Shown here piece by piece: positions 1 through 37,808 of a stretch of 37,808 nucleotides of DNA. The position numbers and the translations under genes were made by a program. This DNA is from Candidatus Zixiibacteriota bacterium (lineage in GTDB: Bacteria; Zixibacteria; MSB-5A5; GN15; FEB-12), in the NCBI GenBank assembly GCA_021163775.1, contig JAGGTI010000130.1, positions 1 through 37,808 on the forward strand. Reading direction: 5' to 3'. How positions within the stretch are numbered: the first letter of the stretch is position 1; every line of letters starts with the position of its first letter. The notes under the pieces are model-generated. The model was not told where the DNA came from. It did no database searches and saw only the letters and a list, made by a program, of their open reading frames with translations.

Positions 1-41
1 CCTATCGGGCTCGGGGGGTCGGAGATGGGTATAAGAGACAG
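1..41. other. Residual Nextera transposase adapter (sequencing artefact)
   Basis: Bases 23-41 match the 19-bp Tn5 mosaic end AGATGTGTATAAGAGACAG at 18 of 19 positions. The bases before it contain GGGCTCGG, as in the Nextera read-2 tail, followed by a garbled partial repeat. This is library adapter left at a contig end, not genomic DNA. Genuine sequence probably begins at base 42. Bases 42-60 hold nothing recognisable. Confidence 0.88.
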
Positions 42-60
42 GTCCTAAGTTTACAGAAAT

Positions 61-1161
61 CTATCGGGTCTGATGTCGAGTTGAGCGAGCTACGATTTCC
101 GCTTTGAGAGCGGCCAGGCCAGTATTTTGGAGGGCCGAGATGGCAAACCCGGTGGAGGTGTCATCCGATGGTGGTAAGAATTCGGAGTTGGCGTCCAGTT
201 TGTTATAGACCATCAGAGAAGGTATCCGATCGGCCCGGATTTCACTGAGAACCCGTCGGGTTTGTTCGATTTGTTCGGTAAGCTTGGGGTCGGAGCAATC
301 GGCGACGTGGAGCAGTAGGTCGGACAGAGCGACTTCTTCAAGGGTGGATTTGAACGATTCCACCAGTTGGTGGGGTAGTTTGCGGATAAACCCAACCGTA
401 TCGGAGAAAACGACTTTGGTGGGGTAGCCGGCCGACATGACCCGGGTGGTTGAGTCAAGGGTGGTGAATAGCTTATTGGCAGTTTGGATGCCGGCTTTGG
501 TCAGGACGTTGAAAAGAGTCGACTTACCAGCGTTGGTGTAGCCGACCATAGTGATTTTGAACAGGTTGGCTCGGCCCTTACGCTGGGTTTCCCTTTGGGT
601 AGCCAGTTTTTTCAGTTTCTTCTTGAGCTGGGCAATCCGGGTCCGAACTCGGCGACGGTCGATTTCGAGCTGAGTCTCCCCCGGACCCTTGGCACCGATA
701 CCGCCGTATTGTCGTGAAAAATGCACCCAGGCACCAGTGAGGCGTGGCAACGTGTATTCGAGCTGGGCCAGTTCGACCTGGAGTCGGGCGGCGGCGGTAC
801 GCGCTCCGGCGGCGAAAATGTCGAGAATCAAGATTGGCCGGTCGATCACTTTGGCTTCGAGTTCCTTCTCAAGGTTGCGCTGTTGGGCAGGTGAAAGCTG
901 ATCATCAAAAATGACGCAGTTGCCGTCGTTCTCGGCCAATTGCTCTTTGAGCTGGGCGACGAATCCCTTGCCGACATAGAGGGCTGGATTCGGTTTGGGG
1001 CGGACTTGAACTCGTTCCGCTATCACTTCGGCACCGGCGGTGGTGGCCAGGCGACGGAGTTCTTTTAGTGACTCGTGGTGTTCTTCCCGCTGGCGGGAAT
1101 CTTTGGCGAGGCTGACCAAGATTGCCTTTTCGCCGTTTGATTGTCCGTGTTCAATGATCAT
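61..1161 (-). CDS. hflX: HflX, ribosome-associated GTPase
   Basis: HflX is a cytosolic GTPase that binds 50S/70S ribosomes and, in studied bacteria, splits or rescues stalled ribosomes. The N-terminal HflX domain shows AILVSL and NPALYVGKG. A basic coiled-coil linker (LKKKLKKLATQRETQRKG) follows. The G domain then has G1 GYTNAGKS (about residues 207-214 from the chosen start), G3 DTVGFIRKLP and G4 NKLD. The length of about 366 aa is slightly short for the family because the C-terminal extension is small. The track opens the frame at a GTG at 1197. The ATG at 1161 places the conserved AILV strand at the usual distance from the N terminus and is preferred, though neither has a clear Shine-Dalgarno. 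The stop is intact, 20 bp from the adapter junction. Confidence 0.93.
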   Translation of the reverse strand: MIIEHGQSNGEKAILVSLAKDSRQREEHHESLKELRRLATTAGAEVIAERVQVRPKPNPALYVGKGFVAQLKEQLAENDGNCVIFDDQLSPAQQRNLEKELEAKVIDRPILILDIFAAGARTAAARLQVELAQLEYTLPRLTGAWVHFSRQYGGIGAKGPGETQLEIDRRRVRTRIAQLKKKLKKLATQRETQRKGRANLFKITMVGYTNAGKSTLFNVLTKAGIQTANKLFTTLDSTTRVMSAGYPTKVVFSDTVGFIRKLPHQLVESFKSTLEEVALSDLLLHVADCSDPKLTEQIEQTRRVLSEIRADRIPSLMVYNKLDANSEFLPPSDDTSTGFAISALQNTGLAALKAEIVARSTRHQTR

Positions 1162-1258
1162 GTTGAGAAAGATACGGCGGTACGGCCTCTTTCGCACAAA
1201 GTTTTTTGGAATTGTTGTGGGGGTAAACAGAAAAAGACGGACCCACTCATAACAACAG

Positions 1259-1304
1259 TCGAAACCGCCCGTCCTTCGTCAAGCTCAGGACGATCTGGTT
1301 TCGA
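1259..1304. repeat. Palindromic intergenic repeat with CCTTCGTCAAGCTCAGGA core
   Basis: The outer arms TCGAAACC and GGTTTCGA are perfectly complementary. Inside them sits a second stem, GTCCT/AGGAC, around TCGTCAAGCTC. The core resembles the 'CCTTCGACAAGCTCAGG' type intergenic hairpin seen in many bacterial genomes. It lies upstream of hflX and downstream of the M1-like gene, so it is neither inside nor clearly regulatory for either. Confidence 0.65.
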
Positions 1305-1340
1305 CGATACTCAGCGCCGACGCAACATGATGGCAGACTC

Positions 1341-1369
1341 GTAGGGTGGAACCCCCTGGTGGTTCCACC
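1341..1369 (+). repeat. GTAG-led hairpin repeat, GTGGAACC family, copy 1
   Basis: GTAG is followed by stem GGTGGAACC, a short loop and GGTTCCACC, a perfect 9-bp inverted repeat. Near-identical copies occur at 4471 and 4512, and an inverted, loop-expanded copy at 21764. A GTAG tetranucleotide at the hairpin foot is the hallmark recognised by RAYT transposases in Escherichia coli REP elements. That parallel is established for E. coli only. Confidence 0.75.
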
Positions 1370-1384
1370 ATTCCGTGGGCTCCA

Positions 1385-1445
1385 GTAGGTCACGCCTACT
1401 CGGGGCGTGACACACAAAGGCAGGCCTCAAGTGGGCCTGCCCTAC
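1385..1445. repeat. Head-to-head pair of GTAG-led hairpins
   Basis: The first unit (1385-1411) is GTAG plus stem GTCACGCC/GGCGTGAC. The second (1419-1445) is inverted: GGCAGGCC/GGCCTGCC followed by CTAC, the complement of GTAG. Stem sequences differ between units while the GTAG foot is kept, which is REP/BIME-like organisation. The pair sits just downstream of the M1-like gene stop and might also serve as a transcription barrier. Confidence 0.7.
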
Positions 1446-1488
1446 AGGACTTCAATTGGCGGGTTCAAAGACGGATCCGCCCAACAGG

Positions 1489-3702
1489 CTATTTCTTCTT
1501 CACCTTGTCCTTGCATAGCACCGAATGGAACTCGTTGAAAACTAACTCTTTTGGTGTGAACGTAAACGGTCCCAGTTCAAACGAACTCTGCCCGGCTTCT
1601 AACATCTGGCGCAAGTACACCGATCGACCGCCTTCAGAAACTACCCGCATAATCACCGGCATTTTGAAATCGGCACCGACCTTTTTGGTTTCGATATCGG
1701 CCGCTATATAGTGGCCGTCGTCGCGTTCGACGATCTGGTACTTGATCTTATACTCCGGGATGTTTCGATCATAGAGCCAGTGATGGAAGAACCAATCAAG
1801 TGACCCGCCACAATGTTTCTCGGCTAGTCGGATGAAGTCTTCGTTAGTGTACAGCGAATTGTTCACCACTAGCTTCAGTTCGTTGATAAAACGCCAGAAA
1901 ATCTTGTCGCGGTTGCCCTGGCCTTCAAGATCGTACATCATGAATCGGAGCATGTGCATCACCCAGGCACCTTTCGAGATCCGATCCACCGGGTCCAGGC
2001 GGCGTCCGGTCGCCAGCGGGCGATCTTCATTAATATCCAGCAAGCCGTAAATATGGTTGCGACGACGACCAAGCTCGCCAAAGAAAACAGCCGGGCTGAT
2101 TTCGTGCCAGACCGCCATCAGGGACAGATAATCCGGTAGAGCATCCATCAGCCAGTACTCGCGATCGGTTGCCGGTCGCATCAGGGCACCAAAATACTGA
2201 CGGGCGATCGCCTCACCGGCCGCCATGACCAGACCGCCAGTCCCATCGACATGGCAATCGGTCTGGGAAACACCGATTAGGCTGGGTATTGAAGGGGTTG
2301 GTTCCGGAAAGACCGATACGGCAAAAGTGGCCAGCGGTGGTCCTAACCGGCTGGACATGAAGTCAAACACCGATGTCACCGTAGGTTCGTACTGTTCAAA
2401 TGGCAGGAAACACTCAAAGTGATTTTTGTCGATATGTTTCGATGTGATATAGCTCAGCGTGAGACCGATATTGCTAACTATGTTAACCGTGTCAAAACCA
2501 GCGGCGTACGGCCAGAACATATACATACGATACGGCTCTGACGGCGCCGATGTGAACTTGGCGCGGCCGCGCTCGGACGATTCGGCAGGCACCATGGCGG
2601 GTGCGATGTAGTTGTAGTCCTTATAGATGTCGAAAGTCAAGTTGTGCGGTGACGGGGTTGGATTATCCACAAACGGCATCGTCTGATGATACTTGGTGCC
2701 ATGATAAAACAACTGGACATCCAACGTGTCGCCCTGATGACTATACTCTGGCAGAATCAGGCCCATAAATGTAAAAGAACCACGTCGCCAGAACTCGATC
2801 GGGGCACCATTGCAGTAGACTGAATCGACTTTGAGACGGTAGTGGAGAAACAACGAGACAAAACGCAGGCTGTCGGCGTTCACCATTAACTTGAAATCAA
2901 TCGCGGCTCGGTCGAGGTTCTTGCCGTCGAGACCGACCATGCGAAGCTCTCCCCCACGCGACAGGATAGTTGTTGGAAAACCAATGTTGGAAGATTCATA
3001 GTCGCCGTAGATATTTCGTTCCTGGCGTTGAAGTACAGCACCGTCGGTGACTTCGGTGTCGCCCCCTTCGTGTTCGTAGGCGACAACTACTTCTTCGGGG
3101 CGGTTAGGGTCAAACGAGAAGACATAGCGATCAAAGTCGATCCAGAAGAAACCGTCTTCTTTGCGTTCAAACAGGGAGCGCAGGAGCTGGAAATAATTGT
3201 CGTACCGGTGAGTGATAACCGGCTTGAAGAAGAACTCGCCCTGTTGAGAGCGGTTAAAATCACGCCAGGGAAGAGATGTCTTCTCAAATTCGAACTTCTC
3301 TTTCAGCTTGAGATCAAAATCATCTGAGAAATCAATGAATGCTACTTCAAAAGTTTTGTCTACCAGGCTGTCTCCTGATGCATATTCCAATGACCTTTTC
3401 TCAACGTGACTCGGTATTTCAATATGAGCGTGGCCTTGACCGATAAAAATAGCTGTAATAGGTCGGCCCTCCATTTTACGCAGAAGATATATCCTGCCCT
3501 CCTGGAAAGTGAAGGTGGCAAGATCTTTTTGGTAAACGAAATCGGTAATCTCGGCTAGCTCCGCTGGTGGGTTACCGGCCAGATCGGAACCCATCCCACC
3601 GTAGCACGTTTTGAAACGTTTAAACAGATCGGTTTCGGCCGACACTGGGAAGCTGATAATCAGAACTGAAATAGTCAGAAGTAACACAAATCTTGTTCGC
3701 AA
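1489..3702 (-). CDS. Secreted M1-peptidase-like protein, probably catalytically inactive
   Basis: This 737-aa protein has an N-terminal signal peptide (MRTRFVLLLTISVLIISFPVSA). The N-terminal half resembles a beta-rich M1-type region (LFYHGTKYH, YRMYMFWPY). The C-terminal half matches the M1 (aminopeptidase N/gluzincin) catalytic domain layout. The zinc site is lost: the HExxHQWFG position reads EAIARQYFG (about 497-505), and the WLNEGFA position reads WLMDALPDY. A helical tail with WFFHHWLYDRNIPEYK is typical of M1 proteins. The start is TTG at 3702, chosen because GAAAGG lies 7 nt upstream and the signal peptide begins there. It likely acts in the periplasm or on the surface as a binding or scaffold protein. 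The family assignment rests on motif layout only. Confidence 0.72.
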   Translation of the reverse strand: MRTRFVLLLTISVLIISFPVSAETDLFKRFKTCYGGMGSDLAGNPPAELAEITDFVYQKDLATFTFQEGRIYLLRKMEGRPITAIFIGQGHAHIEIPSHVEKRSLEYASGDSLVDKTFEVAFIDFSDDFDLKLKEKFEFEKTSLPWRDFNRSQQGEFFFKPVITHRYDNYFQLLRSLFERKEDGFFWIDFDRYVFSFDPNRPEEVVVAYEHEGGDTEVTDGAVLQRQERNIYGDYESSNIGFPTTILSRGGELRMVGLDGKNLDRAAIDFKLMVNADSLRFVSLFLHYRLKVDSVYCNGAPIEFWRRGSFTFMGLILPEYSHQGDTLDVQLFYHGTKYHQTMPFVDNPTPSPHNLTFDIYKDYNYIAPAMVPAESSERGRAKFTSAPSEPYRMYMFWPYAAGFDTVNIVSNIGLTLSYITSKHIDKNHFECFLPFEQYEPTVTSVFDFMSSRLGPPLATFAVSVFPEPTPSIPSLIGVSQTDCHVDGTGGLVMAAGEAIARQYFGALMRPATDREYWLMDALPDYLSLMAVWHEISPAVFFGELGRRRNHIYGLLDINEDRPLATGRRLDPVDRISKGAWVMHMLRFMMYDLEGQGNRDKIFWRFINELKLVVNNSLYTNEDFIRLAEKHCGGSLDWFFHHWLYDRNIPEYKIKYQIVERDDGHYIAADIETKKVGADFKMPVIMRVVSEGGRSVYLRQMLEAGQSSFELGPFTFTPKELVFNEFHSVLCKDKVKKK

Positions 3703-3758
3703 AGTTTTATCCTTTCTATCGAGGTACCTGATATAGACGATCGACAGTTGTTTTTTGT

Positions 3759-4316
3759 CTATTGTGTCGCCGATCCCTTTATATTACTTACGATAAGATC
3801 ACGGAAGCGACTATATTTTTCTTCAATTTGCTCCAGGGCTGGAATGAACTTGTAGTTTGGGTGCGCTCTCCAAACCCGGCGCAGAGCGGCTTCGATTCTC
3901 AACGCCTCGCTCACGTTTTCCTGCCGAATCTCATCACGCACATAGTACCTTTCGCCCAACGCCGCCGCCGAACCTAATTGGATTACGAGCGAATAGCGCA
4001 GGTATTCAAACTCCAGCGTGGTGCCGATGTCGGTCATTGTCTCGGGATGGAAAGCAAAAGCATCTACGGTCCCGCGATCGGTAACCAACGGTCGCTCGCC
4101 AGCGGCCTCTTCCCTTTCAATCTGTCGCCGATAAATTTCCCGATGGAACTCATCCGGGTGTTGGCGTATGTGCGGCTTGTCGGAGAGTATTCTGCGGGCC
4201 AATTCATCGAGAAAAAGGAATCCATCCAGTTTGATTTCATTCTTGAGTCGCTCGAAAAACTCTGTCTTGCCCGATCCAGGCCCTCCCGTGATAACGATTC
4301 TTGTGAAGTTCGACAT
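3759..4316 (-). CDS. AAA_28-type P-loop ATPase/kinase
   Basis: This is a 185-aa soluble protein. The Walker A motif GGPGSGKT is at residues 11-18. It is followed by FLDELARRIL and LVTDRGTVDAFAF, and an ERYYVRDEIRQE segment that could be the lid. The size and motif order fit the AAA_28/NadR-C-like family of small P-loop proteins, whose members phosphorylate small molecules or are uncharacterised. The substrate cannot be told from sequence. It lies 56 bp upstream of the M1-like gene on the same strand, so the two may be co-transcribed. The ATG at 4316 is the natural start, just before the Walker A strand. Confidence 0.75.
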   Translation of the reverse strand: MSNFTRIVITGGPGSGKTEFFERLKNEIKLDGFLFLDELARRILSDKPHIRQHPDEFHREIYRRQIEREEAAGERPLVTDRGTVDAFAFHPETMTDIGTTLEFEYLRYSLVIQLGSAAALGERYYVRDEIRQENVSEALRIEAALRRVWRAHPNYKFIPALEQIEEKYSRFRDLIVSNIKGSATQ

Positions 4317-4406
4317 AATGACCGCAATTTATCCGACTTTGACCGGAGTGTCAAGCGGGTCTGATTTGTCGTACAGTTGTTGAATTGTTACGCATATATG
4401 CCTATC

Positions 4407-4455
4407 GTAGGTCAGGTTGCTTGCAACCTGACAACGGCAGATGTGGACATCTGCC
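4407..4455 (+). repeat. Composite two-hairpin repeat (GTAG-GTCAGGTTGC plus GGCAGATGT)
   Basis: GTAG is followed by the perfect stem GTCAGGTTGC/GCAACCTGAC with a 2-nt loop (4407-4432), then by GGCAGATGT/ACATCTGCC with a GG loop (4436-4455). An almost identical composite occurs at 21498-21546, 17 kb away, and the second hairpin alone recurs at 21732. This is clear evidence for a dispersed family. Confidence 0.8.
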
Positions 4456-4470
4456 GGGCACTTAATCTTG

Positions 4471-4540
4471 GTAGGGTGGAAACCCCTTGGTGGTTCCGCC
4501 AGTGAATCTTAGTAGGGTGGAACCCCTTGGTGGTTCCGCC
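4471..4540 (+). repeat. Two tandem GTAG-led GTGGAACC-family hairpins (copies 2 and 3)
   Basis: Copies at 4471-4500 and 4512-4540 differ by one inserted A and share the foot GTAG and the arms GTGGAACC/GGTTCC. They are the same orientation as copy 1 at 1341. The cluster fills the gap before the M24 peptidase gene and does not carry an obvious promoter. Confidence 0.78.
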
Positions 4541-4563
4541 GCAACAAAATGGCAGAAGCGCTA

Positions 4564-4579
4564 AGGGCTTTTGCCCTAC
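4564..4579 (-). repeat. Short inverted GTAG hairpin (GGGC stem)
   Basis: AGGGC-TTTT-GCCCT ends in CTAC overlapping the stem. Read on the minus strand it is GTAGGGC, loop, GCCCT, so it closes the cluster in the opposite orientation to the copies at 4471 and 4512. Confidence 0.55.
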
Positions 4580-4606
4580 AAGTCTTGAGAAAACCGAAAG
4601 GAAATC

Positions 4607-5779
4607 ATGAATCTAAACGCAGTTCAACAGTATCTGATTGACCACAATCTTGATGGTTGGCTGATGGCCGATTTTCACGGTCGCAACGAGATTGCGGTTC
4701 GCTTTTTGGGTATCGATGGTATGCTGACCCGAAGGGCTTTTTATTTTATTCCGGCCGAAGGTGAACCGACAGCTCTTATCAATCCAGTCGAAGCAACCAA
4801 GTTTGATCAGTTGGTGGGTCGCAAGATTCGTTATCGCGGGTATGCTGGTCTGGAGACCGAATTGAGTAAGCTGTTATCCGGCCAGAAGAAAATTGCGATG
4901 GAATACTCTGCTAAAGGTCGCTTGCCGTATATCGGTCTGGTTGAGGCTGGTACGATCGAACTGGTGCGCGAGAGCGGGGTCGAGATTGTTTCATCGGCTG
5001 ACATGGTGGCCGCGTTTCAGGCCCGTTTGTCGCCCGACCAGATAGAGAGTCACCGTCGCGCCGCAAAGTTAGTTGTAGAGACCAAGGTCGAAGCGTTCGC
5101 GCGGATTGCCGACGCGGTTGCTTCCGGCGAGAGAATCACCGAGTACGATGTGTCCGAGTTCATCCTGGAGCGATTCAAAGCCAAGGGAATGATTACCGAT
5201 CACCCGCCGAACTGCTCGGTCGACAAAAATGCCGGAGATGGTCACTATCAGCCTACCGAAGGCTCCTGTGTGCCAATTGTAAAAGGTAGTCTGGTGCTGA
5301 TTGACCTTTGGGCGCGGTTCCCCGATGACAACGGTACCTACGCCGATATCACCTGGATCGCGTTCGCCGGCACCAGAGACGAGATCCCGGCCGAGTATGT
5401 CGAGAAGTTCGAGGTAATAACAAAGGCGCGTGATGCGGCGGTGTCGTTCATCAATGATAATTTATCCAGACAACCGGTGCACGGTTGCGATGCTGACGAT
5501 GCCTGTCGGGAAGTAATTGAGCAAGCCGGTTATGGCGAGCTGTTCACCCATCGCACCGGACACTCAATTGGCATTGATGTACACGGCGTCGGGCCTAACA
5601 TCGACAACATGGAAACCGAGGACAACCGCATACTCCAACCTGGTCATCTGTTTTCGATTGAGCCGGGAGTCTACACAGATACTTTTGGACTACGGACCGA
5701 GATCGACTGTCTTATCACCGAAAAAGGTGCCGAAGTTACGACTCTCCCCTTGCAGTCGGAGATTATCGCTCTGTTTTAG
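4607..5779 (+). CDS. M24 family Xaa-Pro peptidase
   Basis: This 390-aa cytosolic metallopeptidase has a creatinase-type N-terminal domain (about 1-140) and a pita-bread catalytic domain. All five expected metal ligands are visible: Asp in LIDLWAR, Asp in YADITW, His in HRTGHSIG, Glu in SIEPGVY and Glu in RTEIDCL. Family members cleave Xaa-Pro bonds (aminopeptidase P or prolidase). Which of the two this is cannot be decided here. The start ATG at 4607 is preceded by GAAAGGAAATC. It is followed after 3 nt by the Nudix gene, so the pair is probably one operon. The length is normal. Confidence 0.88.
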   Translation: MNLNAVQQYLIDHNLDGWLMADFHGRNEIAVRFLGIDGMLTRRAFYFIPAEGEPTALINPVEATKFDQLVGRKIRYRGYAGLETELSKLLSGQKKIAMEYSAKGRLPYIGLVEAGTIELVRESGVEIVSSADMVAAFQARLSPDQIESHRRAAKLVVETKVEAFARIADAVASGERITEYDVSEFILERFKAKGMITDHPPNCSVDKNAGDGHYQPTEGSCVPIVKGSLVLIDLWARFPDDNGTYADITWIAFAGTRDEIPAEYVEKFEVITKARDAAVSFINDNLSRQPVHGCDADDACREVIEQAGYGELFTHRTGHSIGIDVHGVGPNIDNMETEDNRILQPGHLFSIEPGVYTDTFGLRTEIDCLITEKGAEVTTLPLQSEIIALF

Positions 5780-5782
5780 ATT

Positions 5783-6370
5783 ATGTTTGTCACTGACGAC
5801 ATGATTGAAGATATGGCCGCTCGGTACGGCCACCCGCACTTGCGTGAGTTTCATTTTGATGTGACCGCGACCGAACTGGCGCGGATACGTTCATCGCAGA
5901 AAGAGGGGCGCAACCATGACGTCACTCTTTATATCCGCAAGGGTGAGCAGTTAATCGTAATCGCCAAGCATATGTATCCGCCCGATCTTTTCCGGGCGCC
6001 ATCAGGTGGTTTGAAACCGGGGGAATCGTTTGAAACCGGTATCGCGCGGGAGATAGCTGAAGAGACCGGGTGTGAGATCGAACTGGGGAGTTTTTTTATG
6101 CAAACCGCGGTTGATTTCTGTCACGGCTCGGATTGCTTATTTTGGCGCTCGTTCTTGTTCTTCGCAGAGTACAAGAGTGGTGATTTTGAGTACACCGATC
6201 ATGATGAAATTAGTGAAGTGCGAGTGGTTGACTGGTCGGAGTTTGAATCTTTCGGTCGAATTATGCGTACGACCGATATTGGTGGCCTGCACTACCGCGC
6301 CGCCTTGCACGAAGCGGTGGTCGAGTTGATGGAACGGGAAGGCCTCTCTGGATCTGGTGGGTGTGAGTGA
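5783..6370 (+). CDS. Nudix hydrolase
   Basis: This 195-aa protein carries a full Nudix box (GX5EX7REUXEEXGU) spanning GGLKPGESFETGIAREIAEE and TGCEI. The box binds the Mg2+ that activates water to cut nucleoside diphosphates linked to another group. The longer N-terminal part (about 1-50) and the aromatic FHFDVTATEL region are not informative about substrate. It starts 3 nt after the M24 peptidase stop, and its stop overlaps the start of murJ (GTGA), so translational coupling is likely. A housecleaning or nucleotide-sugar role is possible but unproven. Confidence 0.85.
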   Translation: MFVTDDMIEDMAARYGHPHLREFHFDVTATELARIRSSQKEGRNHDVTLYIRKGEQLIVIAKHMYPPDLFRAPSGGLKPGESFETGIAREIAEETGCEIELGSFFMQTAVDFCHGSDCLFWRSFLFFAEYKSGDFEYTDHDEISEVRVVDWSEFESFGRIMRTTDIGGLHYRAALHEAVVELMEREGLSGSGGCE

Positions 6371-7932
6371 CCATGACCTCTTCTCTGATTAGGCGGTCGC
6401 TGGTCTCGGCCGCGCTTATCACTTTGGGCGGCAACGTGTTGGGTCGTGCTTTCGGGTTTGGTCGCGAAGCGGTGTTGGCTAAGTATTTTGGTACCAGTGC
6501 CATAATGGACACCTTTATATTGGCCTTTACTGTTCCCGAGTTGATTGCGTTTATTTTGTTCACCGCACTTCCGGTAGCACTGATTCCGGCCGTGACGGGA
6601 AAATCGGAGGACAGTGCAAACGATGGTCGTTTGTTCTGGTCTGGTCTGGTCTGGTTCGCGGTCTGTTTTGGGTTACTTTCGACGCTGGTTTATGTCGGTC
6701 GTGAATACATACTCGCCGGGCTGGCTCCCGGATTGAGCCCTGAGCATCAAGAGCTGGCCTTGCGGTTGCTTGCTGTTTTGTCGCCCTATGTATGGTTTCG
6801 GGGTATGGAAGCATATTTCCGGAGCTGGTGCTTTGCTAAGAAGCGTTTTGTCGCTCCAGCTCTTTCAGGTGTGATCATGAATTCGGTGGTGATTGGTTCT
6901 GTTCTTATTTGGTATGATCAATTGCAAATCCATACCCTCGCGGTTGGCTGGATCGCCGGATCGGTTATACTGTTCATCTATAATGGGATACATGCTTTCC
7001 GTGTGGTGCGTCCGGGACATCCACGAAACCTCGATCTTTTGTGGGCCCGAAGCCTCTTAATCGCTTTGGGCGCGGTCGCACTTCTCGAAAGTTTGTCAGG
7101 GATCTACGCCGTAATTGATCGGTATTTAGCCTCTCAATGGCTGGCGCCTGGGCCTATTTCGGCTTTGCGATATGCCTCCACGCTGATTTCAATTCCGGGT
7201 GGAATACTGGTGGCGGCCTTCAACATAGCATCATTTCCGTGGATAGCTGAACTTGTTAACAGGGGGAACCTTGACCGTCTTCGGCAGATGTACACCGAGA
7301 GTGTTCGCCTGCTGATTTTCGCGATGAGCCTTATTACTGTTGGTATTTTGGTTTTTTCCGAAGACATCGTGCGAGTAGCTTTCGCACGTGGAGCATTTGA
7401 CTTAAAATCTTTGGAGCTGACTTCCCAGTCGTTCAGTTTTTATGCGATCGGACTGGTATTCCAGGCGGTTTATGCTTTTCAGATGCGTTTCTACTATGCG
7501 CGTCGGGCTATCTACAGGCTGGGGATCATCCTTGGTGGTATGTTGACAATCAAGCTCGTGGGAAGTCTGGTGCTTATCGGTCCTATGGGTCATAACGGCT
7601 TGGCCCTGGCAACTTCATTGGCGCGAGTGGTTGGGTTTTTGATCATGACGTTCGATCTGGCGCGCACCCTGGATATTAGGAACCGTAAGCTCTACATGCC
7701 GTGGCTTCCGAGGGTGGTGGTCAGCCTGATCGTCGTGTTTTTCTGTTGGGTTGGAATTGATTGGTTGTGGCCTTCTCTGCCAAGCCTCAGCCTTTGGAAC
7801 TTGTTCCTGAAGCTGGGCTTGCTGGCGGGGTTCGGTATTGCAATCTATATTGGAGTCGGTTCACTTCTCAAATTGTCGGAACCGAAACGCGCCCTTGACC
7901 TCTTGTCAGCACAGTTCAAACGCGCCCGTTAG
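6367..7932 (+). CDS. murJ: MurJ, lipid II flippase (MVIN family)
   Basis: This is an integral inner-membrane protein of 521 aa with about 14 hydrophobic segments. The N-terminal signature GGNVLGRAFGFGREAVLAKYFG followed by DTFILAFTVPE is the classic MurJ/MviN start, where TM1 arginines are essential for flipping lipid II across the membrane for peptidoglycan synthesis. Further family-like segments are PEHQELALRLLAVLSPYVWF and YTESVRLLIFAMSLI. The GTG at 6367 overlaps the Nudix stop; an in-frame ATG at 6373 is the alternative start. The 3' end overlaps the convergent glycosyltransferase stop by a few bases. Confidence 0.9.
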   Translation: MTMTSSLIRRSLVSAALITLGGNVLGRAFGFGREAVLAKYFGTSAIMDTFILAFTVPELIAFILFTALPVALIPAVTGKSEDSANDGRLFWSGLVWFAVCFGLLSTLVYVGREYILAGLAPGLSPEHQELALRLLAVLSPYVWFRGMEAYFRSWCFAKKRFVAPALSGVIMNSVVIGSVLIWYDQLQIHTLAVGWIAGSVILFIYNGIHAFRVVRPGHPRNLDLLWARSLLIALGAVALLESLSGIYAVIDRYLASQWLAPGPISALRYASTLISIPGGILVAAFNIASFPWIAELVNRGNLDRLRQMYTESVRLLIFAMSLITVGILVFSEDIVRVAFARGAFDLKSLELTSQSFSFYAIGLVFQAVYAFQMRFYYARRAIYRLGIILGGMLTIKLVGSLVLIGPMGHNGLALATSLARVVGFLIMTFDLARTLDIRNRKLYMPWLPRVVVSLIVVFFCWVGIDWLWPSLPSLSLWNLFLKLGLLAGFGIAIYIGVGSLLKLSEPKRALDLLSAQFKRAR

Positions 7933-9167
7933 TCACTACCTGTAGTCATATCTTGGCTGGATAGCAGTGACTGTCTTATAATTTTCATAATCGCTTCAGC
8001 CCGAGCTGAAGTAGAATTGGCTTGAGCCAACTCCCTTCGCTTGCGAATAGCCTCTTCCCCGCCAGACCTGAGTGCCGTATCGACCATACTGATGAATTGA
8101 GCGTGGTCGGTGGCTACCATTACTTCCGGCTCGGTTCGGCGAGCTTCCGGGAAATCGGTAGAGACCACCGGTTTGCCTGTCGCAAGATACTGATAGATTT
8201 TGTTTGGACTGCTGTTGCGAATCCACTCGTTGCAAAGGAATGGCAGGAGACAGACATCGAAGCCACGCAGGTAGGCGGGAAGTTTGTCATACGGTTTGTG
8301 ACCGAGGAAAAAGACATTGGCCATTGATTTCAGTTTCTGGTATCTATCGTCCCACCGAAACTGTAGGGATCCGCGTTCTTCGCCAACGATGACAAGTGAG
8401 GTCTCAGGATGGGTCTCTGCCAGCCGGATCAGCAAGTCAAGGTCCATCAAATCATTGAAACCGCCAGCGTACCCTAGTCGCGGTTGAGGCAGGTTGGCCA
8501 GATCAAAGGCGATCTTGCGCCAGTCAGGATATTCCTGAGAAAAGTGCTCGTATTCAACACAGTTTGGCAGGTAATGAGTGTTCTTATTATGTTTAGAACG
8601 ACTCTGGAGCAAAGGTCCCGACGAAACAATCACCAGTTCGGCCTCAATCAAAATGGGCCTCTCTCGATGACTCATCAGGATAGTTCTTGGGTTTGAACTG
8701 TCCATCTGTGCATCAGAGGTTGAGACCAGGTATTCATCGGTGACCTCGTAGCAGTGCAGATCGGCGTCCACAATGTCTCGCAAGTAGTATTGCTGTATCT
8801 TGACCACGAAGGTCACAATGGGCTGGTTTGGTTTAGCTATCGACTTTACTACCGATCCGAGTTGTCTCTTGATCCACCAGCGATCGAAACGGGCCAGCCA
8901 CGGTGCCCGGAAAGCCAGCCCAATTGATGCCAGCGAGAGCGGACGCCACAGCAAAACACCTGATGCCGACAATCTCGGTTTGCGACTGTGACATATATAG
9001 TGAAGCAGTCTTCTGGGATGACGGAACAGCGTAAGTAGTCCTGCCGGAGGTTCTATCGCAAGAACATCAGAACAACGTGCAATTGCTGTCCAGTGCGGTC
9101 GTCTTACATAATCAGACCACTCTTGAGGTAAAAAAACGACTATGAGTGGTGAGGTTGATAGCGACAT
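7929..9167 (-). CDS. GT-B glycosyltransferase (GT4-like)
   Basis: About 412 aa from the preferred ATG at 9167. The C-terminal Rossmann half shows PRLGYAGGF, SLVIVGEE, VFFLGHKPYDKLPAYLRGFDVCLLPF and NKIYQYLATGKPVVSTDFPE, the usual GT4 donor-binding pattern including the late Glu region. The acceptor and donor sugars are unknown; related proteins build cell-surface or exopolysaccharide. The ORF track extends to a GTG at 9344, adding 59 residues rich in N, P and D with no family match. I judge that extension untranslated because it would overlap the rpmH promoter side and the conserved fold starts at SPLIVVFLPQEW. It is convergent with murJ and divergent from rpmH. Confidence 0.8.
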   Translation of the reverse strand: MSLSTSPLIVVFLPQEWSDYVRRPHWTAIARCSDVLAIEPPAGLLTLFRHPRRLLHYICHSRKPRLSASGVLLWRPLSLASIGLAFRAPWLARFDRWWIKRQLGSVVKSIAKPNQPIVTFVVKIQQYYLRDIVDADLHCYEVTDEYLVSTSDAQMDSSNPRTILMSHRERPILIEAELVIVSSGPLLQSRSKHNKNTHYLPNCVEYEHFSQEYPDWRKIAFDLANLPQPRLGYAGGFNDLMDLDLLIRLAETHPETSLVIVGEERGSLQFRWDDRYQKLKSMANVFFLGHKPYDKLPAYLRGFDVCLLPFLCNEWIRNSSPNKIYQYLATGKPVVSTDFPEARRTEPEVMVATDHAQFISMVDTALRSGGEEAIRKRRELAQANSTSARAEAIMKIIRQSLLSSQDMTTGSD

Positions 9168-9362
9168 CTGTTCAGAACCCGTTCTGGTGTCATGTTTTGG
9201 TCGATCGTTGACCTGGTTTCTTAGACGATAGTACGCAGGCGGGTCGTTTTCATCAAGAACTTGTTGCCACTCAGTTGGTGGTTTGGAATCATTATTCCGT
9301 GGCAGGATTGGCCTAATATTTAAGTTGAATAATTTCAACAGCACAAGAGTATCATTAATACC

Positions 9363-9390
9363 TTGACGAAATCGGCTTATTTGCTATATT
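9363..9390 (+). promoter_or_regulatory. Sigma70-type promoter for the rpmH-rnpA operon
   Basis: TTGACG, a 16-bp spacer and TATATT lie 29 bp ahead of the rpmH ATG. The SD-like AGGTAGG sits just before the start. The gap 9168-9418 holds this promoter and no other recognisable site. I see no DnaA boxes here. Confidence 0.7.
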
Positions 9391-9418
9391 CGAGGGCTAA
9401 TTTGTAAACAGGTAGGTT

Positions 9419-9571
9419 ATGAAAAGAACGTTTCAACCATCGAACCGAAAAAAACTGAACGATCACGGTTTCCGTGCGCGTATGGCTACTAAGGGTGGCC
9501 GTCGTATATTGGCTCGCCGTCGCGCTAAAGGGCGTAAACGGTTGGTGGCTAAAGTTGGTCGGAAGAAATAA
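9419..9571 (+). CDS. rpmH: 50S ribosomal protein L34
   Basis: This 50-aa, very basic protein is too short for the ORF track. It begins [12 protein letters not shown] and continues [27 protein letters not shown], the invariant L34 pattern. It is part of the 50S subunit. Its normal partner rnpA follows immediately, as in most bacteria. The AGGTAGG motif supports the ATG at 9419. Confidence 0.97.
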
Positions 9572-9584
9572 GTTTCCCCGCTCA

Positions 9585-9902
9585 ATGAGCCTGAAGCATC
9601 GGGCTGATATCGATTCGCTGTTTAAGCAGGGGCAAAGATTTCCGACCGATTTTTTTACCCTGATCTGGCAGCCGGCCGATCAGTTCAAGTATGGTGTTTT
9701 TGTCTCAAAGAGACTCGGTTGCGCCTGTACCCGAAATCGGGCCAAAAGGCGTTTACGCGAAGCTGTCCGACTTAGCCGCAGTTGTTTGCAGGCAGTCGGC
9801 CGGGTTGCTATTCTTCCCCGCCCCGACCGCCCCGAACCGAAACTTGAGCAACTGATTGAAGATGTCAGTAGAATCTTCCAAAAAATCAGCTATCAGGCCT
9901 GA
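9585..9902 (+). CDS. rnpA: Ribonuclease P protein component
   Basis: RnpA is the protein cofactor of RNase P, which with the M1 RNA trims tRNA 5' leaders. The 105-aa product shows the RNR signature in TRNRAKRRLREAVR and the N-terminal RADIDSLFKQGQRF seen in family members. The ORF track extends upstream to a GTG at 9474, inside rpmH in another frame. The ATG at 9585 gives the normal family length. No strong Shine-Dalgarno precedes the ATG, so coupling to rpmH translation is likely. The 3' end overlaps yidD by 41 bp. Confidence 0.92.
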   Translation: MSLKHRADIDSLFKQGQRFPTDFFTLIWQPADQFKYGVFVSKRLGCACTRNRAKRRLREAVRLSRSCLQAVGRVAILPRPDRPEPKLEQLIEDVSRIFQKISYQA

Positions 9903-10137
9903 TCGACCGGCCCTGACGGTCTATCCGGTTATTTGGGCTATTCGTCTGTATCGCATCACGTTATCGCCAATTATGCTGACTCTGTTCGGAACCGCTTGCC
10001 GATATTACCCCAGTTGCTCACATTATACTGAAGAAGCCCTGTGCAAATACGGTCTGCTCCGTGGGAGCATAATGGGCGCTAAACGACTGCTTCGATGCCA
10101 CCCGTGGCACGAGGGAGGTTATGATCCGGTACAATAG
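9862..10137 (+). CDS. yidD: YidD, membrane protein insertion efficiency factor
   Basis: This small protein of about 91 aa helps YidC-dependent insertion and lies at the inner membrane. Diagnostic motifs are LYRITLSPIM, CRYYPSCSHYTEEAL and RLLRCHPWHEGGYDPV. The three Cys residues are typical of the family. It overlaps rnpA by 41 nt in another frame, as in many genomes, and precedes yidC by 57 nt. A TTG two codons upstream (9856) is an alternative start. Confidence 0.92.
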   Translation: MSVESSKKSAIRPDRPALTVYPVIWAIRLYRITLSPIMLTLFGTACRYYPSCSHYTEEALCKYGLLRGSIMGAKRLLRCHPWHEGGYDPVQ

Positions 10138-10194
10138 ACCCATAGAGCGGATGCTCCCGGTTTGCGTAGCTGACCATAGGACAAGGATGTAGCT

Positions 10195-11898
10195 TTGGAC
10201 AAGAAATCTATCATTATAGTAGTGGCACTGGCTGTTGTCGTCATATTCTACTGGCCGATCATGACCAAGCTTGGGTTTGTTGATGAACCCCAACCGCCGG
10301 CCCAGACGCAACCCCAGGACAACCAGACTACCCAGCTACCTGAGCAGGTATCTACTCCGATAGTAGCCGATCAGCCGACCGACTATCAGGTGGTCGAATT
10401 GGCTCAGAACGCAGGCTCCGAAATCGACACTGCCAAAGTCGACACCTTGGTGATCGAAACCGGCAAGTACACTGTGAAAATGTCATCCCTTGGTGGTGGT
10501 CCGGTCTCTATCGAAATGAAAGACTACACCTACCGTGACGGCCGTCCAATTCAGATGTTGCCGAACCTGACCAGGGTTACGCCCGAGGTGACTTTTCAGG
10601 GTGGAACTTTCACGACTTCTCACGAACATTTTGCCTGCGATCGACCGGCGGGTGTTTATGACGCTACCCGGGAACCATTGGAAGTAGTTTACACCCACAT
10701 CGGTGAAGCCGGTGGCACTATTACTCGGACGTATACATTTTATCCTGATCGTCATTCGTTCGATTTTAAGTTCGATGTCGATAACCCATCGGTGTTTGGT
10801 TTCGATCGCGAATATAAGCTGATGTGGAACACTCCGCTGGAACCAACCGAACCGAATATCAAGGATGACTGGAAGGCTATGCAGGCGGCGGCAGTTATGG
10901 CCGGTTCGCGCGAGGCGCTTGATGATTTCGATGATGGTAAGCTCCGGCAGAGTTTGACCGGACGTACTGCCTGGGCCGGAGTGCGGTCCAAGTATTTCTC
11001 GGCGGTGCTTATCCCCCGCTCTCGTGAAGCCGATGGGGCGATTGCCTTGGGAAGTGAAGACGATATCAGTACTGCTGATGGTCTCATGGAAGAACGGCGC
11101 ATTACTGCCGGTTTGGAAATGATGTTTGCCACGGTTAACCCGATCAGCGACAGCTTCACGGTTTTTGTCGGCCCGCTCGACTACATGGAGATGCGGGAGT
11201 ACGATGTAGCCCTCGAGGATATGCTGGATATCGGCACCAGTCTCATAGGCAAACTGATCTATCCGTTCGCTTTTGCCGTCTTGTGGCTCCTGCCTAAATT
11301 GTACAGCTTTTTACCCAACTACGGTTTGGTCATTATCCTGTTTGCGTTTATGGTGAAGATCGTGACCCTGCCGCTCTCGATGAAACAGTTCAAGTCGATG
11401 CAGGCGATGAAAGAGTTACAGCCGCGTATTGACGATCTCAAGAAGCGGCACAAGAAAGATCCCCAGAAGCTGAATAAGGAAACGATGAAGCTCTATAAAG
11501 ATCAGGGGGTCAGTCCACTTTCCGGGTGTCTGCCGATGTTGCCCCAGATGCCTCTGTTCTTTGCCATGTTCTCAGTTTTCAGGTCGACTATTTTGCTTCG
11601 GGACGCACCTTTCTTCTGGTTTATTGATGATCTCTCGCGTGGTGCCACCGGACTGACCGACCCGTATATAATCCTGGTGCTACTGATGATAGCTTCGCAA
11701 TTCATATCACAGAAAATTACCATGCCGGCCAACCAGCAGAATAAAATGCTTGGCTACATGATGCCGCTTTTCATGGGTTTCATTTTCTATAGCTTCGCCG
11801 CCGGGTTAGTATTATATTGGACGGCGTTCTCCATAATGGCGATGCTTGATTATGCTCTATTCAAGCGACCGAAAAATCCCGAGGTCAAAACCGTCTGA
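10195..11898 (+). CDS. yidC: YidC, inner-membrane protein insertase
   Basis: The 567-aa insertase has an N-terminal TM segment (IIIVVALAVVVIFYWP), a large periplasmic beta domain typical of diderms (roughly 60-350), and a C-terminal five-TM Oxa1-type core. The core contains KQFKSMQAMKELQPRIDDLKKRHKKDPQKLNKE, the coiled C1 hairpin, then GCLPMLPQMPLFFAMFSV. The start is TTG at 10195, 10-12 nt after AAGGAT; an upstream ATG is followed at once by a stop. It follows yidD. The usual next gene jag is absent and mnmE comes directly. Confidence 0.95.
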   Translation: MDKKSIIIVVALAVVVIFYWPIMTKLGFVDEPQPPAQTQPQDNQTTQLPEQVSTPIVADQPTDYQVVELAQNAGSEIDTAKVDTLVIETGKYTVKMSSLGGGPVSIEMKDYTYRDGRPIQMLPNLTRVTPEVTFQGGTFTTSHEHFACDRPAGVYDATREPLEVVYTHIGEAGGTITRTYTFYPDRHSFDFKFDVDNPSVFGFDREYKLMWNTPLEPTEPNIKDDWKAMQAAAVMAGSREALDDFDDGKLRQSLTGRTAWAGVRSKYFSAVLIPRSREADGAIALGSEDDISTADGLMEERRITAGLEMMFATVNPISDSFTVFVGPLDYMEMREYDVALEDMLDIGTSLIGKLIYPFAFAVLWLLPKLYSFLPNYGLVIILFAFMVKIVTLPLSMKQFKSMQAMKELQPRIDDLKKRHKKDPQKLNKETMKLYKDQGVSPLSGCLPMLPQMPLFFAMFSVFRSTILLRDAPFFWFIDDLSRGATGLTDPYIILVLLMIASQFISQKITMPANQQNKMLGYMMPLFMGFIFYSFAAGLVLYWTAFSIMAMLDYALFKRPKNPEVKTV

Positions 11899-11903
11899 CA
11901 CTA

Positions 11904-13300
11904 ATGATGCCCGATAAAGCTAAAAAAAAAAGACAACAACTCCGGTTGACTCCGATACTATCGCCGCCGTCATAACACCTGCCGGTCAGGGTGGTATCGG
12001 GGCGATCCGGATTGCCGGTCCCCGCTCGCAGGAGATACTTGAGCGGCTCTTTCGCCCCACCCGTTCCTCCAAACTAAAACCGTTTCTGATGCGCCACGGT
12101 CATGTTGTGTCCGGTAGCGGTAAAGTGATCGATGAAACTCTTGCGGTGTTTATGCCGGCGGGTCGATCTTACACCGGACTCGATCAGGCCGAGATCTACT
12201 GTCACGGCGGGCACCAGGTGGTGCGGACAATTTTGGATCTGATAATCAAATCGGGAGCACGTCCGGCCGAACCGGGCGAGTTTACCAAACTGGCTTTTCT
12301 GAGTGGTCGGATCGACCTGTCCAAAGCTGAAGCGGTTGGTGAGCTTATTGCCGCCTCAACGGAAGCATCGTATGAGGCCAGCCGGGAGCATCTGGTCGGT
12401 GAGTATTCTGAATATGTCGGGTCACTTCGGGAGCGGTTGGTTTCGATTCTGGCCGAGATTGAGGCCTCAATTGATTTTGCCGACGATGAAGCCGATACGA
12501 TAGATCCGAGGCATCTGAACAAGACCCTTGACGAGATAACCGGCCGAATAGACCAATTGGTCGCTACCTACGAAGGCGGACGGATAATCCGCGAGGGATA
12601 CCGAGTCGCGATCGGGGGTCGCCCCAACGCCGGGAAATCATCGCTGTTCAACGCGCTTCTCAAGCAGGAACGGGCCTTGGTTGACCATGAAGCTGGTACG
12701 ACGCGGGATTACCTGTCTGAGTGGGTCGACCTCGATGGGTACGCGGTCAATCTGATCGATACCGCAGGGGTGCGTGGCGAGGGTAGCCAGGTGGAGAAAG
12801 CGGGGCAGGCCCGATCACGTGAGTTAGTTGCGAAAGCTGATCTGGTGCTCTGGTTGGCAGACGTCACTATGCCAGATTGGCAGGACCGCTCGGCGGCTGA
12901 TATTAGAGATCTGGAATATTGCGATATATTGTTAGTAGGTAATAAGATAGATCTTGTAGCCAATTCTGGCCTTGTCTGTCCTGATGAGACCTGTCTAATA
13001 TCTTGTTTGACCAGAGATGGATTAAATAAGCTAAGAGGTCTGATTTTCGAGTATATTAATGATAGCACCCGGAATATGATTTCAGGGCAGATAGTAACCT
13101 CGGCTCGGCACCGAAACTGTCTTGAGCTGGCTGGTCGAGCGCTTGAGCAGACAAAGTTGGCTGTGAACAACGGGGAGTCATCCGAGGTTCTGGCGTTTGA
13201 AATTCGGCGAGCAGTTGAAGCGTTAGCCGAGATAACCGGTCAAATATATACTGAGGATATTCTCGAAGAGATATTTTCTCGATTCTGTATTGGGAAATGA
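11904..13300 (+). CDS. mnmE: MnmE, tRNA U34-modifying GTPase; apparent 5' frameshift at an A10 run
   Basis: MnmE with MnmG installs the cmnm5 group on tRNA wobble U34. The G domain has GRPNAGKSSLFN, DTAGVR and NKID, and the protein ends in the essential CIGK. The track starts at 12089, cutting off the conserved folate-binding start. That start is present upstream: DTIAAVITPAGQGGIGAIRI begins at about 11954 in the same frame, but no ATG/GTG/TTG precedes it before a TAA at 11921. The tandem ATGs at 11904/11907 lie in a frame one base off, separated by ten A residues (11922-11931). One extra A would restore MMPDKAKKKKT... and a 465-aa protein of normal size. This could be a homopolymer assembly error, a real mutation, or slippage-dependent expression. 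Function is otherwise certain. Confidence 0.9.
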
Positions 13301-13327
13301 GTGGATAACCGATATGAGTTGTGACAT

Positions 13328-13343
13328 GATTTCACGTGAAACA
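13328..13343. promoter_or_regulatory. parS: Near-consensus parS, ParB-binding site
   Basis: The palindrome matches the bacterial parS consensus TGTTTCACGTGAAACA at 14 of 16 positions; only the two 5'-most bases differ. It sits in the mnmE-mnmG gap and covers the GTG that the ORF track uses as the mnmG start. A one-mismatch DnaA-box-like 9-mer, AGTGGATAA, lies about 30 bp upstream. Confidence 0.85.
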
Positions 13344-13362
13344 ATCGATATCGCATATTGAT

Positions 13363-15231
13363 ATGCAAGATTTTGATGTAATAGTGGTTGGAGGTGGTCA
13401 CGCTGGTGTGGAGGCCGCTCTGGCAGTGGCACGAATGGGGAAGCGCGCCGGGCTGGTTAGTATGGATGCCGGTAAGCTGGCGCTCATGTCGTGTAATCCG
13501 GCTATTGGTGGGATCGGTAAGTCTCAGTTAGTTAAAGAAATAGACGCCCTGGGCGGGTTGATGGGCGAGGCTATCGACGCCACCGGAATTCAGTTCCGGA
13601 GATTGAACCTTTCACGTGGCCCGGCGGTCTGGTCGACCAGGGTGCAGGCCGATCGGATCGGGTACAATCAATATGTGGTTGACCGCCTTGAACATCACCA
13701 AAACATTGAGGTGGTGGAAGGGACCGTTGTTGCGGTCTCGGTCGAGTCCGGTAAGGCTTGTGGTGTAGTTCTGGAAAACGGGGAACCTCTTAGTTCAAAA
13801 GCGGTTGTGATCGCCAGTGGGACATTCCTTGGTGGACTTATCCACATCGGTGAAAAACAAATCAGGGCTGGTCGGATGGGGGAGAAGGCCGCGACCGAGC
13901 TTTCGGAGAATCTCTCAGGGCTGGGTTTCGAGGTCGGCCGTCTCAAGACCGGAACACCCCCACGTCTCGATGGAGACAGTATCGACTGGTCGAAGTGCGA
14001 GAGACAGGAAGGCGAGGAGCCGCTTCCATTATTCTCGTATCGTTCGACCCGTGAACTGTTTAAGCAGACGCCCTGTCACCTTACTCGCACTACGGAGAAG
14101 ACTCGGGCGAAGGTATCAGCCAATTTTGAGAAATCACCTATTTTCTCCGGGCAGATAAAATCAACCGGCCCAAGGTATTGCCCATCGATTGAGGACAAAT
14201 TTTACCGATTCAAAGATAAGCCATCGCACCAGATCTTCCTGGAGCCGGAAGGAAACGGCACCAACGAGATCTACCCTAATGGTTTTGCCACCGCTTTACC
14301 TGAAGATGTCCAGAGGGAAGCTATTCATACGGTTACAGGCTTGGAGGAGGCGGTTATCACCCAGCCGGGGTATGCAATTGAATACGACTATTGTCCTGCT
14401 TACCAAGTAGATAGGTCGCTTGAGACGCGGGTCGTCAAACAGCTCTATTTTGCTGGCCAGATCAATGGCACTTCAGGGTATGAAGAAGCCGCCGCGCTGG
14501 GACTTATGGCTGGAGTCAACGCGGTGCTGGCAATCGAGGGCGAACCGGCGTTCAGGCTTGATCGCTCGCAGGCGTATATCGGGGTTATGATCGATGACCT
14601 AACGACCCGCTCGACCACGGAGCCTTACCGAATGTTTACATCGCGGGCAGAATATCGCCTGGCGCTCCGTGAAGACAACGCGCGGGACCGGTTAGCCGGT
14701 TATGCTCATCAATATGGTCTTATTTCTCAGTCTGAGTTTGAGATATTCCAGGATATGATTCTGAATACCGAGAACGAAGTGAAGAAACTTCGGTCGACCA
14801 GGGTTAAGGTTTCCCGGTTGACTGATTTGAAGGTTAAGATTACGAAAAAAGACAAAGTCTCGCTCGCCGATATCCTCAAGCAACCGGGGATTGTTCTCGC
14901 CGATATCTTGCCGTTACTTAATGAGTTCGATAGTATGTTCTCCGAGGATCGTGAAGTTTTGAGCCGAGCGGCGATTCAGATCCGATACCAGGGGTATATT
15001 GATAAGCAGGAACGGGAGATACAGAAGTTTCGGAAACAGGAAGCGGTCTTGATTCCGTCAGACTTTTCATATACTGATATATTAGGGCTGAAAACCGAGG
15101 CTCGGGAGAAGCTTTCCCGGTTCCGACCCGGAACTCTTGGACAAGCTACCCGGATAGAAGGTGTCACGGCGGGTGATTTGGCGGTTCTCGCGGTCAATCT
15201 CAAGCGTCACAACGCCAAATCAGGACAATAG
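13363..15231 (+). CDS. mnmG: MnmG (GidA), FAD-dependent tRNA U34 modification
   Basis: MnmG is the FAD/NADH partner of MnmE in cmnm5U34 formation. Diagnostic motifs are the N-terminal dinucleotide fold DVIVVGGGHAGVEAALA, the CNPAIGGIGKSQLVKEIDALGG block, RGPAVWSTRVQADR, LKTGTPPRL and the C-terminal LKTEAREKLSRFRP followed by QATRIEGVTAGD. Length is about 622 aa, as expected. The ORF track begins at GTG 13336, inside a parS site. The ATG at 13363 puts the first beta strand at the N terminus as usual and is preferred, although no Shine-Dalgarno is evident. rsmG follows after 3 nt. Confidence 0.96.
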   Translation: MQDFDVIVVGGGHAGVEAALAVARMGKRAGLVSMDAGKLALMSCNPAIGGIGKSQLVKEIDALGGLMGEAIDATGIQFRRLNLSRGPAVWSTRVQADRIGYNQYVVDRLEHHQNIEVVEGTVVAVSVESGKACGVVLENGEPLSSKAVVIASGTFLGGLIHIGEKQIRAGRMGEKAATELSENLSGLGFEVGRLKTGTPPRLDGDSIDWSKCERQEGEEPLPLFSYRSTRELFKQTPCHLTRTTEKTRAKVSANFEKSPIFSGQIKSTGPRYCPSIEDKFYRFKDKPSHQIFLEPEGNGTNEIYPNGFATALPEDVQREAIHTVTGLEEAVITQPGYAIEYDYCPAYQVDRSLETRVVKQLYFAGQINGTSGYEEAAALGLMAGVNAVLAIEGEPAFRLDRSQAYIGVMIDDLTTRSTTEPYRMFTSRAEYRLALREDNARDRLAGYAHQYGLISQSEFEIFQDMILNTENEVKKLRSTRVKVSRLTDLKVKITKKDKVSLADILKQPGIVLADILPLLNEFDSMFSEDREVLSRAAIQIRYQGYIDKQEREIQKFRKQEAVLIPSDFSYTDILGLKTEAREKLSRFRPGTLGQATRIEGVTAGDLAVLAVNLKRHNAKSGQ

Positions 15232-15234
15232 AAT

Positions 15235-15828
15235 ATGTCGGAAACGGTTAGCCTTGATATTCAGGCGGTGCTCTCCCGGTACCTTACCCCTGAGCAAATA
15301 GATCGCTACTATGAACAGGTGATGAAGCAGAATCGCCAGGTCAACCTTGTTTCACGTGAAACAAAACGGGTCGATTTCGACCGGTTGGTGGCCGAGTCAC
15401 TCCTGCCCCTTGGTTTCCTTCCTTCCGGCATGAACGGTTATCTTGATATTGGATCTGGCGGCGGGTTTCCCTCGGTGCCAATTCTGATGAGTGGTGCGGT
15501 CGATGGCGATTGCACTCTGGTCGAGCGGACCGGTAAGAAAGCTCGCGCGCTCGAACAAATTCTCACAGGTTTGACTCTCAGTGCCAGTGTTACCGCTCTC
15601 AATTTTCACGAGATTCGCGAAATCGGTTCGGTTGAACTCGTCACGCTTCGATATGTCAAACTATCGGAATCACTCCTGAGTAAAATTATGTCCAGTCTGG
15701 CGCCTTCCGGTAAGTTTGTCTACTACTCAACACCCGGTTTTGACACTGGGGATATGTTATCCACGATTTTCAAATATCAGTCGCCGCAAGACGCGGTTAT
15801 CAAAAGCTTTACTGTATTTTCAAAATAA
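15235..15828 (+). CDS. rsmG: RsmG (GidB), 16S rRNA m7G methyltransferase
   Basis: RsmG uses SAM to methylate the 16S rRNA 530-loop guanosine. The SAM-binding motif [15 protein letters not shown] is intact, as are the RNLVSRE-like [10 protein letters not shown] and the [13 protein letters not shown] region. At 197 aa it is slightly short at the C terminus. AGGACAA precedes the ATG. A perfect parS site is embedded in codons for the NLVSRETK segment, so this stretch is under double selection. It is followed by parA. Confidence 0.93.
15348..15363. promoter_or_regulatory. parS: Perfect parS, ParB-binding site, inside rsmG
   Basis: All 16 bases equal the consensus TGTTTCACGTGAAACA. It lies 0.55 kb upstream of parA, the usual place for centromere sites near the chromosome origin. 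ParB, encoded at 16672-17526, is expected to load here and spread. Confidence 0.95.
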
Positions 15829-15916
15829 TACGTCAGTCAACTCAAATTTTCGCTTGTGTTTGTCCTTGTTGTTTCTTAAAATCGGGCCAAGGATTTTCTG
15901 CGACAAGGAGTTGGCT

Positions 15917-16675
15917 ATGTGTCGAATTATTGCAATTGCAAATCAAAAGGGAGGTGTTGGTAAAACGACCACGGCGGTGAACCTTGCTTCCTGTCTCGCG
16001 GCCGCCGAACAAAAGACACTATTAATAGATATGGATCCCCAGGCCAATTCTACCAGTGGGGTAGGGTATGAACGGACCGAAGGCGAGGCTACTATCTATG
16101 ATGCTTTGATCGACAAACAGCCGGTTTCCGAAGTTATCCGCACTACCGCGCTGAATTATCTCAACTTGATACCAGCCGCGATTTCATTGGTAGGTGCCGA
16201 GGTTGATCTGGTGTCGATGTTGTCCAGGGAGTCCCGCCTCAAGGAATGTCTGGCCAGCGTGATTGATGAGTACAGCTATATTATAGTAGATTGTCCACCA
16301 TCGCTCGGCCTGCTGACAGTTAACACTCTTACAGCGGCAAACTCCGTTATTATACCAATGCAATGTGAATACTACGCTTTGGAAGGTCTTACGGCGTTGA
16401 TGAATACGATTAGCCTGGTACGACAGCATCTGAATCCGGAGCTGAAAATCGAAGGAGTATTGTTGACGATGTATGACAGTCGACTGAGGCTTTCGAAACA
16501 GGTCTCGGCCGAAGTTCGTACCCATCTGAACGAGCGGGTGTATGACACCGTGATTTCGCGTAACGTACGACTGTCCGAGGCGCCTTCGTTCGGCAAACCG
16601 ATCATTCTCTATGATATCCTGTCAACGGGTGCCGAGAACTACATGGCACTTACCAAGGAAGTGATGGCTTCATGA
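15917..16675 (+). CDS. parA: ParA (Soj), chromosome partition ATPase
   Basis: This 252-aa deviant-Walker ATPase drives origin segregation with ParB-parS. The start [25 protein letters not shown] contains the KGGVGKTT Walker motif. It is followed by [25 protein letters not shown] and the C-terminal [11 protein letters not shown]. The track starts at 15716 inside rsmG; the ATG at 15917 with AAGGAG 6 nt before it is clearly right. Its last bases overlap the parB start (ATGA), coupling the two. The 88-nt gap after rsmG may hold a promoter, but none is convincing. Confidence 0.96.
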
Positions 16676-17526
16676 GCAAGAATGTTCTGGGTAAAGGTCT
16701 GGGCGCTTTAATTCCAGCCGTAGATGAGAACGAGACCCATGATATCTATTATCGGCGGGTGTCGCTGGATCAGATCGCCCCCAACCCGCTTCAACCGCGT
16801 CGGAGTTTCGATGAAACCTTGCTGGCCGAACTGTCCGAGTCTATCCGTATCAACGGGATGGTTCAGCCAATAGTGGTTCGCAAGAACGGCGCAGGATATA
16901 CTATCGTGGCGGGTGAACGTCGTTACCGTGCGGCCCGACTGGCTGGTTTGAGTGATGTTCCGGCGATGATAATGGATGACATGGACGATGTTCACATGTT
17001 GGAACTGGCCCTGGTCGAAAATATCCAGCGTGAAGATCTCAATCCGCTGGAACTGGCCGAGGCTTACCATCGTCTGATTGACCAGTGTGGTTTGACCCAG
17101 GCTAAACTTGCCGAACGGGTCGGACGCAGTCGTGCGGCGGTAGCCAATCATCTGCGACTGCTGACTCTCCCGGGTTCAATCAAGAGACTCGTTCTCGAAG
17201 GGCGGTTGAGTGAGGGACATGCCCGCGCGCTGTTAGCTCTTGACACCGAAGCGAGTATGCTGGAGATGGCTGAGCGGATTATCAGCAATTCGTTGACAGT
17301 GCGCGATGTTGAGAAAGCTGGACCGACGAAGAAAAAACGTCGTCGACTGGTAATCAAACGGGTAAGTCCGGCGGTGGCTGAGATTGAAACTGAATTAAAA
17401 CGGATACTGGCGACCTCGGTCAGGATCACGCCCGGTTTGAAGCGTGGTAAAATAGAAATTGAGTATTATGGTGAAGATGATCTCGGTCGTTTGTGGCAGA
17501 TGTTACGTAAGATAGATGGTGAGTGA
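16672..17526 (+). CDS. parB: ParB (Spo0J), CTPase and parS-binding partition protein
   Basis: This 284-aa protein has the N-terminal ParB/CTPase fold with [23 protein letters not shown] and the catalytic GERRYRAA box. A central helix-turn-helix follows ([24 protein letters not shown]). A Lys/Arg-rich linker leads to a C-terminal dimerisation helix. It recognises the two parS sites at 13328 and 15348. Its start overlaps parA by 4 nt, and its stop overlaps the M23 peptidase start, so the four genes to the bactofilin look like one transcript. Confidence 0.95.
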
Positions 17527-18308
17527 TGGCGACTCATAAGTATGTGACAATTATGCTGGTGCCCGATGGCACCGAGCCGCGTAGCGGCTGGCGGATACAA
17601 CAATGGTTGCTGAAAGCGATTGTCATTGGGCTGGGTTGTCTGTTGGCCGGAATCCTGCTCTTTTTTATTTTCTATGGTCAGTTGTTGACCCGGGCGGCAA
17701 TGACAGAACGCGTGGTTGCGGAAAATAGTGATTTGAAGAGATACTATTATAAAGTGCAATTGTTAGAACAGAATCTGTATCAGGCGCGCGAGGTGGTAAC
17801 ACGTATGGGTAATCTGGCGGGAGTTGATATTGACTTTCCGGAACTTCCCGATGATTCCACTTTGTTTTCTGAACTACCGCACTCCGGTGAGGCTGTGGTG
17901 GCTCGGCCGGGTGCTCTGGACTGGAGTTTACCCGCCGGTTTGCCAATACAGGGTTTTGTGACTCAGAAGTTTAACATTTCTACTCCGGATAGTTATCACC
18001 CCGGGGTTGATATTGCTTGCGCCGTTGGTACCCCGGTGTTAGCTACCGGGTCGGGGACGGTCGAGTATGTTGCGTTCGATTCCACTTATGGCAACATGGT
18101 TGTTTTGCGGCATAACGATAGCGTGACTACGGTCTATGGCCATAACGATCGGGTGCTGGTCAAGGTCGGGGAGCAGGTGCGTGTGGGGGGCCGGTTGGCT
18201 GAATCCGGCAACAGCGGCAAATCAACAGCGCCGCATTTGCATTATGAAATTAGAATCAATGAAGAACCAATAGATCCACTGGATAACCCGTATGATAAAG
18301 AAAACTAA
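17526..18308 (+). CDS. Membrane-anchored M23 (LytM) peptidoglycan endopeptidase
   Basis: About 260 aa. A single N-terminal TM helix (LLKAIVIGLGCLLAGILLFFIFYG) is followed by a short coiled coil and a C-terminal M23 domain. The zinc ligands are intact: HPGVDIA (HxxxD) and HLHYEI (HxH), with GNMVVLRHNDS between. It probably cuts peptide cross-links in the periplasm. The start is the ATG at 17526, whose first base is the last base of the parB stop. It overlaps the bactofilin by 17 nt. M23 peptidase next to bactofilin is a recurring pair that shapes cells in several bacteria (for example Helicobacter CcmA with Csd proteins). Confidence 0.92.
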   Translation: MATHKYVTIMLVPDGTEPRSGWRIQQWLLKAIVIGLGCLLAGILLFFIFYGQLLTRAAMTERVVAENSDLKRYYYKVQLLEQNLYQAREVVTRMGNLAGVDIDFPELPDDSTLFSELPHSGEAVVARPGALDWSLPAGLPIQGFVTQKFNISTPDSYHPGVDIACAVGTPVLATGSGTVEYVAFDSTYGNMVVLRHNDSVTTVYGHNDRVLVKVGEQVRVGGRLAESGNSGKSTAPHLHYEIRINEEPIDPLDNPYDKEN

Positions 18309-18720
18309 CAGTAACGAGGCGAATGGACTAATGAACACCATTATCGGTAAAGACACAATTATTACCGGAACCCTCGATGTCAAGGGTGCGCTACGAGTTG
18401 ATGGCCAGGTAAAGGGCAAGATTATCAGTTCTGACTGCGTGACGATCGGTGCTACCGGGCAGATCGAGGCCGATGTTGAGGCTCAGACATCGATTATCGC
18501 CGGACATGTGATAGGTAATATCGTTTGTTCCGAAAAGATCGAACTCCAGGCAAAATGTGAGATGGAAGGCGATTTGAAGGCTAAATCGCTGGTAATTGAG
18601 CAGGGAGCGATCTTTTGTGGCGGATGTAACATGAAGGGCGGCACGCCTGATCTCGGATTCCTCGCCCAAAAATCCAAGGTTGAGCAGGTCGGCACCGGAG
18701 ATAATAAGAAAAACAGCTAA
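18292..18720 (+). CDS. Bactofilin
   Basis: This 142-aa cytoskeletal protein (DUF583/PF04519 type) is made of short beta-helix repeats such as GTLDVKGALRVDGQVKGKI and IEADVEAQTSIIAGHVIGNI. Bactofilins polymerise without nucleotide at the inner membrane and recruit wall enzymes. The immediate M23 neighbour, overlapping by 17 nt, fits that role. Two unusual Cys residues (FCGGCNM) lie near the C terminus. The ATG at 18292 opens the frame; a second ATG at 18331, behind GAGGCG, is a plausible alternative that would drop 13 residues. Confidence 0.9.
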   Translation: MIKKTNSNEANGLMNTIIGKDTIITGTLDVKGALRVDGQVKGKIISSDCVTIGATGQIEADVEAQTSIIAGHVIGNIVCSEKIELQAKCEMEGDLKAKSLVIEQGAIFCGGCNMKGGTPDLGFLAQKSKVEQVGTGDNKKNS

Positions 18721-18965
18721 TCCACATCCGGCGGCGTACTGTGGACAAACTCGCCAAATTGTGGATATGAGCCTAATGCGTTGTTGTACACTGTATTAGG
18801 CTTTGCGGCGATCAATCATAGTGACTGCTTTATCCACAATTACACGACTTTGCTAACTATGTGAATGGTCGAAAGTTAGGCAGAGGCTGTCAAGTTTCGG
18901 ATTATACGACCTGCTATTAAGTAATTGTTAAACAACAATATGTAACAATAGCCACAAAGCTGTTA
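18718..18965. other. oriC: Candidate chromosomal replication origin (oriC)
   Basis: One perfect DnaA box, TTATCCACA (18830-18838), and three single-mismatch boxes (18718 TAATCCACA; 18740 and 18760 on the minus strand) lie within 121 bp. They are followed by an AT-rich stretch (18901-18965, TTAAGTAATTGTTAAACAAC...) that could be the unwinding element. The intergenic gap 18721-19155 is one of the longest gene-free stretches in the origin-type cluster, next to parAB and two parS sites. dnaA is not present. The call rests on motif clustering and position only. Confidence 0.6.
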
Positions 18966-19093
18966 ACAACGGGCCTGTTCTATCCAATCTGGAAGACGGG
19001 CTCTTTTCGTTCCGACTGGTATCCAATTGAACTTCGCGGCTGTAAAAACTCTTTGAAACCAGTGATTTGCACTGTAACTTATTACGCAATTGC

Positions 19094-19102
19094 TGGTATA
19101 AT
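19094..19102 (+). promoter_or_regulatory. Extended -10 promoter upstream of the MoxR gene
   Basis: TGGTATAAT is an extended -10 with a perfect TATAAT, 53 bp before the MoxR ATG. No good -35 hexamer sits at the usual distance, which is common for extended -10 promoters. A GTTACGTAAC palindrome follows at the expected start of transcription and might be an operator. Confidence 0.5.
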
Positions 19103-19155
19103 ACGGTGTTACGTAACATGACCCTGCCCACCGGAGACTCGACTCGGAGGAACAA

Positions 19156-20181
19156 ATGACGCCCGAAACACCAAAAACACCCCAAAAAGGAAAATCTGAT
19201 ATCTTGGCTGTTGAAAACCTAAAATTAGCCCACGATAAGATCCGCGCCGAGATCGGCAAAGTGATTGTCGGGCAGGACAAGGTAATTGAGCAGTTACTGA
19301 TTTCGCTATTGTCGTCGGGGCATTCGCTTCTGGTCGGCGTGCCCGGCCTGGCCAAGACGCTGATGATTTCCACTCTGGCCCGCGTGCTTAATTTGGAGTT
19401 TAACCGAATCCAGTTCACGCCTGATCTGATGCCGTCCGATATTACCGGCACTGAGATTATCGAGGATGACCACTCCACTGGTAAACGTGGATTTCGGTTT
19501 GTACGCGGTCCTGTCTTTGCCAATATAATTTTGGCCGATGAGATCAACCGCACCCCGCCCAAGACTCAAGCCGCGCTGTTGCAGGCGATGCAGGAACATG
19601 AAGTCACCACCGCCGGTGAGACCTATCCTTTGGATGAGCCATTTTTTGTATTGGCGACCCAGAACCCGATTGAGCAGGAAGGTACCTACCCGCTTCCAGA
19701 AGCACAGCTTGATCGGTTCATGTTCAATATCATCGTGGATTATCCAAGCGTGGACGAAGAAGAAGAGATTGTCAAGACGACCACCACAATTGCCGTTCAC
19801 GAGCTAAATCAGATTTTGACAGCCGAAGATATTATCGGGTTCCAGAACCTGGTGCGCCGGGTTCCCGTGTCGGATCATCTGGTTCGTTATGCGGTGCGAT
19901 TGGTGCGGGCGACGCGCCCCAACGAAAGCGACGCACCCGACTTTATCAAAAAATGGGTCAACTGGGGTGCCGGACCGAGGGCATCGCAGTACCTTATCCT
20001 GGCGGCCAAGGCGAAAGCTATTCTCGAAGGCCGACCGACCCCCGGACCGGACGATATCAAGTTCGCGGCCTACCCGGTGTTGAGGCATCGGATAGTGACC
20101 TCGTTCAACGCCGAGGCAGACGGGGTTGACTCGATTGAGATTATTCGTCGGGTACTGGGAGCGGTGGAGGAAGAAGACTAG
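19156..20181 (+). CDS. MoxR-family AAA+ ATPase
   Basis: This is a 341-aa AAA+ chaperone-type ATPase. Walker A is GVPGLAKT and Walker B is ILADEINRTPPKTQAALLQAMQE. Sensor 1 lies in FVLATQNPIEQEGTYPLPEAQLDRF, followed by the C-terminal lid. MoxR proteins act with DUF58/VWA-domain partners in cofactor insertion or stress functions; the DUF58 partner is downstream at 21847. The ATG has GGAGG 5-6 nt upstream. A long N-terminal tail rich in P, T and K is variable in the family. Confidence 0.93.
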   Translation: MTPETPKTPQKGKSDILAVENLKLAHDKIRAEIGKVIVGQDKVIEQLLISLLSSGHSLLVGVPGLAKTLMISTLARVLNLEFNRIQFTPDLMPSDITGTEIIEDDHSTGKRGFRFVRGPVFANIILADEINRTPPKTQAALLQAMQEHEVTTAGETYPLDEPFFVLATQNPIEQEGTYPLPEAQLDRFMFNIIVDYPSVDEEEEIVKTTTTIAVHELNQILTAEDIIGFQNLVRRVPVSDHLVRYAVRLVRATRPNESDAPDFIKKWVNWGAGPRASQYLILAAKAKAILEGRPTPGPDDIKFAAYPVLRHRIVTSFNAEADGVDSIEIIRRVLGAVEEED

Positions 20182-20183
20182 CC

Positions 20184-20444
20184 GTGTTTCAGGCGATTCT
20201 GTTTGCCGCTTTTGCGCTGATTTTTTTGTTCACATCGGCGAAAATGCAACTGAAGCGATTAGTGCTCTGGTTGTTTGGGATCGCGGTTTTTATACACGCC
20301 GCCGGTTTGTCGTTGCACGGCCGGTATGATTGGATCGATCACGTCCTGATGGTCAACGGGATCGCGCTGTTGCTGTTGGTTGGTTATATGAGTTTCAAGA
20401 TCTATACGAGGTTTGTGAAAAAGCGCCGCACACCGGTGCGGTGA
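20184..20444 (+). CDS. Small hypothetical membrane protein
   Basis: This 86-aa protein has three predicted hydrophobic segments: about 2-18 (FQAILFAAFALIFLFTS), 27-45 (LVLWLFGIAVFIHAAGLSL) and 53-72 (VLMVNGIALLLLVGYMSF). It ends in a basic cytoplasmic tail (KKRRTPVR). I recognise no family. The GTG start at 20184 is 2 nt after the MoxR stop, so it is likely translated with MoxR. The real start could be slightly different. Confidence 0.65.
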   Translation: MFQAILFAAFALIFLFTSAKMQLKRLVLWLFGIAVFIHAAGLSLHGRYDWIDHVLMVNGIALLLLVGYMSFKIYTRFVKKRRTPVR

Positions 20445-20462
20445 CAATTAACGAGAAGACCT

Positions 20463-21431
20463 ATGTCAGTTGACTCGTATACAAATTTATCGGCAATCGC
20501 TATTCATGGTGGTGCGGGGACAATTCTGCGCGCCAACCTGACCGATGAGAAAGAACGCGATATTCGCGCCAAGCTGACCGAATCGTTGGAAGCAGGTAAC
20601 GTAGTGCTTGAAGCAGGCGGCAGTGCCGTTGACGCTGTTCAGGCGGCGGTGGTTGTTATGGAAGAATCGCCGTTGTTCAATGCTGGCAAAGGTGCGGTGT
20701 ACACGCACGATGGCTCCCACGAACAGGATGCCTGCCTGATGGACGGCGCGACGCGCAATGTCGGTGCGGTAGCGGCGGTGAAACGCGTGCGCAACCCGAT
20801 TTTGTTAGCGCGCTTGGTTCTGGATCAGAGTACGCATGTGTTACTCTCTGGTGAAGGCGCCGAGACGTTTGCGACTACCAATGGCATGGAACTAGTTGAC
20901 GACCAATCGTATTTTGATACCGAGTTTCGGTATCAACAGTTGCAAAAAGCAATCGCGCGCGAAAAGAAAGAAAACAAACAACATACTCAGCTTGATCATT
21001 CGGATGTTGAAGACAAGATCGGCACAGTTGGTGCGGTGGCGGTTGACAGGCACGGTAACCTGGCGGCGGCAACTTCGACCGGCGGCATGACCAACAAACG
21101 TCACGGACGAATCGGCGACACGCCGGTGGTCGGTGCCGGGACGTTTGCGGACAACAAAACCTGTGCGGTCTCTTCGACCGGTGTGGGTGAATACATTATG
21201 CGCGCGATGCTGGCTTATGATATCGCGGCGTTGATGGAGTATAAGAACCTAACGTTGGAAGAAGCTGGTCACATTGCTGTGATGGAGAAATTTACGGAAT
21301 TGGGTGGCGATGGCGGTGTGATTGCGATTGATGCGTTGGGTAATATCGCGATGCCGTTCAACAGTTCCGGTATGTACCGCGGTTGGATGCGCGCCGACGG
21401 CACGAGCGAGGTGAAGATATTCAAGGAGTGA
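20463..21431 (+). CDS. Isoaspartyl peptidase / plant-type L-asparaginase (Ntn hydrolase)
   Basis: This 322-aa T2-family Ntn hydrolase is made as a precursor that cuts itself before the catalytic Thr. The Thr lies in IGTVGAVAVD (T188), followed by GNLAAATSTGGMTNKRHGRIGDTP, the substrate and self-processing region. The N-terminal half has the conserved IHGGAG and ESPLFNAGKGAV. It removes iso-Asp dipeptides or hydrolyses Asn in the cytosol. It sits between MoxR and DUF58 and is unrelated in function, so the operon seems a loose one. Confidence 0.93.
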   Translation: MSVDSYTNLSAIAIHGGAGTILRANLTDEKERDIRAKLTESLEAGNVVLEAGGSAVDAVQAAVVVMEESPLFNAGKGAVYTHDGSHEQDACLMDGATRNVGAVAAVKRVRNPILLARLVLDQSTHVLLSGEGAETFATTNGMELVDDQSYFDTEFRYQQLQKAIAREKKENKQHTQLDHSDVEDKIGTVGAVAVDRHGNLAAATSTGGMTNKRHGRIGDTPVVGAGTFADNKTCAVSSTGVGEYIMRAMLAYDIAALMEYKNLTLEEAGHIAVMEKFTELGGDGGVIAIDALGNIAMPFNSSGMYRGWMRADGTSEVKIFKE

Positions 21432-21497
21432 CAACAAACTTGTGTGCGGCGTATGTCCACATGCGCCGCGAATCGGGACGGAGAAACCCGACAGCAT

Positions 21498-21546
21498 GTA
21501 GGTCAGGTTGCTCGCAACCTGACACCGGCAGATGTGGACATCTGCC
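21498..21546 (+). repeat. Composite two-hairpin repeat, copy 2
   Basis: GTAG plus GTCAGGTTGC/GCAACCTGAC (21498-21523) then GGCAGATGT/ACATCTGCC (21527-21546). It differs from the copy at 4407-4455 only in the loop (TC for TT) and the linker. It opens a 415-bp gene-free gap full of hairpins between the asparaginase and DUF58 genes. Confidence 0.8.
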
Positions 21547-21569
21547 GGGCACGGGTACTTATCATCGTC

Positions 21570-21589
21570 ATTCCCGCGGAAGCGGGAAT
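21570..21589. repeat. ATTCCCGC...GCGGGAAT hairpin (dRS3-like)
   Basis: ATTCCCGC-GGAA-GCGGGAAT is a perfect 8-bp palindrome within CGTC...CCAG. The same outer sequence is known as the dRS3-type repeat of Neisseria and occurs in many unrelated genomes. One copy only in the window. Confidence 0.6.
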
Positions 21590-21655
21590 CCAGTTGTCAT
21601 GTAAGAAGAACCGAGTTATGAATCGAAGATCATATACGATTCCAAAACAACTGAG

Positions 21656-21673
21656 CCCTTGCTTTCGCAAGGG
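21656..21673. repeat. CCCTTGC/GCAAGGG hairpin
   Basis: CCCTTGC-TTTC-GCAAGGG is a perfect 7-bp stem followed by TGACAGG. It is of the common 'CCCTTTCGCAAGGG' intergenic type. It lies between the dRS3-like hairpin and the next GGCAGATGT copy. Confidence 0.5.
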
Positions 21674-21731
21674 TGACAGGAAAGAGAGCGAGGGTGACTG
21701 TGCAGAGTCATCTGACAGCACATAAAAAATA

Positions 21732-21808
21732 GGCAGATGTGGACATCTGCCGGACACGTTAATGGCGGAACCACCAAGGCAACCACAGGTTGGTTGGTTC
21801 CACCCTAC
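21732..21808 (-). repeat. GGCAGATGT hairpin plus inverted, loop-expanded GTGGAACC-family copy
   Basis: 21732-21751 repeats the GGCAGATGT/ACATCTGCC hairpin. 21764-21808 reads, on the minus strand, GTAGGGTGGAACC followed by an expanded loop and GGTTCCGCC. It is therefore the fourth member of the family seen at 1341, 4471 and 4512, in the opposite orientation. It ends 38 bp before the DUF58 start. Confidence 0.72.
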
Positions 21809-21846
21809 AAGAACTCTAAGGACTTGATTGTAAACTGACAAAACTA

Positions 21847-22746
21847 ATGGCGACGAACTATAGACAATATCTGCAACCGGAAACGGTGTCGAAGCTCAAA
21901 GGCATGGAGCTTAAGGCGCGCATGGTGGTCGAGGGGTTTATCGCCGGACTGCATAAGTCACCGTATCATGGTTTCTCGGTCGAGTTTGCCGAACACCGCC
22001 AGTACATGCCGGGCGACAATGTTCATGACATCGACTGGAAAGTATACGCCAAAACCGACCGGTACTATATCAAGCAGTACGAGGAAGAGACCAATCTCAA
22101 AGCCTACCTTCTGCTCGACTGTTCGGCATCGATGAAATACCACTCCGGTTCCGAAATCAGCAAGTTCGATTACGCCGGGATGTTGTGCGGCGCGTTGTCG
22201 TACATGATGCTTCGCCAGCGCGACGCGGCCGGGCTGGTAACGTTCGACGAAAAGATTCGTCGTTACGTTCCCCCCCGCTCGAAGTCAGGACATCTTCATG
22301 TACTGCTATCTGAAATCGCCAATCAACAGCCATCGGACAAAACCGATATTTCATCGACGCTACACGAGATGGCAGAACGGATCAAACGGCGCGGATTAGT
22401 TGTCATCCTGTCCGACCTGTTGGACGAGCCAGATAAAATAATCAGCGGTCTGCGGCATTTTCGTTACCACAAACACGAGGTGATTGTTTTTCATATTCTT
22501 GATCCGCGCGAACGTGATTTTGATTTCGGGGGAGAGGCGCAGTTCCGCGACATGGAGACGGGAGAGGAGTTATCGACGCTTCCGTTCCAGATGAAAAAGG
22601 AATTCGCGCGCAAGGTGCAGGCGTTCTCCGATACGATAGCTTCGGCGTGCCGACAGTCGAACATTGATTACCACCCGATAGATACTTCAATGCCATTCGA
22701 CCAGGCGCTGTATGCGTTTCTTGCCAAGAGAGAGCGGTTGTATTGA
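21847..22746 (+). CDS. DUF58 domain protein, MoxR partner
   Basis: This 299-aa protein has the DUF58 signature in GDNVHDIDWKVYAKTDRYYIKQYEEE and a vWA-like strand with LLDCSASMKYH, a degenerate MIDAS (DxSxSM). The VILSDLLDEPDKIISGL segment is also typical. No TM helix is visible, unlike longer DUF58 forms. DUF58 and MoxR normally lie side by side; here they are 1.7 kb apart, with the asparaginase gene and a repeat block between. The downstream BatA/VWA genes usual in this operon type are absent, with the RAYT cassette in their place. Confidence 0.9.
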   Translation: MATNYRQYLQPETVSKLKGMELKARMVVEGFIAGLHKSPYHGFSVEFAEHRQYMPGDNVHDIDWKVYAKTDRYYIKQYEEETNLKAYLLLDCSASMKYHSGSEISKFDYAGMLCGALSYMMLRQRDAAGLVTFDEKIRRYVPPRSKSGHLHVLLSEIANQQPSDKTDISSTLHEMAERIKRRGLVVILSDLLDEPDKIISGLRHFRYHKHEVIVFHILDPRERDFDFGGEAQFRDMETGEELSTLPFQMKKEFARKVQAFSDTIASACRQSNIDYHPIDTSMPFDQALYAFLAKRERLY

Positions 22747-22755
22747 GCTCTTGAG

Positions 22756-22799
22756 CTGTCAGGTCTCACTCCCGGCAAACCGGGAGAAGGACCTGACAG
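22756..22799 (+). repeat. RAYT-linked palindrome, copy 1
   Basis: Outer arms CTGTCAGGTC/GACCTGACAG, an unpaired TCAC facing GAAG, and an inner stem TCCCGG/CCGGGA with a CAAA loop. The paired stems with an asymmetric internal loop are shared by all members of this family. It starts 10 bp after the DUF58 stop and may end its transcript. Confidence 0.85.
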
Positions 22800-22818
22800 A
22801 ACGGTAGAGTCTTCCAAG

Positions 22819-22858
22819 CCGGGAGGTCACACCTCCTACGGTCGGCAAGACCTGCCGG
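22819..22858. repeat. Degenerate RAYT-linked palindrome
   Basis: CCGGGAGGTC pairs with GACCTGCCGG with one G-G mismatch. The interior (ACACCTCCTACGGTCGGCAA) is not a clean stem. It looks like a decayed member of the AGGTC...GACCT family. Confidence 0.45.
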
Positions 22859-22932
22859 AACGATCTGAAGAACATCAGAAGGCGCTATTTCAAGTACTGC
22901 CTTAGTAGTCGCGGTTGGCTTGTCTATGTTGC

Positions 22933-22971
22933 GTTGGGTCCTTCGCCGACAAAGTCGGCGTGAGACCTGAC
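22933..22971 (-). repeat. RAYT-linked palindrome, inverted copy
   Basis: On the minus strand it reads GTCAGGTCTCAC, stem GCCGACTTTGTCGGC, GAAGGACCCAAC, the same layout as the flanking pair but with a different inner stem. It ends 11 bp before the RAYT stop, so it marks the 3' side of the gene. Confidence 0.7.
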
Positions 22972-22981
22972 GTTCACCTGC

Positions 22982-23512
22982 TCAGAAAAGCCAATCCCTC
23001 CAGATCTTAACCGATCCCGGTCTCTCGGTCATATAGTCGCTTGCCGAAGACCACGGCCATACCTCAGCATGATCGACGATACCGGCCGTCACGGGATTTC
23101 TGTGAATATACTCCAACTTTTGCCGGAAGACCCTCTCGGAGTATATGACCACGCGGTCAAATCGTGATTGCCATACCTTGTGTCTCTTCAATCCGATTTC
23201 GCCAAATGCTTCTTGAGCGATGAACTTCTTAAAGTCACGCATGAAACCAGACAGACGAGATCCCTCAATGCCCAGCAGAAGATGAATATGGGTTGGCATA
23301 AATACATATGCAACCAGCCGTGCATCGTACTGGTCGGTGTAGAAATTGATAGAATCCGCGAGCGCTTCATAAGCACCCTCAACATCACCGTATCTCCGGT
23401 GTTCATGGAAACTGGTGGTGATGAAGAAACATTCACCCAATGATTGGTCTTTGAAGCGAAGCCCCATAGAACCAACATGGCGTCTGACCGCGTTCTCGGC
23501 AATCTCAATCAT
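22982..23512 (-). CDS. REP-associated tyrosine transposase (RAYT, Y1/HUH family)
   Basis: The 176-aa protein carries the HUH-type metal site as HIH in MPTHIHLLL and the catalytic Tyr in KLEYIHRNPVTAGIV, followed by WPWSSASDY, the typical RAYT end. Such enzymes nick single-stranded DNA at hairpin REP sequences and are kept as single copies in host genomes. The reading frame is intact, so the gene is probably active. The ATG at 23512 is preceded by no strong Shine-Dalgarno. Near-identical palindromes on both sides are the likely substrate. Confidence 0.93.
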   Translation of the reverse strand: MIEIAENAVRRHVGSMGLRFKDQSLGECFFITTSFHEHRRYGDVEGAYEALADSINFYTDQYDARLVAYVFMPTHIHLLLGIEGSRLSGFMRDFKKFIAQEAFGEIGLKRHKVWQSRFDRVVIYSERVFRQKLEYIHRNPVTAGIVDHAEVWPWSSASDYMTERPGSVKIWRDWLF

Positions 23513-23546
23513 TGGTGTGATGGCAGAATGTGATGTTCAGTTTGAT

Positions 23547-23590
23547 CTGTCAGGTCTCACTCCCGGTAAACCGGGAGAAGGACCTGACAG
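23547..23590 (+). repeat. RAYT-linked palindrome, copy 2
   Basis: Same 44-bp sequence as copy 1 at 22756 except TAAA for CAAA in the loop. It lies 34 bp upstream of the RAYT start. Confidence 0.85.
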
Positions 23591-23620
23591 AACTCAGTAT
23601 GTGGTTTTGAATCTTCCCCC

Positions 23621-23669
23621 CGGCAGGTCACACCCGAACTGTTGCGTCAGGTCCTTAGGCCTGATGCGC
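23621..23669. repeat. Decayed RAYT-linked palindrome pieces
   Basis: CGGCAGGTCACAC is followed by GCGTCAGGTCCTTAGGCCTGATGCGC, where GCGTCAGG and CCTGATGCGC pair with a bulge. Parts of the AGGTC and GTCC(TT) family boxes are present but the full structure is not. It abuts the stop of the next secreted-protein gene. Confidence 0.4.
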
Positions 23670-25193
23670 CTATTTCAGCAGCACCGCTTTGACGGTCGCG
23701 GTTTGGTTTTCAACTGTTGCCCGGAAAAGATAGACACCCGACGCAAACTTAACCGCATCCCAGGTCAAGTCAAATTCACCGGCCGATGTGGTGGCGTTAT
23801 ATATAGTTGCTACCTGTTGCCCGAGTGGATTGAAGACTTCGACCTTCAGATGACCTTTCTCATTCAGTGCAACTGGTAGCGTCACAGTCGGGTTGAACGG
23901 GTTCGGGTACGGTTGCCCGAGCGTGAATGTAGCGGGTAGCAACTTATTGTCAGAGTCTACTTCAACATCAGTCACTACGGCGAAGCCGTGATACGACACG
24001 GTATCGTGATTGACTATGACGAGATACGGTTCGTCCTCACCATAAGGGTAGTCCCAGAACTTCATGCCTTCCGGGAGTGGATCGTACCTGCGAAGTAGCG
24101 AACCATCGGTAGCACTAAAACGCATGAGAGTATCCCCCGCCATAGAAAAGAACTGATCTGGGAACGTTGGATGGGTGATGAAGTTGGTGAACGAATGGTC
24201 GACCGTCGAATGGCTCCACAACTCCGTCACAGAATCATTTGGATGGAGGTGATAGGCTACTATGCCCCGATCGCTAGGAAGTGCCGGCGGCTCAATCACA
24301 CAACCTGAAACGCTGTAGGAGTAGGAGCATATTAGAGTCAGAGGCGGAGAGCTGTCAATTAGTGACCCAAGGACGAGTTGCGACTCGCTCCAAGTTCCAC
24401 CTTCGTCGTAGCAATAAGGGGCATGCGCCCCAGCGAGGAAGGTAAGTGTGCCGGAAGTGTCCAACCCTACGATACCTTGACTCGTGCGTGAGTAGTCGGG
24501 GCCAATGTTGGACCAAACTTCTGTCAATTTGTGTGTTAGGCACGAAGGGTACCCGGTTCGCTCAGGAAGAAGCCAAATGCCATCGGTATGAATATCCAGA
24601 TGCTTCAACGTTGAGTTCGGATACGAATGGAAGATTTCAGTACTGCCGGTGGTCTCACACCACATGTATGGGATACGATAATACGAGGTCTCGGAAGACA
24701 GAAATAGTTCATCGTACCCATCGTGGTCAATATCAACTGCCTCTAACATGACCAGATTATTCCCGGTACAACTTTCCATGCTAGATAGGTAAAACACCTG
24801 ATCCTGCAGACGCCGATGTACAAGAGTGCTATCATAGCAGACGACCTTAGTGTCTGATTTGTACCCCCTATGGAAGTAACCAATCAATACGTCGGCTACC
24901 GAGTCACGGTTGACATCGGCGAGTTCGATTTCGTATTCGGGATAGTCTGAGTCGAGTGTATCGGTGAAGAGAATATCGTTGGGTAGCGAGAACAACACGA
25001 CGGTATGGCCGTCACACGCCAGCACTTCAGCGAAATTGTCGCCGTCGATATCGGCAAGTTCGATCTTCTGAATTGCACTATCCAGACCGGGCACGGTGAA
25101 CGAGAGATACGGTGATAACTCCGGCTCAGCCTGACAGGTGGCGGCCAGAAGAACAAACACCCCTATCGCTACTAGTTTGACAATCTACTTCAT
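23670..25193 (-). CDS. Secreted beta-propeller/FG-GAP-like protein with T9SS-type tail; amber at codon 3
   Basis: The mature part has several FG-GAP/VCBS-like calcium repeats: KIELADIDGDNFAEVLACDG, ELADVNRDSVADVLIGY and AVDIDHDGYDELFLSS, suggesting a propeller. The C-terminal sorting tail contains QPYPNPFNPTVTLPV, GQQVATIY and SGVYLFRATVENQTA. The best start is ATG at 25193: AAGGTGAT precedes it and MK-IVKLVAIGVFVLLAATCQA would be a perfect signal peptide, but codon 3 is TAG. The ORF track therefore begins at GTG 25160 in the middle of the signal peptide. Either this is a fresh nonsense mutation, a sequencing error, or translation uses a weak GTG with a shortened signal. Other genes here end in TAG, so reassignment is not expected. 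Confidence 0.8.
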
Positions 25194-25288
25194 ACGCACC
25201 GGCATCACCTTCAGCAAACTTCGGTTTACTGCCTTACGTAATCAAGATGCCATGATCGCCTAATTTGTCAATGACAAAATCATTTGTT

Positions 25289-25331
25289 GCGTCGGGTCCT
25301 TCGCCGACAAAGTCGGCGTGTGACCTGACGC
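25289..25331 (-). repeat. RAYT-linked palindrome, copy at 25.3 kb
   Basis: On the minus strand: GTCAGGTC, ACAC, stem GCCGACTTTGTCGGC, GAAGGACCCGAC. Its inner stem equals that of the copy at 22933, 2.3 kb away. It lies 14 bp past the stop of the GNAT gene, on whose strand it is oriented. Confidence 0.7.
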
Positions 25332-25344
25332 CCACCGAATGCGT

Positions 25345-25806
25345 CTAATACCTAAACCGCAGTTTTGGGCCGGAGTGGGCGAAACCTTCGCGAAGATAAA
25401 ACGCGACCGCTCGTTCCCACTTCTCCCCCAACGGCGCGTTCACTTCGATTCGTCGCCAGCCACACTGGCGGCCGTACTCTTTGGCGGTCTCGATCAAAAC
25501 CTTGCCGATTTTTTTGTCGCGGTGTTCCGGAAGGATATATAGTTCGTTGATCACACCGTATGAGCCATCAGCGTAAATCGCGAACGATTCGACCAGCGTA
25601 ATAATGCCGAGCGTCGTCTTTTCGTCTTCGTCGAGCGCCACGAACGCCGTGAACCGATCCTGGTTAGCTTCCCAACCCTGTTTGATCTTCTCCACATTAA
25701 GAGCTACCGGTATATTTGCATCTTCGCGGAGTTCTTCAAGCAGGCGCGTTACCAGGTCAAGCACCAGGTCGGCCTGCTCAATATCAAGTTGTTCAACCGT
25801 TATCAT
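25345..25806 (-). CDS. GNAT-family N-acetyltransferase
   Basis: This 153-aa protein has the GNAT core: ELYILPEHRDKKIGKVLIETAKEYGRQCGW is the acetyl-CoA binding motif A with the R-x-x-(G/K)-x-G/A loop in altered form (RDKKIG). The C-terminal AVAFYLREGF is the usual late motif. The acceptor substrate is unknown. Its start overlaps the upstream alpha/beta-hydrolase-like gene by 4 nt (ATGA), so both are translated together. Confidence 0.87.
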   Translation of the reverse strand: MITVEQLDIEQADLVLDLVTRLLEELREDANIPVALNVEKIKQGWEANQDRFTAFVALDEDEKTTLGIITLVESFAIYADGSYGVINELYILPEHRDKKIGKVLIETAKEYGRQCGWRRIEVNAPLGEKWERAVAFYLREGFAHSGPKLRFRY

Positions 25807-26771
25807 AAGGTGGCGGTATCGTCAGTGATCGCTTCCGGTTCAATGTTGAGTGTGCCAATGAACATCATGATCTGGTTATTGATCGCGGTCGGATCCTGTT
25901 CAGATTTTGCGGTTTCAATCAGACCCGCACCGGATAGTTCGGCAAGAGCGGCGAACTCTTCGGTTTCGCGGATATCTTCTTTGGCCAGTATCAACGTGTG
26001 GCACTCGACCCCTTCAAGATTCTCCAGGGTGATATACTCAGGCGCGTAACCAGAGCGGAGTTCGTACCAGAACTTGAGAAGCGTATGTGGAAATGGAATC
26101 CAGTACATATCGTGCTCCGCCATCAGCATATCAAGCCAGCGATCCGACGTGATATATGGTTCGATCGCCACCACTTTGTCGAGTCGGGGTTCATCGGTTG
26201 CAACAAATATCGCGGCATCGGCGCCGAGTGCCTGACCGACCACCACAAACGGGTGATGAATCTGGTCGCGCATATTAAGATAGCTGATCAACTCGCCCAA
26301 GTCGGCCGCTTCGTATTCGCCGTTGCTATGGTAAGTTCCGGTCGAAAGGCCACTGGCGCGCTGATCGTAGAGACAGACCGTAAAACCGGAGTCGAGCAGA
26401 GCCTGAGCAAGTGGGATCATCGAAGTCCGATCAAATCGCTCATCGTGGACCAGAATCGCGGTACCATTAATAGTCACCAGCTGGTCGGGATTGGTCGAAT
26501 CGGGGGCCGGGGTCAGGTAAAGACAGGCCAGGTTGGTGAGGCCATCAGAGTCGATCCGGAAAGTATCGACCACGGCCCCGAGTTCCAGAAACGCGGTCGG
26601 GTCGTTGGCAGGCAACGAATCGGCGTTGAATTCTTCGATATCCGGGCGGGCAAGGATAGCCTTGGCACGGTTGAGCGGGTAGATGATAAACACTAAAGCT
26701 AAGATCCCGACTACCAGCAGGAAGACTACGATTTGGAGAATTTCTTTGACTGTTTGCGACATTTTGGCCAT
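25803..26771 (-). CDS. Membrane-anchored alpha/beta-hydrolase fold protein without catalytic Ser
   Basis: 322 aa with one N-terminal TM helix (about 12-31) and an alpha/beta-hydrolase body behind it. Conserved fold features are TAILVHDERFDRTSMIPLAQALLDSGFTVCLYDQRASGLS and a strand-helix around VVVGQALGADAA. The nucleophile elbow GxSxG reads GQALG, so Ser is replaced by Ala181, and I see no His near the C terminus to act as base. It is probably not a hydrolase, but a binding or structural protein. The ATG at 26771 follows GGAGTTAG on the minus strand. It is co-translated with the GNAT gene. Confidence 0.75.
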   Translation of the reverse strand: MAKMSQTVKEILQIVVFLLVVGILALVFIIYPLNRAKAILARPDIEEFNADSLPANDPTAFLELGAVVDTFRIDSDGLTNLACLYLTPAPDSTNPDQLVTINGTAILVHDERFDRTSMIPLAQALLDSGFTVCLYDQRASGLSTGTYHSNGEYEAADLGELISYLNMRDQIHHPFVVVGQALGADAAIFVATDEPRLDKVVAIEPYITSDRWLDMLMAEHDMYWIPFPHTLLKFWYELRSGYAPEYITLENLEGVECHTLILAKEDIRETEEFAALAELSGAGLIETAKSEQDPTAINNQIMMFIGTLNIEPEAITDDTATL

Positions 26772-26870
26772 CTGGCTAACTCCTGATTATTTAAGCGGTT
26801 ATGATAGCAGTCTGTGATTGATAGTCAATAATAAAAAATATGTCTATATCTGGCGGGTAATAGGATTTCA

Positions 26871-26905
26871 GTGCTCCCATCGATTTACACGTGAACGGGG
26901 AGCAC
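26871..26905. repeat. GTGCTCCC/GGGAGCAC hairpin
   Basis: Perfect 8-bp arms enclose a 19-nt loop. Two more GCTCCC blocks follow within 35 bp (26923, 26934). It lies upstream of the hydrolase-like gene and could be an operator or a further repeat. I do not recognise it. Confidence 0.4.
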
Positions 26906-27000
26906 GGCATGAGATGATTTATGCTCCCAATGTGCTCCCGATGTTTGAGGAAATGCTGAGCAACTATAGGGGCTTGTTGAAAAAGTCCTCTTGTGTAGTT

Positions 27001-27048
27001 GCGGCAGGTCCTTCGAATTCTCCTGGGCGAATACGTGAGACCTGCCGC
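27001..27048 (-). repeat. RAYT-linked palindrome inside the MITE-like element
   Basis: On the minus strand GCGGCAGGTCTCAC, an inner region and GAAGGACCTGCCGC. The perfect 10-bp outer arms and the TCAC/GAAGG asymmetric loop mark it as the same family as 22756. Confidence 0.65.
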
Positions 27049-27070
27049 TATTGTCTGACATGCACTTACG

Positions 27071-27112
27071 TGTCAGGCCACAATCCCGTCTTGACGGGAT
27101 AAGGACCCGACA
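27071..27112 (+). repeat. RAYT-linked palindrome, second copy inside the MITE-like element
   Basis: TGTCAGGC, CACA, inner stem ATCCCGTC/GACGGGAT with TT loop, AAGGA, CCCGACA. Outer arms are imperfect. Its orientation is opposite to the copy at 27001. Confidence 0.6.
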
Positions 27113-27252
27113 CAACTGTGAATAGGGTTTATCAACAAGCCCCTAGGGGGCAATATAAGTAAAGTTTAGATCGAAATCGGATCCGTAAACCGAGGCAGGA
27201 CAGGCGCCAATAAGAAAGTACGGTCTGAGTTCAGATTTTATGAATAAACATG

Positions 27253-27281
27253 TTGACAATTTTGAAAGTCGGCCTTATATT
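27253..27281 (+). promoter_or_regulatory. Strong sigma70-type promoter of the first surface-protein gene
   Basis: TTGACA, 17-bp spacer, TATATT. The predicted transcript starts near 27288, about 350 nt before the ATG at 27641. Confidence 0.75.
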
Positions 27282-27640
27282 CCGCTCGGATGATAGGTGA
27301 CAGTTCCACAAATAATAACCCTGAATGGTTCCGCATTAGCGCACCATTAAAGTACCAACAGCTTTCCGATCCGAAATATAAAATATTGAAGTCTTGTGTA
27401 CTTCACTCTCGATGTGGCTGTGGGGGCCGCTGAGGGGGTTACGAGCAGGTTACTTTCATAAGTACTACTGTTAAAGAAACTATATAAAGCCAACAAGGAC
27501 GTTAGCGATGTTGAAGTCGGCGAATTGGCCGATAATACGCGTAACGCCCCGGTGCGAGTTTCTGTCCAGCAGTAGATGAAAACTAACCAAGTAGAGTCTT
27601 GGGCATCGATGGCAACCCTTTTTTTAGGAGGTAGCTTGTA
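27282..27640 (+). promoter_or_regulatory. Long 5' leader of the 389-aa secreted protein gene
   Basis: About 350 nt without a convincing gene. It contains GTGGCT and CTGAGGGGG (27414-27438), shared with the next leader, and ends TTTTTTTAGGAGG, 9 nt before the ATG. A 37-codon open frame at 27462-27575 looks protein-like but has no start. No known riboswitch family is recognised. Confidence 0.45.
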
Positions 27641-28810
27641 ATGCGGTTCAGCTCCAATGAGATGAGCACCAGTCCGAAGACATCCTTATTATTGCTTGTT
27701 TTGATCTTGCTTCTTTGTTCTGCTCCGGGATTGCAAGCGGACGATGAGATGTTTGATCGCCTCAGGGTCACTGTGGGCGATACTACTGGAACAGCAGGAG
27801 AGGAAAATTCGGCAGTATCAGTTTTTCTTACCAACCCTTCGGATGACATCTTTGCCTTCACGATTCATATTGCGCTCGACCGCAATGACATCGCCAATTT
27901 CCAGACACAACTCGACACGATTGAGGTGTTTACGTACTGGGCTTGCAACAACTGGGTCGGCGAAGTCTGCACTGACTCGGTCGGCGTGGATGATCCCTTG
28001 ACCGAGCCGTGGGACTTTGAGCATATTGATACGGTTGAAGCGTATGCCGGCGTTTTTGATACTGTTGGAACTTTGATCTCTGGATGGGACTATGTCCAGT
28101 CGCGGGCGGTTTCAACTGGTGATCTCGGGTTGGATATTCTGTTGACAGCTATCTCCGACACCGACTCTATCCCCGGCTACGTGCCGCCGCTCTCACCTCA
28201 GGGTGGAGGGGTGTTGTTTAGAGTACTGGCTGATATTTTTCCAATTCCGCCCGAGCAGGAAGACCGCACCGCCACCGTTCGGATCGATGTGGGTTTCAAG
28301 CGCTGGTTTGGTTTCTCTACTCCGGAGGGTGAGTCGATTGGGTGGATAACCGTGCAGGTTCCTGACACCAACTATTATATGTGTACCAGTCCAGAACCTC
28401 CGCCGGGTACCGGTTGTTATGAATGGACCAAAGTATATTCGTGGGAGTGCCCTGCGGAAGGGTGTGACTCCGTAGGTATCCAGATGGTTGATATTCCGGT
28501 GCTGGATTCAACCCAGGTCAGCCTGTTTGACGGGTCTATCACGGTGTTAAACACCTGCTGTATTGGCAGGGTGGGTGATACCAACAACTCCGGCGAGGAT
28601 GAGCCGACGATTGGTGATGTCAGCACAATTATTGACGTGCTTTTTATTAACAATAACTGGGACATAATTGACTGCCTGGCGGAAACCGATATTAACCAGT
28701 CGGGTGGGGTCAGCCCTACTCCGAATGACATAACGATTGGTGATGTGTCGATTCTAATAGATTACTTGTTTATTACGGGATCATCTTTGGGACTGCCTGA
28801 TTGTCTATAG
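27641..28810 (+). CDS. Secreted protein with cohesin-like body and C-terminal dockerin-like module
   Basis: 389 aa with a signal peptide (TSLLLLVLILLLCSAPGLQA). A beta-rich region begins DRLRVTVGDTTGTAGEENSAVSVFLTNPSDDIFAFTIHIALD, cohesin-like in style. The C terminus is a duplicated dockerin-like module, GDTNNSGEDEPTIGDVSTIIDVLF and TDINQSGG...DITIGDVSILIDYLF, with Asp/Asn positions that would bind Ca2+. It ends there: the NYPNPFNP sorting tail of its neighbours is missing. Nine or more Cys residues suggest disulfides outside the cytoplasm. Perfect AGGAGG precedes the ATG. A role as a docking partner of the longer proteins is inferred only. Confidence 0.72.
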   Translation: MRFSSNEMSTSPKTSLLLLVLILLLCSAPGLQADDEMFDRLRVTVGDTTGTAGEENSAVSVFLTNPSDDIFAFTIHIALDRNDIANFQTQLDTIEVFTYWACNNWVGEVCTDSVGVDDPLTEPWDFEHIDTVEAYAGVFDTVGTLISGWDYVQSRAVSTGDLGLDILLTAISDTDSIPGYVPPLSPQGGGVLFRVLADIFPIPPEQEDRTATVRIDVGFKRWFGFSTPEGESIGWITVQVPDTNYYMCTSPEPPPGTGCYEWTKVYSWECPAEGCDSVGIQMVDIPVLDSTQVSLFDGSITVLNTCCIGRVGDTNNSGEDEPTIGDVSTIIDVLFINNNWDIIDCLAETDINQSGGVSPTPNDITIGDVSILIDYLFITGSSLGLPDCL

Positions 28811-28820
28811 CGAGGCAGTC
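28791..28820 (+). terminator. Hairpin across the stop codon, possible weak terminator
   Basis: GACTGCCT/AGGCAGTC, 8 perfect pairs, spans the stop of the 389-aa gene. No U tract follows, so at most it stabilises the 3' end or acts with a factor. Confidence 0.35.
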
Positions 28821-29200
28821 GGATGATTCTAACCTTGATTTGGGTACCAACCTGTTGCGAGAATTAAACAGTTCTGTGAAAAATCTTAATACTGCGCTAA
28901 TAGCGCCACGATACATTTGGATAGAAAAAAGAAGCGCCCGGCCTTTGGGCAGGCTTGGCAATGACTATAGAAGAAAAGAAAGACGGAAGTAAAGGAGGAC
29001 ATCTAAAAGAGGATATTGCACGCGCTCTAATTTTAGAGTTTAACTGTCGTTCTTTTTTGGCGACCATTGGATAGCGAAATTGTCTGGCTCTACGATTTCG
29101 ATGATCCGGGTGGCTAACCCTGAGGGGGGCTAGAGAGAAGATAGTTAAGTATTTGACAACTTATTGTTGTAATGAATGTGTTTTTTTAGGAGAGCAAATA
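28821..29200 (+). promoter_or_regulatory. Long structured 5' leader of the 882-aa surface protein
   Basis: A gene-free gap of 380 bp. It holds a hairpin AAGCGCCC...GGGC-GCTT (28932-28956), CTCTAA-TT-TTAGAG (29025-29038), and a stem CTCTA...TAGAG (29088-29135) enclosing GTGGCT and CTGAGGGGGG, which the preceding leader also has. It ends TTTTTTTAGGAGAG 6-8 nt before the ATG. No convincing promoter is seen, so it may be transcribed from 27253 or from a non-sigma70 promoter. Confidence 0.45.
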
Positions 29201-31846
29201 ATGAGGAAACTATTATTTTTCCTTGCGTTCGCCTTGTTGATGACAGGTAGCGCGTTCTCTCAGAACGGTGTCATCTCTGTTGACAATGTTACGAACGATT
29301 ATAACCTCGGAACTCAGTTGCGAGCAGGTTTTCCGCACGTGATTGGTGTCAGATATGATTTGACTGGTGCCATGCCTGCGTCTTCTGCCAACTGGACCGG
29401 TTCCAACGGGTACGAACTGTACTCGCCGGACGGTGCCGACTGGGGTTCCATGACCGCGACTTTTGGTCCTCTGGTCAACGCTCTGCCGGGCTCAGTGGTT
29501 AAGTATGCTTACCACTACCAGCTCGTTGGTACGACTTGGGACCGCACCACGAACAATGGTGACGATCCGTGTCCGGGCGCCAGTGTTATTGACCGGGCCG
29601 GTTTCTACCTGGCTACTGTCGACTTCACCGGTGCTGGCTACCTGCCTGGCGCCAGCGATATTGCGCTGAACTTCGCGTTTAGCACTCGCTTTGAAGATGA
29701 CGGCCTCACCATGTGTTTTGACTCACTCAGCGCCATCACGGCGTGGGAGTGGGCCGCTGGTTCGGCGGGCGATTTCCCGATTTGGGATAATGGCCTTGGT
29801 GCTTCCGAGCCCCGTTGCTGGGAAATCTACAATGTTCCGAACCAGCCGCCGGTCTGGGATGATGACCCGGCTGAGGACGCTGTGAATTTCAATCACTGCG
29901 CCCAGGGTTCCTACCAGCTTTCCGCGACCGACCCCGATCTTACGGGTACGGTTACGTACAGCTTTGACCCCGTCTTTGATGACGGCCTCCACGGCGAAGT
30001 GACACCGGAAGGTGCCTGGACCTGGTCCGGCGCGACGGTGCCACAGAGTGGTGCGGTCGATATTGAATTCCGGGCGTTTGATACCCAGGATTATACATTA
30101 ACCAACTTCACCCTGCACGTTACCTTAACCAACGAAGCTCCGCAATTTGACGTTTGCCCGAGTGGTTTGGCGACTGTCAGTGCTGGAACCCCGCGTTCCC
30201 AGACCCTGGTCTTCTCAGATCCGGACGTCTGTGATGCCCCAGCTATCGTATTGGGTGCCGTGACCAATTTCAACCCTGCCAATGTCAATATTGTTGGTGG
30301 TGTTGTAACCTTCACCCCTGATGTTCCCGCGCGTGACGTGGCTATGGAGATTATTGTCTCCGATGGTGAGCTGGAAGATGTATGCGTGCTGAACTGGCAC
30401 GTAATCGAAGGTTCTAAGTATCAGGTTGAAATCGATAAGGTTGAAGGCGCGTTGCAGGGTCATTTCACTGACCTCGACATCATCCTTCACTCGGCTGACG
30501 CTGAGGACGGTCTTGGTGGTTTTGACCTGTTGGTAGCGTACGACGCTTCCGCGTTGGGCTTCCAGCTCGCTATAGAGGGTGACCTCTATAACGACGGTTT
30601 CTATAACTGGGAATACTTCACCTATCGTTTCGGTCCTTACGGCAACTGTGGTAGTGCCTGCCCGAGCGGCATGCTTCGTGTTGTCGGCCTGGCCGAGATC
30701 AACAATGGTGTCGCGAATGCTGAATGTGTTTATGACGCCACTGCCAAGCCGGTTCTGGCTTCCCTGCGCTTCCTGGTCACCAATGACCGGAGCTTGGAAT
30801 GTCAGTATGTGCCGGTTCGTTTCTTCTGGTACGACTGCACCGACAATATTCTGTCGAGCTGTGACGGTTCGGTGGCTTACCTGTCGAAGAAGGTCTACGA
30901 CTATGTAGACTTCAACTTCCCGTTCCAGGATGGCGAAATGTCTAATGGCACCGTTGGGTTCCCGACTTACCAGGGTGCCCAGGATACGTGTGTGTTTATT
31001 GATGAAGTAAATGGCAAATATGCCATACGCGACATTGACTTCCAGAATGGTGGAATCGACATCGTCTGTGCTGACTCGATTGATGCTCGTGGCGATATCA
31101 ACTTGAACGGTCTGCCTTATGAAATCGCAGATGCCGTCATGTTCACCAACTACTTCATCAATGGCCTGAACGCCTTTACTGGCAACATGGAAGGTTCCAT
31201 TGCGGCTTCCGATTGTAACGCTGACGGTATCGCGCTGTCCGTGGCTGACCTGGTTTATCTTATCAGGGTAGTCATCGGCGATGCCGCGCCTTACGATAAG
31301 GCCGCCCCAGTTGCCGCTAACATCACTTTTGGTAACGAACGTTTCAACGTTGACGTTGAGATGGGCGCCGCCCATATCGTGATGGAAGGCAACGTTGTGC
31401 CGACTCTGTTGGCCGATAACATGGAAATGCTCTATGCCAGCAACGGTCAGACCACTAGTATTCTGGTCTACTCGACCGAAGCTAACCAGAGCTTCCGCGG
31501 TGACTTCCTCGAAGTCGATGGTAATGTTGTCAGCACCGAATTCGCTACCTTCACGGGTGCGACCGTTGCCGCCAAGGTAATGCCTTCAAGCTTTGAAGTT
31601 GCCCAGAACTACCCGAACCCGTTCAACCCGACAACCACCTTCAAGTTCACTGTTCCTAATGGCGGTGACTGGAAGCTTGGCGTCTACAACATTACCGGCC
31701 AGCTCGTCGAGAGCTTCTCCGGTGTGTCTGAGACCGGTTACGAAACGGTCGTTTGGGACGCTTCTAACCTGTCGTCCGGTATCTATTTCTATAGAGTATC
31801 TGCCGACAACCAGAGCGTGACCAAGAAGGCTGTCCTGCTTAAGTAA
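29201..31846 (+). CDS. Large secreted surface protein, cohesin-like + dockerin-like + T9SS-type tail
   Basis: 882 aa. Signal peptide MRKLLFFLAFALLMTGSAFSQ. N-terminal unknown domain (about 20-210). Ig/cadherin-like repeats from about 211 (QPPVWDDDPAEDAVNFNHCAQG). Cohesin-like domain at about 405-600 (YQVEIDKVEGALQGHFTDLDIIL). Dockerin-like module near 631 (GDINLNGLPYEIADAVMFTNYFI...SDCNADGIALSVADLVYLIRV). Sorting tail from about 800 (QNYPNPFNPTTTFKF...SGIYFYRVSADNQ). The ORF track start at 29153 is too early; ATG 29201 has AGGAGAG and begins the signal peptide. C-ending codons such as AAC, TTC and ACC seem more frequent than in its neighbours, as in strongly expressed genes. It may be a main surface-layer component. 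Confidence 0.78.
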   Translation: MRKLLFFLAFALLMTGSAFSQNGVISVDNVTNDYNLGTQLRAGFPHVIGVRYDLTGAMPASSANWTGSNGYELYSPDGADWGSMTATFGPLVNALPGSVVKYAYHYQLVGTTWDRTTNNGDDPCPGASVIDRAGFYLATVDFTGAGYLPGASDIALNFAFSTRFEDDGLTMCFDSLSAITAWEWAAGSAGDFPIWDNGLGASEPRCWEIYNVPNQPPVWDDDPAEDAVNFNHCAQGSYQLSATDPDLTGTVTYSFDPVFDDGLHGEVTPEGAWTWSGATVPQSGAVDIEFRAFDTQDYTLTNFTLHVTLTNEAPQFDVCPSGLATVSAGTPRSQTLVFSDPDVCDAPAIVLGAVTNFNPANVNIVGGVVTFTPDVPARDVAMEIIVSDGELEDVCVLNWHVIEGSKYQVEIDKVEGALQGHFTDLDIILHSADAEDGLGGFDLLVAYDASALGFQLAIEGDLYNDGFYNWEYFTYRFGPYGNCGSACPSGMLRVVGLAEINNGVANAECVYDATAKPVLASLRFLVTNDRSLECQYVPVRFFWYDCTDNILSSCDGSVAYLSKKVYDYVDFNFPFQDGEMSNGTVGFPTYQGAQDTCVFIDEVNGKYAIRDIDFQNGGIDIVCADSIDARGDINLNGLPYEIADAVMFTNYFINGLNAFTGNMEGSIAASDCNADGIALSVADLVYLIRVVIGDAAPYDKAAPVAANITFGNERFNVDVEMGAAHIVMEGNVVPTLLADNMEMLYASNGQTTSILVYSTEANQSFRGDFLEVDGNVVSTEFATFTGATVAAKVMPSSFEVAQNYPNPFNPTTTFKFTVPNGGDWKLGVYNITGQLVESFSGVSETGYETVVWDASNLSSGIYFYRVSADNQSVTKKAVLLK

Positions 31847-31872
31847 TGTAGGATTTGTCTTTGATTTTGGAT

Positions 31873-31899
31873 CCCCGGATAGGTTAACCCTTTCCGGGG
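31873..31899 (+). terminator. Hairpin after the 882-aa gene
   Basis: CCCCGGA...TCCGGGG, 7 perfect pairs with an interior TAGGTTAACCCTT that also folds partly. It lies 27 bp after the stop and is followed by TTCTAAA rather than a long U tract. Probably the end of this transcript. Confidence 0.5.
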
Positions 31900-32021
31900 G
31901 TTCTAAACCGCAAGACAGGAGAACTTATATTAGCAATTTGTTCACGAAATAAAGTTGGATAGAGTTAGAGAAAAGGTTTAGCTGAAATGGCCTAAGTTGT
32001 TAGTGAAACTATAGTTTTCGC

Positions 32022-32050
32022 GTGACAAACGGGTCTTTTTTATATATAAT
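32022..32050 (+). promoter_or_regulatory. Sigma70-type promoter of the 811-aa surface protein
   Basis: GTGACA, 17-bp spacer, TATAAT. Predicted start near 32057, giving a leader of about 340 nt, similar in length to that of the 389-aa gene. The gap 31900-32395 otherwise holds only the hairpins at 32341-32380. Confidence 0.75.
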
Positions 32051-32340
32051 GTTATGATCTTGTCGAAGTGTACAAACCTTTTGTTTGGATGTTGTCGTAC
32101 TGCGTACATTTGCATATGCCTGCGGAAGAATGACAGACAACCTCACTATGTTACTCGCCGCCCGAAAGAGGAGTATTCTTTAGTCTAACTGATATTTACA
32201 AGTTGGCTTGGCAGTAGAGAACATAAGTTCTTATTACTTCTACTCTTAAACGGATTTGCTAAGAGCCATAGACTCTGAGTAGAACAGGAAGCGATTCGTC
32301 ACGGAAAGGCGAAAGAACTTCCCGGAGTGAACAGGTTCCG

Positions 32341-32380
32341 GTCTGAGAATTGCTCAGACAAGGTATGGCAAAATGCCATA
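32341..32380 (+). promoter_or_regulatory. Tandem perfect hairpins directly upstream of the 811-aa gene
   Basis: GTCTGAG-AATTG-CTCAGAC (32341-32359) and TATGGCA-AAA-TGCCATA (32364-32380) lie in the leader, 16 bp before the ATG at 32396. No Shine-Dalgarno is evident between them and the start. They may control translation or mRNA stability. Confidence 0.55.
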
Positions 32381-32395
32381 TTAAGACGGCAAGTT

Positions 32396-34831
32396 ATGAG
32401 TAAGACGTACTTTACAAGATTTTTCGGCATATTGGCCACGCTTTTGGTGGCTGGCGTCACCGTTGGAACGACGCCGACAGAGGCGAGGTACGCCATATAC
32501 GCAGACTCGGTTGAATCGGGTGCTGGTTCAGACGTGTCGGTCAGATTCTACCTTGCCAATGAGATGGCGTTGACATCGTTAAGTGTACCAATCAGTTACG
32601 ACCCATCGCTGGTGACACTCAAGTCGATCAGTTTTACTGATTCGAGAGCGCAACATATTGCAAATAAGATGATTACGCCGTCAGATATTGATGTAGCTGA
32701 CGGTCATTTCATGGTAGCGATATTCCAATGGATGGAAGATCCTATCGAAGCTGGTGATGGACTGTTGTTTACGGCGATATTTGGCCTTAATCCGGAGGCG
32801 GAAGTTGGCCAGTCCACTCTACTGGATACGCTTTTCTACCCGCCCGCCGGAGTTTTGGAAGTTGTCCGAGCCGATACGTCGGGGGGGATTCAGCCCGATT
32901 TTGGGCCGGGGATGATAATAATTGGTGAAAATAACCGTACCCCGGTGTTTGCTACGCTTCCTGACCAGTATGTTTTGGAGGGCGATAGTCTCGATTTAAC
33001 TATTATAGTGTCAGATCCTGATGAGGATTTGCTGACTTTGGCGATTACGACCAAACCGACCGGGGCAACTTTTGTGGATAACGGTGATGGAACGGCTCGG
33101 TTCGTTTGGGTGCCGGATTATGTTGGCCCGAATTCGGCCGATGGTTCCCCGCTGAGTTTGAGTTTCTGGGCGAGTGATGGCGATTTGTCATCTCAGATGG
33201 ACTTGAATATTTACGTGCTCAACCGGAACCGCAAGCCGTCGATAATGGCTCCTACGGAAGCTATTGTTGAGGCTGGCGAAACGATGAGTTTGTCGGTGTC
33301 GGCATTCGATCCCGATTTTGAGACGATCACCTGGAGCTGGTCGGGTCTTCCCGAAGGTGCCACGTTTGATGGTGATAATCCAGGTTTGCTAAGCTGGACA
33401 TCGGAAGTGACTGACACTGGTTCATTCGTTGTGGCATTTGTGGCCACCGATCCACAGGGATTAGCGGACACGCTTGCGATAACCACTCAGGTTCGGGCGG
33501 TTGCATTATTTACGCTGGCGATTGATTCTGTTGAGGCGTTCCCGAATGAGGATGTTGAGTTCAAGATCACGCTTGATAACAAGTTGCCGGTAGCGGGTTT
33601 CAACATTTTGTTCAATCACGACCCGATTGCGCTTGGTTTCCTGTCGTTGACTAATGCCGAGACCCGTACCGAGGCGTTTGAGTATTTCACGGTGCGCACC
33701 ACAGAAAACGGTATAGCCGGCAATGTTCGTATCATTGGAATTGGAGATATGGGTGGTGGTACTCCGGGGTTGGAAGCAGGCGATGGACCAATAGCTTCCG
33801 TGCGGGTGCATACTACTGGTGATCTGGCTTTTGCCGGTATGAGTATTCCGTTGACGTTCCAGTTCCTCGATGCTCCGATCAATGATGACAACAGTTTGAC
33901 CGACAGTATCGGCACCAGAATCGAACAGGCCGATATCGTTTATCAGACTGGCAGTGTGAAGATTCACGATATAGGCCAGATCCGGATTGGTGACATAAAT
34001 CTTAACGGCATTGCGGCTGAGATTGGCGATGTGATTTACTTTACAAATTTCTTTATCAACCCGTCGCTATATAAGTTCAATGCACTACAGTACGCCAACT
34101 CTGATGTCAACCGGGATTACATCGCCGCTACGGTGAGTGACCTGGTGGCGCTTATCAACTGGGTGGTGGGTGGTAACACCTACAGCAAGATTTCTGATGG
34201 TGGAGAGTTGACCGCATCGGTTGAGATTGAGACTTATTCCAATCAGGCCCTGTTCAGCTATGAATCTTCGGTGGCCGTTGGGGCGGCTTACTTTGTGATC
34301 AAGAGCGATCGGGAGGTCACCGAGGGGATGATCACCAGTCGATGTGACAATATGGCTATGAATTATCATCAGGATGGTGACCGAGTGAAGGTGCTGTTGT
34401 ATAGCCTTGACGGCGAAGTGATGCCGTCCGGTCGAACCGAATTATTTGAGATAAGTGGTGGCGTTGATTTTGAGATCAGCCATGTTGAATTAGGTAGCTC
34501 GGGTGGTCAGCAGATAGAAGTAGCGTTGGCTTCAGCTGGTGCTCCTCTGCCGATCGGTTTTGCGCTGATGCAGAACTACCCTAACCCATTCAATCCTGAG
34601 ACGAACCTTGAATTCGCTCTGCCATATGCCACGCATGTTACTCTGACGGTTTACAATGTGTTGGGCCAGGCGGTGGTGACTTTGGTGAACGATGAGCTTC
34701 CGGCCGGAACCCACGGCATCCAGTGGCGTGGTACTGACCAGCAGGGTCAGGCGGTGGCGTCAGGAGTTTACTTGTACCGTCTACAGGCGGGCACCGAAAC
34801 TATGACACGAAAGATGATGCTCTTGAAGTAG
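32396..34831 (+). CDS. Secreted surface protein, two cohesin-like and two Ig-like domains, dockerin-like module, T9SS-type tail
   Basis: 811 aa from ATG 32396 (MSKTYFTRFFGILATLLVAGVTVG...); the upstream extension in the track is not credible. Cohesin-like domain 1 at about 32-180 (YAIYADSVESGAGSDVSVRFYLAN). Cadherin/Ig-like domains at about 181-280 (LPDQYVLEGDSLDLTIIVSD) and 280-372. Cohesin-like domain 2 at about 372-525 (LAIDSVEAFPNEDVEFKITL). Dockerin-like module at about 530-600 (GDINLNGIAAEIGDVIYFTNFFI, SDVNRDYIAATVSDLVALINW). Sorting tail from about 725 (QNYPNPFNPETNLEF, GVYLYRLQAGTE). It is probably translocated across the outer membrane by a type IX-like system and tethered. The function of the repeats is unknown. 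Confidence 0.78.
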   Translation: MSKTYFTRFFGILATLLVAGVTVGTTPTEARYAIYADSVESGAGSDVSVRFYLANEMALTSLSVPISYDPSLVTLKSISFTDSRAQHIANKMITPSDIDVADGHFMVAIFQWMEDPIEAGDGLLFTAIFGLNPEAEVGQSTLLDTLFYPPAGVLEVVRADTSGGIQPDFGPGMIIIGENNRTPVFATLPDQYVLEGDSLDLTIIVSDPDEDLLTLAITTKPTGATFVDNGDGTARFVWVPDYVGPNSADGSPLSLSFWASDGDLSSQMDLNIYVLNRNRKPSIMAPTEAIVEAGETMSLSVSAFDPDFETITWSWSGLPEGATFDGDNPGLLSWTSEVTDTGSFVVAFVATDPQGLADTLAITTQVRAVALFTLAIDSVEAFPNEDVEFKITLDNKLPVAGFNILFNHDPIALGFLSLTNAETRTEAFEYFTVRTTENGIAGNVRIIGIGDMGGGTPGLEAGDGPIASVRVHTTGDLAFAGMSIPLTFQFLDAPINDDNSLTDSIGTRIEQADIVYQTGSVKIHDIGQIRIGDINLNGIAAEIGDVIYFTNFFINPSLYKFNALQYANSDVNRDYIAATVSDLVALINWVVGGNTYSKISDGGELTASVEIETYSNQALFSYESSVAVGAAYFVIKSDREVTEGMITSRCDNMAMNYHQDGDRVKVLLYSLDGEVMPSGRTELFEISGGVDFEISHVELGSSGGQQIEVALASAGAPLPIGFALMQNYPNPFNPETNLEFALPYATHVTLTVYNVLGQAVVTLVNDELPAGTHGIQWRGTDQQGQAVASGVYLYRLQAGTETMTRKMMLLK

Positions 34832-34880
34832 AGCATTGATATACATTGATAATGATGTTGATTACCATATTGAGGTCGCG

Positions 34881-37568
34881 ATGAGAATCGTAAGAATATC
34901 CTTACTGAGTTTTTTGCTGGTTGTAGCCCTTGCAGGCGGTTCACAGGTTCAGGCGCAAATTGGTTGTGATGATCTAACCAAATCCGCGTTTGATATCCTG
35001 CGTATACCGTTCTTCTGCGGCATACCGGGCGATACGGTGTTGTTGCCGGTCATTCTGGAGCACGATTCGATTGTAACATCGTTTCAGTTTTTGATTGAGT
35101 TCGATACCGCCTGGTTGCGACCGGTGTACGTCCGTGACTCATCCTGTGCGATTGCCGACTCGACCGGTTGTATCTCGTGGAATATTGATACGACCTATGT
35201 CGATCACCTGATCACGGGTCGGATGCTCAAGACCGACACGACCAGTGGCGAGTTTGGGCCGATAATCGATACGATTAACCAGTTCACGGTCAACATGTTC
35301 CAGGGTCATCTCGATATTCTGGCGTGCAACGCGGTGCCAGAGTTTCTGACGCTTGATTCTTTACCGCCGGGCGACGATACGATTTTCTATGTGAAAATGA
35401 TTGTCAACCCGGCTATGCCTCATTTGCAGTTGACGGCGTTAAGTTTTCACGAGAGTGACATCTTCACTGTCGTCGATACGGTTTTCCCTCCCGACACGAC
35501 TTGGTATAATGGTTGCAACAACTCGCAGATGGTTACGGCCTGGCGAGTTGGCCCGGATTCTACGGCTGGCTATCAGATTTACCCAACGACCGACTTGGGT
35601 TATACTTTCTGGTTCCAGGCGGACACCGCCTGTGTGCCAAATCCGGATCCCCCAACCGTAGCCCTTACGGCAAATCCAACCTCATTTGTACAGGGTGGCC
35701 AGACGACATTGAGCTGGATTTCGACCTACGCTGATTCGGTAGTGGTTCGGGATCAAGGCGGCACGCGATTGTCGGGGTCCGCCAACGGAAATACATCAGG
35801 TAGTCTGCCGTGGTCATCATCAACGCTCGGAACTTACACCTTCACGGCCACAGCCTATGGAGACGGTACGGCGTCAGATGGCGCCAGTGTAACGGTGACG
35901 GCCGGGTCCGCAAACTGTCCTTCAATTACTGTGGTTGGCAATACCGGAATCTACGATCAGGGGGAGTTGATCAGTTTCACGGTCACCGCGACCAACATCA
36001 GTGGTACACAGATATCAATCAATGCTACTTCATTGCCGTCCAACGCGTCATTTGGTACCGGCGGTTCGGTGGTCGGGGTCAGCCCGGTCAGCGGAACGTT
36101 CAGTTGGACACCGGACTTCAATCAGAAAGGTTCGTTCAGCATTAGATTTACTGCGACCGACTCGGAGTGTTCGATAGACAGGTATGAAGCGATCACGGTC
36201 AACGAGCTTCAGTTTGACCGCTTGTTCTCGACATCGCGCGAAGGTAATCGGCCAGTCGGCGGTCTGCCGGGCCGAGAGGGCATTTTCTTCCCGATCGATC
36301 TGGTAACATCACAGACTGTCTATGGTGTTCAGTTCGATATGTTCTATCCCAACAGCGTAATTAGGATTGATTCGTTTGTTACTACGGCGCGCATCCCTGA
36401 ATATGTAGTTTACGATAACATTGGCGTGACACCGGGCGAAATTCGTGTGGTCACTTTCGGTCTCAACAACGAGCCAGTCAACGACACCAACACGACCGCG
36501 ATATTGCAAGCGGTGATCACTCTGGACTCCAGTGCTGTGCCGTGGACAGACTACACGATTCACCTTGAGAATGGACGCGAGTCAATCAGCCCCGATCCGG
36601 GGGTTGGTTCTTTGCCATTGGTTACGGATTCCGGTCTGATAGCGGTGGATTCGCTTGGTGATGTCAACCTTGACCGCCACATTGATGTGGCCGACGCGGT
36701 TAATATAGTAGCTTATATTATCAATACTTACACGCTGTCGCCGCGTCAGTTTGAGGTGGCCGATATAATCACCAACGATTCGGTCAACGTGTTTGACCTG
36801 GTCGCTGATGTCAATATGATCTATGGTGTGCCGTTGCCGTCACCGGCGGCTCCGGTTCCGGGTGAGAACGCGGTTCTGGCTCTTGACTATGGCGATGTTC
36901 CCAGCGGTTCATCATCGGTGCTGACTGTCCGGTCGGAGATACCGCGGGAAGTGGCTGGGTTTCAGTTGCAGTTGAACTATGATCCGACATCGGTGAGTTT
37001 TGGTACGCCCAGCCTGACACAGGACAATGCACACTATGCTCTCCACGCCAATGACGATGGCCAGGGACGTTTGAAGATATTGATTTATAATTTTGCAAGT
37101 TACGATGTGGGGGAGTTTATGCAACCGGGTGTAGTTGATCTGGTAGAAATACCGATTACCGCCTATGCCAGTCTGGAAGCGGATGACAAAACCAAGATCC
37201 GATTGACCGAGGCATTGCTGTCGACTGCGATGGCTGGTTCGATTGCTGTGCAAGGTGTTGATGCCCCGCTACCGACCTCGTTTACGCTCAGTCAGAACTA
37301 TCCCAATCCATTCAACCCGAGCACGATTATTGAGTTCTCTGTGGGTGCGGCCGAGAACGGCGCCTCTCAGCATGTACGGCTGGATGTGTTTAACATCCTG
37401 GGTCAGGAAGTGACGACGCTGATGGATGGGAGTTATTCGGCCGGTGATTATCAGGTAGTATGGGATGCTACCGACAAGTCGGGACGCCGAGTGGCGACCG
37501 GAATTTACCTCTATCGCTTGAAGGTAGGGGATGAACGCAAGACCAAGAAGATGTTATTCCTTAAGTAG
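34881..37568 (+). CDS. Secreted surface protein, Ig-like, cohesin-like, dockerin-like domains and T9SS-type tail
   Basis: 895 aa. Signal peptide MRIVRISLLSFLLVVALAGGSQVQA. N-terminal cohesin-like domain (about 25-250). Ig-like domains at about 255-345 (PPTVALTANPTSFVQGGQTTLSW) and 347-440. Cohesin-like domain at about 443-590 (DRLFSTSREGN). Dockerin-like module at about 592-665 (GDVNLDRHIDVADAVNIVAYII, ITNDSVNVFDLVADVNMI). A further cohesin-like domain at about 670-790 (LALDYGDVPSGSSSVLTV). Sorting tail from about 800 (QNYPNPFNPSTIIEF, TGIYLYRLKVGDE). The start is ATG 34881; the track's earlier ATG 34836 lacks a signal peptide at its front. It lies 49 bp after the preceding gene with no promoter, so both are one transcript. 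Confidence 0.78.
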   Translation: MRIVRISLLSFLLVVALAGGSQVQAQIGCDDLTKSAFDILRIPFFCGIPGDTVLLPVILEHDSIVTSFQFLIEFDTAWLRPVYVRDSSCAIADSTGCISWNIDTTYVDHLITGRMLKTDTTSGEFGPIIDTINQFTVNMFQGHLDILACNAVPEFLTLDSLPPGDDTIFYVKMIVNPAMPHLQLTALSFHESDIFTVVDTVFPPDTTWYNGCNNSQMVTAWRVGPDSTAGYQIYPTTDLGYTFWFQADTACVPNPDPPTVALTANPTSFVQGGQTTLSWISTYADSVVVRDQGGTRLSGSANGNTSGSLPWSSSTLGTYTFTATAYGDGTASDGASVTVTAGSANCPSITVVGNTGIYDQGELISFTVTATNISGTQISINATSLPSNASFGTGGSVVGVSPVSGTFSWTPDFNQKGSFSIRFTATDSECSIDRYEAITVNELQFDRLFSTSREGNRPVGGLPGREGIFFPIDLVTSQTVYGVQFDMFYPNSVIRIDSFVTTARIPEYVVYDNIGVTPGEIRVVTFGLNNEPVNDTNTTAILQAVITLDSSAVPWTDYTIHLENGRESISPDPGVGSLPLVTDSGLIAVDSLGDVNLDRHIDVADAVNIVAYIINTYTLSPRQFEVADIITNDSVNVFDLVADVNMIYGVPLPSPAAPVPGENAVLALDYGDVPSGSSSVLTVRSEIPREVAGFQLQLNYDPTSVSFGTPSLTQDNAHYALHANDDGQGRLKILIYNFASYDVGEFMQPGVVDLVEIPITAYASLEADDKTKIRLTEALLSTAMAGSIAVQGVDAPLPTSFTLSQNYPNPFNPSTIIEFSVGAAENGASQHVRLDVFNILGQEVTTLMDGSYSAGDYQVVWDATDKSGRRVATGIYLYRLKVGDERKTKKMLFLK

Positions 37569-37587
37569 GGTAACCGGAGAAACTGAT

Positions 37588-37808
37588 ATGATAAATCGTA
37601 TGAGATCAATAGTCCTTAGCGCCGTGTTGCTCTTGCTTATGGCCGGATCTGGTTTTGGTCAGACGACTCCAGTTGTTACAGATATCGGTGATCAGACTAT
37701 CGCCGAAGGTGCGACATTCACGACGATCAGTCTTGATGATTTTGTTTCGGACCTTGACAACACCGATGCCGAGATGACCTGGACTTACGCTGGCAACACC
37801 GAGTTGAC
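37588..37808 (+). CDS. Secreted Ig-like repeat protein, 5' part only
   Basis: The frame is open to the window end (73 codons seen) and is not in the ORF track. A signal peptide (MINRMRSIVLSAVLLLLMAGSGFGQ) is followed by TIAEGATFTTISLDDFVSDLDN and MTWTYAGNTEL, the start of a well-known bacterial Ig/cadherin-like repeat that usually occurs many times in one large surface protein. ATG 37588 has CCGGAGAA 6-8 nt before it. It lies 19 bp after the preceding gene and is probably co-transcribed. Type of C terminus unknown. Confidence 0.8.
   Translation, partial: MINRMRSIVLSAVLLLLMAGSGFGQTTPVVTDIGDQTIAEGATFTTISLDDFVSDLDNTDAEMTWTYAGNTEL

Follow-up and report, generated by a model that had tools for sequence, protein, structure and literature searches.

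How is MnmE made from a gene whose nearest start codons lie one base outside its reading frame? The question arises in a Candidatus Zixiibacteriota bacterium, in a 37,808 nt stretch of DNA that was analysed as a whole (hereafter, the window) and that is the entire contig C17 of a draft genome, G000 (2.37 Mb, 130 contigs, 77% complete). A first-pass annotation, made from the sequence alone, had claimed that the mnmE N terminus is intact but sits one base off its start codons at a run of ten As (A10), and that one added A would give a normal 465-aa MnmE. The window sequence and profile searches bear out the first claim, and the second held as well. As explanations, the annotation had offered either an assembly error or slippage on the transcript.

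The mnmE start in the window

The features around the junction, by position in the window, are:
10195..11898, + strand: yidC, the upstream gene, whose end lies 5 nt from the ATG pair (name not from a profile search)
11904..11909, + strand: tandem ATG starts, which need +1 nt for the MnmE frame; the same relation is found in 24 other genomes
11904..11975, + strand: 23-codon short frame, given by standard decoding of unslipped mRNA (read from the sequence)
11922..11931, + strand: A10, the proposed slippage site, where the start frame gives way to that of MnmE; the orthologous position carries A9 or A10 in 25 genomes
11924..13300, + strand: mnmE coding frame of 458 codons, or 465 aa once the start and one extra A are included; TIGR00450, PF10396, PF01926, PF12631
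11954..12088, + strand: conserved MnmE N-terminal segment (DTIAAVITP...), 5′ of the sole canonical in-frame start; supported by codon-position differences
12089..12091, + strand: first canonical in-frame start, rejected as the true start because it loses 44 TrmE_N positions
13336..15231, + strand: downstream gene mnmG, the partner of MnmE, in a normal frame (name not from a profile search)

After the first of these genes (10195..11898), which we take to be yidC from general knowledge of its sequence and neighborhood, the order is ATG ATG, then CCC GAT AAA GCT, then A10 (11922–11931). The tandem ATGs, 18 and 15 nt before the run, are the nearest start codons on its 5′ side, and the pair (11904/11907) is one base off the MnmE frame, with A10 as the junction. 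The frame that begins at the ATG pair (MMPDKAKKKRQQLRLTPILSPPS) closes after 23 codons at a stop at 11973–11975. Behind a TAA at 11921–11923, the MnmE frame opens at 11924 and runs for 458 codons to its stop at 13298–13300, without any ATG, GTG, or TTG ahead of 12089. One added A brings the two frames together as a 465-aa MnmE, counted from the first ATG. By profile, this is a full MnmE: TIGR00450 is matched at 343 bits (cut-off 252.6), and the TrmE_N (PF10396), GTPase (PF01926), and helical (PF12631) domains are intact, all of them above curated cut-offs. The gene that follows (13336..15231), which we take to be mnmG from general knowledge of its sequence, is the last of the features listed.

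Could translation simply begin elsewhere? One possibility is that a non-canonical codon (ATC, ATA, or ACA) or the internal ATG at 12089 serves as the MnmE start, leaving the upstream ATGs and the run irrelevant; a non-canonical in-frame start was an outcome that the first-pass annotation had named as refuting. The lack of a canonical in-frame start before 12089 speaks for this possibility. However, a start at 12089 would remove positions 1–44 of PF10396, or roughly a third of TrmE_N, with the score falling from 119 to 78 bits. Moreover, the segment before 12089 evolves as coding sequence: over the first 42 MnmE codons, the window genome and genome G029 differ 9, 7, and 19 times at codon positions 1, 2, and 3, respectively, as expected if the segment is translated. 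Nor would another start explain why 25 genomes retain a start codon that precedes the run by a few nt and is always in the same frame, or why folC and coaBC have junctions in mid-gene (see below). Conservation and domain loss thus weigh against this alternative, and it can be all but dismissed.

Taken on its own, the window gives no reason to regard A10 as statistically remarkable. It is the only run of nine or more As in the window, but 0.45 A9 matches are expected, and two were reached in 13 of 100 shuffles. The whole window genome (2.37 Mb) has only 10 runs of nine or more As, of which two are A10.

A separate observation concerns the far end of the window (23670–37568), where a YPNPFNP...SGIYFYR-type segment forms the C terminus of several large proteins predicted to be exported. 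We take these ends to be as in type IX-like sorted proteins, from general knowledge and sequence resemblance only.

Recurrence in relatives and in other genes

As run, the comparison with relatives that the first-pass annotation had proposed finds the run together with the same one-base need in 25 genomes, and in-frame starts in relatives that lack the run. MnmE was searched for in all 55 genomes of the window's family, and the start region was examined in 53 of these and in four genomes of the sister family. Shortly before the conserved DTIxA block, 25 genomes that span 14 genera and two families of one order have A9 or A10 (21 genomes from the window's family and four from the sister family). 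The nearest ATG or GTG on the 5′ side of the run needs exactly one extra nt in 25/25 and two in 0/25. The tract is A10 in 19 genomes and A9 in six. Among the remaining 32 mnmE genes, 31 have an in-frame start and one is truncated by a contig end, with no run longer than A7; shifted mnmE genes with runs of A7–A8 number zero. The site is kept while its flanks diverge, the poly-A MnmE proteins being 44%–61% identical to that of the window across the 14 genera. A10 and A9 interchange by substitution at the edge of the run (ggA9 for gA10 in G052–G054), which preserves the off-frame state. An in-frame alternative start is absent from 20 of the 25 genes and possible in five: G007 (ATG in a hairpin), G035 and G036 (TTG), G019 (ATG in the end of yidC), and G015 (GTG). 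Four of the 25 genomes are single contigs (G013, G015, G016, and G017); most of the related genomes are drafts, and each frame state rests on a single assembly. Because the same site recurs in 25 genomes, the mnmE run is far beyond what chance would give. A search of 133 genomes across the phylum with strict run patterns for mnmE, folC, and coaBC found no match outside the order.

Two mnmE genes or groups of genes have peculiarities of their own. In G007 (L012), a perfect hairpin of ~14–15 bp follows the A9 of mnmE and has an in-frame ATG near its loop, and this species may start there. In genus g25 (G043 and G044; L068 and L069), MnmE is found as two same-frame pieces with extra residues between them, which suggests an insertion in the GTPase-helical region.

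Which other genes carry such runs? The survey of runs of nine or more As for shifted genes covered six genomes only (G000, G017, G029, G010, G013, and G015). First, folC of the window genome (contig C22:8455–8463; L044, L209) is split at A9 and needs +1. The same split occurs in about 18 genomes of the family; the strict pattern finds the run in 17, always as exactly A9, and the frame relation is +1 at every locus with a readable upstream frame. The two pieces match FolC model positions 1–87 and 94–398 by profile, and an in-frame stretch of the RRKLSFFE type is found in family members that lack the run. No mnmE or folC gene examined has a long run that is in frame.

Second, coaBC has A10 exactly between its CoaC and CoaB domains, the pieces corresponding to model positions 1–182 and 181–391. 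The run was found in 26 genomes of the family and in one of the sister family, out of 133 phylum genomes searched (loci include L118, L124, L156, and L217–L243). In the 26 genomes with a readable CoaC frame, CoaB is in frame in 14, needs +1 in 11, and needs +2 in one. The run is A9 in genus g15 and A10 otherwise, except for A11 in G005. This arrangement could give CoaC alone besides CoaBC, a possibility inferred from sequence. The A11 of G005 (a draft; L218, C113:4876) is the sole case that needs one A removed or two added, and may be an error or a reverse slip.

Third, a gene for a STAS-domain anti-sigma-antagonist has A10 right after the domain in six genomes, with a long product that extends 97–103 codons beyond the run (L038 at C1:41267 of G000, L127, L133, L110, L154, and L166). 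The extension is in frame in three genomes and needs +1 in three. Fourth, dnaX has A10 in frame, and both other frames stop within 5–17 codons (L120, L139, L149, and L161). This dnaX arrangement is Thermus-like and appears suited to making tau and gamma.

These genes bear directly on the first of the two explanations offered by the annotation, that the true mnmE run is A11 and that A10 is an assembly or sequencing error. In its favor, G000 is a fragmented draft with 77% completeness, and homopolymers are error prone. However, the identical one-base relation is found in 25 genomes, including the four single-contig ones, and both A9 and A10 tracts show the +1 need. In addition, dnaX A10 is in frame over 160–168 codons in G013, G015, and G017, while mnmE A10 in the same genomes is not, and coaBC A10 is found in both frames. 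General homopolymer compression is excluded because dnaX A10 is in frame in several of the same genomes. The relatives and the in-frame dnaX run thus strongly reject the assembly-error option, which is left with almost no room.

The probable source of the extra base

What supplies the missing base? Most likely, A10 is a conserved programmed transcriptional slippage site of the Thermus dnaX type that adds one A; there are no transcript or protein data. In this model, RNA polymerase copying A10 would re-align backwards and add one A in a fraction of mRNAs. In a slipped mRNA, the ATG pair at 11904/11907 would be in frame with mnmE, giving the full-length 465-aa protein. An unslipped mRNA would give only the 23-residue peptide, such that MnmE output would be held to the slippage fraction. 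Part of this account is shown: the starts and MnmE stand in the one-base relation, that relation is conserved in 25 genomes and tied to a homopolymer of 9–10 As, and folC, coaBC, the STAS gene, and dnaX have parallel sites. What is inferred is that transcription rather than the ribosome provides the extra base, and that the site persists because limiting MnmE is useful rather than through a neutral ratchet. The annotation's second option, transcript slippage, is supported by the comparison with relatives, without cDNA evidence and with a ribosomal −1 shift not fully excluded.

The criteria for the slippage class that can be read from sequence are fulfilled: there is a homopolymer of ~8–9 or more A/T at the junction (all 25 mnmE sites and all folC sites), two overlapping frames make up one known protein (MnmE, FolC, and CoaBC), and the site is conserved in orthologues with diverging flanks. 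When transcription inserts bases at A/T runs, it mostly adds just one (PMC5574713). This habit is consistent with the uniform need for +1 and with the near absence of +2 arrangements.

How does the proposed site compare with known ones? Bacterial examples of programmed slippage come from dnaX, insertion sequences, and a small number of secretion genes. Thermus thermophilus dnaX, which slips at A9 (PMC5009743, PMC1088944), likewise has an A9–A10 run in a housekeeping gene and gains extra As, and the dnaX of the present clade shares its in-frame arrangement. However, in Thermus dnaX the long product comes from standard decoding and the short one from slippage, whereas for mnmE and folC the full protein would depend on slippage; unlike Thermus dnaX, mnmE would also slip within its first few codons. 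A split-ORF dnaX with 10 As (Antonov 2013, PMC3711429) likewise has an off-frame A10 and needs recoding for the longer product, in a different gene. The same paper reports for prfB that shifts <50 nt from the start codon escape its survey's detection, and a site of the mnmE type would be missed because it is that close to the start codon. For Shigella mxiE and spa13 and Citrobacter tssM (PMC5009743, PMC1088944, PMC4256274), a base added during transcription likewise restores the functional frame; those cases are secretion-system genes in narrow species groups, whereas here a set of housekeeping genes is involved across two bacterial families. Thus, the kind of mechanism is known, but the literature searched held no description of slippage in mnmE, folC, or coaBC, of the position early in mnmE, or of use in multiple housekeeping genes across two families.

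The alternative is a −1 ribosomal frameshift on A_AAA_AAA, of the E. coli dnaX type, aided by a stem-loop in some species. There is evidence in its favor. An A_AAA_AAA heptamer lies in the start frame of all 25 tracts, which meets the X_XXY_YYZ criterion; the direction of the shift in mnmE is always equivalent to −1; and a strong stem-loop lies a few nt downstream in roughly 10 of the 25 mnmE genes (G007, G016–G018, G020, G030, G052–G054, and G083). Direction and an A-rich heptamer are shared with the E. coli dnaX shift at A_AAA_AAG. Unlike E. coli dnaX, however, mnmE has no conserved stem-loop and a run longer than needed, and two lysine tRNAs are present. A7–A8 would suffice for a ribosome, yet such runs are absent among the shifted mnmE genes. 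The window's own mnmE has no downstream stem-loop (z +1.5), nor do several other shifted mnmE genes, while normal mnmE genes often carry one; as a group, folC (mean z +0.4) and coaBC (0.0) lack it. The criterion of a conserved stimulator is therefore not met for stem-loops, the only structures considered, pseudoknots being outside the test. As a candidate stimulator, the stem-loops were rejected as a consistent part of the site by synonymous-codon shuffles and by the normal mnmE genes. Genes for both tRNA-Lys(UUU) and tRNA-Lys(CUU) are present in G000, G029, G010, G030, G041, and G054, side by side in the first two, so the criterion of a sole UUU tRNA, which is not strictly defining, is not met either. 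Two lysine tRNAs are the Thermus rather than the E. coli condition and have been connected with slippage in Thermus (PMC5009743); the presence of both does not preclude −1 shifts (PMC4066793).

The length of the runs can be expressed as a surplus over the 7-A heptamer, which comes to 69 As in the 25 tracts. At a local A content of 37%, measured after normal mnmE starts, the chance that a 7-A core reaches A9 is 0.30 per lineage, and 5e-8 over 14 genera if these are independent. The genera are only partly independent, and the figure ignores their kinship as well as any preference for A in early codons beyond 37%. Polymerase slippage is preferred to a ribosomal shift because the runs exceed the heptamer, the stimulators are inconsistent, there are two lysine tRNAs, the dnaX, STAS, and coaBC genes look classical, and single-base insertions are usual. 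The ribosomal alternative is unlikely, although it is not fully excluded, and a mixture of polymerase and ribosome remains possible.

A bolder reading would make the ribosome part of a feedback loop. MnmE, together with MnmG, modifies the wobble U34 of tRNA-Lys(UUU), and the modification state of U34 would affect the rate of shifting. If at least part of the shifting happened on ribosomes at the AAA codons via tRNA-Lys(UUU), the level of MnmE would set U34 modification (with MnmG), which would set the shift rate and hence MnmE synthesis, much as prfB does for release factor 2. This autoregulation would require a ribosomal component. It is unsupported and very doubtful, without being excluded.

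Why the site is kept

If slippage supplies the base, why has the frame not been repaired? One answer is selection. Unslipped mnmE and folC mRNAs appear to have no recognizable functional product, such that slippage would act as a fixed brake, an inference from sequence. The other answer is a neutral ratchet, in which slippage is an accident that the cell tolerates, as insect endosymbionts do: the frame is lost, the run then becomes obligatory, and there is no regulatory benefit. This reading concerns the upkeep of the site and overlaps with either mechanism of adding the base. It is a serious one, if on balance the weaker of the two. Poly-A frameshifts corrected by slippage have been accepted in Blochmannia annotation (PMC4389277). 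State changes on the MnmE tree, which has many weak branches, are frequent, with at least about 10 for mnmE and about 15 for coaBC, and two for folC. The coaBC run also occurs in both frames. Buchnera and Blochmannia likewise have frameshifted housekeeping genes that slippage at poly-A is thought to rescue (PMC5009743, PMC4389277). However, those are AT-rich, reduced genomes with many runs, whereas here runs of nine or more As are few and different genera retain the same sites; the present genomes have the size usual for free-living bacteria. Also against the ratchet, a long in-frame run is unseen for mnmE or folC, although the gain of one base is easy. Selection for the off-frame state is argued because mnmE and folC are never in frame and because A9 and A10 differ by substitution rather than by the easy indel. 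The choice between regulation and ratchet is thus undecided; selection is argued for, and the ratchet has to be taken seriously.

The dnaX, STAS, and coaBC genes of the clade present a different picture. As far as can be inferred from their sequences, they resemble classical two-product slippage genes, and it is possible that both products of each are used.

What are the implications? First, mnmE, folC, and coaBC encode enzymes of metabolism or tRNA modification, and their frame-shifted copies would easily be mistaken for pseudogenes or truncated genes. Second, one site with its gains, losses, and changes of frame forms a comparative set for the question of regulation versus neutral ratchet. 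Third, the gene headed by the A-run encodes a protein that tunes how A-ending codons are decoded. Beyond what the first-pass annotation had described for a single gene, the junction belongs to a conserved multi-gene trait of the clade, and it is likely, as inferred from these sequences, that one order of uncultured bacteria uses slippage in at least five genes.

Follow-up and report, generated by a model that had tools for sequence, protein, structure and literature searches.

Cohesin-dockerin pairs are known mainly from Gram-positive anaerobes that degrade plant fiber, and the question raised by the locus studied here is what such modules, joined to sorting tails of the type IX secretion system (T9SS), would do in the secreted proteins of an uncultured Zixibacteria bacterium. 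In the window, i.e., the whole 37,808-nucleotide stretch of DNA that was analyzed, four secreted ORFs on the same strand (P1–P4) occupy positions 27641–37568 (Table 1). An earlier reading made from the sequence alone (the sequence-only reading) had limited the array to this interval; its four ORFs stand, but its end at 37568 does not, because the gene order continues past the window as P1-P2-P3-P4-P5, the fifth gene starting at 37588 and being cut by the contig end. P1–P4 were contiguous and syntenic in 15/20 relatives inspected, with P5/P6 coming next, and the locus is kept across the order. Given this synteny and the phylum-wide conservation of the internal dockerin, present in 122/133 genomes of the phylum, the array is more than a product of chance. 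Orthologs of P5 are ~3200–3350 aa long with tandem Ig repeats, and a dockerin terminates either P5 or a P6 located after it.

Table 1. Genes P1–P5 and their modules, in positions of the window
Feature	Coordinates	Strand	Description or basis
P1, 389 aa	27641..28810	+	Signal peptide, beta domain, C-terminal dockerin-like EF-hand pair, no T9SS tail
P1 beta domain, ~264 aa, possibly diverged cohesin	27761-28552	+	hhalign
P1 C-terminal dockerin-like module, enlarged loops, last residues LGLPDCL	28565..28807	+	Paralogous C-termini, ortholog alignment
P2, 897 aa	29153..31846	+	Likely start ATG 29201; N-terminal region with no assigned domain, then cohesin, dockerin, X domain, T9SS tail
P2 cohesin	30446..30904	+	A2 profile, E 9.4e-45 (P2 in training set)
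P2 internal dockerin-like module, type B, 13-residue loops	31082..31285	+	Custom profiles, loop spacing
P2 T9SS type A sorting domain	31580..31843	+	TIGR04183, 50.0 bits
P3, 834 aa	32327..34831	+	Likely start ATG 32396; cohesin 1, two Ig-like, cohesin 2, dockerin, X domain, T9SS tail
P3 cohesin 1	32510..32842	+	PF00963; A2, E 5.4e-29
P3 Ig-like pair (Big_9/He_PIG)	32933..33493	+	Pfam
P3 cohesin 2	33527..33952	+	A2, E 3.8e-50; AF2 and Foldseek match to crystal cohesins
P3 internal dockerin-like module, type B	33983..34177	+	Profiles; AF2 helices at unit residues 172-183, 209-219
P3 X domain, beta-sandwich of no assigned family	34217..34522	+	AF2 strands
P3 T9SS type A sorting domain	34547..34828	+	TIGR04183, 38.4 bits
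P4, 910 aa	34836..37568	+	Likely start ATG 34881; cohesin 1, Ig-like region, cohesin 2, dockerin, third cohesin-like domain, T9SS tail
P4 cohesin 1	35013..35417	+	PF00963, 25.8 bits; custom profile, 2e-10
P4 cohesin 2	36255..36536	+	Custom profile, 7e-21
P4 internal dockerin, canonical 12-residue loops	36648..36830	+	A3, E 1.9e-20 (training-set member); loop spacing
P4 third, weak cohesin-like domain, after dockerin	36894..37175	+	Custom profile, 5e-6
P4 T9SS type A sorting domain	37269..37565	+	TIGR04183, 28.7 bits
P5 5' end, secreted protein, cut by contig end	37588..37808	+	Orthologs in relatives

We assessed the cohesin assignment by both sequence and fold. PF00963 scored above its cut-off of 24.1 bits in P3 (27.8 bits) and P4 (25.8 bits) and matched 30/48 aligned domains; single-sequence searches of P1, P3, and P4 against the PDB gave no cohesin match, and custom profiles were required. 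When the cohesin profile A2 was compared with the PDB, all of the 30 matches at E ≤ 1 were cohesins, the best being 2xdh (3.4e-8). In the AF2 model of P3 33509–34828, the cohesin part lay mostly at pLDDT 72–94, with two ten-residue blocks at 59–65, and P3 cohesin 2 matched crystal cohesins in Foldseek with a TM(target) of 0.84 at 2.3–2.5 Å. Structure prediction, which the sequence-only reading had put forward as a check on its cohesin-like modules, thus predicts for this one the jelly-roll beta-sandwich fold of cohesins. The modeled unit had a pTM of 0.46, its dockerin part was of lower confidence, and the linker between cohesin and dockerin (pLDDT ~48–59) was predicted to be flexible. Of the two sheets, the one that canonically binds dockerins (8-3-6-5) was not significantly better conserved than the opposite sheet (p = 0.11).

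By custom profiles, two or three cohesins share a chain with one dockerin and a T9SS tail, as had been claimed, in P3 (two cohesins) and P4 (two, with a weak third), while P2 has one of each module. P3 orthologs are present in relatives, those of family f4 being without cohesin 1. Within the cohesin-dockerin-X-tail unit, conservation was highest in the dockerin (3.23 bits), followed by the tail (3.01), cohesin (2.58), and X domain (1.93). A PDB sequence search with the P3 X domain gave no match, and we rejected a cohesin identity for the X domains of P2 and P3, which profiles did not support (5–6%); the equivalent domain of P4 was weakly supported.

The expectation that cohesin and dockerin occur in one chain, which custom profiles bear out for P2, P3, and P4, was only half borne out for P1, where the dockerin stood and the cohesin was not confirmed. 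P1 had no Pfam match and its beta domain none in the PDB; in profile-profile comparison (hhalign), this domain reached 49–81% probability with the cohesin profile and ~1% or less with other beta domains, and an AF2 model from an input of three sequences was uninformative (pLDDT 30). The domain is, on this evidence, only possibly a cohesin. Orthologs of P1 in relatives occupy the equivalent position, are tail-less, and end in the dockerin-like pair, and at least 10 other proteins of the host genome have C-termini paralogous to that of P1.

At a TIGR04183 cut-off of 23 bits, T9SS type A tails were detected in P2, P3, and P4 but not in P1, in keeping with the suggestion that the tail-less P1 would need a partner at the surface. 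The host genome encodes 36 T9SS tails, and SprA, the T9SS translocon, was above cut-off in 20/21 genomes, that of the host included. By their tails and by the T9SS in the genome, P2–P4 are predicted T9SS cargo.

The dockerin-like modules show, by alignment and spacing, a duplicated EF-hand-like Ca2+ loop plus helix. Dockerin profile A3 matched dockerins in the PDB (best 3.1e-8); the type-B profile alone matched them weakly (E 0.009). Genome-wide, the modules form two classes, asymmetric internal and symmetric C-terminal. The canonical 12-residue Ca2+ loop is absent from the internal modules of P2 and P3, and 56/77 internal modules carry a one-residue insertion in both loops; the internal dockerin of P4 scored 14.3 bits with Dockerin_1, under the cut-off of 22.9. 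In alignments, helix 1 and helix 2 were 0.65 identical in client dockerins but 0.31 identical in internal ones, and identity between proteins was 0.47 and 0.29, respectively. Among 24 dockerin matches in the host genome, the internal ones lie in proteins with cohesin and tail, and nearly all others form the very C-terminus of proteins without a tail; symmetric C-terminal dockerins were found on at least 17 tail-less proteins of this 77%-complete genome. In the complete genome of a relative (G039), ~64/83 dockerins are C-terminal without a tail and ~10 are internal with a cohesin, and 61/63 C-terminal modules scanned match Dockerin_1 (PF00404).

We propose, with a probability of roughly 0.6, that P2–P4 are T9SS-anchored scaffoldins whose cohesins capture dockerin-ended, tail-less clients. 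P2, P3, and P4 would be exported and anchored at the cell surface by the T9SS through their C-terminal tails, and their cohesins would act in trans, binding secreted proteins that lack a tail by the symmetric dockerin at their C-terminus. Within the locus, these clients would be P1 and the giant Ig-repeat P5/P6, and elsewhere in the genome, peptidases and non-catalytic repeat proteins. Between cohesin and X domain, the asymmetric internal dockerin probably joins scaffoldins or docks in cis. Dozens of proteins that are secreted on their own, proteases being frequent among them, are probably held at the cell surface by the proteins of the locus, and the assembly may have a proteolytic role there.

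Among the putative dockerin clients of the host genome are subtilases, peptidases of the papain-like and C10 types, and numerous repeat proteins without a catalytic domain, and dockerin proteins of G039 include S8, M28, M6, M14, C1, and C10 peptidases. A Pfam scan of P1–P4 found no carbohydrase domain, as the sequence-only reading had noted, and no GH or CBM was seen in P1–P4, in the dockerin proteins of the host genome, or in the families listed for G039 (25 of 70 in one scan); the carbohydrate-active dockerin enzymes and carbohydrate-binding scaffoldin that define a cellulosome were not found. Across 28 related genomes, cohesin and dockerin counts gave a rank correlation of 0.47, which we discarded as support because it is driven by families f17 and f6, with no cohesin and 0–1 dockerin, and falls to 0.14 (p = 0.52) without them. 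Genus g30, G090, and G106 are counterexamples, having 7–42 dockerins and 0–3 A2-type cohesins, so clients and P2–P4-like scaffoldins are not always found together.

Internal dockerins were always accompanied by a preceding cohesin and a T9SS tail, and they are asymmetric, have altered loops, and weakly match binding dockerins, as would suit a unit acting in cis only, in which the internal dockerin would pack against the cohesin or X domain of the same chain and stiffen the C-terminal region presenting the T9SS tail, with no assembly between chains. We consider this unlikely, given that it leaves unexplained why tail-less proteins have symmetric dockerins at their C-termini and that the cohesin-dockerin linker is predicted to be flexible. 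Less probable still is the self-assembling sheet or fiber suggested in the sequence-only reading, in which the dockerin of one chain would bind the cohesin of the next. P2–P4 do carry both modules per chain, and tail-less proteins with a cohesin-like domain before the dockerin (L211 in the host; L304, L305, and L311 in G039) could form chains. However, most dockerins are on proteins without a cohesin, the internal ones form a class of their own, and the symmetric ones sit on tail-less proteins, several of them peptidases. Because internal and C-terminal dockerins differ in class and position, T9SS-anchored scaffoldins with clients fit better than homopolymerization, and a regular lattice is disfavored because it would poorly tolerate the variable number of cohesins per chain and the loss of P3 cohesin 1 in f4. 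That the C-terminal dockerin instead serves as a signal for sorting or retention and is recognized by some partner other than P2–P4 cohesins, the array being unrelated adhesins, would suit its conservation right up to the stop codon and the dockerin-rich genomes with hardly any A2-type cohesin, but is very improbable given that the dockerin profiles match cellulosomal dockerins and that P1 and P5/P6, with such ends, share a cluster with the cohesin proteins.

The premise that classical cellulosomes keep cohesins and dockerins on different proteins is mistaken, as CipA carries nine cohesins and a type II dockerin in one chain. The clostridial cellulosome (CipA, anchoring scaffoldins) shares with the proposed T9SS-anchored scaffoldins the folds of cohesin and dockerin, the symmetry of client dockerins, and a scaffoldin with its own dockerin, whereas the Zixibacteria proteins show no carbohydrase or CBM, have predicted T9SS rather than SLH or sortase anchoring, and place a further beta domain after an asymmetric internal dockerin. 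The same premise is contradicted by ANME archaea, in which chains combine a dockerin with up to five cohesins (PMC9012536). The closest solved cohesin by sequence, 2xdh, is from Archaeoglobus fulgidus, but the archaeal non-cellulosomal systems have no T9SS tails and their clients are ABC-transporter binding proteins (PMC9012536). In the Limousia mucinolysome, likewise a cellulosome-like complex, peptidases bear dockerins and scaffoldins have dockerins of their own, but it is Gram-positive, sortase-anchored, and chiefly composed of mucin glycosidases (PMC12997984). A similar prediction already exists for Cloacimonadota, where Ca. Stygibacter has a predicted T9SS-anchored cellulosome-like complex with secreted C-terminal-dockerin enzymes, including an S8 peptidase, and a cohesin-bearing scaffoldin whose C-terminal T9SS-type domain would attach it to the surface (PMC8542988). 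That system relies on a single scaffoldin of 3755 aa, which has cohesins in tandem as well as CBMs, and includes GH18 and GH57 (PMC8542988), whereas in Zixibacteria several short proteins of the cohesin-dockerin-X-tail type are encoded in a conserved cluster, neither CBM nor GH was seen, and the putative clients are rich in peptidases. No paper in the literature searched connected Zixibacteria with cohesins and dockerins, with dockerins and peptidases, or with the T9SS.

More tentatively, and at somewhat less than even odds, the system may be a counterpart of the cellulosome that is dominated by peptidases, anchored through the T9SS, and ancestral to most of the phylum, with two orthogonal dockerin classes, of which the symmetric C-terminal one would serve for loading clients and the asymmetric internal one, with EF loops of 13 residues, for joining scaffoldins, and with a core locus that also encodes a very long Ig-repeat fiber, docked rather than directly anchored. 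If the proposed scaffoldins and clients are real, plug-and-socket logic would be a general platform for surface display and protein degradation, joined to the T9SS in a two-membrane, uncultured phylum. It would also provide new orthogonal cohesin-dockerin pairs for protein engineering and give a testable role to the dozens of dockerin proteins per genome.

Four secreted-protein genes, P1 to P4, form the array, and P2 to P4 are most likely T9SS-anchored scaffoldins, i.e., cohesin-bearing surface proteins, which would load clients: tail-less proteins ending in a C-terminal dockerin.

Features of the array and its surroundings (module orders of P2 to P4 from profiles built on P3 orthologs, which assign no module before the P2 cohesin; X, a beta domain; tail, the T9SS type A sorting domain that forms the C-terminal end of P2, P3, and P4)
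Feature	Coordinates	Strand	Description
FG-GAP protein	23670-25160	-	secreted, with FG-GAP repeats and a T9SS tail of its own; adjoins the array on the opposite strand
Hydrolase	25803-26771	-	alpha/beta-hydrolase upstream of the array; ortholog at the same position in L065, L066, L071, L072, L078, and L079 (loci of relatives)
P1	27641-28810	+	secreted, 389 aa; beta region and C-terminal EF-hand pair
P2	29153-31846	+	cohesin-dockerin-X-tail
P3	32327-34831	+	cohesin-Ig-Ig-cohesin-dockerin-X-tail
P4	34836-37568	+	cohesin-Ig-cohesin-dockerin-(weak cohesin)-tail
P5	37588-37808		start of an Ig-repeat gene, cut by an assembly break; matching P6 at the end of contig C14

In P3 and P4, the Pfam cohesin scored slightly above cut-off. 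When a profile of 48 such domains was compared with the PDB, all 30 matches at E <= 1 were cohesins, led at 3.4e-8 by 2xdh, an Archaeoglobus fulgidus cohesin that is non-cellulosomal. For the P3 unit, AF2 modeling of 440 aa from 13 sequences (mean pLDDT 78, pTM 0.46) gave a confident first domain, which superposed on crystal cohesins with a TM of 0.84, normalized to the target, at 2.3-2.5 Å. The sequence-only reading, which envisaged a possible self-assembling surface lattice, had taken the beta domains for cohesin-like, and for P3 cohesin 2 the model supports such a fold. The beta domain of P1 may be a diverged cohesin; its profile matched the cohesin profile at a probability of 49-81%, and it gave no Pfam or PDB hit. 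The dockerin profile, which includes canonical C-terminal modules, matched cellulosomal dockerins (3.1e-8); the P2/P3-type dockerin alone gave a weak match (0.009), and its profile matched that of the other type at 99.9%, the two alignments having members in common.

These dockerins fall into two classes. Among 24 matches in the genome carrying the array, those on proteins with cohesin and tail were internal, and nearly all others ended a few residues from the stop codon on tail-less proteins; the 36 T9SS tails were mostly on proteins of other kinds. Of 83 matches in the complete relative G039, about 64 lay at the C terminus of tail-less proteins, about 10 were internal on proteins that also had cohesin and tail, and a few occupied other positions. 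At the G039 loci L280 and L335, the dockerin lies away from the C terminus and no tail was seen. Canonical 12-residue loops occurred in 93 of 114 C-terminal modules, which were internally symmetric (helix 1 vs. helix 2 identity, 0.65; between proteins, 0.47). Internal modules were asymmetric (0.31 and 0.29, respectively), with 13-residue loops in both repeats of 56/77. In cellulosomes, internal dockerin symmetry is associated with dual-mode binding, of which 2vn5, a structure from the P3-unit comparison, is an example.

The window is the entire contig C17 of a metagenome genome (2.37 Mb, 77% complete), with housekeeping genes for MurJ, YidC, MnmE, MnmG, and an HflX-type GTPase left of the array. 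P1 to P4 were contiguous on one strand in 15 of 20 relatives inspected and interrupted by contig ends in four; in the remaining one (L067), P1 and P2 were absent beside P3. All 61 relatives searched had P3-like matches, the majority full-length or nearly so, and named records of P3 orthologs came from Candidatus Zixiibacteriota. The internal dockerin was present in 122/133 genomes of the phylum. Since P3 cohesin 1 is missing in family f4 and only cohesin 2-dockerin-X-tail is retained in a few genomes, this unit is the conserved core; within P3, conservation was highest in the dockerin (3.23 bits), followed by tail (3.01), cohesin (2.58), and X (1.93). Three giant surface proteins, L220 (3129 aa, with PKD repeats), L221 (2193+ aa), and L083 (3118 aa), end in the same unit as P2. 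Counterparts of P5 in relatives span about 3200-3350 aa of tandem Ig domains; the dockerin end lies on P5 itself in L162 and L163 and on the subsequent P6 (about 1580 aa) in L161 and L165. The array genome's own P6 counterpart has 1534 aa and a C-terminal dockerin.

Cohesin and dockerin share one chain in CipA. They also do so in ANME archaea (PMC9012536), hence this feature of P2 to P4 is not novel. For Cloacimonadota, a cellulosome-like complex that is anchored by T9SS and includes peptidases bearing dockerins has been predicted (PMC8542988). In the literature searched, we found no description of this locus and its conservation in Zixibacteria, of the cohesin-dockerin-X-tail unit, of the two classes of dockerin, or of a client set rich in peptidases.

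SprA scored above cut-off in 20 of 21 genomes, the array genome included. Families f17 and f6 had no cohesin and 0-1 dockerin, and the overall cohesin-dockerin correlation vanished once these were removed. Genus g30, G090, and G106 encode 7-42 dockerins but 0-3 P2-P4-type cohesins; for g30 (G030, G074, G075, and G076) and G106, with 20-42 dockerins and 0-3 recognizable cohesins, one would expect a cohesin that has diverged or a different partner. Because of these exceptions and the lost correlation, the binding, specificity, and proteolytic role of the scaffoldin system are inferred.

Dockerin-ended proteins of the array genome include one C10 peptidase, one papain-like peptidase, and two subtilases, as well as proteins with PKD, BACON, or GEVED domains; a domain scan found no glycoside hydrolase among them. 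The 63 scanned in G039 included S8 (6), M28 (3), M6 (2), M14, C1, and C10 peptidases along with FG-GAP and beta-helix proteins, this survey covering the 25 commonest of 70 families, so that a rare glycosidase may still be present. At L211 (776-2626, +) of the array genome and at L304, L305, and L311 of G039, proteins lacking a T9SS tail have a peptidase followed by PKD, a cohesin-like domain, and a dockerin. A single chain here combines the enzyme with both socket and plug, and such peptidases could be chained to one another.
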